Shown piece by piece: positions 1 to 64,000 of a stretch of DNA of 64,000 bases. Each line of letters opens with the position of its first letter. Position 1 is the stretch's first letter. The translations under genes and the position numbers were made by a program. The stretch is taken from positions 7,378,001-7,442,000 of the forward strand of contig NZ_CP134609.1 of NCBI RefSeq assembly GCF_031844705.1. Reading direction: 5' to 3'. This stretch comes from Streptomyces sp. ITFR-16 (GTDB lineage Bacteria; Actinomycetota; Actinomycetes; Streptomycetales; Streptomycetaceae). The notes below the pieces were generated by a model. It searched no databases and was not told the DNA's origin. It saw only the letters and a list, made by a program, of their open reading frames with translations.

Positions 1-418
1 GCTTGAGGGTCTCCGTCAGCCGCCACTCCCGGCCGCAGCTGTCCGCCGGCGCCGTCCCCCGGTACGGCCACAGATGGGCCGCCAGCCCGAGCACCACCAC
101 CGGAAGTCCGGCGGCCTCGGCGGCCACCAGCGCCCCGTGGCAGAGCACGGAGGTGACCAGGACATCGGGCCGCAGCCGTCGGACCGCACCCGCCACCGTC
201 GTGTACTGCTCGGCGCCCCGCACCGTCCAATGGCTCACCGACAGCGCCGTGTCGTCGTGCACGGGCGCCGCCTCCAGTCCGGCGGCGGCCACGGCGGACG
301 CGGCCCCCGGCCCGGCGAGGACCCGCACCGTGTGGCCCCGGCGGCGCAGCTCCCGGCCGACCGCGAGGGCCGGGTAGAGATAGCCGGGGTCGCCGAGCGG
401 GCACAGAAGGACGTTCAT
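1..418 (-). CDS. Glycosyltransferase, GT-B fold, UGT/MGT type (partial, N-terminal 139 residues)
   Basis: Reading the minus strand from ATG at 418 gives a protein starting MNVLLCPLGDPGYLYPALAV, with the GxxGHTVRVL-type turn at about residues 33-39. This is the usual start of UDP-glycosyltransferase and macrolide-glycosyltransferase N-terminal domains: P-G-Y-L-Y-P-ALAVGRELRRRGHTV. The frame stays open to the left edge, so the nucleotide-sugar-binding half is missing. Its ATG overlaps the TGA of the prolyl oligopeptidase gene (ATGA), so the two are very probably cotranslated as the last genes of the RiPP operon. I infer that it may glycosylate the modified peptide or confer self-resistance. The donor and acceptor cannot be read from this fragment. 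Confidence 0.75.
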   Translation of the reverse strand, partial: MNVLLCPLGDPGYLYPALAVGRELRRRGHTVRVLAGPGAASAVAAAGLEAAPVHDDTALSVSHWTVRGAEQYTTVAGAVRRLRPDVLVTSVLCHGALVAAEAAGLPVVVLGLAAHLWPYRGTAPADSCGREWRLTETLK

Positions 419-2550
419 CGCGGGACGCTCCCCGTCAGGTCGAGGCCCAGGTGGTGGGCGAAGAAGGCCATCACGTCCCCGTACAGCCGGGCGCTGCGCG
501 AGGCCCCGCGCGTGCCGTGGCCGACGCCGCGCTCGGTGCGCAGCACGACCGGCCCGGCCCCCGTGCCCGCCCACTGGAGCGCGGCGCACATCTTGCGGGC
601 GTGCCCGGGGTCCACGCGGGTGTCGCCGTCGAAGACGGCCAGCAGCACGGCCGGGTAGCGGGCGCCCTCGCGCACCCGGTGGTACGGGGAGTACGCGAGC
701 AGCCGGGCGAACTCGGCGGGGTCCGCCGCGCTGCCGTACTCGTCGCGCCAGCTCGCCCCCATCCCCGACAGCTCGTACCGCACCATGTCGAGCAGGGGCG
801 CCGCGCACACGACGGCCGCATAGGTCTCCGGGCGGCGGGTCAGCGCGGTGGCGGCCAGCAGACCGCCGTTGGAGCTGCCGAGGACACCGAGCCGTCCGGG
901 CGCCGCCCAGCCGGCCCCCAGCAGATGGTCGGCGGCGGCGTCGAAGTCCTCGAAGGTGTGGTGCTTGTGCTCGCGGCGCCCGGCCCGGTGCCACTCCTCG
1001 CCCTCCTCGCCGCCGCCGCGCACACAGGCCACCGCGTAGACCCCGCCCGCGCGCACCCAGGGCAGGGCCTGCGGGGTGAATCCGGGGGTCATCGAGGCGC
1101 CGAAGCCGCCGTAGCCGGTGAGGACGGCGGGGCGTGGCCGGTCGGGGCGGCCCTCGGGGGACATCACGAACATCCGCACCTCGGTGCCGTCGCGGGAGCG
1201 CACGGCCTCCTGGGTGACGCGCACGCCCTCGACGGGCGCTGCGGGCGGCGGCCCGCCCGGCCAGGGGCGCAGTTGCCCGCTGACCGCGTCGTAGTGCAGG
1301 ACGACGGTGGGTGTGATGTGGTCGGTGTACGCGAACCACAGCTCGTGTCCCGGCTCTTGACGGGCTGTCAGTCCGGTCACGGTGCCTTGTCCCGGCAGGG
1401 GGACGGTGACCGCCGGGGCGCCGGTCCCGGCGTCGTGCAGGGTCAGCTCGCCGACCGCGTGCCGGGTGCGTACGACCGCGAGCAGCGGCCGCTCCAGCGC
1501 CGGGCCGTCCAGCACCGCGAAGTCCTGGAGCACGGTGCCGGGCCGCTCGTCGACCAGGGTGCGCCAGTGTGCGGGGCCGGTGGCGCCGGGCGGGGCCGCG
1601 GCGATCCGGCCGCGCGGGGCGCCGGCGGTCGTACGGAGCAGCAGCGGTCCGCCGCCCGGGCGGGGGCGGACGACGGTGTGGGCGTCGGTGCCGTGCTGCA
1701 AGGGGCGCAGAGCGGGCCGGTCCGGGGCGCTCGCCGTCAGATCGGCGGTCCACAGATCGGTGCGGGGTGCGGTCCCCTCGCTGGCGCCGACGACCAGGAG
1801 CCGGCCGTCGGGGGAGGTGGCCACGGTGTAGTACTGGGTCTCCGGCCGTCCGGCGCCGAAGATCTCCGCGTCCCGCCCGGCCGGGGTGCCGACCTCGTGC
1901 AGATACACCCGCCGGTGCCGGCCCGCCCCGCCGGGAGTCTCCTCCGGCGGCAGCCGCCGCACGTAGTAGAAGGCCCGGCCGCCCGGCAGCCACGCCACGG
2001 GGGAGCGGCGGACCCGGTCCACGGGCCCGTCCACCACCTCGCCCGTCGCCGTGTCGAGCACGCGCAGCACCGAGTGCTCCGTACCGCCCGAGGACAGCTG
2101 CACGGCGACCAGGCCGCCCTCCCAGGACGGCTCCCAGGCGTCCAGCACCGTGGTGCCCGACGGGTCGGCCGCCAGCGGGTCGAGGAGCACCCGGGTCCGG
2201 CCGTCCTCCCGGACGGCGAGCACCGCGAGTTCGTGCCCCGGCCGCCTGAGCAGATGGAACTCCCGCCCGCCGCGCGGCACCGGCGGCCGGGCGCCGCCCC
2301 CGGCGAGCAGCGCCGCCATCCGCCCGTACAGCGCCTCACGGTCCGGCCAGCGCGCCTCCTCCTCGGCGTAGAGCAGATCCTGTGCGGCGCCCCACGCGGC
2401 GGTGGCGGGATCCGCCGGATCCTCCAGCCACCGGTAGGGGTCCGCCACCGGCTGCCCGTGGATCACCTCCACCGGGCCGCTGCGGGGCGCGGCCGGGTAG
2501 CCGGGCCGGGCCGGCGTCGGCCGGGCGTCGCGGGGCGGGGACACGGTCAT
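415..2550 (-). CDS. Prolyl oligopeptidase (family S9A)
   Basis: This 711-residue protein has the normal length and layout of S9A enzymes: a beta-propeller of about 70-430 and a C-terminal alpha/beta hydrolase domain. The nucleophile motif GSSNGG puts the catalytic serine near residue 560. The likely Asp is D643 in FDGDTRV and the His is H678 in GVGHG. VLTGYGGFG and WVRAGGVYAVACVRGGGE are the typical oxyanion/strand segments. The family cuts short peptides after proline, and some members macrocyclise RiPP cores. It lies 73 bp after the MFS gene and overlaps the glycosyltransferase by ATGA. The precursor has a proline directly before each repeat, so processing of the RiPP is the most economical role. 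I see no signal peptide, so it should act in the cytoplasm unless secreted by other means. RBS GGAG lies just upstream of the ATG. Confidence 0.88.
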   Translation of the reverse strand: MTVSPPRDARPTPARPGYPAAPRSGPVEVIHGQPVADPYRWLEDPADPATAAWGAAQDLLYAEEEARWPDREALYGRMAALLAGGGARPPVPRGGREFHLLRRPGHELAVLAVREDGRTRVLLDPLAADPSGTTVLDAWEPSWEGGLVAVQLSSGGTEHSVLRVLDTATGEVVDGPVDRVRRSPVAWLPGGRAFYYVRRLPPEETPGGAGRHRRVYLHEVGTPAGRDAEIFGAGRPETQYYTVATSPDGRLLVVGASEGTAPRTDLWTADLTASAPDRPALRPLQHGTDAHTVVRPRPGGGPLLLRTTAGAPRGRIAAAPPGATGPAHWRTLVDERPGTVLQDFAVLDGPALERPLLAVVRTRHAVGELTLHDAGTGAPAVTVPLPGQGTVTGLTARQEPGHELWFAYTDHITPTVVLHYDAVSGQLRPWPGGPPPAAPVEGVRVTQEAVRSRDGTEVRMFVMSPEGRPDRPRPAVLTGYGGFGASMTPGFTPQALPWVRAGGVYAVACVRGGGEEGEEWHRAGRREHKHHTFEDFDAAADHLLGAGWAAPGRLGVLGSSNGGLLAATALTRRPETYAAVVCAAPLLDMVRYELSGMGASWRDEYGSAADPAEFARLLAYSPYHRVREGARYPAVLLAVFDGDTRVDPGHARKMCAALQWAGTGAGPVVLRTERGVGHGTRGASRSARLYGDVMAFFAHHLGLDLTGSVPR

Positions 2551-2623
2551 CGCGGCGCTCCAGGGAGAACGGTCACGTCGGACCCGGTGTCGGACCCGTT
2601 GTCGGACACGGGGAAGGGCGGGG

Positions 2624-3976
2624 TCAGTTGCCGCCGGTGCCGGGGCGCGGCACGGGGGGTGCCGGGACCAGCCCCACGGCCCCGGCCTCGTCGGGCGTCC
2701 GGCCGGAGGGTGCGACCGCGTCGCCGGGTGCGGGGTCCTCCGGGCCGTCGCCGCCGCCCTTTGCGTCGTCGGCGGTGGCGTCGAGGCTGGTCTCCCGCAA
2801 CAGGGGCACCGACGACACCAGCGTGACCACCGCCGCCGTGCCGGCCAGGACCAGCCAGGTGCGGCTGCCGCCCATGGAGTCCACGAACGAGCCGGCCAGG
2901 ACCGGTCCGACCGAGGCGAGACCGGCCATCATCAGCCCGGTCGCCGTGCTCACCCGGCCCAGCAGGTCGCGGGGCGCGAGCACCAGGACCGCGCGGCCGA
3001 CGACGATGCCCGCAGGCGGGCTGAAGAAGACGACCACGACGAGCACCGGGCCGAGGATCCAGGGGTGCGTGGTCCGGGAGAAGACGGCGAGGCCGAGGGC
3101 CCAGACGCCGCCGATCAGCAGGAACAGCCGGCCGGCGGTGATCCTCTTGATCAGCCAGGGCGCAGCGGCCGCGCCCAGCAGCCCCCCGACACCCGCGCAC
3201 GCCATCACCGCCCCGATCGCCGTGCCGCCGGCGCCGCTCTGGCGCAGCGAGACGACCATGGTCGTCTGCGCCGCCGCCGAGACGATGTTGATGCCCGCGG
3301 CGAAGAGCAGCGCCGCCAGCAGCGCCCGCTGGTGGGTGAGCCACCGCAGCCCGGCCGTCAGCCGGTTGTCGCGTTCGGAGGCCGCGACGCCCTGGGGCTG
3401 CCGGATGCCCATCCGCAGCACCAGCACGGCCGACACCCCGTACGTGGCGGCGTCGACCGCGAACGGCAGGATCGGGTCCAGGGTGAACAGCCAGCCGCCG
3501 AGGAACGGGCCGATCAGCGAACTCGACGCCATGGCGGTCTGGCTGCGGCTCAGCGCGTCGGTGAGGTCCTTCTCCGGCACCACGTCGCGCACGGCGATGG
3601 TGGCCGCCGGAGCGAAGAGCGCGGTGGCCGCGCCCTCGACCACGGCCACCGCGAGCAGATGCGCCTGGCCCAGGTCCCCGAGGCCCGAGGCCAGCGGAAT
3701 GCTGGCCAGGGCCACGAGCCGCACCAGATCGGTGCCGACCATGATCATGCGCCGGTCGAGCCGGTCGGCGAGATGGCCGGCCGGCAGGCGCAGCACCGTC
3801 CGCGTCACCAGCGAGCAGGTCGCGACCGTACCCGCCTGTGCGGCGCTGCCACCGATGGACAGCACGAGCAGGGGGAAGGCCAGCAGCGACAGCTGCGAAC
3901 CGAGGGTGGACAGCGTCGAACTGAGCCAGTAGCGGCGGAAGTCGGGGTTGGTGCGCAGAATGCCGGCGCTCTTCAT
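2624..3976 (-). CDS. MFS transporter, probable peptide exporter
   Basis: The 450-residue protein begins MKSAGILRTNPDFRRYWLSS, a standard opening of MFS proteins of the macrolide-efflux/enterobactin-exporter (DHA3) type (R-N-x-x-F-R-x-Y-W). About 12 hydrophobic segments follow. The loop motif G-x-L-A-D-R-x-x-R appears as GHLADRLDRR at about residues 61-70. The C-terminal ~50 residues are charged and proline-rich. Its ATG overlaps the TGA of the radical SAM gene (ATGA). Placed between maturase and peptidase, it is best read as the exporter and self-protection pump of the RiPP product. The substrate is inferred only from position. Confidence 0.85.
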   Translation of the reverse strand: MKSAGILRTNPDFRRYWLSSTLSTLGSQLSLLAFPLLVLSIGGSAAQAGTVATCSLVTRTVLRLPAGHLADRLDRRMIMVGTDLVRLVALASIPLASGLGDLGQAHLLAVAVVEGAATALFAPAATIAVRDVVPEKDLTDALSRSQTAMASSSLIGPFLGGWLFTLDPILPFAVDAATYGVSAVLVLRMGIRQPQGVAASERDNRLTAGLRWLTHQRALLAALLFAAGINIVSAAAQTTMVVSLRQSGAGGTAIGAVMACAGVGGLLGAAAAPWLIKRITAGRLFLLIGGVWALGLAVFSRTTHPWILGPVLVVVVFFSPPAGIVVGRAVLVLAPRDLLGRVSTATGLMMAGLASVGPVLAGSFVDSMGGSRTWLVLAGTAAVVTLVSSVPLLRETSLDATADDAKGGGDGPEDPAPGDAVAPSGRTPDEAGAVGLVPAPPVPRPGTGGN

Positions 3977-5169
3977 CCCAGCCGTCCGACCGCGTCCAGG
4001 CAGTCCAGCACACCGGCGTCGACCCGGTCCTGGAAGACGGCGCGTACGGCCGCCTCCTCGTCGTACTGGTAGTGGTCGTGGCAGCTGACCCAGCGGCCCT
4101 CGGTCTGCTCGGCGCTCAGATAGCCGTCGGTGACGGTGCCGACCTCCATGCCGGGCTTGCCCGCCGTCTCCCAGCAACTGGCCAGCACCCCGTCGGCGTT
4201 GATGACGGCGCCGTAGCGGCCGTCCGCGAAGGAGCAGGCCTGGCAGGGGACATGGGCGCGCGGACGGGTCACCGTGAAGCCGAGTTCCAGCGCGCGGGCG
4301 TGCCAGCGGACGAAGTCCCCGACGAGGCCGTCCTCGTGCAGCAGGTTGTTCGCGTAGCCGACGCCGACGTCTCCGACCCGGGCGAAGTGGATGCCGCAGC
4401 GGGCCGGGTCCAGGCGCGAGCCGAGGCGCTCGACGAGTTCGTCCACGCCGTTCCGGTTCAGATGCGAGACGTTGACCCGCAGCATCCAGCGCAGGGAGGT
4501 CCGTTCGATGGCCCGCGCGATGTTGGAGACGATGACGTCGAAGGTGCCGCCCCCGGACCGCTTGACCCGGATGGCGTCGTGGTCGGCCCGGTCGCCGTCG
4601 AAGGTCACCTGGACGGAGCCGAGGCCCGCCGCGTTGAGCTCCTTGGCGATCAGTGGCGTGAGCAGCGTGCCGTTGGACGTCATCGACGCGGTGAGCGGGC
4701 CCAGTTCCCGCGCCCGGGTGAGCAGGTCGCGGCAGCCGCGCGGGTTGAGCAGCGGCTCGCCGCCGAACAGCAGCAGCGACAGCCGGTCGAGTCCGGCCGC
4801 ATCCATGCGCGTCCGGGTGAAGTCCAGTACCTCGGTGACGCCTTCGGGTGTCAGCCGGGCGTGGCTGATCCGGGGCGGCCTGCTGCCGCCCTTGGGGTCC
4901 TGCGCGGTGTTCTGGAAGCAGTAGCCGCAGCCGAGGTTGCAGTCCGTGCTGGTCAGCACGGTGAGCGAGTACGAGGTGTAGGGCCGTACGTCGTACAGCC
5001 CCGCCTCGCGGAGATAGCGTTCGGCCGAGGGGCGCAGGGTGCCGTCGGGCTCCACCTGGCCGGGCCGCATCAGGGCGTATCCGCCGGCGCCCAGGAACCA
5101 CCACCCCCTGTCGGCGCGGATCAGACGGGCCCCGGCGGTGGGGACGGTGACGGACTGCGTACCGGGCAC
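3973..5169 (-). CDS. Radical SAM/SPASM peptide maturase
   Basis: This 398-residue enzyme has the radical SAM CxxxCxxC motif as C77, C81 and C84 (CNLGCGYC) after a ~70-residue N-terminal region. FGGEPLLN (135-142) is the SAM-binding GGE motif. A C-terminal SPASM-like auxiliary-cluster region has C309xxC312, C332 and C363. The order matches RiPP maturases that form thioether or carbon-carbon crosslinks. The GTG start at 5167-5169 follows the precursor by 105 bp, with a strong hairpin between them. The likely substrate is the neighbouring precursor with three W-C-G-V-H-Q blocks; Cys or Trp are plausible targets. The N-terminal 70 residues look too short for a full RRE domain, so leader recognition is unexplained. 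Confidence 0.88.
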   Translation of the reverse strand: MPGTQSVTVPTAGARLIRADRGWWFLGAGGYALMRPGQVEPDGTLRPSAERYLREAGLYDVRPYTSYSLTVLTSTDCNLGCGYCFQNTAQDPKGGSRPPRISHARLTPEGVTEVLDFTRTRMDAAGLDRLSLLLFGGEPLLNPRGCRDLLTRARELGPLTASMTSNGTLLTPLIAKELNAAGLGSVQVTFDGDRADHDAIRVKRSGGGTFDVIVSNIARAIERTSLRWMLRVNVSHLNRNGVDELVERLGSRLDPARCGIHFARVGDVGVGYANNLLHEDGLVGDFVRWHARALELGFTVTRPRAHVPCQACSFADGRYGAVINADGVLASCWETAGKPGMEVGTVTDGYLSAEQTEGRWVSCHDHYQYDEEAAVRAVFQDRVDAGVLDCLDAVGRLG

Positions 5170-5220
5170 GGCAACCTCCGGGTCGGGGCGTGGCTGGAGA
5201 GGGGTGGCCGGTGGGCCCCC

Positions 5221-5249
5221 GGCCGCGGCGGCGTCGCGCCTCCGCGGCC
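5221..5249 (-). terminator. Intercistronic hairpin between precursor and maturase (probable attenuator)
   Basis: GGCCGCGG at 5221-5228 pairs with CCGCGGCC at 5242-5249. After one C/T mismatch, GGCG pairs with CGCC around a TCG loop, giving 8 + 4 bp. It lies between the precursor stop (5275) and the maturase GTG (5169) and has no U-tract. Such hairpins commonly raise precursor transcript over enzyme transcript in RiPP operons; that role is inferred. Confidence 0.6.
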
Positions 5250-5274
5250 GAGGAGGTCCGGCCGGTGGACCGGA

Positions 5275-5532
5275 TCAGAGGCTGTGCTCCTGGTGGACGC
5301 CGCACCACGGGGTGTCCTCGCCCTCCTCGGAGTGCGCGATGACCTCGGGCTCGTCGACCGACTCCTGGTGCACACCGCACCAGGCGACGTTGGACGCGGA
5401 GTGCGCGATCACCTCGGGCTCGTCGACCGACTCCTGGTGCACACCGCACCAGGCGACGTTGGACGCGGAGTGCGCGACGACCTCGGGGGCGTCCTCTGCG
5501 GGGGTCTCGGTGGGCTCGGTGTTCTCGGCCAT
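5275..5532 (-). CDS. Multi-core RiPP precursor peptide (85 residues, three repeats)
   Basis: The ATG at 5532 follows an ideal GGAGG six bases upstream. The 85-residue product has a short acidic leader (residues 1-16, ending D-A-P) followed by three repeats. Each starts E-V-(V/I)-A-H-S (17-22, 40-45, 63-68) and contains an identical W-C-G-V-H-Q (28-33, 51-56, 76-81). Repeats 1 and 2 are 23 residues long and nearly identical. Repeat 3 has a different 7-residue spacer (EEGEDTP) and ends the protein. A proline immediately precedes each E-V (P16, P39, P62), and P75 precedes the third W. The linkers are rich in Glu and Asp, as in RiPP leaders. The invariant Trp, Cys and His are plausible sites for the radical SAM enzyme and the P450. 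I do not recognise the family. Confidence 0.82.
   Translation of the reverse strand: MAENTEPTETPAEDAPEVVAHSASNVAWCGVHQESVDEPEVIAHSASNVAWCGVHQESVDEPEVIAHSEEGEDTPWCGVHQEHSL
5342..5479 (-). repeat. 69-bp tandem duplication inside the RiPP precursor gene
   Basis: Copies at 5342-5410 and 5411-5479 match at 67 of 69 positions by eye. The only differences are the last two bases, which include the Ile/Val change in E-V-(I/V)-A-H-S. Each copy encodes one 23-residue repeat. The third, C-terminal repeat is more diverged and two codons longer. Near-identity at synonymous sites points to a recent whole-unit duplication. Confidence 0.9.
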
Positions 5533-5616
5533 GGTGATCCTCCATACGACGGGCGATCGGGATGACGGGCGGCGGCACCGCGCCGACCGCCAGGAAGCTA
5601 GGAGCACGGGGTTCGG

Positions 5617-5649
5617 CACCGGTTCGCCACCGGTTGGCCGGCGGTGAAC
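5617..5649. promoter_or_regulatory. 11-bp-spaced direct repeats in the divergent P450/precursor promoter region
   Basis: CACCGGTTCGC (5617-5627), CACCGGTTGGC (5628-5638) and a weaker CGGCGGTGAAC (5639-5649) follow with an exact 11-bp period. Heptamer repeats spaced by one helical turn are typical of SARP/OmpR-type activators in Streptomyces. The site lies 85-117 bp upstream of the precursor ATG and about 140 bp upstream of the P450 ATG. No such regulator is encoded in the window, so this is a proposal. I see nothing else distinct in 5533-5788. Confidence 0.4.
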
Positions 5650-5788
5650 CTCCCTGGTCGGCGCCCCGGCCGCCCGGCGGCGCCCCGGCAGAGCCATACC
5701 GGAATCGCACCGGGCGCGAACCCGCGGTCAACCCGCCGTTCCTACGGTGGCCGCCGTACGCTCCGCGACCGCGAGAGGACGCCCCCGT

Positions 5789-7036
5789 ATGGACACCGAA
5801 CCCGCCGTCCCGGCCGGCGCACCCGCACCTGTGGCGCGGCAGCGGCTGCCGGAGCCGCTCGGGGCGGACTTCCTGGCCCGCCCGGCCGAGACGCTGGCCG
5901 GAATCCGGGAGACCTGCCCGGTGGCCCGGGTCAGGACGCCCGCCGGACGCCCGGCCTGGCTCGTCACCCGGGCCGAGGACGTACGGGCCGGCTTCCTGGA
6001 CCCCCGCCTCTCACTCAGCGGCGGCCGTGTCCCCGACCCCACCGTCCGCCGCCGCGCGCTGGAGGTGTCGCTGGTCAACTACGACGCGCCCGAGCACACG
6101 CGGATCCGCCGCCTGGCGACACCGGCGCTGACCCCGGCCCGGATGGCCGCCCATCGCGAGCGCATCGAGCGCGCCGCAGCCGAACTCCTGGACGCGGCCG
6201 ATGCGGCGCGCGGCGCGGGGCCCGTCGAGCTGATGGACGCCTTCGCCCGCCCCTTCGCCTTCCGGTCCCTGTGCGAGGTCTTCGACGTACCGGAGGGGGA
6301 GCGGGCCGCGCTGTACGAGCCGGTGGCGTGTCTGGCGGACAAGACGGGCCGCACCGCCGCCGACATCGAGGGGAGCGTCGACCGCATCGACGCCTTCGTC
6401 CGCGACACGATGGCCCGGCGCGCGGCCGTCCCGGGAGACGACGTCGTCTCCCGCGTCCTGGTGGCCTGGCAGGAACAGGGCGGGGCCACCGAGGACGAAG
6501 TGGCCTCGCTCCTCGCGATGCTGCTGCTGGCCGGCTTCGACAGCACTGTGCAGGCCATCGGCATGAGCGTGGTGGCGCTGCTGGGCCACCGGGACGTCCA
6601 GAACACGCTGCGCGAGGAGCCGGCCCGGATCCCGCGCGCGGTCGACGAACTGCTGCGCTGGGACACCCCGGGCCCCTTCAGCACCAAGCGGGTGGCCCTG
6701 GAGGACGTCCGGTTCGGCGACACGGTCATTCCGGCGGGCAGCGGTGTCCTGCTGTCCGTGGCGGCGGCCAACCACGACCCGCGCTGCCACGCCGACCCCG
6801 GCACGCTGGATCCGGACCGGAGCACCGCGAGCCGCCATCTGACCTTCGGTCTGGGCCCGCACTACTGCCCGGGATCGGCCCTGGCCCGGCTGGAGCTCAC
6901 GGTGGCCCTGACCGGCGTCCTCGTACGCTGGCACCGACTGGAACCGGCGGTGCCACTGGACGAACTGACCTGGACCGGCGGCTACTTGCACCGCCGGCTC
7001 GCCGCGCTGCCGGTACGTCCCTGCGGGCCCGCCTAG
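5789..7036 (+). CDS. Cytochrome P450, probable RiPP-tailoring oxygenase or crosslinker
   Basis: This 415-residue protein has all the class signatures: I-helix A248-G-F-D-S-T253 (AGxDST), K-helix E287-L-L-R290 (ExxR) and the heme loop F-G-L-G-P-H-Y-C with axial Cys360. Its size and lack of a membrane anchor match soluble bacterial CYPs that use separate ferredoxins; none is encoded nearby. It is divergent from the precursor operon across a 256-bp intergenic region, so co-regulation is likely. Clustering with a precursor whose cores contain Trp and His recalls P450s that make aromatic crosslinks in biarylitides and atropopeptides. That reaction is inferred. I chose the ATG at 5789 because the upstream extension has an arginine-rich, non-CYP sequence. 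Confidence 0.9.
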   Translation: MDTEPAVPAGAPAPVARQRLPEPLGADFLARPAETLAGIRETCPVARVRTPAGRPAWLVTRAEDVRAGFLDPRLSLSGGRVPDPTVRRRALEVSLVNYDAPEHTRIRRLATPALTPARMAAHRERIERAAAELLDAADAARGAGPVELMDAFARPFAFRSLCEVFDVPEGERAALYEPVACLADKTGRTAADIEGSVDRIDAFVRDTMARRAAVPGDDVVSRVLVAWQEQGGATEDEVASLLAMLLLAGFDSTVQAIGMSVVALLGHRDVQNTLREEPARIPRAVDELLRWDTPGPFSTKRVALEDVRFGDTVIPAGSGVLLSVAAANHDPRCHADPGTLDPDRSTASRHLTFGLGPHYCPGSALARLELTVALTGVLVRWHRLEPAVPLDELTWTGGYLHRRLAALPVRPCGPA

Positions 7037-7047
7037 GGGCCGCAGGG
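7019..7047. terminator. Bidirectional terminator between the P450 and the converging gene
   Basis: CCCTGCGG (7019-7026) pairs with CCGCAGGG (7040-7047). Past one mismatch, CCC pairs with GGG around a short loop. It spans the stop of the P450 (7036) and ends two bases before the stop of the opposing gene (7049), so it can serve both. Confidence 0.65.
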
Positions 7048-7048
7048 A

Positions 7049-7390
7049 TCAGTCCGGGAGGCGGCCGCCGATCGTCAGCTCGACGTCGTCCCCCGCCCGG
7101 ACGAACTCCCGCACCAGCCAGTCGCGGGCTCCGAGGGAGGTGCCGGCACCCGTGGTGTGGGCCGGGACGGCGAGCACCGGGCCCGTCGGCTCCCCGGTGC
7201 GCAACTCGGCCTCGACGACCACGTCGTCCAGGAAACGGAGCGCCAGGTCGACCGGGCGCGGGCCCGCCGCGAAGGCACCGGGATCGGTGAGCCCCAGCAG
7301 CCGGCAGCGTGCTCCCGGGAAGAGATGGGTGTGCGCGCACACCGCCAGGAAGGCGGGTGCTGCGTCCGGTGCGGTGGACGGCTCGGACAT
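7049..7390 (-). CDS. Hypothetical protein, 113 residues
   Basis: The reading frame from ATG at 7390 has Streptomyces-like codon use (G/C at most third positions) and converges on the P450. The protein is soluble and mixed alpha/beta in appearance. It contains C-A-H-T-H-L near residues 18-23 and a basic/acidic C-terminus with W-L-V-R-E-F-V-R-A-G. I recognise no domain and no transmembrane segment. It could belong to the RiPP locus by proximity, but its orientation and the terminator at 7019-7047 do not support cotranscription. The 266 bp upstream (7391-7656) holds no other feature that I can support. Confidence 0.55.
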   Translation of the reverse strand: MSEPSTAPDAAPAFLAVCAHTHLFPGARCRLLGLTDPGAFAAGPRPVDLALRFLDDVVVEAELRTGEPTGPVLAVPAHTTGAGTSLGARDWLVREFVRAGDDVELTIGGRLPD

Positions 7391-7656
7391 ATGACGGGAC
7401 TCCGGAATCCGTGACGACGGGGGCCCGGGCAGTCTGGCCGCCCGGGACGGACATGCGGCGGCATTCGGCGGCTGCCGCGCCCCCTGTCACCCGGCCGGCG
7501 CCGGGACAGGGCCGCACGGGCTCGCGGTACGGGGAACACGGCCCCGTACCGCACCCCGGTCACCGGCGGTCCGGCCGCGCGCACATGGACGCACGGCGCG
7601 TGAGGTCCCATGATCACGCGGATGTCCGGCGGGGGCCCGGCGCCAGGAGAAGAACC

Positions 7657-7977
7657 GTGAAGCTCTGCGTCGCGATACCTGTCGTCCTGCCGGCCCTGCT
7701 CCTCGCCGACTCGGGGGCGGCGGCCTTGGCCCGGGGCTGGGTCCTGCCCACCAACCGGCGGCCGGTGCACCGTCCGCGCCCGTACGGCTGGGCCCAGCTG
7801 ACCGTCGCCTGTGCCCTGTGCCGGCAGCTGGTGTTCCTGCTGGTGCTCGACGACGTCGGCACCCGCCAGTGGGGCACCCTGGCCGGCAGCGTGCTGCTGG
7901 TGGCCGGCCTCGTCGCGATGGCCGTCAGCCACCGCGCGGTGCGCGGGGGCGGCGGAGGCGCGGGCTCTCAGGCCTGA
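7657..7977 (+). CDS. Small membrane protein, about three transmembrane segments
   Basis: The GTG at 7657 follows an AGGAGA Shine-Dalgarno. The 106-residue product has hydrophobic stretches at about residues 3-25, 45-65 and 73-93, a basic loop between the first two (N-R-R-P-V-H-R-P-R-P), and a glycine-rich tail. No family is recognised. Its stop overlaps the tail of the convergent phosphatase gene by 10 bp. Confidence 0.55.
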   Translation: MKLCVAIPVVLPALLLADSGAAALARGWVLPTNRRPVHRPRPYGWAQLTVACALCRQLVFLLVLDDVGTRQWGTLAGSVLLVAGLVAMAVSHRAVRGGGGGAGSQA

Positions 7978-9149
7978 GGCCGTTTCCATTCGAGCATCAG
8001 GATCGTCGCGTCGTCCCGGAGGCCGGTGCTCTCCGACTCCAGGAGCGAATGGATGAGCCGGCGCAGGGTCTCCGGCGCGAGTTCGCCCGCCGCCGCGGCC
8101 CGTACCACGTAGTCGACGAACCGTTCGAGGCCGAACTCCGTGCCGTTGCGCATCCGGGACTCGGTCGCGCCGTCCGTGTACATCAGCACCCGGTCCCCGG
8201 GCTCCAGGGCGATCTCGTGGACCTGGCGGGGACCGGCCGCGAAGGTGGAGAGGTAGCCCATCGGCGGGTCCGCCTCCCTCTCCATCGCGTGAGGGACCAG
8301 CACCCGGTCCCGGATGAGCAGAGGCGCGGGGTGGCCGCAGTTGATCCAGCGCAGCACACCGCCGGCCAGGTCCAGCTGGGACAGGATGCCGGTGCAGAAC
8401 TGCTCGGGGAGCCAGCGCGAGAGGGCCGCGTCGACGCTCTCGACGAGCTCCGGCAGGTCCGCCCCCGTGCGGCGGGCGTTGCGGCAGGCGGCCAGCGTCA
8501 CCGAGGTGGTGAGGCCGGAGGCCAGGTCGTGCCCCATCGCATCGAGGATCGAGGCATGCAGGGTCGTGCCGGTCAGGGCGTGGTCGAACCCGTCCCCGCC
8601 GATCTCGTACGCCGGCTCCAGCACCGCAGTCGAGACGACATGCGGTGTGCCGACGGTCCGGGGCGGCAGGAACGCCTGCAGCAACTCGGCAGGCAACCGC
8701 ATCGGCTCTGTACGCGTCCGCCGGATGAACGAGTCCTTGTAGGCCCGCTTCGACGTGATCATCATCGCCAGCAGGGAGGCGAGGGCACGGCCGCGGGCCA
8801 GCAGCACCGGGTCCAGCGACGGCGCGGCCACCGCCACCACGCCCAGCCGTTCGGCCCCGTCCACCAGCGGAAGCCACGCCGTCAGACCCCAGGCCCCGCC
8901 CTCCTCCACCCGCAGCGCCTGGGTGCGGTAGGACCACCCGGCGAGCGACCCGTCGATGTCGAGCTCCGGAGCCCGGTCCGTCAGCGGCACCAGCAGGCGC
9001 TGCTGGAGATCGGCCAGATAGACCACGGACTGCCGCAGCCCGAGCGCCTTGGTGCAGCGCTCCACGGCGGTGGACAGGTCGAGGGCGGCATTGGCCGGAT
9101 CGGCCAGGAAGCCGGCCAGCAGCTCGTCGCCGGCCGTCGGCTCCGTCAT
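7968..9149 (-). CDS. PP2C-family (SpoIIE/RsbU-type) serine phosphatase with N-terminal GAF-like region
   Basis: This 393-residue protein has an N-terminal ~150-residue sensory region that looks GAF-like, followed by a PPM phosphatase domain. The metal-binding motifs are visible: G-G-D-G-F-D-H at about 200-206, D-A-M-G-H-D in the first core motif, C-G-H-P-A-P-L, Y-T-D-G-A-T-E and the terminal L-R-D-D-A-T-I-L. Such proteins dephosphorylate anti-sigma-factor antagonists in Streptomyces partner-switch networks. No kinase or antagonist partner is adjacent. It ends 125 bp upstream-side of cchA and reads in the same direction, but there is no sign of iron control or siderophore function. Confidence 0.87.
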   Translation of the reverse strand: MTEPTAGDELLAGFLADPANAALDLSTAVERCTKALGLRQSVVYLADLQQRLLVPLTDRAPELDIDGSLAGWSYRTQALRVEEGGAWGLTAWLPLVDGAERLGVVAVAAPSLDPVLLARGRALASLLAMMITSKRAYKDSFIRRTRTEPMRLPAELLQAFLPPRTVGTPHVVSTAVLEPAYEIGGDGFDHALTGTTLHASILDAMGHDLASGLTTSVTLAACRNARRTGADLPELVESVDAALSRWLPEQFCTGILSQLDLAGGVLRWINCGHPAPLLIRDRVLVPHAMEREADPPMGYLSTFAAGPRQVHEIALEPGDRVLMYTDGATESRMRNGTEFGLERFVDYVVRAAAAGELAPETLRRLIHSLLESESTGLRDDATILMLEWKRPQA

Positions 9150-9274
9150 CGCGTTCCCTCTCCGCCGTCGTCCGCTCGTCCCTGTCCGAGCAGTCTCGCC
9201 CGAGCGGCCCCCACCCGCTCGGTGGAGGGGCGGGGGCCGGGGACGACCGGACCGCGGCGGGAGGCGCCCGCGGA

Positions 9275-10222
9275 TCAGGGGCGGCTGGTCAGATATCCGC
9301 CCATGGTGGTGAAGTACTCCGTCGCGGGAAGCTCCCGGCCGTCCTCGGTGCGCACCCGGGTGATGGCGAGCCCGTGGTTGCGGCCGGTCCGGGCGTCGGC
9401 CCCGGCGACGATCGCCACGCCCTCGCCCTCGCGGTAGAAGATGCGGCCGGGCGTCCCGCCGTACAGACCCTCGGAGACCACGGCGGAGAGGATTTCGAGC
9501 CGCTTGCCCCGGTGGTAGGTGAACGCGCTGGGGTACGGCTCCGACTGGGCGCGGACCAGACGCTCCAGGGCGTCGGCCGGCCAGTTCCAGTCCATGCGGA
9601 TGTCCTCGGTGGACCGCTTGTGGAAGAAGCTCGCCTGCGAGCGGTCCTGCTTGGTGAACTCCGTCTGCCCGGTGGCGATGAGGTCCAGCGCGCCCGTGGT
9701 GACCGGGCCTATCAGGTCCACGGTCTTGTGGAAGAGGTCGGTGGCGGTGTCCTTCGGCCCGACCGCGACCGCTTCCTGGCGGACGATGTCGCCGGCGTCC
9801 AGCTCGTCGTTCATCATGTGCGCGGTGACGCCCACTTCGGACTCGCCGTTGATCAGGGCCCAGATCAGCGGGGAGAAGCCCGCGTACTTCGGGAGCAGCG
9901 AGTCGTGGACGTTCAGCGTGCCGCGGCGCGGGAGGCGGAAGATCCGCGGCGGGATCCAGGTCCGCCAGTTGTTGGCGACGATGATGTCCGGGTCGGCTTC
10001 CTTGAGGCGCTCGAACAGCTCGTCGTCGTCCGGACGGTTCCGGATCAGCACCGGCACGCCGTGCTCCTCGGCGAGGTCGGCAACGGAGTCGCTCCAGATC
10101 TTCTCGTACGCGTGCTCGCTCTTGGGGTGCGTCACGACCAGGACCACGTCGTGTTCGGAGTCCAGGAGGGCTTGCAGGGTGCGGTGCCCCCAGGTCTGGT
10201 AACCGAACATGACGACCCGCAT
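9275..10222 (-). CDS. cchA: Coelichelin N5-hydroxyornithine formyltransferase CchA
   Basis: This 315-residue protein is of the Fmt type. The 10-formyl-tetrahydrofolate transferase motif N-V-H-D-S-L-L-P-K-Y-A-G-F-S-P lies at about residues 107-121, with the catalytic Asn, His and Asp pattern completed by N-D-E-L-D-A-G-D-I. The ~110-residue C-terminal domain resembles FmtC. In coelichelin biosynthesis it formylates N5-hydroxyornithine to give the hydroxamate. The ATG at 10222 is preceded by AGGAGG. It is transcribed divergently from cchB, with two iron boxes between, which fits iron-repressed expression. The assignment rests on family plus complete cluster synteny. Confidence 0.93.
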   Translation of the reverse strand: MRVVMFGYQTWGHRTLQALLDSEHDVVLVVTHPKSEHAYEKIWSDSVADLAEEHGVPVLIRNRPDDDELFERLKEADPDIIVANNWRTWIPPRIFRLPRRGTLNVHDSLLPKYAGFSPLIWALINGESEVGVTAHMMNDELDAGDIVRQEAVAVGPKDTATDLFHKTVDLIGPVTTGALDLIATGQTEFTKQDRSQASFFHKRSTEDIRMDWNWPADALERLVRAQSEPYPSAFTYHRGKRLEILSAVVSEGLYGGTPGRIFYREGEGVAIVAGADARTGRNHGLAITRVRTEDGRELPATEYFTTMGGYLTSRP

Positions 10223-10265
10223 GGGGTTCCTCCTCAGCGTGGGGAATAAAATGATCGACGGTAAG

Positions 10266-10284
10266 TAAAGCAAGGCTTGCCTTA
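10266..10284. promoter_or_regulatory. Iron box (DmdR1/IdeR type) near cchA
   Basis: TAAAGCAAGGCTTGCCTTA matches the 19-bp consensus TTAGGTTAGGCTAACCTAA at about 12 positions, with an intact GGCT centre. It lies 44-62 bp upstream of the cchA ATG, where a repressor would block its promoter. Confidence 0.6.
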
Positions 10285-10368
10285 GTTTGCAACGCGTGTG
10301 CGCCGCGCCCCAGTTGACTACATCAATGCCGGGGGTGTCCGTTCTGTCCCGTCGACATGGTTGTAGGA

Positions 10369-10387
10369 TTAGCTTAGGCTTACCTAA
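10369..10387. promoter_or_regulatory. Iron box near cchB
   Basis: TTAGCTTAGGCTTACCTAA matches the IdeR/DmdR1 consensus at 17 of 19 positions. It sits 89 bp upstream of the cchB start in the cchA-cchB divergent region (10223-10475). Confidence 0.85.
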
Positions 10388-10475
10388 ATTACTGCGGGTC
10401 GCTCCATCGGTGTGCCCGCCTACCGCTCTTTTCCCCCACGCCTGACAGGCGGCTTCCCCGCACGATGGGAGTGAC

Positions 10476-11831
10476 ATGTCACAGGTTCGTCCTGGCGACG
10501 CACCACCGGTCCACGACCTCATTGGTATCGGCTTCGGGCCGTCCAATGTGGCCATGGCCATCGCGATCAGCGAGCACAATGCGCGCCACGGTGCGCAGGA
10601 GGCGGTGAGCGCTCAATTCTTCGAGCAGCAGCCGCGCTTCGGCTGGCACCGCGGGATGCTCATCGACGACGCCACCATGCAGGTGTCCTTTCTCAAGGAC
10701 CTGGTGACGCTCCGGAATCCGTCCAGTGAGTTCAGCTTCCTCTGCTATCTGAAGAGCAAGGGGCGGCTGATCGACTTCATCAACCACAAGAACCTCTTCC
10801 CCCTCCGGGTCGAATTCCACGACTACTTCGAGTGGGCCGCGGCCCAGGTCGACGACCTGGTCTCCTACGACCACGAGGTCGTCGGCGTCACCCAGGTCGT
10901 CCGGGACGGCGCCGTGGAGTTCCTGGACGTGACGGTCCGCTCGGGGGAGGGGCTCACCGTCCACCGCGCCCGCAACCTCGTCATCGGCACCGGGCTGCGC
11001 CCCCTCGTACCCGAAGGCGTCGAACGCGGTGACCGCGTCTGGCACAACTCCGAACTGCTCGCCCGCGTAGGGGAGCTGGACGGCACCTCGCCCTCCCGCT
11101 TCGTCGTCGTGGGCGCCGGCCAGAGCGCCGCCGAGAACGTCGCCTATCTGCACCGCCGCTTCCCCGAAGCGGAGATATGCGCCGTCTTCTCCCGCTACGG
11201 CTACAGCCCCGCCGACGACAGCAGCTTCGCCAACAAGATCTTCGACCCGGACGCGGTCGACGAGTTCTACGCCGCGCCCGAGAGCGTCAAGCGCCGGCTC
11301 ATGGACTACCACGGGAACACCAACTACTCGGTGGTCGACATCGACTTGATCGACGACCTGTACCGGCAGATGTACCAGGAGAAGGTGCTCGGCACCGAGC
11401 GGCTGCGCTTCCTCAACGTCTCCCGCCTCACCGCGGTCAAGGAGACGGCGGAGAAGGCCAGCGCCACCGTGACCTCCCTCGTCACGGGCGAGGAGACCCT
11501 CCTGGACGCCGATGTCGTGGTGTTCGCCACCGGCTACAGCCCCGCCGACCCCCTCGGCCTCCTGGGCGAGGTCGGCGAGCACTGCCTGCGCGACGAGGAG
11601 GGCCGGGTCCGTGTCGAGCGCGACTACCGCATCGCCACCGACGCCGGGCTCAACTGCGGCATCTACCTCCAGGGCGGTACGGAGCACACCCACGGCATCA
11701 CCTCGGCCCTGCTGTCCAACACGGCGATCCGGGTCGGCGAGATCCTCGACTCGCTGCTGGACCGGAGTGTGAAGTCCGCGCCCGACGCGGCCCGCCCGGT
11801 CGCAGACGAGACCGGCAGCAACGCCCGCTAG
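10476..11831 (+). CDS. cchB: L-ornithine N5-monooxygenase CchB
   Basis: This 451-residue flavoprotein has the FAD-binding G-I-G-F-G-P-S-N at about residues 17-24 and F-L-K-D-L-V-T near 72. The NADPH-binding G-A-G-Q-S-A-A-E lies at about 213-220, and F-A-T-G-Y-S-P (the D-x3-L-A-T-G-Y signature) at about 350. These are the marks of class B N-hydroxylating monooxygenases. It makes N5-hydroxyornithine, the shared precursor of both hydroxamate building blocks. Size and motif spacing match SidA/PvdA/CchB. It heads the rightward cch operon and is followed by the uptake genes after 110 bp. A long GC-rich inverted repeat (11847-11855 with 11904-11912) in that gap could be a weak attenuator. Confidence 0.95.
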   Translation: MSQVRPGDAPPVHDLIGIGFGPSNVAMAIAISEHNARHGAQEAVSAQFFEQQPRFGWHRGMLIDDATMQVSFLKDLVTLRNPSSEFSFLCYLKSKGRLIDFINHKNLFPLRVEFHDYFEWAAAQVDDLVSYDHEVVGVTQVVRDGAVEFLDVTVRSGEGLTVHRARNLVIGTGLRPLVPEGVERGDRVWHNSELLARVGELDGTSPSRFVVVGAGQSAAENVAYLHRRFPEAEICAVFSRYGYSPADDSSFANKIFDPDAVDEFYAAPESVKRRLMDYHGNTNYSVVDIDLIDDLYRQMYQEKVLGTERLRFLNVSRLTAVKETAEKASATVTSLVTGEETLLDADVVVFATGYSPADPLGLLGEVGEHCLRDEEGRVRVERDYRIATDAGLNCGIYLQGGTEHTHGITSALLSNTAIRVGEILDSLLDRSVKSAPDAARPVADETGSNAR

Positions 11832-11941
11832 GCCGGCCGCGGGAGAGGGGCGGGAGGCGAGGGCGCGGGCACACCTCCTCGTGGGTGTGGTGTCCGGCCG
11901 CCGTCCCGCCCCAGTGGATCAGAGGGATAACGTACGTCGAC

Positions 11942-13000
11942 ATGAGCACGACTGCAGTGGAGCGGCCCCTGCCCAGGGGCATAACAGGGGCCCGTCACCG
12001 ACGGGTCATGGGTTTGGGCGCGCTCGGGGTGATCGTCCTGGTCGTGGGGGGCCTGTCGCTGGCCGTCGGGGCGCGCTCGCTGAGCCCCGCCGAGGTGTGG
12101 CACGGGCTGTTCGGCGGCCCGGAGTCCGACCAGCGGCTCTCCGAGATCCGGCTCATCGTGCAGACCGTGCGCGTGCCCCGCACGGTGCTCGGGATCGTGG
12201 CCGGCCTCGCCCTGGGGGTGGGCGGGGCGCTGATCCAGGGCTACACGCGCAACCCGATCGCGGACACGGGCCTGCTGGGAGTCAACACCGGCGCCTCGTT
12301 CGCCGTGGTGTCGGTGATCGCCGTGTTCGGCCTCACCCATCCGTTCCAGTACGTCTGGTTCGCCTTTCTGGGCGCGGCGGTCGCCGGTGTCGTCGTGTTC
12401 GGCCTCGCGAGCATCGGCCGGGGTGCCGGCAATCCGCTGACGCTCGCTCTCGCCGGGCAGGGCGTCACGGTCTTCCTCGCGGCGATGACCACCGCTGTCG
12501 CGCTGTCCGACGTGAAGTCGCTGAACGCGCTGAGGTTCTGGAACGCGGGTTCGGTGGCCGGGGTCGGCTTCGACGTCATCTGGCCCGTGACCGCCTTCAT
12601 CGGGGTCGGGCTGGTGCTTGCCCTGGTCATGCTGCCCTCCCTCAACCTGCTCAACCTCGGTGACGACGTGGCGCGCGGGCTCGGTGTGAACATCGCGCTG
12701 TGCCGTACGGTCGGCATCGTCGCCATCACCCTGCTGGCCGGCGCGGCGACGGCGGCCTGCGGCCCCATCGCCTTCCTCGGACTCATGGTGGCCCATGTGG
12801 CCCGCTATCTGACCGGCCCCGACTACCGCTGGCTGGTGCCGTACGCGGGTCTGCTCGGGGCCGTCGTCCTGCTGGTCTGTGACATCGTCGGACGCCTGGT
12901 GGTGCGGCCGGGCGAACTGGACGCGGGTGTCGTCGTCGCCCTGCTCGGCGCCCCGTTCTTCGCGGTGCTGGTCTGGCGAGGAAAGTTCAGGAGCGCATGA
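11942..13000 (+). CDS. cchC: Ferri-coelichelin ABC transporter permease CchC (FecCD family)
   Basis: This 352-residue FecCD/BtuC-type protein has about nine to ten membrane segments. It has the typical R-x-P-R-T-x-x-G-x-x-A-G-x-A-L-x-x-G-G sequence (residues ~77-98, [20 protein letters not shown]) and the [10 protein letters not shown]-x-G-L-L-G-V-N-x-G motif. It pairs with CchD as the channel for importing iron-loaded siderophore. Its TGA overlaps the cchD ATG. The ATG at 11942 has only a weak upstream RBS. The N-terminus, a short basic segment before the first helix, is normal for the family. Confidence 0.92.
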
Positions 13001-14057
13001 ACGGGACGGAAATGAAGCCATCGGTGGCGCCGGGCGTCCGCCTCGGCCAGGTCTCGTTCGTCTGGCGGCCCTGGCCCGTCCTGGTCACGCTGCTGCTGGC
13101 GGCGGCGGCCTTCCTGGTGTTCTGCGTGTCCATCGGGGTCGGCGACTTCCCCATCGGGCTGTCCCGGGTGATCGCCACGATCCTCGGCCGGGGCGAGCAG
13201 GTCGACGAGTTCGTCATCATGGACCTGCGGATGCCGCGCGCCCTGGCCGGGGTCGTCGTGGGCGTCGCGCTGGGAGTGTCCGGCGCGATCACCCAGTCCG
13301 TCGCGCGCAACCCGCTGGCCAGCCCCGACATCCTGGGGATCACCGGAGGGGCCAGCGCGGTCGCGGTGTTCCTGGTGACGGTCTCCGGCGGGACGGCCGC
13401 GGCGATCGCCCACTCCGTGGGCCTCTCGGCGGCGGCGCTCCTGGGCGGTCTCGGCACGGGACTGCTCGTGTACTTCCTGGCCTGGCGGCGCGGGATCGAC
13501 GGCTTCCGGCTCATCCTCATCGGGATCTCGGTCAGCGCGCTGATGGAGGCGCTGACGACCTGGCTGCTGGTCACGGCGGACATCAAGGACGTGGCCCGGG
13601 CCCAGGCATGGCTGGTCGGCTCCCTGGACAACCGGTCGTGGGACGACGTCCGGGTGGCGCTCTGGTGCACGGTCGTGCTTCTGGCCGTGGTGAGCTGCGT
13701 GGCCTTCCAGTTCAAGCCGATGCACCTCGGCGACGAGGTGGCCGCCGGTCTCGGCGTCCGGTACACCCGGGTGCGGGCCGTCCTGCTGCTGTGCGCGGTC
13801 CTGCTGGCCGCGGCGGCGGTGAGCGCGGCCGGGCCGGTGCCGTTCGTCGCCCTGGTGGCACCGCAGGTGGCCATGCGCCTGGCGCGCTGCCCGACGCCGC
13901 CGATGGTGGCCTCCGGCCTGGTGGGCGCGCTGCTGCTGACCGGATCCGATCTGCTCGCCCGTACGGCGCTGCCGATCGGCCTGCCGGTCGGGGTGGTCAC
14001 CGCCGCGATCGGCGGGCCCTTCCTGGTATATCTGCTGGTCCGGGCGAACCTCAGCCG

Positions 14058-14061
<4 letters not shown>
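12997..14061 (+). CDS. cchD: Ferri-coelichelin ABC transporter permease CchD (FecCD family)
   Basis: This 354-residue protein is a second FecCD permease, with R-M-P-R-A-L-A-G at about 77-84 and [15 protein letters not shown] at about 102-116. [12 protein letters not shown] and [11 protein letters not shown] near the C-terminus are the usual coupling and closing motifs. It overlaps cchC by four bases (ATGA) and cchE by four bases, so the three are translationally coupled. It forms the membrane heterodimer of the siderophore importer. Confidence 0.92.
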
Positions 14062-14939
<878 letters not shown>

Positions 14940-14964
14940 GGTCCGGATCACGGAATTACCCCAG

Positions 14965-15013
14965 TAAGGCTAGGCTGTCCTCACTTCACCGGGATAAGGT
15001 TTGGCTGCCCTTG
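14965..15013. promoter_or_regulatory. Tandem iron boxes upstream of cchF
   Basis: TAAGGCTAGGCTGTCCTCA (14965-14983) and TAAGGTTTGGCTGCCCTTG (14995-15013) match the iron-box consensus at about 14 and 13 of 19 positions. Their centres are 30 bp apart, about three helical turns, so two dimers could bind the same face. The second ends 13 bp before the cchF start. Confidence 0.75.
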
Positions 15014-15026
15014 TGAAGGGGCCTCA

Positions 15027-16106
15027 GTGACAGCGCGAAAGCAAGGGATTCGGATGCTCCTCGACAGAACGTCGCCCAGGAAGACTTGGCGGCGGTTGGC
15101 CGCGGTACTGACCGCGGCGACCCTCGGCGTCGGCCTTCTCGCGGGATGCGGCTCCGACGCGGAGGACAAGCCGAGCGACAAGGCTCCGGCCGCCGCCAAG
15201 GGCGCGTTCCCGGTCACCGTGGAGCACGCGTTCGGGTCCACGAAGATCACCAAGGCCCCCCAGCGGGTCGTCTCCGTCGGATACACGGACGACCAGACCA
15301 TCCTGGCGTTCGGCATCAAGCCGGTGGGCATGGTCGACCAGTACCCGAACCCCGAGGGCAAGACCCCCGACGTCAACACCCAGTGGCCCTGGGTGAAGGA
15401 CAAGTGGGGCGACTCCCGCCCCGAGGTCATCATGAAGAACGGTGACTCCGGCCCCAACTACGAGAAGATCGCGGGCCTCCGGCCGGACCTGATCATCGCC
15501 GTCTACTCGGAGATCGACCAGGCCGCCTACGACAAGCTGTCGAAGATCGCCCCGACGGTCGGCCGCACCAAGGCCGAGAAGGAGCCCTTCAGCGCGCCCT
15601 GGCAGGACAACGCGCTGCACATCGCCAAGGCCCTCGGCAAGGAGAAGGAGGGCAAGGAGATGGTGGCCGGCATCCAGTCGCAGCTGGACACCGCCGCGAA
15701 GGCACACCCCGAGTTCGCCAAGCAGACCGCCGTGGCGCTCTCCTGGTACGACAACTCCGTCGCGCCCTTCACCACCACCGATGTGCGCGGACGCCTGCTG
15801 ACCGGCATCGGCTACAAGGGCGCCACCGAGATCGACAAGATCGCCGGCGGCAAGTTCTACACCAAGCTGTCGCCCGAGCGCATGGACCTCGTCGACGTCG
15901 ACCGCATCTTCGTCATCAACGACAAGGCCGACCAGGAGGCCCTGAAGAAGTCCAAGCTCTTCAGCAACCTCAAGGCGGTCAAGGAGGGACGCGTCTCGTA
16001 CCTCCTCGACGGCGAGGGCCCGGCGGTCGGCGCCGCCATCTCCCAGGGCACGCTGCTGTCCATGCCGTACGCGATCGACGAGCTCGTCAAGGCGGCCGGT
16101 CAGTGA
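15027..16106 (+). CDS. cchF: Ferri-coelichelin-binding lipoprotein CchF
   Basis: This is a 359-residue substrate-binding protein of the FepB/FhuD class. A basic N-terminus, a hydrophobic stretch and the lipobox L-L-A-G-C (Cys about residue 41) indicate export and lipid anchoring. The mature part has the T-K-A-P-Q-R-V-V-S-V strand and the G-L-R-P-D-L-I-I motif typical of siderophore receptors. A GTG at 15027 with AAGGGG upstream is given as the start. An ATG at 15054 with its own AGGGA would give a more typical signal peptide and may be the true start. It has its own iron-boxed promoter, separate from cchCDE. Confidence 0.92.
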   Translation: MTARKQGIRMLLDRTSPRKTWRRLAAVLTAATLGVGLLAGCGSDAEDKPSDKAPAAAKGAFPVTVEHAFGSTKITKAPQRVVSVGYTDDQTILAFGIKPVGMVDQYPNPEGKTPDVNTQWPWVKDKWGDSRPEVIMKNGDSGPNYEKIAGLRPDLIIAVYSEIDQAAYDKLSKIAPTVGRTKAEKEPFSAPWQDNALHIAKALGKEKEGKEMVAGIQSQLDTAAKAHPEFAKQTAVALSWYDNSVAPFTTTDVRGRLLTGIGYKGATEIDKIAGGKFYTKLSPERMDLVDVDRIFVINDKADQEALKKSKLFSNLKAVKEGRVSYLLDGEGPAVGAAISQGTLLSMPYAIDELVKAAGQ

Positions 16107-16146
16107 TGTCCGCGCCGTCCCGCCCCCGACCCGAACTGGCCCACGT

Positions 16147-17940
16147 GTGAGCACCACCACGACCCCCGCCCCCCCGCCCCCGGCGACCCTGCGCACGGCG
16201 ACGGGGGGTGAGGCCACCCGGTGGCTCGCGGCGCACTGCCGCGAAGTGCCGTGGCTGTCGGCCGCGACGCTGTTCACCACGGTGGCCGGGGCGGCGCTCC
16301 AGGTCCTCCCGGTGCTGCTGCTGGGCCAGGTGGTCGACGGGGTCGTGGACGGTGAGTCACGCGCGGTGCTGGTCAGGGTCGGGGCGCTGATGGTGGCCGC
16401 CGCGCTGCTCGGCGCGGCGGCCACCGCGGCATCGACATATCTGATCGGACGGCTCGGCGCCGACCTGCTGGCCACGCTGCGGGAGGGCGCCGTCCGCGCG
16501 GTGCTGGGCCTGCCGAGCGCGCGGATAGAGCAGGTCGGCCGGGGCGATGTGCTCTCCCGGGTGGGCGACGACGTCGCCGTGCTGTCCCGGGGCATCCGGA
16601 GCGCGATCCCCACCGTGTTCTCGGCGGGGGTACTCGTCGCCATCGCCACCGTCGGCATGTTCGGACTGGACTGGCGGCTCGGGCTCGCGGGCGCCGGCGC
16701 GCTGCCGGCGTACGCGCTGGCGCTGCGCTGGTATCTGCCCCGCTCCGCCCCGCTCTACCGCAAGCAGCGGACGGCCCAGGCCGACCGCGCCCAGGCGTTG
16801 ATCAGCGGCCTGAACGGAATCGACACGGTCCGGGCGTACCGCCTGGAGGGCGCGTTCCGCGAGAAGGTCACCGACGAGTCGTGGCGGGTGCGCGATCTCG
16901 GCATCGAGGTGTTCCGGTTCTTCGGCCGGTTCGTCGGCCGGGAGAACCGGGCCGAGTTCATCGGCCTGGTCCTGATCCTGCTGGTGGGGTACGCCCTGCT
17001 GGAGGGCGACGCGGCCACCCTCGGCGAGGTGTCGGCCGCCCCGCTGATGTTCCACCGGCTGTTCACCCCGCTCGGGGCGATCATGTTCACCTTCGACGAG
17101 GCGCAGAAGTCGGGCGCGAGCCTGACCCGTCTGGTCGGGGTGCTGGGGGAGGACGCCGAGGAGCGGCTGGTGGGCGACGCCGGCGTGACACCGGCGGCGG
17201 ACGTGCCGTACCCGGTACGGGTGGAGGGGCTGACGTTTCGTTATCCCGACACCGAGGACCCGGTGCTGTGCGACGTGAGTCTGACGATCCCGGCCGGCGG
17301 CTCGCTCGCGCTGGTGGGGGCGACGGGCGCCGGCAAGTCGACGCTGGCCGCGCTGATCGCCGGCATCGGCACCCCGCAGGAGGGCTCGGTGCGCATCGGG
17401 CCGACCGACCTCGCGGATCTGGACGAGGCGGGCGCGCGGGCGCTGGTGAGCATCCTCACACAGGAGACCCATGTGTTCTCCGGTCCGCTCTCCGACGACC
17501 TGAGGCTGGCCGCTCCCGAGGCGACGGACGCCGAACTGCTGGACGCCCTGCGCACGGTGGGGGCCGGCGGCTGGGTCGAGGCGCTGCCCGGCGGACTGCA
17601 CACCACCGTCGGTGAGGGCGGTGAGCGGCTGGACGTCACCAAGGTGGCCCAGATCGCCCTGGCCCGGCTGGTGCTGGCCCGCTCGCCCGTGGTGGTGCTC
17701 GACGAGTCCACCGCGGAGGCGGGCAGCGAGGGCGCGGCCGAACTGGAGCGCGCCGTGCTGGCCGCATGCGCGGGCCGCACCACGCTGTTCGTGGCGCACC
17801 GGCTGACCCAGGCGATGGCGGCGGACCGGATCGCCGTGCTGGACGCGGGACGGGTGGTGGAACAGGGCACCCACCAGGAGTTGGTCGCTCAGGGCGGCCG
17901 GTACGCACGACTGTGGCGGGCCTGGCGGGAAGGTAGTTAG
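16147..17940 (+). CDS. cchG: ABC exporter half-transporter CchG (intact Walker motifs, degenerate signature)
   Basis: This 597-residue protein fuses a six-helix transmembrane domain (about 30-320) to a nucleotide-binding domain. Walker [10 protein letters not shown] (K397), Q-loop L-T-Q-E-T-H-V-F, Walker B with D519-E520 and the H-loop H551 are intact. The ABC signature L-S-G-G-Q is replaced by L-D-V-T-K at 495-499. CchI has the reverse defects, so the two should form one heterodimer with a single working ATP site. The role is export of apo-coelichelin, inferred from cluster position. It starts at GTG 40 bp after cchF and shares its promoter. Confidence 0.9.
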
Positions 17941-17951
17941 GCCAACCTTAG

Positions 17952-17970
17952 TTAGGTTAGGCTCGGCTGA
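17952..17970 (+). promoter_or_regulatory. Iron box upstream of the NRPS gene cchH
   Basis: TTAGGTTAGGCTCGGCTGA has a perfect left half (12 bases) and 15 of 19 matches overall. It starts 12 bp after the cchG stop and ends 28 bp before the cchH ATG. An overlapping inverted repeat AACCTTAGTTAGGTT at 17944-17958 may extend the site. Confidence 0.8.
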
Positions 17971-17998
17971 ACACCTTGGAAGGGAAGCGGAGTCTTCG

Positions 17999-20900
17999 AT
18001 GATGGAACCGAGCGCTCGCCTCGTGCGGCTTTCACCTCAGAGCCTGGCCGGTCTGCGCCGCCGGACCGGTGACCGCGACGACCGGACCATCACCGAGGCC
18101 TGTGCCATCGGGCTCTCCTACTGGGCGACCGGCCTGAGTCCGGAGGGCATCGACCTGACCCCCGCCACCCTCTTCGCCGATGTGCTCGCCTGGGCCGACA
18201 ACGGCGGTGCCGGGCCCACCGGCTGGGAGGTCGGCGCGGACGGCCTGAGCATCACCCTCCCCGAGGGCGTGGAGCCGGCCGACGCCCAGCTCGCCCTGGA
18301 CGACCTCGCCGACTTCCCCGACCGGCCGCTGGGCACCATCGCGCCGTCCACGGTCGCCGCCCGGATCGAGGCCCTGGCCCGCTGGAACGACACCGGGGCG
18401 GACCGGGTCCGGCCCACCGTCGTGGAGATGTTCCGCGAGCAGGTCCGCACCCGCCCGGACGCCGTCGCCGTAGTGGACGAGCACCGGACCCTGACCTACC
18501 GTCAGGCGGGCGAGCTCTCCGGCCAGCTGGCCCATCACCTGACCGAACGCGGACTCACCGCGGAACAGGTCGTCGGGATCTCGCTCGGCCGCTCCGCCGA
18601 GATGGTCATCGGGCTGCTCGGTGTGCTCCAGGCGGGCTGCGCCTTCGTCCCGCTCGACCCGCAGTGGCCCGCAGCCCGCCGCTCGGTCGTCGTGGAGGAC
18701 GCCCGTATCGTCCTCCAGCTCAACGGCTCGGGCGCGCACGACCCGGGCGAGCCCGAGGCCGTGGCCGTCGACCTCGACGCCTGGGCCTTCGCCGACCGCC
18801 CCACCGAGGCACCCGCGATCACCGTCCCCGGAGCCGCACTCGCCTATGTGATCTTCACCTCCGGATCGACCGGGCGGCCCAAGGGCGCGATGATCCGTCA
18901 CGAGGCCATCAGCGAACGCCTGTTGTGGCAGGCCCACGAGATCCTCGGCTTCGGCCACGACGACGCCTCCCTGTTCAAGGCGCCGCTCTCCTTCGACATC
19001 TCCATCAACGAGATCTTCCTGCCGCTGGTCACCGGAGCCAGGCTGGTCGTCCTGCGGCCCGGCGGCGAGCGCGACCCGCACCATCTGCTGAGCGTGATCG
19101 CCGAACACCGCGTCACCTTCACCTACCTCGTCTCCTCCATGCTGGACGTCCTGCTGGAGATATCCGGCGACTCCGGACGCCTGGACAGCCTGCGGCACGT
19201 GTGGTGCGGCGGCGAGGTGCTGACACCCGAGCTGTACGAACGCTTCCGTACCCGCCTCGACATCCCCATGTACCACGGCTACGGCCCCGCCGAGACGACG
19301 ATCGGCGTCTCGCACGTCATCTACCGGGGCGAGGCCGAGCGCCTGTCCACCTCCATCGGCAAGGCCAACCCCAACACCCAGCTCTACGTCCTGGACGACG
19401 AGCTGCGCCCGGTCCCGGTCGGGGTCGGCGGCGAACTGTACGCGGGCGGCCTCCTGCTGGGCCGGGGCTATGTCAACGCGCCCGGACTGACCGCGTCCCG
19501 GTTCGTGGCCAACCCCTTCGCCCAGGACGGCTCACGGCTCTACCGCACCGGCGACCTCGCCCGGTTCGCCCCGGACGGATCGCTGGACTTCCTCGGCCGG
19601 GCCGACAACCAGATCAAGATCCGCGGCATGCGCCTGGAGATCGAGGACGTCGAGGCCGGACTCGCCGAGCACCCCCGCGTACGCCACACCTGTGTCGTCG
19701 CCCGGAAGAACTCGGTGGGCGGCACCTATCTGGTGGCGTACGTGATCCCCGCCGCAGGCAGCGAGGAGCTGACGGCACAGGACGTCCGGGCGTGGGCCGT
19801 CGCGCACATGGTCGAGTACATGGTGCCCACCCACACCGTCGTGTTGCCCGCGTTCCCGCTCACCGCCAACGGCAAGATCGACCGGAACGCCCTGCCGGAG
19901 CCCGTGATCACGACCGGGCCCGTCACCGCGCCCACCACCGAGAACGAGCGCGCGGTGTGCGCGGCCGTCGCGGCGGTGCTGAAGCTCGACGCGGTCGGCA
20001 CCGACCAGGACTTCTTCCGCCTCGGCGGAGACAGCATCCTGGCGATCTCCCTGCTCAGCGCGTTGCGCGAGGCCGGTCTCCATGTCACGGCCCGGCAGAT
20101 CTTCACCCACAGCGTCGTCGGCGAGCTGGCCGCGGTGGCGAGCCGCGAGGACGTCTCCGCAGTGCGGGACGACGACGTGGCCACCGGCTCCGTCGTGGGA
20201 TCGCCCATCGTCCAGTGGCTCGGCGAGACCACGGACGCCGTCGACGGCTTCGTGCAGTCGGTCGTCCTGAACACCCCGGCGGACCTCACCGCCGCCGCCC
20301 TCGACGAGATCCTGACCGCCGTCGTCCGCCGGCACGACATGCTGCGCGCCCGGCTGGTACGCGGCGAGCGCTGGGGCTTCCACATCCCCGAGGCGGACGG
20401 CGCCGTCGCCCGGTGGCAGGAGAGCGGGGCACCGCTCGACGACTGCGTCGCCCTCGCCACCGACGGGCTCGACCCGGACCACGGCGTGATGCTGCGCGCC
20501 GTCTGGCGCCGCGAAGCACGCCAGCTGGTCCTGGTCGCCCACCACGTGGTCGTCGACGGGGTGTCCTGGCGCGTCCTGATGGACGACCTGGCCACGGCAT
20601 GGCGGCAGGCCGCCTCCGGCACACCGGTCGAACTGCCCCCGGTGGGCACCTCGTTCCGCCGCTGGACCGAACTGCTCGCCCGCACCCCCTTCGACACCGA
20701 CCGGGCCCACTACGGGCGCGCCCTGCCCGGGCCGGACGCACCGGTGGGCCGGCGGCCGCTGACCGACGAGGACACCGTCGCCCGGGAACGGGAGCGGACC
20801 TTCACCGTCGGTCCCGCTGTCACCTCCGCCCTGCTCGGCGAGATCCCCGCGAGGTTCCACGCCGGCGTCAACGACGTGCTGCTCACCGCGCTCGCCGTCA

Positions 20901-23900
20901 CGCTCGCCCGCCGGCGGCGCGACCTCGGGCAGGACCAGACGTTCGCGCACATCGAACTCGAGGGCCACGGCCGCGAGGGCCAGTTCGTCGCGGACACCGC
21001 CGGATTCGAGCCGGATCTCTCGCGGACCGTGGGCTGGTTCACCACCCTGTTCCCGGTGACCGTGGACCCCGGCCCGGCGGCCGACCCCATGGACCCCGGC
21101 TACCTGGCCGCCGCGCTCAAGGCCGTGAAGGAGGACCTTGCCCGGGTCCCGCGCAACGGTCTGTCCTACGGCGCGCTGCGCCACCTGGCCGGCGCCGGAC
21201 CGCTCACGCCCGCCCCGCAGGTGCTGTTCAACTACCTGGGCCGGTTCGACGCGGGCGCGGGCGGCGACTGGCAGCTCGCCGGAGCCACCGGACAGCTGGG
21301 CGAGAAGCGCGACCCGAGGATGCGGCTGCCCCGCGCCCTGGAGTTCAACGCCATCGCCGAACCCGCCGAGAACGGCGCCTACGAACTGGTCACCACCCTG
21401 TCCTGGCCCGAGGGGATGTTCACCGACGCCGACATCACCACCCTCGTCGGCTACTTCCGCGAAGCCCTGACCGCCCTGGCCGCGCTCGACGGGGGCGGCC
21501 ACTCGCCCAGCGACTTCGCCCCCGTCCCGCTCACCCAGGCCGACGTCGACGCGCTGGACGGCCCCGGCCTGCGCGACATCCTGCCGCTGACCCCGCTCCA
21601 GGAGGGCCTGTACTTCCACTCGGTCTTCGACGACGACTCCGCCGGCAGCTACGTCGAGCAGCAACTCCTCACCCTGGAAGGCGAGGTGGACGCGGACCGG
21701 CTCCGGGCGGCGGCCACCCGGCTGCTCACCCTGTACCCCAACCTGGCCGCGCGGTTCGTGGCCCTCGCCGACGGCCGGGTCGTCTCCGTGCTGGAGAGCG
21801 GCGCCGAGGCCCCGTTCACCACGCTGGACCGCCCCGGGATCACCGACGACGCGCTCCGCGACCTCGCAGAGCGGGACCGGCGCGCCGGATTCGACCTGGC
21901 CGAGGGACCGCTCATGCGGTACACCCTCGTCCGCGGCGGCCCCGGCCGCACCGTGCTGGTGCAGACCGTGCACCACATCATCGCCGACGGCTGGTCCGTC
22001 CCCCCGATGCTCCGCGCGCTCCTGGCCGAGTACCACCGCCCCGGCACCGCGTACCGCGCCGGCGGCTTCCCCGACTACGTACGCCTGCTCGCCGGACGCG
22101 ACGACGAGGAGAGCGACCGGGTCTGGGGCGAGCAGCTCGCCGGGCTGCCCGGACCTTCGCTGGTGGCCGAGGGACACACCCCGTCCGACCGGTTCGCCGA
22201 CACCGCCGCGGAGCCCGGGGACGACATCGACGCCGCCGCCCGCGCCGCCGGCGTACCGCTGAGCGTGGCCGTGCACAGCGCCTGGGCCCTGACGCTCGGC
22301 GGCCTCCTGCACGGCAGGGACGTCGTGTTCGGCTCCACCGTCTCCGGCCGCGACGCCGATGTTCCCGGCATCGGCGACATGGTCGGCCTCTTCATCAACA
22401 CCATTCCGGTACGCGCCCGTTGGGACGCCGCCACCACGGCGGACGGCCTGCTCACCTCGGTGCGGGAGCACCAGAGCGCGGTCCTGGCCCACCAGCACGT
22501 ATCGCTGGCGCGGATCGGCCGCCTGGCCGGCGCCGACGCCCGGTTCGACACCCTGGTGGTGTTCGACGTGGCGACCGATGTGGCCGGTCTGCGCGGGCCC
22601 GACGACGAGCTGGTCATCACCGGCATCGTCAACGAGGGCGCCCCGCACTACCCGCTGACCCTGGTCGTGGAACGCGCCCCCGACGACAGCCCGCGCTTCA
22701 ACCTGATCTACGACGGCGAACTGCTCCGCGAGGCGAGCGCCCGGCAGATCCTGGACACCTTCACCCGCGCCCTCACCGGCCTGCTCACCCGCCCGGACAC
22801 CCCGGTCGACGAGCTGGTGGCCGAGGACACCGGCCGGAGCGCCGCGCTCGCCCCGACGACCCTGGGCGCCCTGTTCGACGCCGCCGCCCGGCGCGACCCG
22901 GCCGCCGCGGCCGTCACCCAGTGCGCTCTGGACGGCACCACCGCGTCCCTGACCTACGGCGAACTGGCCGCGGCGAAGGACGAGCTGGCCGCGACCCTGC
23001 GGACGGCCGGAGTCGCGCCGGGCCGCCGTGTCGCCGTCGCCGTCCCGCGCTCCACCGAGCAGGTCACCGCCCTCATCGCCATCGTCACAGCGGGCGGCGC
23101 CTACGTACCGCTGGACCTGGCCTACCCCGACGAACGGCTGGAGTACATCCTCGCCGACGCCGCCCCGCAGGCCGTCCTGGTCAGCCGTGAGCAGCGGGAC
23201 CGCTTCACCGCGCTCCTGGACCGGGCGGGCGTGCCCGCCCGGGTGCTCGTGCTCGGCGAGGAGCCGGCGCCGACGGAACAGCCGCAGACGGCCCCGTCGG
23301 GACCCGGACCCCAGGACCCCGCCTACGTCATCTACACCTCGGGGTCGACCGGCCGTCCCAAGGGCGTCGTCGTCCCGCACTCCGCCGTGGCGGCGCTCCT
23401 CGCCAACACCCGCTCCGACATGGAGTTCGGCCCCGACGACGTCTGGGTCCAGTTCCACTCGTACTCCTTCGACTTCGCCGTCTGGGAGCTGTGGGGCGCG
23501 CTGGCGCACGGCGGTGAGCTGCTGGTGCCCGACTACGGGCTGACCCGCTCCCCGGTGGACTTCCACCGGCTGGTGCGCGAGCGCGGGGTGACCGTGCTCA
23601 ACCAGACTCCGTCGGCGTTCTACCAGTTCATCGAGGCCGACCGGCACGCCGGTGCGCCGGCCACCGCGCTGCGCCGGATCATCTTCGGCGGCGAGGCGCT
23701 GGATCCCGTACGGCTGCGCGGCTGGGTGGAGCGGTACGGCACCGCCTCGCCCGAGCTGGTCAACATGTACGGCATCACCGAGACCACCGTCCATGTCACC
23801 CACCGGGTGCTCACCGACGAGGACTTCGGCGCCGACGTCAGCCCGATCGGCGGCCCGATCCCCGGCCTGACCACCTATCTGCTCGACGACCGGCTCCGTC

Positions 23901-26900
23901 CGGTGCCGCCGGGCCGGGTGGGCGCCATCTATGTCGCGGGCGACCAGGTGTCGCTCGGCTACCTCGGACGGCCGGGGCTCACCGCCGGCCGGTTCGTGGC
24001 CAACCCCTTCACCGACGACGGCTCCCGCATGTACCACACGGGCGATCTGGCCCGCCGCACGCTCGACGGGGAGCTGGAGTTCGCCGGCCGCGCCGACGAC
24101 CAGGTGCAGCTCAAGGGCTTCCGCATCGAGCTCGGCGAGGTCGAGTCCGCGGTGCGCGAGCTCGACGGGGTGGTCGACGTGGCCGTCACCCCGGCGGACA
24201 GCGGCGACCATCTGATCGCGCACGTCGTGGGCCGGGTCCCCGGCGACCTGGCCGTCCTGCTCGCCGCGAAGCTGCCCGTGCACATGGTGCCAGGCCAGGT
24301 GCTGACGGTCGACGCGCTGCCGCTCACCGTCAACGGCAAGCTGGACCGCAAGGCGCTGGCTTCGCACGCCGCCGCACGACAGGACGACGCCCCGGTGGCG
24401 GCGGACGGCTCCGCGCTCGCCGAGCTGACCGCGATCTTCGCCGGCGTGCTGCCGGGCGCCGACGTGGACGAGGACACCGACTTCTTCATGGCCGGCGGCG
24501 ACAGCATCGTCGCGATCACCGTGATCAACCGGGCCAGGGCGCTCGGTCTGGCCATCGCGCCCCGGGACGTGTTCCTGTACAAGACCCCGCGCGCGCTGGC
24601 CGGACAGCTGGGCTCACGCACACCGGCGGCCGCCGGACCCCGGCGGGAGCGCCACGAGGACGGACCGCTGGCACCGACGCCGATCATCCTGCGCCGGCGC
24701 GAACTGGGCGGCTCGCTCGCCCGGTTCGCCCAGGCCAGGACCCTGCTCACGGCCGAGGACAGCACGCTCGCCGACATCGGGCGCGCCGCGAACGCCGTCG
24801 TGGCCGCGCACCCGGCCCTGCGGCTCCGGCTGGACACCGCCCACGGCGTGTGGACCCTGCGCACCGAGCCGTTCCGCGAGTTCGCCGTCGAGCAGTCGCA
24901 GGCGCCGGACGCCGCAGCCGCCGCGGACGAGGCCGCCGGTCGCCTGGACCCCGAGTCCGGTGACGTCGTCGCGTTCAGCTGGCTGCCCGCCGCCCGCACC
25001 CTCGTGGTCACCGCGCACCACCTCGCGGTCGACGCCGTCTCCTGGCTGATCGTCCTCGACGACCTGGCCACCGCCCTGCGCGGCGAACCCCTGGCGCCGG
25101 CCACCACCTCCTACGCGGAGTACGCCGAAGCCCTCACCGCCCGGGCGTCCCACGAGACCGGGAGCCTCGGCGACTGGGTCACCACGCTCGACGCGCCCCC
25201 GCTGCTGCCCGAGACCGGGGAACTGCGCGAGACCACCGTCGTCCTCGCCCCCGAGGTGAGCGACCGGCTGACGCGTACGGCGCCCGCCGCGCTCGGCACC
25301 GGCCTCACCGAGCTGCTGTGCGGCGCCCTGCGCACCGCGCTGACCCGCGTCCAGCCCACGCCCACCGACCTCGCGATCGACCTGGAGCGGCACGGCCGGG
25401 TCCCCGCGGCCGACCACCACGACTACACCCGTACGGTCGGCTGGTTCACCTCCATCGCGCCCGTACGGCTCACCGCGCACACCGACCCCGTCGAGGCCGC
25501 CCGGGAGGTCGCCGAGCGCCAGCCGGACGAGTCCGGGCACGTGGCCTACGGCCGGCTCAGGTACCTCAACCCGCAGACGGCCCCGCTGCTGACCGCCCGC
25601 CCGCAGGTCCTGTTCAACTACCTCGGCCGGGGCGGCGAGTCCGACGTCCCGCAGATCACCGGCGGCGAGGGGAACAGCCCGTACGCCGTCGAGGTCAACG
25701 CCTGGACCGACGCCTCCACCGGCAGTCTGCACGCCGCCTTCACCCTCGCCGACGGCATCCCCGACGCCGTCACCGCGCACTGGCGCACCGCGCTGGAACA
25801 TCTCGCGGACGCCGCCGCCACCGCCGAACGCACCGCACCGGTCACCCCGCTCCAGCGCGGCCTGTACTTCCAGGCCCAGCTGGCCGGCACCGCCGGACAC
25901 TACGTCGCGCAGAGCTACTTCACCTTCGACCGGCGCCTGGACACCGACGCGCTGGCCGACGCCATGGCGTACGTCATCGCCCGGCACCCCGTCGTGGGCG
26001 CCGGCTTCACCACCGACGACGACGGCAACCCGGTCCAGGTCCTGAAGGCGGGCACCCGGGTCGGCGTCCGCACGGTCCACCTGGAGACGGAGGCGGAGGC
26101 CGACGCACTGCGCGCCAGGGACCGCGACACCGGCTTCGACCCGGGCGAGCCGCCGCTGATCCGGCTGACCGTGGTGCGGCTGCCCGACGGCCGCGACGGC
26201 CTGCTGCTCAGCTACCACCTGCTGCTGTGGGACGGCTGGTCCCGCGAGATCCTGCTGCGCGACCTGTTCGACGCCTACCGGGCGCTCCTCGCGGGCGAGG
26301 CGCTGGACGCGACGCCGCTGACACCGGGGTTCGAGGACTACGCCCGCACGCTCGCCGCCAAGGACCCCGCCGTATCGGAACGCTTCTGGGCGGAGCACCT
26401 GACCGGCCTCAGCGGCCCGACCCTGCTCGCCGGACCCCGGCCGGCGCAGACCGACGCACTGCCGCACGCGCTGGTGCACACCCTGACCGCCGAACAGTCC
26501 GACCTGCTGCGGGAAGCCGCCCGGGTGCACGGGGTCACGCTGAACTCCGTACTGACCGGAGCGTTCGGCCTGCTGCTCGGCGCCCACACGGGCCGCGGCG
26601 ACGCCGTGTTCGGAGTGACCGTCTCCGGACGCGAGGGCGAGGGACTTGCCGGCATCGTCGGCGTGCTGCTCAACACCGTGCCCCTGTGGACCCGGGCCCG
26701 GCCCGGTGACACGGTCCGGGAGTACCTGTCGGCCGTGCAGGCGGCCCGGGTCGAGGCCATGGAGCACGAGCACCTGGGGCTCGGCGAGATCCAGCGCGCC
26801 AGCGGGCACGACACCCTGTTCGACAACCTCTTCGTGCTCCAGAACTTCCTGGACCTGGACGCCTTCGCCGAGATGAACGCCCGGCACGGCATCACGTCCG

Positions 26901-28891
26901 TCAAGGCCGACGACTCCACGCACTACCCGTTCACCTGGGTCGTCACGCCCGGCGAACGGCTCACCGTCAAGCTGGAGCACCGCGACGACGACACCGAGGG
27001 CGCCCGCCGCCTCCTCGACGGCTATCTGCGGGTCCTGGAGGACCTGGCCCGGTCGACCGGGCCGCTGGGCGCCCTGCCGGGCCTCGCACCGGCCCCCGAA
27101 CCCGCCGGGCGCACGGACGTCGGCACCGACACCGTCGTCGACCGCTTCGACCGGGCGGCGGACCGCGACCCCGGACGCACCGCCCTCGTCGCCGATGGCT
27201 CGAGACTGACCTTCGGCGAACTGCGCGACCGCAGCCGCGCGGTGGCCGGGGTGCTCGCCGCACGCGGTATCGGACCGGAGAAGGCCGTGGGGCTCGCCGT
27301 CCCGCGCTCCCTCGACTCGATCGTGGCGCTGTTCGCCGTACTGCGGGTCGGCGCCGCCTATGTGCCGCTGGAGCTGGACCACCCGGACGAGCGGATCGCG
27401 GCGATCGTCGCGGACGCCCGGCCCGAGGTGATCCTCACCGTGAGCGCCGTCGCGCCCCGGCTGACCGGCGCGCTCATCGAGCTGGACCGCCCGCTGCCCG
27501 AGGCGGAGCCGTACCTCACGTTCGCGCCCGGGGACCCGGACCGGCTGCGGCACCCCGCGTACACGATCTACACCTCCGGTTCGACCGGGCAGCCCAAGGG
27601 CGTGGTGACCGAGTACGCCGGGCTCACCAACATGCTGGTCAACCACCAGCGCCGGATCTTCGAACCGGTCCTCGCGGAGCACGGGCACCGCACCTTCCGG
27701 ATCGCGCACACCGTGTCGTTCGCCTTCGACATGTCGTGGGAGGAGCTGCTGTGGCTCGCCGACGGCCACGAGGTGCACATCTGCGACGAGGAACTGCGCC
27801 GCGACGCGCCCCGGCTGGTCGAGTACTGCCTCGCGCACGGCATCGACGTCATCAACGTGACCCCGACCTACGCCCAGCAACTGGTGGCCGAGGGGCTGCT
27901 CGACAACCCGGAGCGGCGCCCCGCGCTGGTGCTGCTGGGCGGCGAGGCCGTCACCCCGGGCCTGTGGCAGCGGCTCGCCGAGACGGAGGGGACGGTCGGC
28001 TACAACCTCTACGGCCCCACCGAGTACACCATCAACACCCTCGGCGTCGGCACCTTCGAATGCCAGGACCCGGTGGTCGGTGTGGCCATCGACAACACCG
28101 AGGTGTACGTCCTGGACCCGTGGCTGCGCCCGCTGCCGGACGGCGTCCCCGGCGAGCTGTACGTGTCGGGCATCGGCATCGCCCGCGGCTACCTCGGACA
28201 GCCCGCCCAGACGTCGCACCGGTTCGTCGCCTGCCCGTTCGGCGCGCCCGGCGAGCGCATGTACCGCACCGGGGACCTGGTGGTCCGGCGGCCCGACGGC
28301 AATCTGTCCTACCTGGGCCGCACCGACCAGCAGGTCAAGATCCGCGGCCACCGGGTCGAACCCGGGGAGGTCGAGGCCGCGTTCGCCGCGCACCCGGCGG
28401 TGCGGTTCGCCGCCGCGGTCGCCCAGAAGGACCCGCAGGTCGACGGGGCGTACCGGCTGGCCGCCTACCTGGTGCTCGACGGCGCCGACCTGGCCGCCGT
28501 CGCCGCCGAAGTGGGCGCCGGACTGCCGGACTTCCTGCGCCCGACGCACTACGCCGAGGTCGACAGCATCCCGCTGACGGTCAACGGCAAGGCCGACACC
28601 AAGGCGCTGCCCGAGCCCAAGCCGCTGGGCGTGCTGACCGGGGCGGGGGAGCGCGCGCCCGAGACCGGGACCGAGATCACGGTGTGCGAGTTCTTCGCCG
28701 AGGCACTGGACCTGGACGACGACGAGGTGAGCGCGGTCAGTGACTTCGTGTCCCTCGGCGGGCACTCCATGCTGGCGGTGCGGCTGATAGGGCTGCTCCG
28801 ACGGGAGTACGGTCCTGTGATCACCATCCGAGACCTGCTCACCCTGCGAACCCCCGAAGCGATTGCCGGCCACCTCGATGAACACTCCTGA
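17999..28891 (+). CDS. cchH: Coelichelin nonribosomal peptide synthetase CchH (three modules)
   Basis: The 3630-residue enzyme reads A-PCP-E / C-A-PCP-E / C-A-PCP. A1 has T-S-G-S-T-G near residue 286. The PCP serines are S679, S2169 and S3590. E domains carry HHxxxDGVSW at 848 and HHxxxDAVSW at 2340. C2 has HHIIADG at 1325. C3 has YHLLLWDG at 2739, keeping the second, catalytic His. Specificity codes read DINYWGGIGK (A1), DFWNIGMVHK (A2) and DMENLGLINK (A3), which I recall as formyl-hydroxyornithine, threonine and hydroxyornithine in CchH. Both PCPs before E domains have GGDS; the last has GGHS. There is no thioesterase. Residues 1-140 contain a remnant C-A linker (ARWNDT) without a C domain. 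RBS GGAG precedes ATGATG. Coelichelin is a tetrapeptide, so module 1 must act twice. Confidence 0.97.
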
Positions 28892-30578
28892 CACCCCGCG
28901 GCCCCGCCAGGGCGCCGACATCCTGCGCACCGCGCTGCGGCGCAACGTCGGCGCCATGGCCTGGGGCACCGTCCTCATGGGCCTGTACCAGGCCGGTGAG
29001 ACGGCCTTCCCGATCGCGCTCGGCCTGATCGTCGAGCACACCCTGCAGCACCGGAGCCCCGGTTCGCTCGGGCTGTCGATCGGCGCGCTGGCCGTGATCA
29101 TCACGACCGTCTCGCTGTCGTGGCGGTTCGGGATGCGGATCCTGCAGAAGGCCAACACGACCGAGGCACACCGCTGGCGGGTGCAGGTCGCGGCCTGCGG
29201 CCTGCAGCCGGTGGCCCGGGACGTGGACCTGAAGTCCGGCGAGGTGCTGACCATCGCCACCGAGGACGCCGACCAGACCGCCGACATCATCGAGGTGGTG
29301 CCGCTGCTGTTCAGCTCGCTGGTCGCGGTCCTGGTCGCCGCCGTCGCGCTCGGTCTGGCCGATCTCCGGCTCGGGCTGCTGGTGATCGTGGGCACCGTCG
29401 CGATCCTGTCGGTGCTCAGCGTCATGTCCCGCCGTATCGGAGCCGGCACCCAGGAGCAGCAGGCCCGGGTGGCACGGGCGGGCGCCAAGGTCGCCGACCT
29501 GATCACCGGTCTGCGCCCGCTGCACGGCTTCGGCGGCAATCACGCCGCGTTCCGCTCCTACCGCGCGGTCAGCGCCGAGGCGAAGCAGCAGTCGATCACC
29601 GTCGCCCGGGTGAACGGGGTGTACGCGGGCACCGCACTGGCCCTCAACGCGGTCCTCGCCGCCGCCGTCACCCTGACAGCCGGCTATCTGGCCTTCGCCG
29701 GCCGGATCACCATCGGGGAACTCGTCATGGCCGTGGGCCTCGCGCAGTTCATCATGGAACCGCTCAAGATGTTCTCGGAGATGCCCAAGTACGTGATGAT
29801 GGCGCGCGCGTCGGCCGAGCGGATGGCGCTGGTCCTGTCCGCGCCGCCGGTGACGACCCCGGGACAGGAGAGCCCGGCCGAGGGCGGATCGCTGGAGATC
29901 GACTGTGTACGGTACGGGGCGCTGCGCCGGCTGAAGTTCGAGGTGGCCGCCGGGGAGTTCGTGGCGATCGCCGCCTACCAGCCGCGTGCCGCCGCCGACT
30001 TCGCCTCGATCCTCGCGGTGAACGTCCCGCCGCAGGCGTACGAGGGAGTGGTGCGGGTCAGCGGGCAGGAGATCGCGGACCTGTCGGCCGAGGCGGTCCG
30101 CGCGCACATGCTGGTGAACCCGTACGACGGGGAGATCTTCGCCGGCACCCTGCGGACGAACATCGACCCGTCGGGCACCAGCCGTACGGTGCCCGAGGCC
30201 GTCGAGGCGTCCATGCTGACCGATGTCGTCGCCCTCCACCGCGAGGGGCTCGACTACACCGTCCGCGACCGGGGCGCGAACCTCTCCGGCGGCCAGCGCC
30301 AGCGGCTCTCGCTGGCCCGCGCGCTCGCCGCCGACACCGACGTCCTGGTGCTCCACAACCCGACGACGGCCGTCGACGCGGTGACCGAACAGCTCATCGC
30401 GCGCAACATCGCGAAGCTGCGCCGGGGCCGTACCACCGTCGTGATCACCAGCAGCCCGGCGGTGCTGGACGCCGCCGACCGGGTCCTCGTCCTGGACGAC
30501 GGCGTCATCACGGCGGAGGACACCCACCGCAACCTCCTGGCCACCGACGAGGCGTACTGCCTCGCGGTGGCCAGGTGA
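28878..30578 (+). CDS. cchI: ABC exporter half-transporter CchI (degenerate Walker A/B, intact signature)
   Basis: The ATG at 28878 lies inside the end of cchH (14-bp overlap), giving 566 residues with a six-helix membrane domain (about 15-310) and a nucleotide-binding domain. The Walker A region (about 365-374) reads [10 protein letters not shown], with no GxxGxGK and no lysine. Walker B is V-L-V-L-H493-N494 instead of D-E. The H-loop position is S525. Yet the signature L-S-G-G-Q-R-Q-R at 469-476 is perfect. It cannot hydrolyse ATP alone but can complete the site of CchG. Role: siderophore export with CchG. Confidence 0.9.
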
Positions 30579-30587
30579 GGCGTCGCC

Positions 30588-31700
30588 CTAGGCCAGCGCC
30601 CAGGCGACGTCGCGCAGGAGGGCGTGCCGCCAGCCCGCGCGGTCGTGGTCCGAGGCGGACCGGGACACCCGGACGGTGGCGCCCGCCTGTTCGGTCAGGG
30701 CCTCGACGGGCGCGCAGTGGGGCAGCATCCGGGTCTCGTGCTCGCCCGCATCGAACGCGATGCGCAGCCCGGAGAGGTCGGGGCGCTCCCGCAGCCGGTC
30801 CGCGATCGCCCCGCCGAGAGGGCCCGCCAGCAGGTCCGTGCGGCTCGCGCAGTCGGGCGTCCACCAGAACGAGCCCGACTGGCAGGCGACGCGCGAGACC
30901 AGGTCCGGGAACTCCAGGGCCGCGTACACCGCGCTCAGCCCGCCGAGGCTCTGCCCGGCCACCACGAGCCGGTCAAGGCCGGCGGGGACACCGGACTGCG
31001 CGACCAGCGGCAGGAGTTCGTCCCTGACCGCCTCCCACAGCTCGGGCCGGCAGGTGAACTCGCCCGCCCGGTCCTTGGCCGGCAGGAAGACGAGCGTGGC
31101 GGGCGGCATCGCGCCGTCGGCGAAGGCCGCGTCGAACGCGGCCGCGGCCGGGTGCAGATACAGCCAGTCGTCCCCGTCGAGCAGCAGGACCACCGGGCCG
31201 CCGCCGCCCACCGGGTGGACGCGCACGGTGCGGCGCCCGCCGAGCCGTGCGGACGCCCAGCGGAGCCTGGTGGCGGGCACGGGCAGCACGTCGTCCGCGC
31301 CGACGACGGGCCAGTAGGGCTGTTCCGGGGCGTCCGGCGTTGCGGCGATCGAGCGGTCGCCGCCGGCGCCGGACGGGTTGAACGGGTCGGCGTGCGCCCC
31401 GTCGTCCGCGATGATCTGGTAGGTCACCCGCAGCCGCGCGGGCATCGGGACCTCGGCGTACCAGCAGTCCGTGTCGTCCCACCGGCGCAGCGGCACCTGC
31501 TGCGACCAGCTCTCGAAGGCTATGTCGGCGGGGGAGCCGCGCCAGAGGAACAGCGTCACCCAGCCGCCGTTCCCGTCGGGGCGCGACACGGGGGTCCGGG
31601 CCGCCGCCCAGAACGCGTCGGTGCCGGGACCGCCGGGCAGTCCGAACCCGGCGAAGGGGCTCTCGGCAGCGGCCGTGCGGCCGGTGGCGAGGCCGGTCAT
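30588..31700 (-). CDS. cchJ: Enterochelin-esterase-like hydrolase CchJ
   Basis: This 370-residue Fes/IroD-type alpha/beta hydrolase has an N-terminal ~150-residue Fes-like domain. V-A-G-Q-S-L-G-G-L-S places the nucleophile at about S243. A late S-D-H-D-R-A-G-W-R-H segment probably holds the catalytic His, and the F-D-A-G-E-H-E strand ends near residue 320. Coelichelin NRPS has no thioesterase, and CchJ has been proposed to help release or assemble the peptide; that remains a literature hypothesis. I see no signal peptide, so a cytoplasmic role (release, or iron liberation) is likely. It converges on cchI (9-bp gap) and shares an iron-boxed divergent promoter with cchK. Confidence 0.9.
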   Translation of the reverse strand: MTGLATGRTAAAESPFAGFGLPGGPGTDAFWAAARTPVSRPDGNGGWVTLFLWRGSPADIAFESWSQQVPLRRWDDTDCWYAEVPMPARLRVTYQIIADDGAHADPFNPSGAGGDRSIAATPDAPEQPYWPVVGADDVLPVPATRLRWASARLGGRRTVRVHPVGGGGPVVLLLDGDDWLYLHPAAAAFDAAFADGAMPPATLVFLPAKDRAGEFTCRPELWEAVRDELLPLVAQSGVPAGLDRLVVAGQSLGGLSAVYAALEFPDLVSRVACQSGSFWWTPDCASRTDLLAGPLGGAIADRLRERPDLSGLRIAFDAGEHETRMLPHCAPVEALTEQAGATVRVSRSASDHDRAGWRHALLRDVAWALA

Positions 31701-31779
31701 GACCGGGTCCGTTCGATCACCGGGGGCATGAGGGGTCTCCTTGTGCAGAGGGAAAGGGAGAGGCTAAGCTCGTATCTGA

Positions 31780-31798
31780 TTAGGCGAGCCTAACCTAA
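31780..31798. promoter_or_regulatory. Iron box between cchJ and cchK
   Basis: TTAGGCGAGCCTAACCTAA matches the consensus at 16 of 19 positions. It lies 80 bp from the cchJ start and 77 bp from the cchK start, so one site can serve both divergent promoters. Confidence 0.88.
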
Positions 31799-31874
31799 GC
31801 TTGATCCTGATGATCTGACGCACACTCTCGACGAGGCCGGCACCGGCCCGTTGGCCCGAGGAGGCACTGCCCGC

Positions 31875-32087
31875 ATGAGCACCAACCCGTTCGACGACCC
31901 CGAAGGCCGTTTCCTGGTCCTGGTGAACGACGAGGGCCAGCACTCCCTGTGGCCGTCGTTCGCCGAGGTGCCCGGAGGGTGGACGATCGCCTTCGAGGAG
32001 AACACGCGGGAAGCGTGCCTCGCCTACGTCGAAGCCAACTGGACCGATCTGCGCCCCCGGTCGCTCGCGGCGTCCATGGACGCCTGA
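31875..32087 (+). CDS. cchK: MbtH-family NRPS accessory protein CchK
   Basis: The 70-residue protein has the family core [10 protein letters not shown] (about 18-27), P-G-G-W and [10 protein letters not shown] (about 54-63). MbtH proteins bind adenylation domains and are needed for their folding or activity; the partner here is CchH. The ATG at 31875 has GAGGAGG ten bases upstream. An in-frame TTG at 31851 would add eight residues not found in the family. A strong terminator follows. Confidence 0.93.
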
Positions 32088-32103
32088 CCTCGGTTTCCGC
32101 CGC

Positions 32104-32130
32104 GCTCCGGCGGGAGTGACCCGCCGGAGC
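32104..32130 (+). terminator. Terminator after cchK
   Basis: GCTCCGGCGGG (32104-32114) pairs perfectly with CCCGCCGGAGC (32120-32130) around a 5-base loop, followed by GATTCTGTCT. The 11-bp GC stem starts 16 bp after the cchK stop. Confidence 0.8.
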
Positions 32131-32163
32131 GATTCTGTCTCGTGGAACCGAGGAAGGAAAGTC

Positions 32164-32700
32164 TTGACCACGGCCACGCCGCGCCCTGCCCCGCTGCCGT
32201 ACCCGTCCCGCCCGCCGGCGTCCCGTCCGCCGTCGCCCCGCGTCCGCACCGCCCGCGTCCCGGACGCCGCCGCGCTGGCCGAGCTGTCCCGGCCCTTCGT
32301 GCGCTCGGGGGCACTGCGGGAGCGGCCGGACACCCTGTACGCGGCGCAGGCCGCAGAGTTCCTGGTGGCGGTCGCGCCCGGCGGCGGGCTGGAGGGCTGT
32401 GTGGGCCTTCGGGTCTATTCGCCCGACCCTGTGACCGGCCACGGCCCCGCGGGGGTCCTGTACAACTTCTGTGTGGCCGGGCACCGGCAGGGGCGCGGTG
32501 TGGGGGCGGCGCTGCTGCGCGCGGCGCTGGCCATGGCGCGCGCCCAGTCGCTCGGCGCGCTGTTCACCGCTACCACGGGCAGCGGCAGGCTCTTCCTGCG
32601 GTACGGCTTCGCGCCGGCGGGCGTACGCCGGGCCCCGCGCCCCTGGGCCGATTCCCTGGATCCCCGGCGCAACGCGCGGATCCTCGCGCGCACCCTGTGA
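32164..32700 (+). CDS. N-acetylglutamate synthase-like GNAT acetyltransferase (ArgA-type)
   Basis: A TTG start at 32164 follows GAGGAAGGAAA and gives 178 residues. After a ~30-residue proline-rich lead, the sequence tracks the GNAT domain of N-acetylglutamate synthase: P-F-V-R-S-G-A-L-R-E-R (about 40-50), the acetyl-CoA loop H-R-Q-G-R-G-V-G (about 108-115), L-F-T-A-T-T and L-F-L-R-Y-G-F-A-P, and the ending L-D-P-R-R-N-A-R-I-L. Acetylation of glutamate starts ornithine synthesis. With the ArgB-like kinase opposite, it probably feeds ornithine to CchB. The generic assignment to GNAT is firm; the NAGS role is inferred. No iron box is visible directly upstream, so it may depend on read-through past the terminator at 32104 or on an unseen promoter. 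Confidence 0.75.
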   Translation: MTTATPRPAPLPYPSRPPASRPPSPRVRTARVPDAAALAELSRPFVRSGALRERPDTLYAAQAAEFLVAVAPGGGLEGCVGLRVYSPDPVTGHGPAGVLYNFCVAGHRQGRGVGAALLRAALAMARAQSLGALFTATTGSGRLFLRYGFAPAGVRRAPRPWADSLDPRRNARILARTL

Positions 32701-32707
32701 GCTGACG

Positions 32708-32746
32708 CGAGGGGGGCCGGATGCGTGTCACATCCGGCCCCCCTCG
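32708..32746. terminator. Strong bidirectional terminator between the ArgA-like and ArgB-like genes
   Basis: CGAGGGGGGCCGGATG (32708-32723) pairs perfectly over 16 bp with CATCCGGCCCCCCTCG (32731-32746), with a 7-base loop. It lies 8 bp beyond each of the two convergent stop codons. Confidence 0.88.
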
Positions 32747-32753
32747 TTCGCGC

Positions 32754-33599
32754 TCAGACGGCGCTTGTCGCGCGGTCCTGGCAGGGTTCGGGAACCACGG
32801 TGGTGCCGGCGCCGTTCTCGCCGAGGACGCCCCGCAGCACCGCGTGCGGCACCCGGCCGTCGAGGACGTCGGCCCGGCCCACTCCGCCCCGCACTGCGCG
32901 CAGGCAGCCCTCCATCTTGGGCAGCATGCCGCTGGCCAGTGAGGGCAGCAGTCCGTCCAGCGCGTCCGCCGTGAGATGCCGGATCACCTCGGTGCTGCGC
33001 GGCCAGTCCGCGTACAGCCCCTCCACGTCGGTGAGCATCACCAGCCGCTCCGCGCCGAGGGCCACGGCCAGGGCCGAGGCGGCGAGATCGGCGTTGACGT
33101 TGTAGACCTGCCCGTCCGTCCCCCGGGCCACGGGCGAGACCACCGGTATATGACCCTGCGTCAGAAGGCTGCGGACCATGGCCGGGTTGACCTCGGTGAT
33201 GTCCCCGACCTGGCCGATGTCCACCGCCACGCCGTCCACCCAGGCCGGCCGCCGCACGGCCGTCATGGTGTGCGCGTCCTCGCCGGTCATGCCCACGGCG
33301 TACGGCCCGTGGGTGTTGATGTGGCCCACCAGTTCGCGCTGGACCCGGCCGGAAAGCACCATGCGGACGACCTCCATGGTCTCCGCCGTGGTCACCCGCA
33401 GACCCGCCTCGAAGCGGCTCTCCAGGCCCAGGCGGTCGAGCATCGCGCTGATCTGCGGGCCGCCCCCGTGCACGACGACCGGGCGCAGACCAGCTCGCCA
33501 CAACTCCACGACGTCCTGGGCGAACGCCTGTTGCAGACTCGCGTCCACCATGGCGTTGCCGCCGAACTTGATGACGACCGGTCTCAGATCCTCTTCCAT
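32754..33599 (-). CDS. Acetylglutamate kinase paralogue (ArgB-like), N-terminally short
   Basis: The 281-residue amino-acid kinase has [10 protein letters not shown] at residues 8-17, V-H-G-G-G-P-Q-I at about 43-50, N-V-N-A-D near 180 and L-T-D-V-E-G-L-Y near 206, all typical of ArgB. The protein starts only seven residues before the first strand. Actinobacterial ArgB usually has a longer N-terminal helix that builds the hexamer and confers arginine inhibition. The codon before ATG is TAA, so no longer form is possible. It probably phosphorylates N-acetylglutamate without arginine feedback, making ornithine for coelichelin under iron limitation. The normal ArgB is presumably elsewhere in the genome. 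Confidence 0.87.
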
Positions 33600-33618
33600 T
33601 TAGCTTAGCCTAACCTAA
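33600..33618 (-). promoter_or_regulatory. Near-perfect iron box abutting the ArgB-like start codon
   Basis: On the minus strand the site reads TTAGGTTAGGCTAAGCTAA and is followed directly by ATG. It matches the consensus at 18 of 19 positions. TAGGCT inside it is a good -10 hexamer placed seven bases before the ATG, which suggests leaderless transcription with the operator over the promoter. There is no Shine-Dalgarno sequence. Confidence 0.88.
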
Positions 33619-33666
33619 GTGAAATGAGGCCGGTGCCTGCATCGCAGGGTCCGGGCGGGCGGGATC

Positions 33667-36600
33667 TCAGCCGATCTCGATGAGCAGATCGCCCGCCTCG
33701 ACCTGCTGGACACGGCCGATCGCGAGCCGCCGCACCACCCCTGCGGACTGGGCGGTGATCGAGGCCTCCATCTTCATCGCCTCGATCGTGGCCACCGTCT
33801 GCCCGGCCGACACCGAGTCGCCCTCCGCCACCTGGAGCGTGACCACCCCGGCGAACGGGGCCGCCACATGGCCCTCGTCGGCGCGGTCCGCCTTCTCGGC
33901 GGCCTTGACCTCGGTGGCGACCGACCGGTCCCGGACCGACACCGGCCGCAACTGCCCGTTGAGCGTGGCCAGTACGCTGCGGAAGCCGCGCTCGTCCGCC
34001 TCGGAGATGGCCTCCAGCTCGATCAGCAGGGTGACCCCGGGATCGAGCGTGACGGTGTGCTCGGTCTCCGTCTCCAGCCCGTACAGGAAGTCCGGAGTCG
34101 GCAGCACGGAGGTGTCGCCGTACGCCTCGCGGTGCGCCTCGAACTCCTTGGTCGGGCCGGGGAAGAGCAGCCGGTTGAGCGTGGCGCGAGGCGACTTCTC
34201 CAGGCCTTCCCGGTCCTCGTCCGACAGCTGCGGCGCCTGCGCCTTCTCCGGACGGCCCTTCAGCGCCCGGGTGCGGAACGGCTCCGGCCAGCCGCCGGGC
34301 GGGTCGCCCAGCTCGCCGCGGAGGAAGCCGATCACCGAGTCCGGTACGTCGAACTTCCCCGGGTCGGCCTCGAAGTCGGCCGCCTCCACGCCCGCGCCCA
34401 CCAGATGCAGCGCCAGGTCACCGACCACCTTCGACGACGGGGTCACCTTCACCAGCCGGCCGAGCATGCGGTCGGCCGCGGCATAGCAGTCCTCGATGAG
34501 CTCGAAGCGGTCGCCGAGCCCGAGGGCGATGGCCTGCTGGCGCAGGTTGGACAACTGCCCGCCGGGGATCTCGTGGTGGTAGATCCGGCCGGTGGGCGAG
34601 GCGAGCCCGGACTCGAAGGGGGCGTAGACCTTGCGGGTCGCCTCCCAGTACGGCTCCAGGTCGCCGACCGCCTGGAGCGAGAGGCCCGTCGCGCGCTCGG
34701 TGTGGTCGGTCGCGGCGACCAGCGCCGACAGCGGGGGCTGGCTGGTGGTGCCGGCCATCGAGGCGACGGCCGCGTCCACCGCGTCCACCCCCGCGTCGAT
34801 GGCGGCGATCAGCGTGCCCAGCTGCCCGCCCGCCGTGTCGTGGGTGTGCAGATGCACCGGCAGGTCGAACCGCTCGCGCAGCGCCGTCACCAGGGTGCGT
34901 GCGGCAGGCGGACGCAGCAGCCCGGCCATGTCCTTGATGGCGAGCACATGGGCGCCCGCCTCCACGATCTGCTCGGCGAGCCGCAGGTAGTAGTCCAGCG
35001 TGTACAGCGTCTCGCCGGGGTCGGAGAGGTCGGCGGTGTAGCAGAGCGCCACCTCCGCGACCGAGGTCCCGGTGGCCCGCACCGCGTCGATCGCCGGACG
35101 CATCTGGGACACGTCGTTGAGGGCGTCGAAGATCCGGAAGATGTCCATCCCGGCGGAGGCGGCCTCGCTGACGAACGCCTCGGTCACCTCGGTCGGGTAG
35201 GGCGTGTAGCCCACCGTGTTGCGGCCGCGCAGCAGCATCTGCGTACAGATGTTGGGCACGGCCTCGCGGAGCTTGACCAGCCGCTCCCACGGGTCCTCGG
35301 CCAGGAAGCGCAGCGCCACGTCGTAGGTGGCGCCGCCCCAGCACTCGATGCTCAGCAGCTCGGGGACGGTCCGGGCGACATGCGGCGCGACGGCCAGCAG
35401 GTCCCGGGTCCTGACCCGGGTGGCGAGCAGCGACTGATGGGCGTCGCGGAACGTGGTGTCGGTGACGGCCACGGCGGACTGCGCGCGCAGCTCGGCGGCG
35501 AAGCGCTCCGGGCCGAGCTCGGCCAGCCGCTGGCGCGAACCGGCCGGCGGCGTCCCGGGCGGCAGGGCGGGCAGCTTCTCTGCGGGGTCGATGACCGCGG
35601 GGCGCGGGCCGTAGGGCCGGTTGACGGTGGTCTCGGCCAGATAGCCCAGCATCCGGCTGCCGCGGTCGGCCGACGGGCGGGCGAGGATCAGCTCGGGGTG
35701 CTCGTCGATGAAGCTGGTCGTGATGCGTCCCGCCCGGAAGTCCGGGTGGTCCAGCACCGCCCCGAGGAAGGGCAGATTGGTGGCCACCCCCCGGATACGG
35801 AACTCGGCGATGGCCCGGCGCGCCCGCCGCGCCGCGTTGGCGAAGTCATGGCCGTGGCAGGTGAGTTTGACCAGCATCGAGTCGAAGTGGGCGGACACCT
35901 CGGCGCCCGTGTGGACCGTGCCGCCGTCCAGCCGGACGCCGGGGCCGCCGGGGGAGCGGTAGGCGGAGATGGTGCCGGTGTCCGGACGGAAGCCGTTGGC
36001 CGGGTCCTCCGTGGTGATGCGGCACTGCATCGCCGTGCCGTTGAGCGTGATGTCGTCCTGGGACAGGTGCAGTTGGGGCAGGGTCATGCCCGCGGCGATG
36101 CGCAGCTGCGCGATGACCAGGTCGCGACCGGTGACCTGCTCGGTCACGGTGTGCTCGACCTGGATGCGCGGGTTCATCTCGATGAAGACGTGGTTGCCGC
36201 GCTCGTCGACGAGGAATTCGACGGTGCCCGCGTTCACATAGCCGATGTGCCGGGCGAAGGCGACGGCGTCCGCGCAGATCCGCGCCCGCAGCTCCGGGTC
36301 CAGGTTCGGGGCGGGCGCGATCTCCACGACCTTCTGGTGCCGGCGCTGGAGCGAGCAGTCCCGCTCGTACAGGTGCACCACGTTGCCCTCGGCGTCGGCG
36401 AGGATCTGCACCTCGATGTGGCGGGGGTTGATCACCGCCTGCTCCAGGAAGACCGTCGCGTCGCCGAACGCGGAGCGGGCCTCGCGCATCGCCGCGTCGA
36501 TCGCCTCGCGCAGCTCGGCCGCCTCCGCGACCCGGCGCATCCCGCGCCCGCCGCCACCGGCGACGGCCTTGACGAAGACCGGGAAGCCGATGTCCTCGGA

Positions 36601-37041
36601 GGCCGCGACGAGCGTGTCCACGTCCTCCGACGGCTCGGACGACTTCAGGACCGGTACCCCGGCCTCCCGCGCGGCGGCGACCGCCCGGGACTTGTTGCCC
36701 GTCAGATTCAGCACCTGCGACGGGGGTCCGACGAACGTGATGCCCGCCTCGGAGCACGCGGCTGCCAGATCCGGGTTCTCCGACAGGAAGCCGTAGCCCG
36801 GATAGACGGCGTCGGCGCCCGCCTTGCGCGCGGCCTTGATCACCTCGTCCACCGAGAGGTACGCCCTGACGGGGTGCCCCGGCTCCCCGATCCGGTAGGC
36901 CTCGTCGGCCTTCGCCCGGTGCAGGGAGTTGCGGTCCTCGTGCGGATACACGGCCACGGTGGAGATGCCGAGCTCGAACGCCGCGCGGAACGCGCGGATC
37001 GCGATCTCCCCGCGGTTGGCGACCAATACCTTCTCGAACAT
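33667..37041 (-). CDS. pyc: Pyruvate carboxylase
   Basis: The 1124-residue protein has the full order: biotin carboxylase (1-450, with G-G-G-G-R-G-M near 164 and the E-M-N-P-R-I-Q-V-E-H-T-V-T-E signature near 290), carboxyltransferase (about 500-800, with F-R-D-A-H-Q-S and metal-binding H-L-H-T-H-D-T-A-G), and a C-terminal biotinyl domain with E-A-M-K-M-E-A-S. It makes oxaloacetate from pyruvate and bicarbonate to replenish the TCA cycle. The ATG at 37041 follows GGGGAG; the frame upstream is not protein-like. It stands alone, next to the iron-regulated ArgB gene by chance or history. The 296 bp upstream (37042-37337) shows no feature that I can support. Confidence 0.97.
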   Translation of the reverse strand: MFEKVLVANRGEIAIRAFRAAFELGISTVAVYPHEDRNSLHRAKADEAYRIGEPGHPVRAYLSVDEVIKAARKAGADAVYPGYGFLSENPDLAAACSEAGITFVGPPSQVLNLTGNKSRAVAAAREAGVPVLKSSEPSEDVDTLVAASEDIGFPVFVKAVAGGGGRGMRRVAEAAELREAIDAAMREARSAFGDATVFLEQAVINPRHIEVQILADAEGNVVHLYERDCSLQRRHQKVVEIAPAPNLDPELRARICADAVAFARHIGYVNAGTVEFLVDERGNHVFIEMNPRIQVEHTVTEQVTGRDLVIAQLRIAAGMTLPQLHLSQDDITLNGTAMQCRITTEDPANGFRPDTGTISAYRSPGGPGVRLDGGTVHTGAEVSAHFDSMLVKLTCHGHDFANAARRARRAIAEFRIRGVATNLPFLGAVLDHPDFRAGRITTSFIDEHPELILARPSADRGSRMLGYLAETTVNRPYGPRPAVIDPAEKLPALPPGTPPAGSRQRLAELGPERFAAELRAQSAVAVTDTTFRDAHQSLLATRVRTRDLLAVAPHVARTVPELLSIECWGGATYDVALRFLAEDPWERLVKLREAVPNICTQMLLRGRNTVGYTPYPTEVTEAFVSEAASAGMDIFRIFDALNDVSQMRPAIDAVRATGTSVAEVALCYTADLSDPGETLYTLDYYLRLAEQIVEAGAHVLAIKDMAGLLRPPAARTLVTALRERFDLPVHLHTHDTAGGQLGTLIAAIDAGVDAVDAAVASMAGTTSQPPLSALVAATDHTERATGLSLQAVGDLEPYWEATRKVYAPFESGLASPTGRIYHHEIPGGQLSNLRQQAIALGLGDRFELIEDCYAAADRMLGRLVKVTPSSKVVGDLALHLVGAGVEAADFEADPGKFDVPDSVIGFLRGELGDPPGGWPEPFRTRALKGRPEKAQAPQLSDEDREGLEKSPRATLNRLLFPGPTKEFEAHREAYGDTSVLPTPDFLYGLETETEHTVTLDPGVTLLIELEAISEADERGFRSVLATLNGQLRPVSVRDRSVATEVKAAEKADRADEGHVAAPFAGVVTLQVAEGDSVSAGQTVATIEAMKMEASITAQSAGVVRRLAIGRVQQVEAGDLLIEIG

Positions 37042-37337
37042 CAAACTCCCCAGTCGTGTCACGAGCGTGTGGCCCCGGAACGGGCGGTGTGCGGCACGGG
37101 ACGCGTACCCGCGCATCCGGTGGCCGCCCGGCGGTGGTGAAGTCCTCCGAGGCCCTCGGGCCCGAAGTGTTCGACACCGTACCGGAGACTTTCCCAGAGA
37201 TCGCGAGCGCAAAAGATGGCCTGCGTCACGTCCCGAACACCTTCCGTTTCCGGCTCCGGGACCCGCCCGGTGCGATCCGCGGTGGCGGAGACATCCATGC
37301 CCCGCCCATCGGGCGAAGCCAGTGATATACACCGGAT

Positions 37338-39074
37338 ATGCCCCGTTTGCACGCGCTGCCCGCCGCGCTGAGCAGGAGCGGCCGGCGGCGCGGGACGGCC
37401 CGGGTCCGCCGCGCGCTCTCCCCGCGCGGCGCACTCGCCCTGCAGAGCGTGGACGGTGCCCTGTCCTTCGCCCTGCGCGCCGCCCTCGCCATGGCCCTGC
37501 CGGCGCTGCCGATGGCCCTGGCCGGCCACGCCGACCTGGCCGTCTACGCCATGCTGGGCTCCTTCACCACCACATTCGGCCGCAACCTGCCCTACGCCCG
37601 GCGCGCCCGTGTCCTCGCGCTGGTCGCGGTGACCATGACCGCGTGTGTGGCGGGCGGTTCGGCCCTCGCCGCATGGGCGGACCCCCGGAGCGGAGGAGCG
37701 GGCGCCGCCGTGGTGGTCGCGGCCATGGCCGCGGTGGCGGGCGCCGCCAAGTTCGCCTGCGACGCGGCCCGTCTGAGCGGGCTCGGCGCGGTCCTGCTGC
37801 TGTTCTCCTTCGCCGTGGCCGCCAACGGCTCGCCGGGGGCGGGCGACATCCTCCCCCGGACCGCGCTGGCCGCGTCGGGCGCCGCCGTCGCCTGGGTCCT
37901 GGCCGTGTCGGGCCGCCTCGTGCACCCGGACCGTCCGCAGCGCCTCGCCGCGGCGGCGGCGCTGCGGACGGTCGCGGACCTGCGGGAGGCCGGCGCGGGT
38001 GACGCCCGCGGCCACCGGCACCGGGCGACCGCCGCCGTGCTCCAGGCCTACCGGACTCTTGGCGCGATGCCCCCGGACGCTGCCGGGCGGACCGTCCGGG
38101 GGGACAGCCTCATCCGCCTCACCGACCTCTCCTGGGCGCTGCTGAACGACAGCGCGGACGGCGCGCCGGACCTCGTACCCCTCCTGCGCCGGCAGGCCCG
38201 TGTACTCGCAGGCCGCCGGCGCGACCCGCAGCCGCTGCCGGGGCTGGCGGCGCTGATGCCCGCCGGCGGGGCCGGCCCGGTCCGGGAGGTGCCCGCCACC
38301 GGACACGCCGCCGGGCTGCGCGCCACGGAGCTGACGACGGGAGCCCGCCCCGGCGGCCACGGCCGGACGGCGGTGCTGCTCGTCCCCGCCCTGCGGATGA
38401 CCCTCGGCACCGGTCTCGCGGGCGGGGCGGCGCTCGCGCTGGGCCTCGGACACGGCTACTGGGCGGCGATCAGCGCGGCGGCGGTGCTGCACTCCGTCAA
38501 CGTCCGCACGGCGGCGCAGCGGGCCGTCCAGCGCACGCTGGGCACCGTCGCCGGACTGCTGCTCGCCCTCGGCGTCCTGGCCACAGGCCCCGGGCCCGTC
38601 GTGCTCGTCCTCGTCATCGTGCTGCTGGAATTCCTGCTGGAGTACGTCGTGGCCCGCAACTACGGCTTCGGCGTCGTCTTCCTCACCCCGCTGGCCCTGC
38701 TGCTGACCGACCTGGCCGCTCCCTCGCCCGCCGGGACCCTCGTCCAGGACCGGGCGCTGGGCAGCGTGGTCGGTGTCGTCATCGCGCTGGGCTGCGCGCT
38801 CGTGGTCGTCCACGACCACGCCGCCGTGCGCGTCCAGCGGGCGCTGGCGGCCTGCACCCAGGCATCCGACGGCGCCGCGTACGCGATGGGCGCCGGCGCG
38901 GAGGCGTCGTTCCCGGTGCTCCAGGCCCATCTCGCGGCAGCCGTCGTGGAGTTGCGCGAGGCGGACGACGCGGCGGCGGGCGAAATCTGGTCCGCCGAGA
39001 TCGATCCCACCGAACTCGCGGCGGCGGAGCAGCGCGCCCATCTGCTCCTCGGCCGGCTCGCCAGGTGGCGGTGA
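37338..39074 (+). CDS. FUSC-family membrane protein (aromatic-acid-exporter type)
   Basis: The 578-residue protein has two sets of about five to six hydrophobic helices (about 40-190 and 350-480), separated by a hydrophilic domain rich in Arg and Ala, and a helical C-terminal tail. This duplicated layout is that of FUSC/YccS-like proteins, proposed to export aromatic acids and related compounds. The segment A-V-Y-A-M-L-G-S-F is typical of the first half, and Y-W-A-A-I-S-A-A-A-V-L of the second. It converges with the oxidoreductase gene (10-bp gap). The substrate is unknown. Confidence 0.78.
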   Translation: MPRLHALPAALSRSGRRRGTARVRRALSPRGALALQSVDGALSFALRAALAMALPALPMALAGHADLAVYAMLGSFTTTFGRNLPYARRARVLALVAVTMTACVAGGSALAAWADPRSGGAGAAVVVAAMAAVAGAAKFACDAARLSGLGAVLLLFSFAVAANGSPGAGDILPRTALAASGAAVAWVLAVSGRLVHPDRPQRLAAAAALRTVADLREAGAGDARGHRHRATAAVLQAYRTLGAMPPDAAGRTVRGDSLIRLTDLSWALLNDSADGAPDLVPLLRRQARVLAGRRRDPQPLPGLAALMPAGGAGPVREVPATGHAAGLRATELTTGARPGGHGRTAVLLVPALRMTLGTGLAGGAALALGLGHGYWAAISAAAVLHSVNVRTAAQRAVQRTLGTVAGLLLALGVLATGPGPVVLVLVIVLLEFLLEYVVARNYGFGVVFLTPLALLLTDLAAPSPAGTLVQDRALGSVVGVVIALGCALVVVHDHAAVRVQRALAACTQASDGAAYAMGAGAEASFPVLQAHLAAAVVELREADDAAAGEIWSAEIDPTELAAAEQRAHLLLGRLARWR

Positions 39075-39084
39075 CCGGGCTCGC

Positions 39085-41409
39085 TCAGGCGGCCGGCTCG
39101 ATGGTCACCTTGACGTGCTTCATGATGGGCTGGTCGCTCTGGGTGCTGTAGTCGTCGAGCGCGCACAGCACGTTCATCTCGGGCATGTAGCCGGCCGCGC
39201 AGCCCCGGGGGATGTCGTAGGGGATCGCGAGATAGCCCGCCAGGGACCGCAGGCTGCCGTCCCTCGCGGTGCTCGTGATGTCGACGGGGCCGAGGTCGGC
39301 GATGCCGCGTTCGCGCATGTCGGCCCGGTTCATGAAGACGAGCGTGCGCAGGTTCTTGATGCCCCGGTAGCGGTCGTTGTCGGAGTAGATGGTGGTGTTC
39401 CACTGGTCGTGGGAGCGCATGGTGCCGAGCGCCAGCGTGCCGGCGGCGGGCACGACATCGGGCAGGGCGGCGGCGGAGAACTCGGCGCGCCCCGACGGCG
39501 TGAGGAAGACCAGCTCGCGGGCGGGCTGCTTGATACGGAAACCGAGCGGCAGGCGCACCCGGCGGTTGAAGTCCTCGAAGCCGTCGAGCGCCCGGGCCAT
39601 GGTGTCCCGGATGCGGTCGTAGTCCTCGATGTACCAGTGCCAGGGCGTCTCGCTGTCGGGGAGCGCGGCCTGCGCCATGCCGGCGACGATCGCGGGCTCC
39701 GACAGCAGGTGCGGCGAGGCGGGGCGCTTCATCCCGATCGAGAGGTGGACCATGCTCATCGAGTCCTCGACCGATGTGCTCTGGATTCCCTTGCGCTGAT
39801 GGTCCTTCTCGGTCCGGCCCAGGCACGGGAGGATGAGGGCGCGCCGGCCGTGGACGACATGGCTGCGGTTCAGCTTGGTGCTCACCTGGACGGTCAGGTC
39901 GCAGGCGCGCAGCGCCTCGAAGGTGAGCGGGGTGTCGGGCGCCGCGAGCGCGAAGTTGCCGCCCATCGCGACGAACACCTTCACCTCGCCCGCGAGCATC
40001 GCCCGGATGGTGCTGACGGTGTCCTTGCCGTGCTCCCGGGGCGGCTCGATGCCGCAGGCGTCCGCGAGCCGGTCCAGGAACGCGTCGCCGGGGCGGTGGT
40101 CGATACCGCAGGTGCGGTTGCCCTGGACGTTGCTGTGGCCGCGCACGGGGGAGGGGCCCGCCCCCTCCCGCCCCAGATTGCCGCGGAGCAGCAGCAGATT
40201 GACGATCTCGCGCACGGTGTCGACGCCGTGTTCGTGCTGGGTCAGCCCCAGGCACCAGCTGACGATCGAGCGGTCCGCCTCGCAGTAGACCCGCGCCGCC
40301 TCCAGGATGTCGGCGCGGCTCAGACCGGACTGGCGCTCGATCTCCTCCCACTCCGTGGCCTCGCACACCGCGCGGTACTCCTCGAAGCCGGCGGTGTGGC
40401 GGTCGATGAACTCCCGGTCCAGGGCCTTGGGGTCGGAGACCGACTGTTCCAGGACGGCCTTGGCCATGCCGCGCAGGAGGGCCATGTCGCCGCCGATGCG
40501 CACCTGGAGGTTCAGGGAGCTGGTCCTCGTCGTCTTGAACAGGGCCATGTCCACGAAGTCGTGCGGCACGATCGTGCGGGTCGCGGCGGCCTCGACCAGC
40601 GGATTGACATGCACGATGCGGGCGCCCCGGTCGTGCGCCTCGGCGAGGGCGGTGAGCATCCGGGGTGCGTTGGAGGCGGCGTTGACCCCCAGGATGAACA
40701 GCGCGTCGGCGGACTCCCAGTCCTTGAGGTCGACGGTCCCCTTGCCGGTGCCCAGGGACGCCTGGAGGGCCCGGCCGCTCGCCTCGTGACACATGTTGGA
40801 ACAGTCCGGCAGGTTGTTCGTGCCCAGCTCACGGGCCATCAGCTGGTACAGGAAGGTGGCCTCGTTGCCGAGCCGCCCGGAGGTGTAGAACGACGCCCGG
40901 TTCGGGTCGTCCAGCTCCCGCAGCGTCCGCCCGACCAGCTCGAACGCGTCCTTCCAGCTGATCGGCACGTAGTGGTCGGACTCGGCGTCGTACACCATCG
41001 GTTCGGTGAGCCGGCCCTGGTTCTCCAGGTCGTAGTCGCTCCACCCGGCCAGCTCGGTCACCGAGTGGGCGGCGAAGAACTCCCGCCCGACCCGCTTGCG
41101 GGTCATCTCCCAGGTGACGTGCTTGATGCCGTTCTCGCAGATGTCCAGGCGCAGCCCCTTGGTGTCGTCGGGCCACGCGCACCCGGGGCAGTCGAACCCG
41201 GTGTTCTCGTGGTTCATCCGCATGATCGCCCGGGGACCGTCCACCAGCTCGCGCTCGCGCACCAGGAAGCCGCTCACGCTCTTGGCCGCACCCCAGCCCG
41301 CCGCGGGATGGTGGTAGGGGCGGAACTCCGGAGCGCCCTGCGGGACGGGTCCCACCCGGGACTCGGGGTGCTCCCTGCGGTCCTTGTCACCGTCACCGTC
41401 GGCAGTCAC
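39085..41409 (-). CDS. Molybdopterin oxidoreductase, FdhF/YdeP family
   Basis: The 774-residue protein starts at GTG 41409. It has the family's P-A-A-G-W-G-A near residue 36 and [10 protein letters not shown] near 72. The long molybdopterin domain contains [19 protein letters not shown] and [10 protein letters not shown]. The C-terminal dinucleotide-binding domain includes [10 protein letters not shown]. Only a CxxC pair is present at the N-terminus rather than the four-cysteine cluster motif of classical formate dehydrogenase. Members are annotated as formate-dehydrogenase-like, but the substrate is not established. No FdhD or electron-transfer partner lies nearby. Confidence 0.9.
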
Positions 41410-41566
41410 GTTTCTCAACCCCTCGGCCCTTCGGGCATGGCGGGAAAACGATGCTCCCTGGCAGGCTATGTCCGTCGTGAGGGGCCCGCCACCGGGCTTC
41501 CGAAGCCGCTGCCGCGCCCGTTCCGTGCCGTGGCGGCGGCCCCGGAATCGCGTTGTACTTCCCTGC

Positions 41567-42202
41567 ATGAAGCGCCTGCTGCCGTTCTCCGCCGTCACCC
41601 GGCTCGCCGCCTCAGTGGCCGTCGGGGCGGTGACCGGCGTGGTCGTCGGCGCGCTGACCACCACCGCGCTGGGCCTCCTGGCCGGCATCGCCATGGTGGA
41701 GACCGCCTTCGTCGTGGCCGGGTGGCTCGCCCTGTGGCCCATGGACGCCGCCCGTACGCACCACCACGCCCGGCGTGACGAGTTCCGTCCGGTCACCGAG
41801 GAGCTGGCCGTCGTCGGATCGGCCCTGTGCGGGCTGGTGGGCATCGTGCTGCTGCTCGTGCTCGGCCGCTCGGACCTGGGCCACGCGGCGGCAGCCACGG
41901 CGCTCTGCGGGGTCTTCATGGCCTGGGCGGCGCTCCATCTGATGTACGCCACCCGCTACGCGTACCTCTACTACCGGGACCCGGAGGGCGGCATCGACTT
42001 CAATTCCGCCGCCCGGCCCAGGTACATCGACTTCCTCTACTTCAGTTACAACCTCGGCATGACCTACCAGGTCTCCGACACCAACGTCTCCGACTCGGCG
42101 TTCCGCGCGATCGTCCTGCGGCACTGCCTGCTGTCCTATGTGTTCGGCGCCAGCATCCTGGCCACCACCATCAACCTCGTCGCCGGAATCGTCACCGGCT
42201 GA
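41567..42202 (+). CDS. DUF1345 family membrane protein
   Basis: The 211-residue protein has about five hydrophobic helices and the DUF1345 hallmarks [33 protein letters not shown] and a helical end [12 protein letters not shown]. Function is unknown in the family. The 157 bp between it and the divergent oxidoreductase should contain both promoters; no clear boxes are seen. Confidence 0.82.
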
Positions 42203-42259
42203 GACGGGCAACGATCGGCGCTTGACCTCAACCCGACTTGAGGTCGAAGGATGGCGTCC

Positions 42260-42664
42260 ATGACTACGCAGCCTGCGGCGCACGCCGCAGACATCGAAGC
42301 GATCAACCAGCTCGTCGCCACCGTCGAGCACGCCCAGCGGAACAAGGACCCGGAGGAGTTCATCGGCCTGTTCCACCCCGACGCGATCTGGACCACGGGG
42401 CACGGCAAGGTGCTCATCGGACTCGATGCGATCGCGGAGTTCACCCGGGCGGTGCTGCCCGCCTCGAACTGGGACGGTGAGGTCACCTACGAGGCGGTCC
42501 ATGTCTTCTTCATCCGCCCGGACGTCGCGGCGGTCAAGGTCCGCCAGCGCTACCGGGCCCCGGAGACGGAGGCGGAAGGGGCACCGCTCTATGTGGTCTC
42601 CCGGCAGGACGACGGCCGCTGGCTGCTCACCGCCTGCCAGAACACGGAGGTCGTCGCCGCCTGA
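42260..42664 (+). CDS. SgcJ/EcaC-type SnoaL-like protein
   Basis: The 134-residue product has the NTF2-like fold pattern: an initial helix (D-I-E-A-I-N-Q-L-V), F-I-G-L-F-H-P-D-A-I-W-T-T-G near 41-54, G-L-D-A-I-A-E-F-T, and a closing strand W-L-L-T-A-C-Q-N-T-E. Proteins of this family include small enzymes and binding proteins; no specific reaction can be assigned. The ATG at 42260 is preferred over that at 42251, because AAGGA is eight bases before the former but overlaps the latter. A perfect 13-bp terminator follows. Confidence 0.8.
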   Translation: MTTQPAAHAADIEAINQLVATVEHAQRNKDPEEFIGLFHPDAIWTTGHGKVLIGLDAIAEFTRAVLPASNWDGEVTYEAVHVFFIRPDVAAVKVRQRYRAPETEAEGAPLYVVSRQDDGRWLLTACQNTEVVAA

Positions 42665-42697
42665 GGGCTGTCCCGCCAGGAATTGCGGGACAGCCCT
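42664..42697 (+). terminator. Terminator after the SnoaL-like gene
   Basis: AGGGCTGTCCCGC (42664-42676) pairs perfectly with GCGGGACAGCCCT (42685-42697) around an 8-base loop. The hairpin begins at the last base of the stop codon. Confidence 0.85.
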
Positions 42698-42820
42698 TGG
42701 GGAGTGCCGTCGAGCCGGCGTCTGCCGCTTCGGGCAACGACGCCGGTTCGACGGCACGCCCCGGCCGCCTGCGGACCGGACATATTGCCGCTCCCTGGTC
42801 TCCGGGCGATGCTTGTGGGC

Positions 42821-43579
42821 ATGGCTGACCACGCCGGCCCCGAGCCCGTCGCGGCTGTCCGTCGCGCGCTCCGCCTGCTGGAGGCCGCCGGATCGCACGG
42901 CGGCCAGGCCACCGCGCAGCAGCTCGCCCGCGAGGCCGGACTTCCCCCGGTCACGGTGAACGAGCTGCTGCCCATGCTGGTCCAGGACGGGTACCTGACG
43001 GAGCTGGGCGACGGCACGTATGTGCTCGCCGAGCGGGAGTCCCCGCCGGGCGCCCAGCACGGCCGCGAGCTGCTGGCCCGGGTCCGCCCCCTCATGACCG
43101 CCCTGCGGAACGACCTCGCGTCGGCCGTCTATCTGACGCTGTACGAGGACGGGGAGATCCGGGTCCTGGAGATCGTCGACAGCGCGCGGGCCCCCCGGGT
43201 GGACCTCTGGGTGGGCTTCGAGGACGCCGGGCACGCCACGGCCCTCGGCAAGAGCGTGCTGCGGGAGCTGGACGAGGAGGCCCGCGCCGACTATCTCTCG
43301 CGCCACTCCCTGACCGGCCTCACGCCCCGGACCATCACGCACCGGGAAGAGCTCATCCAGGAGCTGGACGCCGCACCGGCGGCGCCGCTCGTCATGGACC
43401 GCGAGGAGTACGCGCGCGGGACGACCTGCATCGCGGTGCCCGTGTACCGGGGCGAGCAGATCGGCTCCCTCGGGATCTCCTTCCGGTCGGACCGGATGTA
43501 CCGCACCAGCCGGGTCCGCAAGGGGCTGCTCTCGTCTGCCATCCGCGTGTCCAGGGGCCTGTCGCTGCCTCCCGACTGA
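42821..43579 (+). CDS. IclR-family transcriptional regulator
   Basis: The 252-residue protein has an N-terminal winged-helix (A-V-R-R-A-L-R-L-L-E at about 11-20; helix-turn-helix T-A-Q-Q-L-A-R-E-A-G-L-P-P-V-T-V) and a GAF-like ligand domain. The IclR signature appears as G-H-A-T-A-L-G-K-S-V-L near 137-147, and G-T-T-C-I-A-V-P-V-Y near 211-220. The ligand and targets are unknown, and no metabolic operon is adjacent. An in-frame ATG at 42809 would add four residues. Neither start has a strong RBS. Confidence 0.86.
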   Translation: MADHAGPEPVAAVRRALRLLEAAGSHGGQATAQQLAREAGLPPVTVNELLPMLVQDGYLTELGDGTYVLAERESPPGAQHGRELLARVRPLMTALRNDLASAVYLTLYEDGEIRVLEIVDSARAPRVDLWVGFEDAGHATALGKSVLRELDEEARADYLSRHSLTGLTPRTITHREELIQELDAAPAAPLVMDREEYARGTTCIAVPVYRGEQIGSLGISFRSDRMYRTSRVRKGLLSSAIRVSRGLSLPPD

Positions 43580-43704
43580 GCCGTCCGGAACGGCCCGGCC
43601 CGGCGCTCCTGGTATTCGTTCCGCCAGGCAACTACTTCCTCATGGGAAAGTGCATGCCATGATGGCAAGGACAGGCTTCCCCTTGCCCGGAAGGTGCACC
43701 ACCC

Positions 43705-44211
43705 ATGCCGAGGAACGAGAGCGTCACGGAGTCCGCCCCGCAGGACCAGGGGATGTCGGCCCAGGCCGCGATCCGGGCGCTGGCGTCCGTCGAGACGGCC
43801 AGGAAGGGGCCCGGACGGGTTGCGTACCCGTGGTGGTACGGCCCGCTGGCCGCTCTGGCGGTGGCGGCGGCCGTCGTCGTGGTCGGCGTCCGGCTCACCG
43901 GCGCGGACCACCCGGGCCGGGTGTGGGCGGGCGCCGCCGTCGTCTGGGGCATCGCCCTGCTCCTCATGCGCACCCGCAGCCGCGCCACCGGGGTCCGGCT
44001 GCGATTCTCCGCCCACTTCCGCCGCGTCGGCGCGGCGCACCTGCTCGTCCACCTCGCCGCGACCGGCGCGGCCTGGGCCCTGTGCGCCCTGCTCGGGGCG
44101 GGCGGGACCCTCACCACGGCGGTCGTGGCCCTGGTGGCGGGACTCGGCGCCTGGGCCAGGGTCGCCGCACGCAACAGCAGGATCCGGCGCGGACTCGGGG
44201 GACACGCGTGA
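43705..44211 (+). CDS. Membrane protein, four hydrophobic segments, paired with a MarR-like regulator
   Basis: The 168-residue protein has a ~40-residue soluble N-terminus. Hydrophobic segments follow at about 45-66, 71-88, 105-127 and 130-152, ending in a basic tail (R-N-S-R-I-R-R). I do not recognise a named family. Its TGA overlaps the GTG of the winged-helix gene (GTGA). This membrane-protein/regulator pairing recurs in actinobacteria, and the regulator probably controls this gene. Confidence 0.65.
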   Translation: MPRNESVTESAPQDQGMSAQAAIRALASVETARKGPGRVAYPWWYGPLAALAVAAAVVVVGVRLTGADHPGRVWAGAAVVWGIALLLMRTRSRATGVRLRFSAHFRRVGAAHLLVHLAATGAAWALCALLGAGGTLTTAVVALVAGLGAWARVAARNSRIRRGLGGHA

Positions 44212-44567
44212 GCGCCGACGGCGACAGAGCCGCGTCCCCGGCCCTCGACGAGGCCATCCACCACCCAAGCCGGCTGGCGGTCTCCGCGTTCCTCTCCGCG
44301 TGCGCCGAGGCCGATTTCGCGACGGTACGCGACCGCTGCGGCCTGTCCGACTCGGCGCTGAGCAAGATCGCCACGGCGCTGGAGGCCGCCGGCTACGTAC
44401 AGATCCGCAAGGGCCACGTCGGGCGGCGTCCCCGCACCTGGCTCTCGCTCACTCCCGCCGGGCGCGACGCGCTGGACCGCCATGTCGCCGCCCTCCAGCA
44501 GATCGCCGAGGCGGCCCGCGGCGCGGGCGCGGCGGTCACGGAAGAGGCCGACGGCGCCACGGGCTGA
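44208..44567 (+). CDS. Winged-helix (MarR/ArsR-like) transcriptional regulator
   Basis: The 119-residue protein starts at a GTG overlapping the membrane-protein stop. A typical winged helix is visible: I-H-H-P-S-R-L-A-V-S-A-F-L (about 17-29), recognition helix L-S-D-S-A-L-S-K-I-A-T-A-L-E-A-A-G-Y-V, wing K-G-H-V-G-R-R-P-R-T-W-L-S-L-T-P-A-G. This matches the DUF1648-associated MarR-like group often encoded with small membrane proteins. No metal-binding cysteines are present. Its target is probably its own operon. Confidence 0.82.
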   Translation: MSADGDRAASPALDEAIHHPSRLAVSAFLSACAEADFATVRDRCGLSDSALSKIATALEAAGYVQIRKGHVGRRPRTWLSLTPAGRDALDRHVAALQQIAEAARGAGAAVTEEADGATG

Positions 44568-44581
44568 CCGGCCGCACCCCG

Positions 44582-45550
44582 TCAGCCCAGCCGGGTCAGG
44601 TCCGGCCGCAGCCGCTGCCAGACCGGGTGCCGCAGCCGCCCGGCGGCGGTCCACTCCGACGCGGTCACCTCCGCGACGAGCCGGGGCTCGACCCAGTGGG
44701 CGCCGGCCACGTCGACCGGGTCGACGAACGGCGGTGTCCGGCGCCCGATCACCGTCAGATAGGCCTTGAGCTCACCGAGTTCGATCTCGGACATCCCCGA
44801 GCCCACGGACCCCGCGTACCGCAGTCCCTCCGGACCCTCCAGGCCGACGAGCACCGCTCCCGGGACCCCCTCGGGCGCACCCTTGCGCTGGGTCCAGCCA
44901 CCGATGATCACATCAAGCGTCTCGACCCGCTTGGTCTTGCGCCAGTGGGGTGAGCGCAGGCCCGGGGTGTACGGGGAGGAGAGCCGCTTGGCGACCACGC
45001 CCTCCAGGCCCCCGCTCACCACGGCGTCCCAGGCCCGCGCCCCGCTGCCGTGCACATACGACGGCACCGACCAGTGCGGACCGGCCAGGGCCAGCCCGGA
45101 CAGGGCCAGGCGGCGTTCCTCGTACGGAAGAGCGGTCAGCGGGCGGCCGTCGAGGAACATCACGTCGAACACGATCAGATGGGCGGGGAAGTCCAGCGCG
45201 AGGCGTGCCGCACGCCGTTGGTTGATGATGCCCATCCGGCGCTGGAGCCGGCCGAAGTCGGACCTCCCGGACGCGTCCAGGGCCACGATCTCGCCGTCCA
45301 GGACGACCCCGTGGCCGCGCAGCACGTCGCCCAGCGCGTGCAGCTCCGGGTAGGTCGGGGTGACGTCGTTGCCGGCCCGTGAGGTCAGCCGCAGGGTGCC
45401 GTCCCCCGCCGTGGTCACCACACAGCGGGCCCCGTCCCACTTGGCCTCGAACGCCCACTCCGCGTCCGGCACGGGCAGCGGGCCCGGCACGGCCAGCATC
45501 GGCGCGATCGGCGACGGCGCCCCGGAGGCGTCCGCGTGATTCGGGGTCAT
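44582..45550 (-). CDS. ATP-dependent DNA ligase, LigC type
   Basis: The 322-residue protein has the nucleotidyltransferase lysine in E-A-K-W-D-G-A-R (K near residue 38), D-G-E-I-V near 94, F-D-V-M-F-L-D-G near 124, E-G-V-V-A-K-R near 189 and W-R-K-T-K near 209. An OB-fold domain follows. It lacks the polymerase and nuclease domains of LigD, so it resembles stand-alone LigC repair ligases. No Ku gene is present in the window. The start ATG at 45550 is supported by the usual short lead before I-A-P-M-L-A. Confidence 0.9.
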   Translation of the reverse strand: MTPNHADASGAPSPIAPMLAVPGPLPVPDAEWAFEAKWDGARCVVTTAGDGTLRLTSRAGNDVTPTYPELHALGDVLRGHGVVLDGEIVALDASGRSDFGRLQRRMGIINQRRAARLALDFPAHLIVFDVMFLDGRPLTALPYEERRLALSGLALAGPHWSVPSYVHGSGARAWDAVVSGGLEGVVAKRLSSPYTPGLRSPHWRKTKRVETLDVIIGGWTQRKGAPEGVPGAVLVGLEGPEGLRYAGSVGSGMSEIELGELKAYLTVIGRRTPPFVDPVDVAGAHWVEPRLVAEVTASEWTAAGRLRHPVWQRLRPDLTRLG

Positions 45551-45652
45551 AGCACCGATGATCGAACGGCCGGCGGATCTTCGCAGTCCGGGCCTGCGGG
45601 CGACTTGCGCAGCCGGGGTCCGCGGGCCGGGCGGATGTGGCACAGTCGGGCC

Positions 45653-47329
45653 GTGGATGCACTGCGGCCCCGGGACCCCGCGCGAATAGGCGCCTACGAG
45701 CTGCTTGCCCGCCTCGGCGCGGGCGGCATGGGGGAGGTGTTTCTCGGCCGGTCACCGGGGGGCCGGCTGGTGGCCGTGAAGGTCATCCGCGACGAGATCA
45801 GCGAGCACCCCGAGGCGCTGGCCCGCTTCCGACGGGAGGTCGCGACCGTCGAGACCGTGCGCAGCGCGTACACGGCGCAGCTGATCGAGGCCTCGCTCGG
45901 CACGTCCCCCTACTGGCTGGCCACCGAGTACGTCGCGGGGCCCACCCTGCGCGGCGCGGTGGGGGAGCACGGCCCCTTCCCGCCGGACAGCGCGCTGCGG
46001 CTGCTCGCGGCCCTGGCCGAGGGGCTCGCCGCGGTCCATGTCCACGGCGTCACGCACCGGGATCTCAAGCCGCAGAACGTCATCCTCTCGCCGCAGGGCC
46101 CGCAGCTGATCGACTTCGGGATCGCCCGGGGCCTCGGACAGACGGCTCTCACCAAGGACGGGACGGCGCCGGGCACACCCGGATACGCGGCCCCCGAGGT
46201 GCTCCTGCGCAACGAGACCGGCCCGGCGGCGGACGTCTTCGCGCTGGGTGCGACGCTCGCGTACACGGCCACGGGCCGCCCCCCGTTCGGTACGGGTGAG
46301 GAGGCGGCGGTGAGCTTCCGGACGGTGTACGAGGACATCGACGTGGCCGGCGTCCGGCCCGACCTGGCCGCCCTGATCCGCGCGTGCGTCGACAAGGACC
46401 CGGCGCGGCGCCCGGATCCGGCCGCCGTCATCGCCGGATGCGCGGTGGACTCGCCGCTGGCGGCCGACCCGCACTACCGCAGGGTCGCGCACGCCACCGA
46501 GCCCGTGCCCGGTTCCGTTCCGGCCGTCGAGGACGCCCCGCCGGAGACCGTCCTGCTCCCCGAGGCGGGTCCCACCGCACCTCCGGACCGGGACGACCGG
46601 CAGCGGAGTCCGGGCCGGGGGCCCTGGGGGCGTTTCTGGCTCGCGGTGTGCGCGGTCGCCGTCGCCGTGCCGCTGACGGTGTGGCTCCTGCCCGAGGGGG
46701 ATCAGCGGCAGGCCGCCGGCGCCGGCGGTGGGGGAAGCGGCGCGCCCGCTTCCGCCGGGCCCTCGGCCTCCGGCCGCCCGGCAGGCGCCACCCCGGCCGG
46801 GCGGCCGCCGGACCACATCGTGAACGACCGGGACTCCAAGGACCGCTGGGTCCTGTCGGAGGACCCGGTCGAGGCATCGCAGGGCGGCGGTTCATGCGAA
46901 CGGGACCTCCCCGACGCCTTCCCGCCGAGCGGCCTGATGTCCTCCGTCTCGCACACCACGGGCTCGGACACGGCCTCACTGCTGGTGCACACCAAGGGCG
47001 CCGGCAAGGGCAAGCGGCCGGCGCCCTACTACGTGTCGATCGGGGTGCGGCCCCCGCACGAGACCGATCCGGCCACGGGACGGCCGCTCAAGTCCGTGGG
47101 CAAGGGCATCGGTTTCACCAGCAGGCCCGTCGACCTCTACGCCCACTGGAACTCCGGCGGGAGCGTGCGGCTCAGCTACCCCGAGGACTTCCGGGCCCAC
47201 TTCGGCGACCGTGCCGTGGAGGCGATCCCGGTGGGCGACGACCGGGGCGACTGGACCGTGGTGATCTACCACGTCGAGGGCGCGCCCACGAAGTACACCT
47301 CGGTCTCGTGCAACGGGTTCCACGCCTGA
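45653..47329 (+). CDS. Membrane-anchored Ser/Thr protein kinase (PknB type)
   Basis: Starting at GTG 45653 the product has 558 residues. The kinase domain (about 12-270) has G-A-G-G-M-G-E-V-F, the A-V-K-V-I lysine, H-R-D-L-K-P-Q-N, the metal-binding I-D-F-G-I-A-R, and G-T-P-G-Y-A-A-P-E. A proline-rich linker leads to one transmembrane helix (F-W-L-A-V-C-A-V-A-V-A-V-P-L-T-V-W-L-L, about 325-343), a Gly/Ser/Ala-rich spacer, and a ~170-residue outer domain with two cysteines that may form a disulfide. There are no PASTA repeats, so the sensor is of another kind. Upstream in-frame codons (ATG 45635) are possible starts. Confidence 0.9.
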   Translation: MDALRPRDPARIGAYELLARLGAGGMGEVFLGRSPGGRLVAVKVIRDEISEHPEALARFRREVATVETVRSAYTAQLIEASLGTSPYWLATEYVAGPTLRGAVGEHGPFPPDSALRLLAALAEGLAAVHVHGVTHRDLKPQNVILSPQGPQLIDFGIARGLGQTALTKDGTAPGTPGYAAPEVLLRNETGPAADVFALGATLAYTATGRPPFGTGEEAAVSFRTVYEDIDVAGVRPDLAALIRACVDKDPARRPDPAAVIAGCAVDSPLAADPHYRRVAHATEPVPGSVPAVEDAPPETVLLPEAGPTAPPDRDDRQRSPGRGPWGRFWLAVCAVAVAVPLTVWLLPEGDQRQAAGAGGGGSGAPASAGPSASGRPAGATPAGRPPDHIVNDRDSKDRWVLSEDPVEASQGGGSCERDLPDAFPPSGLMSSVSHTTGSDTASLLVHTKGAGKGKRPAPYYVSIGVRPPHETDPATGRPLKSVGKGIGFTSRPVDLYAHWNSGGSVRLSYPEDFRAHFGDRAVEAIPVGDDRGDWTVVIYHVEGAPTKYTSVSCNGFHA

Positions 47330-47361
47330 GCGCGGCGCCGGGATCCGCCCCGGTCCGATGA

Positions 47362-47775
47362 CTACTCGATGACGAGCTCGACGGGGATGTTGCCGCGGGT
47401 CGCGTTCGAGTACGGGCAGACCTGGTGGGCCTGCTCGACCAGCTTGCGGCCGGTGGCCTCGTCGACGCTCTCCGGCAGCTCCACGCGCAGCGTGACCGCG
47501 AGGCCGAAGCCCTCGCCCTGCTTGCCGATGCCCACCTCGCCGGTCACGGCGGCGTCGGTGACGTCGACCTTGGCCTGCCGGCCGACGACGCCCAGCGCGC
47601 TGGCGAAGCACGCGGCGTAACCGGCGGCGAAGAGCTGCTCCGGGTTGGTGCCCTGGCCGTTGCCCCCCATCTCCACCGGCACGGCCAGCTGCAGATCCAG
47701 CTTGCCGTCGCTGCTGACGGCGCGGCCGTCCCGGCCGTGGGTGGCGGTGGCGACGGCGGTGTAGAGCGTGTCCAT
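47362..47775 (-). CDS. ohr: Organic hydroperoxide resistance protein Ohr
   Basis: The 137-residue OsmC/Ohr protein has both peroxidatic motifs: Y-A-A-C-F (Cys56) and V-C-P-Y-S-N-A-T-R-G-N (Cys120). T-N-P-E-Q-L-F-A-A-G-Y is the usual Ohr segment. It reduces fatty-acid and other organic hydroperoxides with lipoyl-protein electrons. It is divergent from the MarR-type gene at 47896, with an operator-like inverted repeat between, which is the standard ohr/ohrR arrangement. Confidence 0.94.
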   Translation of the reverse strand: MDTLYTAVATATHGRDGRAVSSDGKLDLQLAVPVEMGGNGQGTNPEQLFAAGYAACFASALGVVGRQAKVDVTDAAVTGEVGIGKQGEGFGLAVTLRVELPESVDEATGRKLVEQAHQVCPYSNATRGNIPVELVIE

Positions 47776-47845
47776 GGAAATCGTTCCTCTCCGAGGTCCT
47801 GTGCCGACCGCGAGCTGCCGGTCGCTTCTCCTCAAGTAGAGCACA

Positions 47846-47856
47846 CAATTCAATTG
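47846..47856. promoter_or_regulatory. Candidate OhrR operator in the ohr-ohrR divergent region
   Basis: CAATT-C-AATTG is a perfect inverted repeat in an AT-rich stretch that stands out from the GC-rich surroundings. It resembles the TACAATT-AATTGTA core of known OhrR sites and lies 40 bp from the ohrR start and 71 bp from the ohr start. Confidence 0.65.
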
Positions 47857-47895
47857 CACACAATCAAATGGGGTGTGCGGAGCTATGCTGAAGGT

Positions 47896-48384
47896 ATGAC
47901 CGCAACGCCCAGCTCCGCCCGCACGGCCCCGTCCGAGGCCGACTACCTGCGTCTCGACCAGCAGATCTGCTTCTCCCTGAACGCCGCGTCGCGCGCCTTC
48001 GGCAGTGTCTACCGGGTCCTCCTGAAGGACCTCGGGCTCACCTATCCGCAGTACCTGGTGATGCTGGTGCTCTGGGAGCACGGCGAGCTGCCGGTGAAGA
48101 AGCTGGGGGAGCACCTGCGGCTCGACTCCGGCACGCTCTCCCCGCTGCTGAAGCGGCTGGAGGCGGCGGGCCTGGTGCGCCGCGAGCGCAGTGTCGAGGA
48201 CGAGCGCTCGGTGCACGCGCATCTCACGGACGAGGGCACCGCGCTGCGCGAGCGGGCGCTGCTCGTGCCGCGCAGGATCGCCGCCGCGACCGGCTTCGAC
48301 CTCGACGAGATCAGTGAGCTGCGGGACCGCCTGAACCGGCTCACGGCCGCCCTGGACGCATCGGCGGAACAGAGCCCGGCCTGA
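47896..48384 (+). CDS. ohrR: Organic hydroperoxide sensor/repressor OhrR (MarR family)
   Basis: The 162-residue MarR protein has L-D-Q-Q-I-C-F-S-L-N-A-A-S-R at about 19-32. Its single conserved N-terminal cysteine is the peroxide-sensing residue in OhrR. The winged helix is L-G-E-H-L-R-L-D-S-G-T-L-S-P-L-L-K-R-L-E near 76-95, followed by the wing D-E-R-S-V-H-A-H-L-T. It should repress ohr and itself until oxidised by organic peroxides. Confidence 0.92.
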   Translation: MTATPSSARTAPSEADYLRLDQQICFSLNAASRAFGSVYRVLLKDLGLTYPQYLVMLVLWEHGELPVKKLGEHLRLDSGTLSPLLKRLEAAGLVRRERSVEDERSVHAHLTDEGTALRERALLVPRRIAAATGFDLDEISELRDRLNRLTAALDASAEQSPA

Positions 48385-48426
48385 CCGGCCGGCCGCGCGG
48401 TCCCGGTACGCCTTCATCTGCACGGG

Positions 48427-49428
48427 TTACGCCTCGACCCGGCCGAGTACCTCCTCTATCTGCGCCATCTGCTCCGCCGCCAGCGGGCCGAAGGCCATCG
48501 CCCCCGCGTTCTCCTCCGCCTGGGCAACGGTGCGGATGCCCGGGATCGGGAGCGTCAGCGGGCTCCGCGCCCACAGCCAGCCGAGAGCGCCCTGGGTGAG
48601 CGTGCGCCCGCCCGCCGTGAGGATCTCGCGCACGGCCTCGACCCGTGCCAGTCACTCCGGCGCCGGGATCCCGCCCGGACCGAACCACTGGAGCCACTCG
48701 GGCGGCGTGGCCCGGATGTCGCCGGCGGCGCCCTTGCTCCCTGCGCCGTACTTCCCGGTGAGCAGGCCCATGGCGAGCGGGCCCCGGTTGATGCTCGCCA
48801 GCCCCGTCCGCGTACAGAAGTCGAGCATTTCCGGTGCGTCGACCAGCACGTTCAGTCCGTGCTGGACCGCCGCGCAGTGCGGGCCCCGGGCGAAGACCTC
48901 GGCCCGGGCGGGGTCGTCCGTGCTCCATCCGTACGCCCGGACCAGTCCCTCCCGTACGAGGTCCTCGCAGGTGTCCCGCAACAGGGCCGCGCGCTCCGGG
49001 TCCGCGTCGCCGAGATGCAGCTGCCAGAGGTCCACATGGTCGGTCCCGAGCCGCCGCAGTGAGGCCGTCAGCGCCTTGCGGGCGTATGCCGCGCTGTCGT
49101 CGCCCCCGGTCATGGCGTTGCGCCGCTCGTCGAAGACGTTGCCCCACTTGGTGGCGATGACGACCTGGTCGCGCCGCCCCCGCAGGGCCCGTCCGAGTAC
49201 CCGCTCGCTGTGACCCGTGCCGTACACATCGGCGGTGTCGAAGAACGTCACCCCGAGATCGAGGGCCCGGCGCAGCGCCGCCACCGACTCCTCGTCATCG
49301 GCCTTCCCCCATCCCAGCGGCGCCCCGTCCGCGTCCGTCCACTCGCCGCCGACGGCCCAGCACCCGAAACCCAGCGCGCCGGCCTCGATGCCGCTGCGCC
49401 CCAACGTCCTGCTCCTCATGGTGTCCAT
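48427..49428 (-). pseudogene. Aldo/keto reductase interrupted by an in-frame TGA
   Basis: From ATG 49428 the product is a normal aldo/keto reductase: G-F-G-C-W-A-V-G-G near 20-28, D-T-A-D-V-Y-G near 65, A-T-K-W-G-N near 94 and H-V-D-L-W-Q-L-H near 129. A TGA at 48654-48652 stops it after P-A-P-E (258 residues). The same frame then continues without a break as L-A-R-V-E-A-V-R-E-I-L-T-A-G-G-R-T-L and ends normally at 48427, giving a ~333-codon gene. Relatives have Trp (P-E-W-L) at this point, so TGG to TGA is the likely change. The C-terminal cofactor-binding part would be lost. It is a pseudogene unless this is a sequencing error. Confidence 0.85.
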
Positions 49429-49484
49429 GGCCGGGACGCTAGGTGCTGAAGTGCGCGCGAAGGCAAGCACGCCGGCGCGCGGCC

Positions 49485-50027
49485 TCAGGCGGCGTAGGCG
49501 GACAGCGCCAGCGTCCCCGCCAGAACACGCCACAGCGCCCAGGCGCCCGCCCGGCTCGCCGCGCCGCACAGCACCGCCTCCGTGCACGGTGTCGGCCGGT
49601 CCTGCCAGGCGCCCACGACCAGGTAGTGGAAGCCGAGCGTGCGGGTGAAGGTGAAGCGGATGTGCAGCCCCTCGCCCAGATCGTGGCCGGGCAGCGTGGC
49701 GATCTGGAGGTGGTCACCGGCCGCGGACTCCACCCGGACCGGATTTCCGCCGAGCAGATCGCACTCGTCCGCCGGCCGGATCCGGGCCGGACAGGAACCG
49801 CTCACCGGGAACATCCAGAAGTGGTCGGTGAGCTGTGCGCGCACGGCATCGGGCCCGGTGAAGGGGTGGAGGCCGAGGGAGTAGCTGTAGCGGTAGAGCC
49901 ACGGGGGCGGAGGGGTGCTCGTACGCGGTCCGGCGTACGCGGGCGGCGCCAGCACGGCGAGCGCCAGGGCGAGGGCGGGCACCAGGTGCCGGACGGTGCC
50001 GCCGGCTGTGCGCCCCGCCTTCCCCAT
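49485..50027 (-). CDS. Secreted hypothetical protein
   Basis: The ATG at 50027 follows GGGAGGTGGAG. The 180-residue product begins with a basic segment and a hydrophobic core (L-V-P-A-L-A-L-A-L-A-V-L-A), then a likely signal-peptidase site at A-Y-A (about residue 33). The mature part has four cysteines besides an acidic domain (S-G-S-C-P-A-R-I-R-P-A-D-E-C-D-L-L), suggesting disulfides, and ends in a hydrophobic helix that could anchor it in the membrane. I recognise no family. Confidence 0.62.
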   Translation of the reverse strand: MGKAGRTAGGTVRHLVPALALALAVLAPPAYAGPRTSTPPPPWLYRYSYSLGLHPFTGPDAVRAQLTDHFWMFPVSGSCPARIRPADECDLLGGNPVRVESAAGDHLQIATLPGHDLGEGLHIRFTFTRTLGFHYLVVGAWQDRPTPCTEAVLCGAASRAGAWALWRVLAGTLALSAYAA

Positions 50028-50238
50028 CGGCACTCCACCTCCCGGACGGCGACATCGGCCCCAGGGAAACGTAAGCCGTCGGGGGGAGCCCGGCATCTCG
50101 GAATGCGGGTCCCGGCACGTCCGTGATTACCCTTGCGGGAGGCGCCGAACGCATTGATCGAGGTGCCCCGGGTACGCGGCCCGCGAAGCAGCCGTTGCCC
50201 GGGACCGCCGGGCGGGGGTCGTACCGAGGAGGATCTCC

Positions 50239-50505
50239 ATGACCGATCGCAGGCCGCAGGGCACCGCCTACACCGGGGCTTCCCCCACCCCGCCCCCGGT
50301 GCCCGCCGACATGCCCGACCAGCAGGTGCAGGACGGCGAGGACCCGATGGACGTCCCGCAGCCGCCGGAGACGGACCCCGCGGGTGACGCCAAGGGCCCT
50401 GCCCGGGAGCTCCCGGAGCTGGACGAGTCGGGGTCGGGACGCGGTACGGCCCGCAATCCCGGAGTCCACCCCGAGCACCCCGTACCGGACGAGTCCCCGG
50501 GCTGA
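50239..50505 (+). CDS. Small acidic, proline-rich, probably disordered protein
   Basis: The ATG at 50239 has GAGGAGG at the right distance. The 88-residue product is rich in Pro, Asp, Glu and Gly and has no hydrophobic core or recognisable domain. A repeated H-P-E-H-P-V-P-D-E-S style end is seen. Similar short disordered proteins are common in Streptomyces; function is unknown. Confidence 0.55.
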   Translation: MTDRRPQGTAYTGASPTPPPVPADMPDQQVQDGEDPMDVPQPPETDPAGDAKGPARELPELDESGSGRGTARNPGVHPEHPVPDESPG

Positions 50506-50518
50506 CCGGACCCGTCAC

Positions 50519-50563
50519 CCCGGGCGGACCGCGCCCCCCGGGGCGGGGCGGACCGCCCCCGGG
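50519..50563. terminator. GC-rich hairpin region between convergent genes
   Basis: CCCGGG at 50519-50524 pairs with CCCGGG at 50558-50563, and CGCCC (50532-50536) with GGGCG (50541-50545) inside. It lies between two convergent stops (50505 and 50567) and may terminate both. Confidence 0.45.
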
Positions 50564-50566
50564 CGC

Positions 50567-51196
50567 CTACCGCCGGGCGAGAAGGAAGAGATGCGGTTCG
50601 GGGACGGCCTCCGGATGGTCCGGGACGAACATGCCGCTCTCCTGCTCCAGGACCGTGAAGCCGGCCTCGGCCACCAGCGCGGTGAAGTCCGCCTCCCCGA
50701 AGCTGCTCACCCGCACCGGCCGGCCCATGAACGTCCCGTCCACGCCCTCCACGTCCAGCGGCACGGTCGCCACCGCCAGATGCCCGCCGGGCCGCAGCGC
50801 GCGCCCGACGGCGCGCAGCAGCTCCGTCTGCTCGGCGCGGGACATCTGGAGAAGCGAGAAGTAGATGCAGACCGCGTCGAAACTCCCCTCCTCCAGCGCG
50901 AGTTCACGGACGTCGGCGCAGCGGAACTCGGCCTCCGGCACCTGCCGCGAGGCGAGGTCCACCATTACGGGGGAGACGTCGATGCCGAGGACCTCGTGGC
51001 CGGCGCCGGTCAGCGTCTCGGCCGTCGGCCGCCCCGTCCCGCTGCCGACGTCCAGGACCCGGCTGTGCGGCGCGAGGAGCTTCAGCAACTGCTCCAGCGA
51101 GGCGCGGTGTGCGGCCGATCCGGCGAACGCCCGCTCGTAGTCGGCGCCGACGGCGTCGAACACCGACGCCGCGGTGGGGGGACTACCCGATTCCAT
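50567..51196 (-). CDS. Class I SAM-dependent methyltransferase
   Basis: The 209-residue protein has motif I V-L-D-V-G-S-G-T-G-R-P at about 44-54, motif II G-I-D-V-S-P near 72, and motif IV F-D-A-V-C-I-Y-F-S near 105. The size matches small-molecule methyltransferases of the UbiE/Methyltransf_25 group. The substrate is unknown. It is separated from the type III PKS operon by 131 bp on the same strand and downstream of it, so it might act on that product, but no overlap supports this. Confidence 0.85.
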   Translation of the reverse strand: MESGSPPTAASVFDAVGADYERAFAGSAAHRASLEQLLKLLAPHSRVLDVGSGTGRPTAETLTGAGHEVLGIDVSPVMVDLASRQVPEAEFRCADVRELALEEGSFDAVCIYFSLLQMSRAEQTELLRAVGRALRPGGHLAVATVPLDVEGVDGTFMGRPVRVSSFGEADFTALVAEAGFTVLEQESGMFVPDHPEAVPEPHLFLLARR

Positions 51197-51327
51197 GACA
51201 GATCCCTTTCCTCTCCGGCAGGGCGGGCGGACGAACCGCTCCGCCGCAGCAGTCTGCCAGTAACTCCGTGGTGATCGAGGTGAGTTGGCGGGGTCCGGCG
51301 GCGGGTGGCCGCCGACCGGGTGCGCGG

Positions 51328-52341
51328 CTACTGCAAGGCGTGGACCGCCGCGCCGAAGACGCCCGGCGCCCGGTGGGCGGCCGGCACGATCAGGCGCGCG
51401 GTGGCGGGATGCCGGGCCACCGCCAGCAGCCCTGCGGTCAGCACCCGATGACGTAACGTCACATGCTGCCAGCGGGCCGGATAGGACTGCGGGCGGCCGG
51501 CGGCCAGACAGTCCACCGCCGCCCCGGCCGTCGCCACGGCCAGGGCGACCCCCTCGCCGGTCAGGGCGTCCACATAGCCCGCCGCGTCACCGACCAGCAG
51601 CACCCGTCCGGCCCGCCGCGCCCGCGCCCGCTGCCGCAGCGGCCCGGCGCCCCGCACGGGACCGGACTCCCGGCCGCGCAGCGCGGCGGCCAGCCGGGGG
51701 AACGCGGCGAGCTGGCTCTCGTACGGAAGGCGCTCGCGGCTGAGCACGGCCACGCCCACCGAGCCGTCGCCGAGCGGGGTCACGTACGCCTCGCCGTGCC
51801 GGGACCAGTGGACCTCCACGAACTCGGTCCACGGGTCGATGCGGTAGTGGCGCCGCTGCCCGTACCGGCGCACGGCCGTCACGGGCCCGTCGAGCCCCAG
51901 TTCCCGGCGGAGCGGAGAGTGCAGGCCGTCGGCGGCGACGAGCCAGCGGGCCGTCAGTCCGCCGGCCTCGACCCGGTCGTGGTGCTGGCGGACGGAGGCG
52001 ACCTTGCCGGGGACGATCCGTACGCCGAGTTCCAGCGCGCGGCCGTGCAGCGCGGTGTGCAGTGCGGTCCGGCGCACCCCGAGTCCCGGCGCGCCGCGGA
52101 ACGGCGCCACCGCGCTGCGGGGCCCCTCCACGTACCGGATGCCGTGCAGCGGATGCCCGGACAGGGCCACGCCGAGTGACCGCAGCGCCGCCACCCCGCT
52201 CGGCATGATGCCCTCGCCGCACGCCTTGTCGATCGGGGCGGTGCGGGGTTCGACGACGACCGTCTCCATGCCCAGCCCGGCCGCCCGGATCGCTGCCGCG
52301 AGACCGGCGGGGCCGCCGCCCGCGACCAGCAGATCGATCAT
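51328..52341 (-). CDS. FAD-dependent oxidoreductase of the alkylresorcinol locus (SrsC-like)
   Basis: The 337-residue flavoprotein begins M-I-D-L-L-V-A-G-G-G-P-A-G-L-A-A-A with the dinucleotide-binding GxGxxG motif. It has C-G-E-G-I-M-P near 44, a D-G-L-H-S loop near 147 and the second FAD motif L-L-V-G-D-A-A-G-Y-V near 255. These mark the geranylgeranyl-reductase/aromatic hydroxylase (FAD_binding_3) superfamily. Its ATG overlaps the stop of the methyltransferase gene (ATGA). In Streptomyces griseus, srsA-srsB-srsC has the same order (type III PKS, methyltransferase, flavoprotein hydroxylase), so ring hydroxylation to a quinone or hydroquinone is the expected role. Confidence 0.85.
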   Translation of the reverse strand: MIDLLVAGGGPAGLAAAIRAAGLGMETVVVEPRTAPIDKACGEGIMPSGVAALRSLGVALSGHPLHGIRYVEGPRSAVAPFRGAPGLGVRRTALHTALHGRALELGVRIVPGKVASVRQHHDRVEAGGLTARWLVAADGLHSPLRRELGLDGPVTAVRRYGQRRHYRIDPWTEFVEVHWSRHGEAYVTPLGDGSVGVAVLSRERLPYESQLAAFPRLAAALRGRESGPVRGAGPLRQRARARRAGRVLLVGDAAGYVDALTGEGVALAVATAGAAVDCLAAGRPQSYPARWQHVTLRHRVLTAGLLAVARHPATARLIVPAAHRAPGVFGAAVHALQ

Positions 52342-52865
52342 GCCGGCAGGCCCGAGGCGGGACCGGAGGCGAGGGCCGCCTCCTCGCACCGGACGCGTAC
52401 GGCCATGAGGACCGCGTTGAGCGCGGTGAAGAGCACGGCGGTCACCCACGCGCCGTGCACGAGCGGCAGCGCGATCCCCTCGGCGGCGACGGCCACGTAG
52501 TTCGGGTGCCGCAGCAGGCGGTACGGTCCGCCGGTCACCAGCGGCAGGCCGGGGACGACGATGACACGGGTGTTCCACCGGTGTCCGAGCGTGCGGATGC
52601 ACCACCAGCGCAGGGCCTGCGCGGCCACCACGACCGCCACCATGGTCCAGCCGAGCGGCGGCACGAACGGGCGGTCCGCCCACCCCGCCTCGACGAGGCA
52701 GCCGGCCAGCAGCGCCGTGTGCAGGGCGACCATCGCGGGGTAGTGGCCCCGGCCCGACTCGGTGCCGCCCCTGGCCAGCGCCCAGCGGGTGTTGCGCAGG
52801 GCCACGGCGAGTTCGGCCAGGCGCTCACCGGCCACGGCCAGCACCAGCACGGTGTACCAGATCAT
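52338..52865 (-). CDS. Isoprenylcysteine carboxyl methyltransferase-like O-methyltransferase (SrsB-like)
   Basis: The 175-residue integral membrane protein has about five hydrophobic helices and the ICMT signature: G-H-R-W-N-T-R-V near 93-100, then G-P-Y-R-L-L-R-H-P-N-Y-V-A-V near 113-126. In resorcinol loci this family O-methylates the alkylresorcinol. It lies 12 bp after the PKS gene and overlaps the flavoprotein gene by four bases, so the three form one operon. Confidence 0.87.
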   Translation of the reverse strand: MIWYTVLVLAVAGERLAELAVALRNTRWALARGGTESGRGHYPAMVALHTALLAGCLVEAGWADRPFVPPLGWTMVAVVVAAQALRWWCIRTLGHRWNTRVIVVPGLPLVTGGPYRLLRHPNYVAVAAEGIALPLVHGAWVTAVLFTALNAVLMAVRVRCEEAALASGPASGLPA

Positions 52866-52877
52866 GTGTCCTCCGAC

Positions 52878-53933
52878 CTACCAGCGCAGCAGCACCAGTT
52901 CGCAGCAGAATCCGGGGCCCATCGCCATCATCAGACCCGGCGAGCCCGGCTCGGGCCGCCGGTGCGCCAGGGTGTCCCGCAGGACGTGGAGCACCGAGGA
53001 GGAGGAGAGGTTCCCCACCTCGGCCAGTGAGTCCCAGGTGACGTCGAGCGCCCCGTCGGGCAGGGAGAGGACGTCCGAGACGGCCTCCAGGACCTTGGGG
53101 CCGCCCGGGTGGCACACCCAGTGCGCGACGTCCTTCGGCTTGAGCCCGTGCTTGTCGAGGAACCCGCGTACGTCGTCGGCGAGATAGCGCCGCACCACGT
53201 CCGGGACGCCGGGGTCGAGCACCACCTTGAAGCCCGAGCCCCGGATGTCCCAGCCCATCACATGCTCGGTGTCCGGATACATGCGGCTGCGCGTGGCGAT
53301 CACCTCCGGACCTCCGGCGGCCGCCCGGCCCTCGCCCACCGCCACCACGGCGGCGGCCCCGTCGCCGAACAGCGCGGTCGCCACCAGGTTGGCCGGTGTG
53401 ACGTCGTCCCGCTGGAAGGTCAGCGAGCACAGCTCCACCGAGAGCAGCACCGCCACGTCGTCCGGCCGGCCCAGCAGATAGTCGTGCAGCCGCGCCACCC
53501 CGGCCGCCCCGGCGACACAGCCGAGCCCGAAGACCGGCAGCCGCTTCACATCGGGCCGCAGCCCGAGCCGCCCGACCAGCCGGGCGTCCACGGAGGGCGC
53601 CGCCACCCCCGTGACGGAGGTGAACATCAGCAGGTCCACATCGGTGGGCCGCAGCCCGGCTGCCCGCAGCGCTCCGCGCACCGCCTCCGCGCCCAGGTCC
53701 ACGGCCGCGCCGATGAACACGTCGTTGGCGTCCCCGAAACCGTCCAGCTCGGCATAGCGCTCCAGCGGCAGCACCATGTTGCGGGCGCGCACCCGGGCGT
53801 TCTGGTGCAGCCGGTCCAGGACCCGCCGGTCGGCCCCCGGCGGCAGACAGGTGCGGGCCACCATGTCGGTGATCTCGCGCTGGGTGTGGCGGTACGGGGC
53901 CAGGGTGCCGTGAACGGCTGCGATCCGGGTCAT
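52878..53933 (-). CDS. Type III polyketide synthase (alkylresorcinol synthase-like)
   Basis: The 351-residue chalcone-synthase-fold enzyme has the nucleophile in G-L-G-C139-V-A-G-A-A-G, and catalytic His (W-V-C-H-P-G-G-P-K) and Asn (V-G-N-L-S-S-S-S) near 275 and 310. The ending M-G-P-G-F-C-C-E-L-V-L-L is typical. With the downstream methyltransferase and flavoprotein genes it matches SrsA-type synthases that condense a long fatty acyl-CoA with malonyl units into a resorcinol. Chain length cannot be read from the sequence. ATG 53933 is chosen because the family begins close to this point. Confidence 0.93.
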   Translation of the reverse strand: MTRIAAVHGTLAPYRHTQREITDMVARTCLPPGADRRVLDRLHQNARVRARNMVLPLERYAELDGFGDANDVFIGAAVDLGAEAVRGALRAAGLRPTDVDLLMFTSVTGVAAPSVDARLVGRLGLRPDVKRLPVFGLGCVAGAAGVARLHDYLLGRPDDVAVLLSVELCSLTFQRDDVTPANLVATALFGDGAAAVVAVGEGRAAAGGPEVIATRSRMYPDTEHVMGWDIRGSGFKVVLDPGVPDVVRRYLADDVRGFLDKHGLKPKDVAHWVCHPGGPKVLEAVSDVLSLPDGALDVTWDSLAEVGNLSSSSVLHVLRDTLAHRRPEPGSPGLMMAMGPGFCCELVLLRW

Positions 53934-54052
53934 ACCGGGTCCCGCTGAGGAGGAGTCATGGCCTCCATCCTGCCCGGCATACCGGGTAAAACGTCGCAAA
54001 CATCCCGTGCGGCTGTCAGGCCCGGCCGGTCCGGAGTACCTACCATCGCGTG

Positions 54053-54922
54053 ATGGGCACTCCGGAGCCGTCACAGGCCTGCGCGGCTCCCTGGCCGCCG
54101 TACCGCACCGCGACGGGCCTGGCCCGCTCCTGCCACCCGGGGCCGGTGGTCGCGGTGACCGCCACCACCGGCGCGCTCGGTGTGAGCGCCGGCCTCGACG
54201 CGTTCCGGTGCACCCTCCTGGTCGCGGCCGTGCTCACCGGCCAGCTCTCGGTGGGCTGGTGCAACGACGCGTTCGACGCCCGGCGGGACGCGGCGGCGGG
54301 CCGCAGCGGCAAACCGGTGGCCGACGGGTCGGTGGGCCGGCGGGCGGTGTGGACGGCGGCGTTCACGGCCGCCCTGCTGTGCGTGCCGCTGTCCCTGGCC
54401 TGCGGTCCGGCGGCCGGGGCGGTGCATCTGACGGCGGTGGCGGCGGCCTGGGCGTACGACCTGGGCGTGAAGGCGACGGTGCTGTCCTGGCTGCCGTACG
54501 TGATCGGCTTCGGCAGCCTGCCCGCCGTGGCCGCGCTGACGCTCCCCGGCAGCCCGTGGCCCGCCTGGTGGGTGGTGGCCGCCGGCGCGCTGCTGGGCCT
54601 GGGGGCCCACCTGGGCGACGTGCTCCCCGACATCGACGACGACCTGCGCGCCGGGGTGAACGGACTGCCGCAACGGCTGGGCGCCACCGCCACCGCACTG
54701 CTGCTGCCCCTGCCCCTGGTAGCGGCCTCGGCCTTCCTGTCCCTCGCCCCACCCGGCCCACCCGGCATCTGGGGCACGACCACCCTCGCGGCAGCGGCCC
54801 CGACGGCCCTGGCAGGACTCCTGCTGACCCGCCACCACCGCAAGGCCCCCCTCGCGGCAGCAGCCGCCGTGGCGGCGGCGGACGTCGCCCTCCTGCTGGT
54901 ACGGGGGGTTGCTCCGGTGTGA
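54053..54922 (+). CDS. UbiA-family prenyltransferase
   Basis: The 289-residue membrane protein has about eight to nine hydrophobic segments. The first Asp-rich motif is N-D-A-F-D-A-R-R-D, near residues 69-77, equal to the family's NDxxDxxxD. The second, D-V-L-P-D-I-D-D-D, lies near 190-198. These bind the Mg-diphosphate of the isoprenoid donor. It is divergent from the type III PKS, so prenylation of the aromatic product is a reasonable inference. ATG 54053 and the overlapping GTG 54050 are both possible starts; neither has a clear RBS. Confidence 0.88.
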   Translation: MGTPEPSQACAAPWPPYRTATGLARSCHPGPVVAVTATTGALGVSAGLDAFRCTLLVAAVLTGQLSVGWCNDAFDARRDAAAGRSGKPVADGSVGRRAVWTAAFTAALLCVPLSLACGPAAGAVHLTAVAAAWAYDLGVKATVLSWLPYVIGFGSLPAVAALTLPGSPWPAWWVVAAGALLGLGAHLGDVLPDIDDDLRAGVNGLPQRLGATATALLLPLPLVAASAFLSLAPPGPPGIWGTTTLAAAAPTALAGLLLTRHHRKAPLAAAAAVAAADVALLLVRGVAPV

Positions 54923-54974
54923 GCCGGCGACGGTCGGTGCGGTCACCGGTCGCACGGCCGGACGTCCCCCGACC

Positions 54975-55709
54975 TCAGCGCCCGCCCGCCACGCGCAGGA
55001 CCGCGCCTGAGGCGTACGAGGCGTTGTCCGAGAGGAGCCAGGCGACCGCGTTCGCGATTTCTTCGGGTTCGCCGGGGCGGCCCAGGGGGATGGCCGGGGC
55101 CGCCTTGTCGGGGCGGTCGGGGTCCGCGTGGAACTCGGTGCGGATGATGCCGGGGGAGACCGCGTTGACGCGGATGCCGGACGGGCCGACCTCCTTGGAG
55201 AGGCCGGTCGTCAGCGTGTCCACGGCCGCCTTCGCTGCGGCGTAGTGGACGTACTCGCCGGGGCTGCCCAGCGTGGCGGCGGCCGAGGACATGTTCACGA
55301 TCGCGCCGCCGCCCGACCCGCTCATGTCGCGCACCGCGCGCCGCGCGCACAGGAGATAGCCGATGACGTTGACGTCCAGAGCTCGCCGCAGCCCGGCCGC
55401 GTCCGCCTCGGCCAGCGGGCCCAACGGGCCGCTGACCCCCGCGTTGTTGACCAGGCCGGTGACCGGGCCGAGTTCGGCGGCCGCGGTGTCGAAGAGCCGC
55501 TCGACGTCGGCCTCGTCGGCCGTGTCGACACGCACCGTCACACAGCGCCCGCCCCGTTCCCGTACCGCCTCGGCGACGGCCTCCGCCGCGTCGGCGTCGG
55601 AGTGGTAGCCGAGCGCGATGTCATGGCCGTCGGCAGCCAGACGTACGCAGACCGCGGCTCCGATGCCGCGGCTGCCGCCGGTGACGACGGTGACCGGCCG
55701 ACGGGTCAT
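54975..55709 (-). CDS. SDR-family oxidoreductase (FabG-like)
   Basis: The 244-residue short-chain dehydrogenase has T-G-G-S-R-G-I-G at 10-17 (NADP-type), N-N-A-G-V near 88, the catalytic S-S-A-A-A and Y-V-H-Y-A-A-A-K near 141 and 154, and P-G-I-I-R-T near 185. The substrate is unknown. It converges on the UbiA gene with a 52-bp gap. Clustering with the PKS is weak evidence for a shared pathway. Confidence 0.88.
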   Translation of the reverse strand: MTRRPVTVVTGGSRGIGAAVCVRLAADGHDIALGYHSDADAAEAVAEAVRERGGRCVTVRVDTADEADVERLFDTAAAELGPVTGLVNNAGVSGPLGPLAEADAAGLRRALDVNVIGYLLCARRAVRDMSGSGGGAIVNMSSAAATLGSPGEYVHYAAAKAAVDTLTTGLSKEVGPSGIRVNAVSPGIIRTEFHADPDRPDKAAPAIPLGRPGEPEEIANAVAWLLSDNASYASGAVLRVAGGR

Positions 55710-55810
55710 GGGGCCCTCATCTCGATGCGTCTCACTGCTGTACGGGAGGCTCCATCGTAGGCAGGCGTGATCGACAACCTGCGGGCGGGCGGGCGGGCCG
55801 GAGACGCGCC

Positions 55811-55850
55811 GATGGACCGCGACCCACTCATGGAAGAGCCGCGGTCCATC
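55811..55850 (-). terminator. Hairpin downstream of the DUF6381-like gene
   Basis: GATGGACCGCG (55811-55821) pairs perfectly with CGCGGTCCATC (55840-55850), an 11-bp stem with an 18-base loop. It starts 21 bp beyond the stop of the small gene transcribed leftward. Confidence 0.65.
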
Positions 55851-55871
55851 GGTCAGCTGTGCGGTACGCCG

Positions 55872-56057
55872 TTACCGGGCGACCGGGCTGCTGTCCCGGC
55901 CGTCCTGCTGCCGCTCGCTCTGCTCCTGCAGCTTCCGGGCCTTCTCCTGGAGCCGCCGACGCTGCTCCGGGTCGCTGGTGCGCTCGGCGGCCTCGGTCAT
56001 GTGCCGGGCCTTCTCGCGCAGCTGCTGGGCTCGGTCGGTCTCTCGTGCAACGCTCAT
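55872..56057 (-). CDS. Small charged helical protein (DUF6381-like)
   Basis: The 61-residue protein is a single charged helix: R-A-Q-Q-L-R-E-K-A-R-H-M-T-E-A-A-E-R-T, then D-P-E-Q-R-R-R-L-Q-E-K-A-R-K-L. This is the pattern of the small DUF6381 proteins of Streptomyces. Of two adjacent ATG codons (56060 and 56057), the second is better spaced from AAGGAG. Function is unknown. Confidence 0.72.
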   Translation of the reverse strand: MSVARETDRAQQLREKARHMTEAAERTSDPEQRRRLQEKARKLQEQSERQQDGRDSSPVAR

Positions 56058-56206
56058 CATCGCTCCTTGAACGGTAGGGGAGAGCGGGCTCCTTCAGAGA
56101 AGCAGCGCAGCGTGAGCAGCGCATGCCGGAGCGCCACGCACCGTAATAACCCCAGGTGGGGGCAGGTGGGGGAGTCGGGTGCCGGAGCGCTGGCATGATC
56201 GGGGGT

Positions 56207-56893
56207 ATGAACGAGCGCATGATCGCCGCGTGTGACGGGGCGTCGAAGGGTAATCCGGGGCCCGCGGCCTGGGCCTATGTGGTGGCCGACGCGGAGGCCA
56301 GGCCGCTGCGGTGGGAGGCGGGCCCGCTGGGCACCGCCACCAACAACGTCGCCGAGCTCACCGCACTGCGGGAGCTGCTGGAGTCGGTCGACCCGGCCGT
56401 GGCGCTCGAGGTGCGGATGGACTCGCAGTACGCGATGAACGCGGTGACCAAGTGGCTGCCGGGCTGGAAGCGCAACGGCTGGAAGACCTCGGCCGGCAAG
56501 CCCGTCGCCAACCGTGAGCTGGTGGTCCGGATCGACTCCCTGCTCACCGGACGGACCGTCAAGTTCGTCTATGTGCCCGCCCATCAGGTCGACGGCGACC
56601 CGCTGAACGCGCTGGCCGACCAGGCCGCCAGCGAGGTGGCCGTCGCCCAGCGCGCGGCGGGCACCTCGCAGGGAACGGCGGACCTGCCGGTCCCGGCACC
56701 CGCCCGTGCCACCGAAGGGCAGCGAACCGCCGGGACGGCCAGGAAGGCGAGCGGCACGGCCCGCTCCGGTGCGACCATCCGTGCCAGGTTCGCCGGCCGG
56801 TGCCACTGCGGAAAGCCGTACGCGGCCAAGGAGATGATCGCCAAGAACGACCACGGCTGGGGCCACCCGGAGTGCCGGACCGCCTCCGCCTGA
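56207..56893 (+). CDS. Ribonuclease HI with a cysteine/histidine-rich C-terminal extension
   Basis: The 228-residue protein has a complete RNase HI domain (about 5-145). Catalytic residues sit in A-C-D-G-A-S-K-G-N-P-G, N-N-V-A-E-L-T-A, M-D-S-Q-Y and the final P-A-H-Q-V-D-G-D-P-L-N-A-L-A-D. It should cut RNA in RNA-DNA hybrids. A ~50-residue Ala/Thr/Arg linker leads to a C-terminal block C-H-C-G-K-P-Y-A-A-K-E-M near 200-211 and W-G-H-P-E-C near 219-224, a plausible zinc knuckle (CxC...HxxC). ATG 56207 is the best of three in-frame starts (56195, 56207, 56219). Confidence 0.85.
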   Translation: MNERMIAACDGASKGNPGPAAWAYVVADAEARPLRWEAGPLGTATNNVAELTALRELLESVDPAVALEVRMDSQYAMNAVTKWLPGWKRNGWKTSAGKPVANRELVVRIDSLLTGRTVKFVYVPAHQVDGDPLNALADQAASEVAVAQRAAGTSQGTADLPVPAPARATEGQRTAGTARKASGTARSGATIRARFAGRCHCGKPYAAKEMIAKNDHGWGHPECRTASA

Positions 56894-57041
56894 CGCCTCG
56901 GCCCGGCGCGATTCCACCGGTCCCGTTCCGCCGGTCCCGGGCGATACGGCCCCCGCGAGGGGCCGCGCATGCCATGATGCGGCTCCGGCGCGCGCGGCCC
57001 GCCGCCGGAGCTGTGGGCAACGGTGACACGCTGGGGGGCGT

Positions 57042-57773
57042 ATGGAAAGCACGGGTACGGTGCTGCGCGAACTGCGCGGGGCGCAGAAGTCGGCCAAAGG
57101 GGTCTCGCTCTATTCGCGGTACGTGAACCGGCCGGCCGGGCGGATCTTCGCAGCCCTGGCGTTCCGGCTCGGCATGACGCCCAATCAGGTCACCCTGGTG
57201 AGCGCGGCGTTCACCTTCGCGGCCCTTGCCGCCGTGGCCCTGGTCCGGCCCGGCTGGGGGCTCGCCGTCCTGGTCTACCTGGGGCTCGCCGTCGGCTTCG
57301 CCCTCGACTCCGCCGACGGTCAGCTCGCCCGGCTGACCGGGCGCGGCGGCCCCGACGGCGAATGGCTGGACCACGTCGTGGACTGCGCCAAGATGATCCT
57401 CGTCCACACCGTCGTACTGATCTCGTTCCACCGCTTCTTCGCCCTGCCGGCCGAGGGCTGGCTGCTTCTGCCGCTCGGCTTCCTGTTCGTCGCCGTGCTG
57501 ACCTTCTGCGCCGGGCTGCTGCGCGAACAGCTCGGCAAGGCGGCGGCCCGCGGCGCGCCGACGGGCCCGGCCGGTCCGCCGCAGGTCTCCCGGCTGCGCG
57601 CCGCGGTCCTGCTGCCCGCCGACTACGGGGTCTTCTGCCTGGTGTTCCTGCTGCTCGGCGACGAGACGGCGTTCCGTACCGGCTATGCCGTGCTCGCCGC
57701 CGTGCACACGGTGTTCCTCGCGCTGTTCCTCGGCAAGTGGTTCAGGGAGCTGAGAGCGCTCCGGGCAGGCTGA
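57042..57773 (+). CDS. CDP-alcohol phosphatidyltransferase family enzyme
   Basis: The 243-residue membrane protein has the family signature D-G-x2-A-R-x8-G-x3-D-x3-D as D-G-Q-L-A-R (near 91-96), G-E-W-L-D and H-V-V-D. About six hydrophobic helices follow. It transfers a phospho-alcohol from a CDP-alcohol to an acceptor alcohol. The convergent gene encodes a cytidylyltransferase that could make the CDP-activated donor, so both probably serve a phospho-polyol or glycerophosphate-bearing surface polymer or lipid. The exact acceptor is unknown. Confidence 0.87.
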   Translation: MESTGTVLRELRGAQKSAKGVSLYSRYVNRPAGRIFAALAFRLGMTPNQVTLVSAAFTFAALAAVALVRPGWGLAVLVYLGLAVGFALDSADGQLARLTGRGGPDGEWLDHVVDCAKMILVHTVVLISFHRFFALPAEGWLLLPLGFLFVAVLTFCAGLLREQLGKAAARGAPTGPAGPPQVSRLRAAVLLPADYGVFCLVFLLLGDETAFRTGYAVLAAVHTVFLALFLGKWFRELRALRAG

Positions 57774-58188
57774 CCAGCGTGTCCAGCACCCGGCGAAGCT
57801 GGGTGCTGGACGTGTGCACGGTGTACGGGAAGTAGACGACCTCCACGCCGACCTCGGCGAAGTCCCGTTCGAGGCGCCTGCCCTTGTCCGTGTCCCGCCA
57901 GTCGTCTCCCTTGAAGATGACGTCGAACCTGACCTGCTGCCAGGTCTCGACCTTGTCCGGCACGGTCTCGACGAAGGCGGCGTCCACGTATCGCACGCTG
58001 CGAACGATCTCCAGCCGCTCCGGCAGCGGGATGACCGGCCTGTGCCCCTTGGCGAGGGTGGCCATCTCGTCCGAGACGACCCCCGCGACCAGGTAGTCGC
58101 ACTGACTGCGGGCGTGTCGCAGGATGTTGAGGTGACCCACGTGGAACAGGTCGTAGACTCCCGGCGCGTAGCCGACTCTGTGCACCAT
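57742..58188 (-). CDS. Cytidylyltransferase-like protein (glycerol-3-phosphate cytidylyltransferase, TagD type)
   Basis: The 148-residue protein opens G-Y-A-P-G-V-Y-D-L-F-H-V-G-H-L-N, with the HxGH nucleotidyltransferase motif at about residues 16-19. R-L-E-I-V-R-S-V-R-Y-V-D near 58-69 and K-G-D-D-W near 93-97 are typical of TagD/RfaE-like enzymes. The closing R-Y-x-x-T-x-x-x-S-T-T motif is altered to Y-T-V-H-T-S-S-T-Q-L. It would activate a polyol phosphate with CTP. It overlaps the end of the CDP-alcohol transferase gene by 32 bp tail to tail. The 211 bp to the next gene (58189-58399) hold the divergent promoters; no clear boxes are seen. Confidence 0.85.
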   Translation of the reverse strand: MVHRVGYAPGVYDLFHVGHLNILRHARSQCDYLVAGVVSDEMATLAKGHRPVIPLPERLEIVRSVRYVDAAFVETVPDKVETWQQVRFDVIFKGDDWRDTDKGRRLERDFAEVGVEVVYFPYTVHTSSTQLRRVLDTLVSLPGALSAP

Positions 58189-58399
58189 CCGTTCTCTCCC
58201 CCCACGGCGAACGTGTCGCCCGTCCCGCCCGGAGGTATCCGGACATGGCGTCCGGTCCGGTGGGATATCGGTATCGGTGTTGATGGTGCAACGACCTTAC
58301 TGTGAAGACCACTTGCGCATCTCGTGAACGGATAAGCTCACTTTTGGGGCCGTTCCTTGGGGGGAACACAGGAGGCTCCGGGGGAAAGGCGGACGTCCG

Positions 58400-59662
58400 A
58401 TGCCGGACGAAGAGCACCACAAGCCGTTCGAGCACCGCCGCCTGCTGGTGGTCTCGACGAACTACGCGCCGGAGCTGACCGGCATCGGGCCCTACGCGGC
58501 CCAGCTCGCCGAGCACTGGGCCGCGTCCGGCGCCGAGACCCATGTGCTGACCGGCATGCCGCACTACCCGTCCTGGCGGACCGACCCGGCGTACCGGGGC
58601 GTGTGGCGGGCCGAGGAGCGGCGCGCGGGCGTCACGGTCCACCGGCGACGCCACTATGTGCCGCCCCGTCAGAGCGCCCTGCGCCGCGCCGCGTTCGAGG
58701 CGAGCGTGCTGGCCCACGGACTCGTCACGGCGCCCGCGCTGCGGCCCGACGCGGTGATCTCCCAGATGCCGAGCCTCGCGGGCGGCGTCATCGGCGCCCG
58801 GCTCGCCCGCCGCCACCGCGTTCCGTACATACCCGTCGTCCAGGACCTGATGGGCGCCGCCGCCGCGCAGAGCGGCATCCGGGGCGGCGACCGGGCGGCG
58901 GAGCTCGCCTCCCGGGCCGAGCGGTACGCCCTCGGCGCGGCCGCCCTCGTCGGCGTCATCCACGAGAGCTTCGTCCCCCGGGTCACCGCCTACGGTGTGG
59001 ACCCCGGGCGCATCCGCCTCGTCCCCAACTGGAGCCATGTGCAGCCGCCTTCGGGCGACCGGGCCGCCACCCGGGCGCGGCTCGGCTGGCGCGAGGACAC
59101 CCCCGTGGTGCTGCACTCCGGCAACATGGGGCTCAAGCAGGGCCTTGAGGTCCTCGTCGACGCGGCCCGGCTCGCCCCGGAGATCCGCATCGTGCTGATG
59201 GGCGACGGCAACCAGCGCGACGCCCTGCTGGCCCGCGCGGCCGGGCTGCCCAACCTCGACTTCCTGCCGCCCGCCGGAGCGGAGGAGTTCACCGACATCC
59301 TGGCCGCCGCCGACGTCCTCGCCGTGACCCAGCGCGCGTCCGTCCTCGACATGAGCGTGCCCTCCAAACTCACCTCGTACTTCGTCTCCGGCCGTCCCGT
59401 CGTCGCCTCCGTGGCCGACGGCGGCGGCACCGCCCAGGAGGTCCAGCGCTCCGGAGCCGGACTCCTCGTCGCCCCCGAGGACCCGGCCGCCGTGCTGGGA
59501 GCCGTCCGCAAACTCGTCGAGTCACCCGAAGCGGCCGACGAACTCGGCGCCCACGGGCCGCAGTACGTGGCCCGCCACCTCGGCCGGGAAGCCGGTCTCG
59601 CCCGCTTCGACGCTCTGCTCACCGAGGTCCTCCAGGACGCCCGAGGGAGATCACGCCGATGA
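58400..59662 (+). CDS. Glycosyltransferase family 4 (WcaI/ExoB-like)
   Basis: The 420-residue GT-B enzyme begins with the family's L-L-V-V-S-T-N-Y-A-P-E-L-T-G-I-G-P-Y (about 15-32), the pattern of colanic-acid-type WcaI transferases. The C-terminal domain has V-V-L-H-S-G-N-M-G-L-K-Q-G-L near 235-248 and the E-x7-E-like region P-S-K-L-T-S-Y-F near 325. It probably adds one sugar during repeat-unit assembly at the inner membrane face. Its stop overlaps the next ATG (ATGA), and it heads the rightward polysaccharide operon. Confidence 0.88.
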   Translation: MPDEEHHKPFEHRRLLVVSTNYAPELTGIGPYAAQLAEHWAASGAETHVLTGMPHYPSWRTDPAYRGVWRAEERRAGVTVHRRRHYVPPRQSALRRAAFEASVLAHGLVTAPALRPDAVISQMPSLAGGVIGARLARRHRVPYIPVVQDLMGAAAAQSGIRGGDRAAELASRAERYALGAAALVGVIHESFVPRVTAYGVDPGRIRLVPNWSHVQPPSGDRAATRARLGWREDTPVVLHSGNMGLKQGLEVLVDAARLAPEIRIVLMGDGNQRDALLARAAGLPNLDFLPPAGAEEFTDILAAADVLAVTQRASVLDMSVPSKLTSYFVSGRPVVASVADGGGTAQEVQRSGAGLLVAPEDPAAVLGAVRKLVESPEAADELGAHGPQYVARHLGREAGLARFDALLTEVLQDARGRSRR

Positions 59663-61392
59663 CCCACACCGTCCGCGCGCCGGAGGACCAGGACGAGCCG
59701 GCGCTGCTCAGGGACCAGTTCCGCCAGCTCCTGCGCTACCGCGCCCTGCTCGCCTGCGGTGTCGTCCTCGGACTCCTCGGCAGCGGCTGGCTCGCCCTGA
59801 GCGGCGAGGACACCTACAGCTCCACCGGCGAGGTGTCCGTACGCTCCGCCGCCTCGGACCCCTTCGCCGCCGGCGCCTCCGCCGACAAGGGCATCAACAT
59901 CGGCTCCGAACGCCAGACCGCCGTCAGCGACGCCGTGGGCACCGTGGCCGCCGGCACCCTCACCAAACAGGGCGACACCGTCGAGGTGGGCAAGCTGCTC
60001 TCCGGACTCCAGGTCACCAACCCGCCCAACACCCTCGTCCTCAGGTTCTCCTACACCGGCCGCACCCCGGAACAGGCCAGGGCCAGGGCACAGGCGCTCG
60101 CCGAGGCCTATCTGGAGATCCGCAGGGAGCGCACCGAGGACAGCATCGACAACATGGTCGACGGCTACCGCGCCCAGCTGAAACCGCTCACCGAACAGCG
60201 CGACCGTCTCGCCGAGCAGGAGACCGGGACCGTCGGCGACGACGTCACCAGCGCCCGCGCCAACCTCATCGTCTCCATCTCCGCGCTCAGCCAGAAGATC
60301 TCGGAGCTGCGCGCCCTCGACACCACCCCCGGCTATCTGAACAAGAAGCCCGTCGCCCCGGTGAAGCCCACCGGCGCAGGACTGCCCCTGCTGCTCGGGC
60401 TCGGCGGCGTCGTCGGCCTCGCGCTCGGCCTGCTGCTGTCCTGGGTGCGCCTCGTCTTCGATCCCGCCGTCCGCTCCACCCGGGAACTCGTCCGCTCGCT
60501 CGGCGCCCCCCTGCTCGGCACGCTGCCCAGGGAACGGGCGGCGGCCGGACCGCTGCTCGCCATCGGGCGCGCCGGCAGCCGACTGGCCGAGGAGTACCGG
60601 GCGGTGGCCTTCCGGCTCGCGTACGACCCCTCGTTCGCCGAGCGCCGCCGGCTCCTGGTCACGGCGCCCCGGGGCGACAACGACATGGCCACCGCCGCCG
60701 CCGTCAACCTCGCGGCGGCCTTCGCCGAGATGGGCCGCGACGTCCTGCTGGTCGAGGCCGACCTGCGGACCCCGCGCCTGGCCGGGGACCTCGGCACCGC
60801 CGCCCCGGGCGGCCGACCCCGCTGGGCCGCCGGCCGCGACGACCGGAACTGGCCCTCGGACAGCCGCACCAACGTGGACGTGCCGGGCTCCGGCGCTTTC
60901 ACCCTCGTCGCCGGCCGCCGGATGGACAACGTGCCGCGCGCGCTGACCTCCGCACCCGTCGGCCGCATCCTCGCCGAGGGCGGCCGGCCGGGAGCCGTCG
61001 TCATCGTGCTGGCGCCGCCCGTCCTCGCGTACGCCGACGCCGTCGCGCTCATCGACCGGGTGGAGGGCGTGGTGGTCGTCTGCGACCCGCGCGAGGTCCA
61101 CCGCAGCGACCTGGAGCGGATCCGCGAGATCATCGGCGCCGCGGGCGGCACCGTACTCGGCACCCTGCTGCACCCCGGCTACGGACGCCTGGAGCGCCGG
61201 GCCCGCCGCAAGGCCGCCGCCCGGCGCGCCCGGCAGGCGGAGCGGGCCCACGAAGGACCGGACCCGCGCGGTGAGGCCGACGGGCCCGACCGGCCCGGCT
61301 CCGACGGCCGCACCGGCGACCCCACCGAAACACTCGGCCTGCGCACCCTGGACGGCGGCAGCGGCCACAGCAGCACCGCGGGACGCAGATGA
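59659..61392 (+). CDS. Wzz-type chain-length protein fused to a degenerate tyrosine-kinase-like domain
   Basis: The 577-residue protein has an N-terminal membrane helix (about 35-53), an outer Wzz domain with helical region (about 60-230), a second helix (P-L-L-L-G-L-G-G-V-V-G-L-A-L-G-L-L-L near 244-261), then a cytosolic BY-kinase-like domain. E-E-Y-R-A-V-A-F near 315 is the usual lead-in. The Walker A position reads A-P-R-G-D-N-D-M-A-T instead of GPGEGKST, without the lysine. The Walker A' L-L-V-E-A-D-L-R-T-P-R-L is kept. The tail has no tyrosine cluster. It probably controls polymer length without kinase activity. It overlaps both neighbours by ATGA. Confidence 0.85.
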   Translation: MTHTVRAPEDQDEPALLRDQFRQLLRYRALLACGVVLGLLGSGWLALSGEDTYSSTGEVSVRSAASDPFAAGASADKGINIGSERQTAVSDAVGTVAAGTLTKQGDTVEVGKLLSGLQVTNPPNTLVLRFSYTGRTPEQARARAQALAEAYLEIRRERTEDSIDNMVDGYRAQLKPLTEQRDRLAEQETGTVGDDVTSARANLIVSISALSQKISELRALDTTPGYLNKKPVAPVKPTGAGLPLLLGLGGVVGLALGLLLSWVRLVFDPAVRSTRELVRSLGAPLLGTLPRERAAAGPLLAIGRAGSRLAEEYRAVAFRLAYDPSFAERRRLLVTAPRGDNDMATAAAVNLAAAFAEMGRDVLLVEADLRTPRLAGDLGTAAPGGRPRWAAGRDDRNWPSDSRTNVDVPGSGAFTLVAGRRMDNVPRALTSAPVGRILAEGGRPGAVVIVLAPPVLAYADAVALIDRVEGVVVVCDPREVHRSDLERIREIIGAAGGTVLGTLLHPGYGRLERRARRKAAARRARQAERAHEGPDPRGEADGPDRPGSDGRTGDPTETLGLRTLDGGSGHSSTAGRR

Positions 61393-62633
61393 AGGCCCGC
61401 ACCGCGATCGTCTGCTCGGTCGCGGACCAGGGCGTTGCGGCCCTCACCAACATCCTGGTGCTGGTGGTGGCCGCCCGGCTCTCCACCGTCGCCGACTTCG
61501 CCCGCTTCTCCGCCGTCTACCTCGTGTTCACCGTGCTGCTCGGCGTGTCCGGCGCCTACACCGGCCAGCCCCTGGTGCTCCGCCGGGGCACCGGCGACGA
61601 CACCCGGGGCGCCTGCCGGTCCGCGCTCGCCTTCACCCTGCTCGTCTCGGCCGTCGCCGGCGGACTGCTCGCCGCCGTCTGCGCCCCGCTGGCGGGGGAC
61701 ACCGCGCGGGCCCTGATGATGCTGGGAATCGTGCTGCCGGCCGTCCTCGGACAGGACACCGCCCGCTACGCCTTCGCCACGCTCCAGGCGCAGCATCTGG
61801 CCCTGGTCTCGGACCTGCTCCGGCTGGCCGGTGTCCTCGGGGCGCTGGCCGTACAGCCGCACGGCACACCGGCCGCCCGGCTCGTCGCCGTCTGGGGCCT
61901 GTCCGCGCTGCCGGCGCTCCTGCTCTCCGCCGTCGTGCTGCACCGCAGGACCGCGGGCACCCCCCTGGTCCTGCGTCCGCTGGTGCGCAAGGGCCACATC
62001 GGACGGCGGTTCGTCGTCGAGTTCGGCGTGGGCAACGCGACCAGCCAGCTCTCCGTGCTCGGGCTCGGCGCGGTCGGCAACCCCCTCGTCGTCGGTGCCC
62101 TGCGCGGTGCGACCACGCTCTTCGGCCCGCTGAACGTGCTGTTCACCTCGGCCACCGGCTTCGGCCCGCCACTGCTGGGGCGGCTCGCCACCGACCGGCT
62201 CAGGGTGCGGGCCACCGCCGCGCTCGCCGCGCTCCTCGCGCTGACGGCGGCGGGCTGGGCCACGGTCCTCGCGCTGCTGCCCGGCCCGGTCGGCCGCCAT
62301 CTGCTCGGCGACACCTGGCCCACGGCCTCGGCCCTGCTCCCGGCGACCGGCAGCCAGTACGCCGCCATGGCCGTCGGCACCTGCGGACTGCTGGCGCTGC
62401 GGCTCCTGGACCCCCGCACCACCCTCTCCATCCAGGTGGTCTTCTCGCTGGCCGCGGTCGCCTTCCTCGCCGGCGGCTACGCGCTGGGCGGAGTGATGGG
62501 CGCGGCCTGGGGCCTGTGCCTGGGGTCCGTCTGCAAGGCGGTCGCCACCTGGACCCGGGTGGCACGGCTGGCCCGCGCCGGAGCGCCGGTGCCCGCGGTG
62601 GTCAGCGCGGACGCCGTGCGCTCCGGTCCCTGA
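61389..62633 (+). CDS. Polysaccharide flippase-like membrane protein (Wzx/MOP superfamily)
   Basis: The 414-residue protein has about 11-12 hydrophobic helices with few charged residues between, as in MOP-superfamily exporters. The opening C-S-V-A-D-Q-G-V-A-A-L-T-N-I-L-V-L and the middle F-G-V-G-N-A-T-S-Q-L repeat a typical half-domain start. It would flip lipid-linked repeat units across the membrane. It overlaps the Wzz gene by ATGA, so three genes form one operon. The tail overlaps the opposing gene by 32 bp. Confidence 0.82.
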   Translation: MKARTAIVCSVADQGVAALTNILVLVVAARLSTVADFARFSAVYLVFTVLLGVSGAYTGQPLVLRRGTGDDTRGACRSALAFTLLVSAVAGGLLAAVCAPLAGDTARALMMLGIVLPAVLGQDTARYAFATLQAQHLALVSDLLRLAGVLGALAVQPHGTPAARLVAVWGLSALPALLLSAVVLHRRTAGTPLVLRPLVRKGHIGRRFVVEFGVGNATSQLSVLGLGAVGNPLVVGALRGATTLFGPLNVLFTSATGFGPPLLGRLATDRLRVRATAALAALLALTAAGWATVLALLPGPVGRHLLGDTWPTASALLPATGSQYAAMAVGTCGLLALRLLDPRTTLSIQVVFSLAAVAFLAGGYALGGVMGAAWGLCLGSVCKAVATWTRVARLARAGAPVPAVVSADAVRSGP

Positions 62634-64000
62634 AGCTTGTGATCAGGGCCAGGCACAGCGCCGCGATGGCCAGTTTCCCGACCGCCTGGAGCAGCGGGCC
62701 GCGCAACAGGATGAAGGTGTATCCCGCGATCAGGGGCGCCGCGATGGCCAGCACACTGCCCGGCCCGGGCCCGTCCCGCGAGACCGCGCGCGCGTAACGG
62801 CGGTCGGTGCGCGCGGCCGCGTAGCCGATCAGCGCCAGGCCCCCGATCATGCCCGGCGCCCCGAAGTCCACCCAGAGCTCGGTCCACAGCGGGGCCGAGA
62901 GGTTGGTCATGTTCATCCCCATCCACTGGCCGACGCGCACCCCGGTGTCCTCCGGCTTGCCGCTCCATACCGACCGGGGTACGAAGAAGAAGGCGGAGCC
63001 CGCCAGCTGGCGGCCGTAGGTGTGACCGCGGGTGTCGACCCAGGAGATGGTGTTGGCGAACATGACCGTCTGGTCGTAGTCCTTGGTGGCCAGCGGCTCG
63101 AACACCGAGGACGACTGCACCGGCCGGTACCCGGAGTCGTCGTAGCGGAAGCGGTCCGCGTACGGGAACAGCACCAGAGCGCCGATCACCCCCATGGCCA
63201 GCACCGAGCGGTACATGGCCGCGCTGCTCGGGAACGCCGTGAACAGCAGGGACACCAGAACCGTCAGGAACCAGTAACGGGCGTTCGAGATCGGGTTGTT
63301 GACGATCAGGTTCACCACGGCCAGTGCCGACCAGACCAGCACCGTGGACGGGGAGCGCCGCGCCCGGCGCGAGGTCACCAGCCGGCGGGTGCAGAACAGC
63401 AGGGCCAGCAGCGCCGGCACCGTACCGAACCCCTTCAGGAACGCCGAGCCCACGTTGGACTCGCCGGAGGCGACCCCGCTCTCCGCGACCGAGGCGCTGA
63501 TTTCCTGCCTGCTGGAGAAGAACACGGCGGGTCCGCCGAGCTTCAGCACGTAGTACCCGCTCGCCGCGAACGCCAGCAGGACCAGCAGCCGCAGTCTGAC
63601 CCGGTGAGCGGTGGCGGATCCGCCGCTTCCGCCACGGGCCGGGGAGCGCCGCCGCACCGGACGCCGGGACGCCAGCAGCGCTCCCAGGTCGAAGGCGGCA
63701 CACCCCACCAGGATCAGGGCGATGGCCGTCACCAGGTCGGCGCGCGGCCCGACCACCGGCGTCGGCGTCTGCCCGATGACGGCCTGCGCGAACGGCGCCA
63801 CCCCCATCGCGATGTACACGAACATCCAGAAGACGCCCTGCAGCAGCCGTCGCCGGGTGGACAGGATCATCGTCGCGAGCCGGGCCCCCGCGTAACAGGT
63901 CAGCACGAGCTGCAACCAGTACGCGTTGTCCCGGGCGCCGGTGCCGGGCTGGGCGGCGATCAGGGCGGGCAGGAAGCAGACCAGGCCCAGGATGAGCGGT
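62602..64000 (-). CDS. O-antigen polymerase-like membrane protein (Wzy type), partial
   Basis: The frame is open from the right edge (P-L-I-L-G-L-V-C-F-L-P-A-L-I near 63960-63999), so the start lies outside the window. At least 465 residues remain, with about ten or more hydrophobic helices and one large outer loop between about 62960 and 63170. That topology fits oligosaccharide-repeat polymerases. The sequence is poorly conserved in this family, so the role rests mostly on topology and its place beside Wzz- and Wzx-like genes. A TTG at 63915 could be mistaken for the start, but the coding signal runs past it. Confidence 0.75.
   Translation of the reverse strand, partial: PLILGLVCFLPALIAAQPGTGARDNAYWLQLVLTCYAGARLATMILSTRRRLLQGVFWMFVYIAMGVAPFAQAVIGQTPTPVVGPRADLVTAIALILVGCAAFDLGALLASRRPVRRRSPARGGSGGSATAHRVRLRLLVLLAFAASGYYVLKLGGPAVFFSSRQEISASVAESGVASGESNVGSAFLKGFGTVPALLALLFCTRRLVTSRRARRSPSTVLVWSALAVVNLIVNNPISNARYWFLTVLVSLLFTAFPSSAAMYRSVLAMGVIGALVLFPYADRFRYDDSGYRPVQSSSVFEPLATKDYDQTVMFANTISWVDTRGHTYGRQLAGSAFFFVPRSVWSGKPEDTGVRVGQWMGMNMTNLSAPLWTELWVDFGAPGMIGGLALIGYAAARTDRRYARAVSRDGPGPGSVLAIAAPLIAGYTFILLRGPLLQAVGKLAIAALCLALITSFRDRSARRPR

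Follow-up and report, generated by a model that had tools for sequence, protein, structure and literature searches.

An 85-residue open reading frame in the window (the whole 64,000-nucleotide stretch of Streptomyces sp. ITFR-16 DNA analysed here) is predicted from its sequence to be a three-core RiPP precursor for the radical-SAM enzyme encoded next to it (rSAM1; Table 1). The original prediction held that a prolyl oligopeptidase of the same cluster cuts this precursor after the prolines at its repeat borders; judged by the sequences of related loci, a general rule of proline-border cutting does not hold. The best explanation overall, to which we give slightly less than even confidence, is that the motif EVxAH acts as a shared tag, that an S8 subtilisin cuts at it, and that the peptidase trims leaders and linkers here. 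Under this proposal, rSAM1 would cross-link the cores through Cys thioethers, the EVxAH tag would be recognised, and the S8 subtilisin would cut at or near it. The prolyl oligopeptidase would go with the radical-SAM side of the system, most likely trimming after leader prolines; in multi-core lineages, including that of the window, it would also trim after whatever proline lies between cores. Proline before E-V would be a frequent variant of the tag that the peptidase can use here, and not a rule that sets product borders.

Table 1. Features of the radical-SAM locus. Positions refer to the window unless prefixed by L003, the region of the window genome that reaches left of the window (L003 position = window position + 15000).
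Feature	Position	Strand	Basis or remark
Predicted precursor peptide, 85 aa	5275..5532	(-)	translation and homologues; acidic leader and three cores EV(V/I)AHS...WCGVHQ
Three repeats, residues 17-39, 40-62, 63-85	5278..5484	(-)	each starts with EV(V/I)AHS
rSAM1, radical-SAM enzyme	3973..5169	(-)	CxxxCxxC, reduced C-terminal Cys set
MFS transporter	2624..3976 (L003:17624-18976)	(-)	family scan
S9A prolyl oligopeptidase	415..2550	(-)	Ser560/Asp643/His678; S1 Trp601, Arg645
Glycosyltransferase-like gene	1..418, extends left of the window (L003:14405-15418)	(-)	family scores under curated cut-offs
Cytochrome P450, divergent	5789..7036	(+)	family scan
Companion 69-aa aroma-sacti peptide, ends EPEVQAHSEIAGGALF	L003:9461-9670		between haem-oxygenase-like and cyclase genes

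On one strand, the precursor gene is followed by those for rSAM1, the MFS transporter, the prolyl oligopeptidase and the glycosyltransferase-like protein. The P450 has a relative in 20 of 63 homologous loci and in 17 of the 22 multi-core loci. Left of the window lie a SARP-type (BTAD) domain gene and the genes of a shared module, which encode a second radical-SAM enzyme, a haem-oxygenase-like enzyme, the companion aroma-sacti peptide, a cyclase/AAA protein, an S8 subtilisin and a GAF protein. Relatives of these left-hand genes recur near many homologues, and relatives of the companion peptide are present in many related loci. The genes scanned, which reach from the second radical-SAM gene as far as the P450, include no LanKC synthetase gene; a promoter and terminator scan found nothing, and a plasmid search returned no match to the precursor. 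A large NRPS gene (window 9275-28891), preceded by formyltransferase-, ornithine-hydroxylase- and siderophore-transport-like genes, all named by reading, apparently belongs to a separate cluster.

The 85-residue frame has the properties of a multi-core RiPP precursor, being a small ORF that adjoins a maturase gene, combines a leader with repeated cores, and is conserved across species together with rSAM1; it has no NCBIfam match at E 0.1. Its N-terminal part, MAENTEPTETPAEDAP, is followed by the three repeats with their WCGVHQ motifs. Prolines occur at residues 7, 11, 16, 39, 62 and 75, Trp at 28, 51 and 76, and Cys at 29, 52 and 77. The translation bears out the predicted placement of the prolines, with P16, P39 and P62 each directly before E-V and P75 directly before the third Trp, and cutting in silico after every proline gives pieces of 7, 4, 5, 23, 23, 13 and 10 residues, among them the expected 23-, 23-, 13- and 10-mers. 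The accompanying argument, that the match between prolines and repeat borders was unlikely to be chance, does not survive. Repeats 1 and 2 are identical at 67 of 69 bases (TRF: period 69, 96% matches), so that P39 and P62, which end copied repeats, count as one event. Furthermore, since the phase of the repeat is a free choice, any residue that occurs once per repeat can be named a border.

The activity of rSAM1 is suggested by both its predicted structure and its sequence relatives. The CNLGCGYC motif and Cys258, 309, 312 and 363 are invariant in 28 homologues, Cys332 is off the invariant list, and Pfam returned no SPASM match. The best fold match of the rSAM1 model is 5why (Z 20.5, rmsd 4.9, 348 residues, 16% identity), followed by anSME (Z 19.3), TigE (18.9) and ChlB (18.8), with residues before about 60 barely covered by the comparison. 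The titles of entries 5why and 5wgg refer to thioether formation in sactipeptides, and the enzyme is presumably CteB. The best NCBIfam models are Cys-peptide maturases, the highest scoring 106.6 bits against a cut-off of 525. Because the model lies nearest 5why and the best sequence models, albeit far below their cut-offs, are Cys-peptide maturases, rSAM1 likely makes a Cys thioether, consistent with one Cys per core. Trp is not essential in the cores, as WC is missing from every core in 40 of the 63 loci. A gene for a DUF6895 protein lies near rSAM1 in 31 of the 63 loci, single-core ones such as L031 and L035; a title in the reference list of PMC13352647 mentions a DUF6895 epimerase involved in modifying lasso peptides, a hint that such loci may make D-residues.

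By sequence, the cluster peptidase is an S9A prolyl oligopeptidase, as had been predicted. Both its beta-propeller (PF02897) and S9 catalytic domain (PF00326) score above Pfam gathering thresholds, and its catalytic triad is intact. Trp601 and Arg645, assigned to the S1 pocket by alignment with the prolyl endopeptidase 2bkl, are the residues that we take to hold proline in S9A enzymes. They are kept in 45 and 44 of 47 homologues, respectively, the remainder being gaps; likewise, wherever a homologue's best match extends over the catalytic Ser, Asp and His (44 or 45 of 47, with gaps in the others), these residues are unchanged. These active-site and S1 residues are retained even where the precursor has no proline after the tag.

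To compare border prolines with the peptidase, we used a radical-SAM alignment scan, which gave 64 loci, and whole-genome searches, which added more; we kept the 63 loci for which a precursor was identified and peptidase status could be scored. Precursors were picked by EVxAH-like letters and a required downstream Cys. The peptidase was scored as present above 300 bits, and as absent when absent from the cluster DNA examined. Ten of the 64 loci were dropped (L032, L033, L041, L050, L062, L064, L072, L076, L078, L079) because the contig broke off close to the gene, the search yielded no EVxAH precursor or the relationship was distant, and L013 was dropped from the count as cut. Duplicates were left out (L012 of L020, L015 of L030, L134 of L060, L135 of L070, L136 of L041, L139 of L039), as were L130 and L131, rSAM1 relatives at 40% for which no precursor was found. 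L062 and L064 are Micromonospora rSAM1 relatives with no EVxAH precursor found in the cluster DNA examined; L064 carries a small ORF with repeated CG(V/I)QIGA.

The peptidase is encoded in the cluster of 48 of the 63 loci. Among these 48, proline precedes EVxAH in all copies in 18, in some copies in 2 and in none in 28; the last are homologues of the very kind that the original prediction had taken to speak against it, and include the multi-core loci L025, L026 and L027, where Ala, Val or Leu takes the place of the border proline. The 15 loci without a cluster peptidase comprise three with border proline (L112, L132 and L133) and 12 with none. Although 20 of the 23 border-proline loci have the peptidase, Fisher's test over the 63 loci gives p = 0.22. 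On the radical-SAM tree, which is of a quick kind with three long end branches, peptidase status changes seven times and border proline six times. Across five independent pairs (starred branches), border proline differs in the same way as the peptidase in 0.7 on average, in the opposite way never, and shows no difference in 4.3. The tree therefore gives no support to a link between border proline and peptidase, and with so few pairs the sample is too small to exclude one.

Genomes of the loci without a cluster peptidase differ in what they encode elsewhere. A 47-54% relative is present for L031, L037 and L043, and weaker ones for L042, L048 and L061, while the genomes of L049, L057, L059, L060 and L069 have no peptidase relative above 35 bits. 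Only remote matches (38-43%) were found in G479, G449 and G351, the genomes of L112, L115 and L132, and G282 (L133) has no match at E 1e-20. In L069, several genes contain frameshift-like breaks. L115 encodes a multi-core precursor with three tags (L115:13252-13566), cores like ICGVFDKDLANSDDVIAHS and no proline, and has no prolyl oligopeptidase in the cluster.

The remaining prolines of the precursors bear on where the peptidase may act. It is kept in 28 of the 41 single-core loci, where no separation of cores is needed. In 20 of the 48 peptidase-bearing loci there is no proline after the first EVxAH, so that the enzyme, if it acts on those precursors, must cut in the leader. Proline at or before the first tag is found in 48 of 48 loci with the peptidase and in 14 of 15 without, and leader proline thus does not discriminate. 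Between cores, 42 of 43 stretches (measured between successive core Cys) contain proline in the peptidase-bearing multi-core precursors, compared with 2 of 4 in the multi-core loci without peptidase (L069 and L115); these counts lack independence, since repeats arise by copying and are shared among close species. The L025 precursor has no proline between cores 3 and 4, and in L025, L026 and L027 proline stands directly before WC instead of at the border. Given the 42 of 43 stretches and the proline before WC in these three loci, a proline-dependent separation with a floating site may still apply in multi-core lineages. The same 42 of 43 counts against leader trimming alone, as it exceeds what a pure leader-trimming role would need.

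In its distribution, the peptidase travels with rSAM1 and not with the S8-containing module, which points to a specific job. In an order-wide sample of 391 genomes, 72 encode the haem-oxygenase-like enzyme and 32 rSAM1, with both in 27 of those 32; the two genes are sometimes far apart, for example in G251 and G265. A peptidase match at E 1e-90 is present in 18 of 22 haem-oxygenase-bearing genomes with rSAM1 versus 5 of 45 without, a comparison that covers 67 of the 72 genomes, the remaining five all having rSAM1. In the five rSAM1-less genomes with a match, the peptidase is on another contig than the haem-oxygenase gene, and two of these assemblies consist of 940 and 980 contigs. Of 20 haem-oxygenase loci, 18 have no strong rSAM1 match; all 18 encode an S8 protease and none has the peptidase in the locus DNA. 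At E 1e-90 it is absent from 16 of these 18 genomes and lies elsewhere in the other two, G237 and G265.

EVxAH is common to the window precursor, the companion 69-aa peptide and lanthipeptide-type precursors in loci without the peptidase. Of 117 tag copies, 116 retain its His and all are followed by a Cys downstream, the latter a feature that the selection pattern itself required. The companion peptide scores 75.3 bits against the NF045560 cut-off of 30, whereas the window precursor gives no NCBIfam match. In L117-L119 and L121-L129, lanthipeptide-type precursors reading EVEAHSVLDLQ adjoin the same module, and L122 encodes a RamC/LanC-like synthetase, a protein in which RamC, kinase and weak LanC domains were recognised. 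Because the companion and lanthipeptide-type peptides share it, EVxAH is probably a common element for recognition or leader removal.

Proline before the tag is common in the rSAM1-less loci, where 14 of the 18 companion peptides carry it, as do 11 of 22 precursor-like ORFs; among the latter, it occurs in 11 of the 14 that read EVEAHSVLDLQ and in none of the other 8. Ten further haem-oxygenase regions (L140-L149) have it in 5 of 6 companion peptides and in 0 of 7 precursor-like ORFs. A further ORF, in L145, was taken to be a companion peptide lacking proline and is left out of these seven. Proline is thus common before the tag without the peptidase, yet is not a fixed part of it, since 11 of 22 and 7 of 7 precursor-like ORFs lack it. 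Within rSAM1 loci, proline is present in 29 of 32 companion peptides where the peptidase is encoded and missing from 8 of 10 where it is not (L013 left out; L076, on a cut contig, is among the ten with its status undecided). We also considered cutting of the companion peptide by the peptidase at Pro-Glu-Val, and rejected it as the 14 proline-bearing companions above come from loci without the enzyme.

An S8 gene is present in the cluster DNA of 49 of the 63 loci, made up of 36 of the 48 peptidase-bearing loci and 13 of the other 15. For the 14 loci without S8 in the cluster DNA, a wider search covered seven genomes: six have it elsewhere, and the L070 genome has no S8 match at E 1e-40. The S8 protease AmyP is described as acting at a (T/S/A)EVE motif in class III lanthipeptides (PMC10885120). 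By analogy with AmyP, and from its co-occurrence with the tag, we infer that cutting at or close to EVxAH is most likely the work of the S8 subtilisin.

Two other accounts of the processing seem to us doubtful, and about equally so. In the one originally proposed, the peptidase would cut after Pro16, Pro39, Pro62 and Pro75 and so define the 23-, 23-, 13- and 10-mers. What stands of it is the placement of the prolines, the S9A assignment, the tie of the peptidase to rSAM1 and the near-constant inter-core proline; proline also precedes every tag copy in the window, in the ten Streptomyces loci nearest to it in the tree and in two Catenulispora-type loci (L014 and L030). The borders themselves fare worse, with proline absent there in most peptidase-bearing loci and present in a few without the enzyme, no support from the tree, and no proline before WC in repeats 1 and 2 to match P75. 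The alternative that the S8 subtilisin does all cutting at EVxAH, while the peptidase degrades released leaders or acts elsewhere, draws on S8 being the protease present both with and without the peptidase, on EVxAH as the shared motif and on the proline-free multi-core precursor of L115, whose locus has S8. It also has a precedent in noursin, which was reported to form in S. lividans with norA and norKC alone despite an S9 peptidase gene (PMC10206099), but it sits poorly with a peptidase tied to rSAM1 and not to the S8 module. That the 85-aa protein stays uncut and works as one repeat protein, for example in metal binding, is highly improbable: each repeat carries one His and one Cys and the tag His is conserved, but single-core loci are the majority (41, against 22 multi-core), and peptidase and transporter genes adjoin the precursor.

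Beyond the preferred reading, in which tag, S8 protease and peptidase act together, a wider arrangement is conceivable, if on balance unlikely: the shared module may serve both radical-SAM Cys peptides and class III lanthipeptides via the EVxAH tag, sometimes from elsewhere in the genome, with clade-specific peptidases such as the prolyl oligopeptidase added. If true, EVxAH as a class-independent tag with its own protease would predict product ends in many uncharacterised actinobacterial clusters and provide a tool for leader removal; the proteases that remove RiPP leaders are described as a recognised gap (PMC10885120). A tag found across RiPP classes with a movable module merits follow-up more than the proline borders do, and proline beside a prolyl oligopeptidase gene is by itself no evidence of a cut site. 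Among open-licence papers, searched mostly at title level, we found no description of the EVxAH tag or the precursor family, and open-licence searches returned no paper on aroma-sacti, haem-oxygenase-like RiPP genes with Kitasatospora, multiple-core thioether radical-SAM RiPPs or lanthipeptides with an iron-containing redox enzyme.

Several known systems resemble parts of this locus. The companion peptide scores as aroma-sacti (NF045560), although it is encoded by a separate gene and the precursor itself does not match. Thioether radical-SAM RiPPs (the SCIFF maturase CteB, PapB ranthipeptides and sactipeptides) are similar in the fold of rSAM1 near 5why/5wgg and in the likeness to Cys-peptide maturase models with one Cys per core; here, however, no NCBIfam cut-off is reached, the precursor has no NCBIfam match, and prolyl oligopeptidase, P450 and glycosyltransferase-like genes lie alongside. 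The biarylitide myxarylin, likewise a small-peptide RiPP, also comes with a P450 and with a prolyl oligopeptidase that is described as the likely leader-removal enzyme, but its precursor is single and short and the available part of the source mentions no radical-SAM gene (PMC12951456). AmyP-type S8 leader proteases find a parallel in the EVE-like tag and the co-conserved S8 gene, whereas the tag here is EVxAH, often preceded by proline, and its cleavage by S8 is putative. In the class III lanthipeptide flavipeptin, the S9 enzyme FlaP cuts the leader after Pro(-12) (PMC10885120), a precedent for the trimming of leaders and linkers that we propose for the prolyl oligopeptidase. The window locus shares with it an in-cluster S9 prolyl oligopeptidase and leader prolines; unlike flavipeptin, a radical-SAM and not a LanKC gene adjoins the precursor, and the prolines at issue lie between cores.
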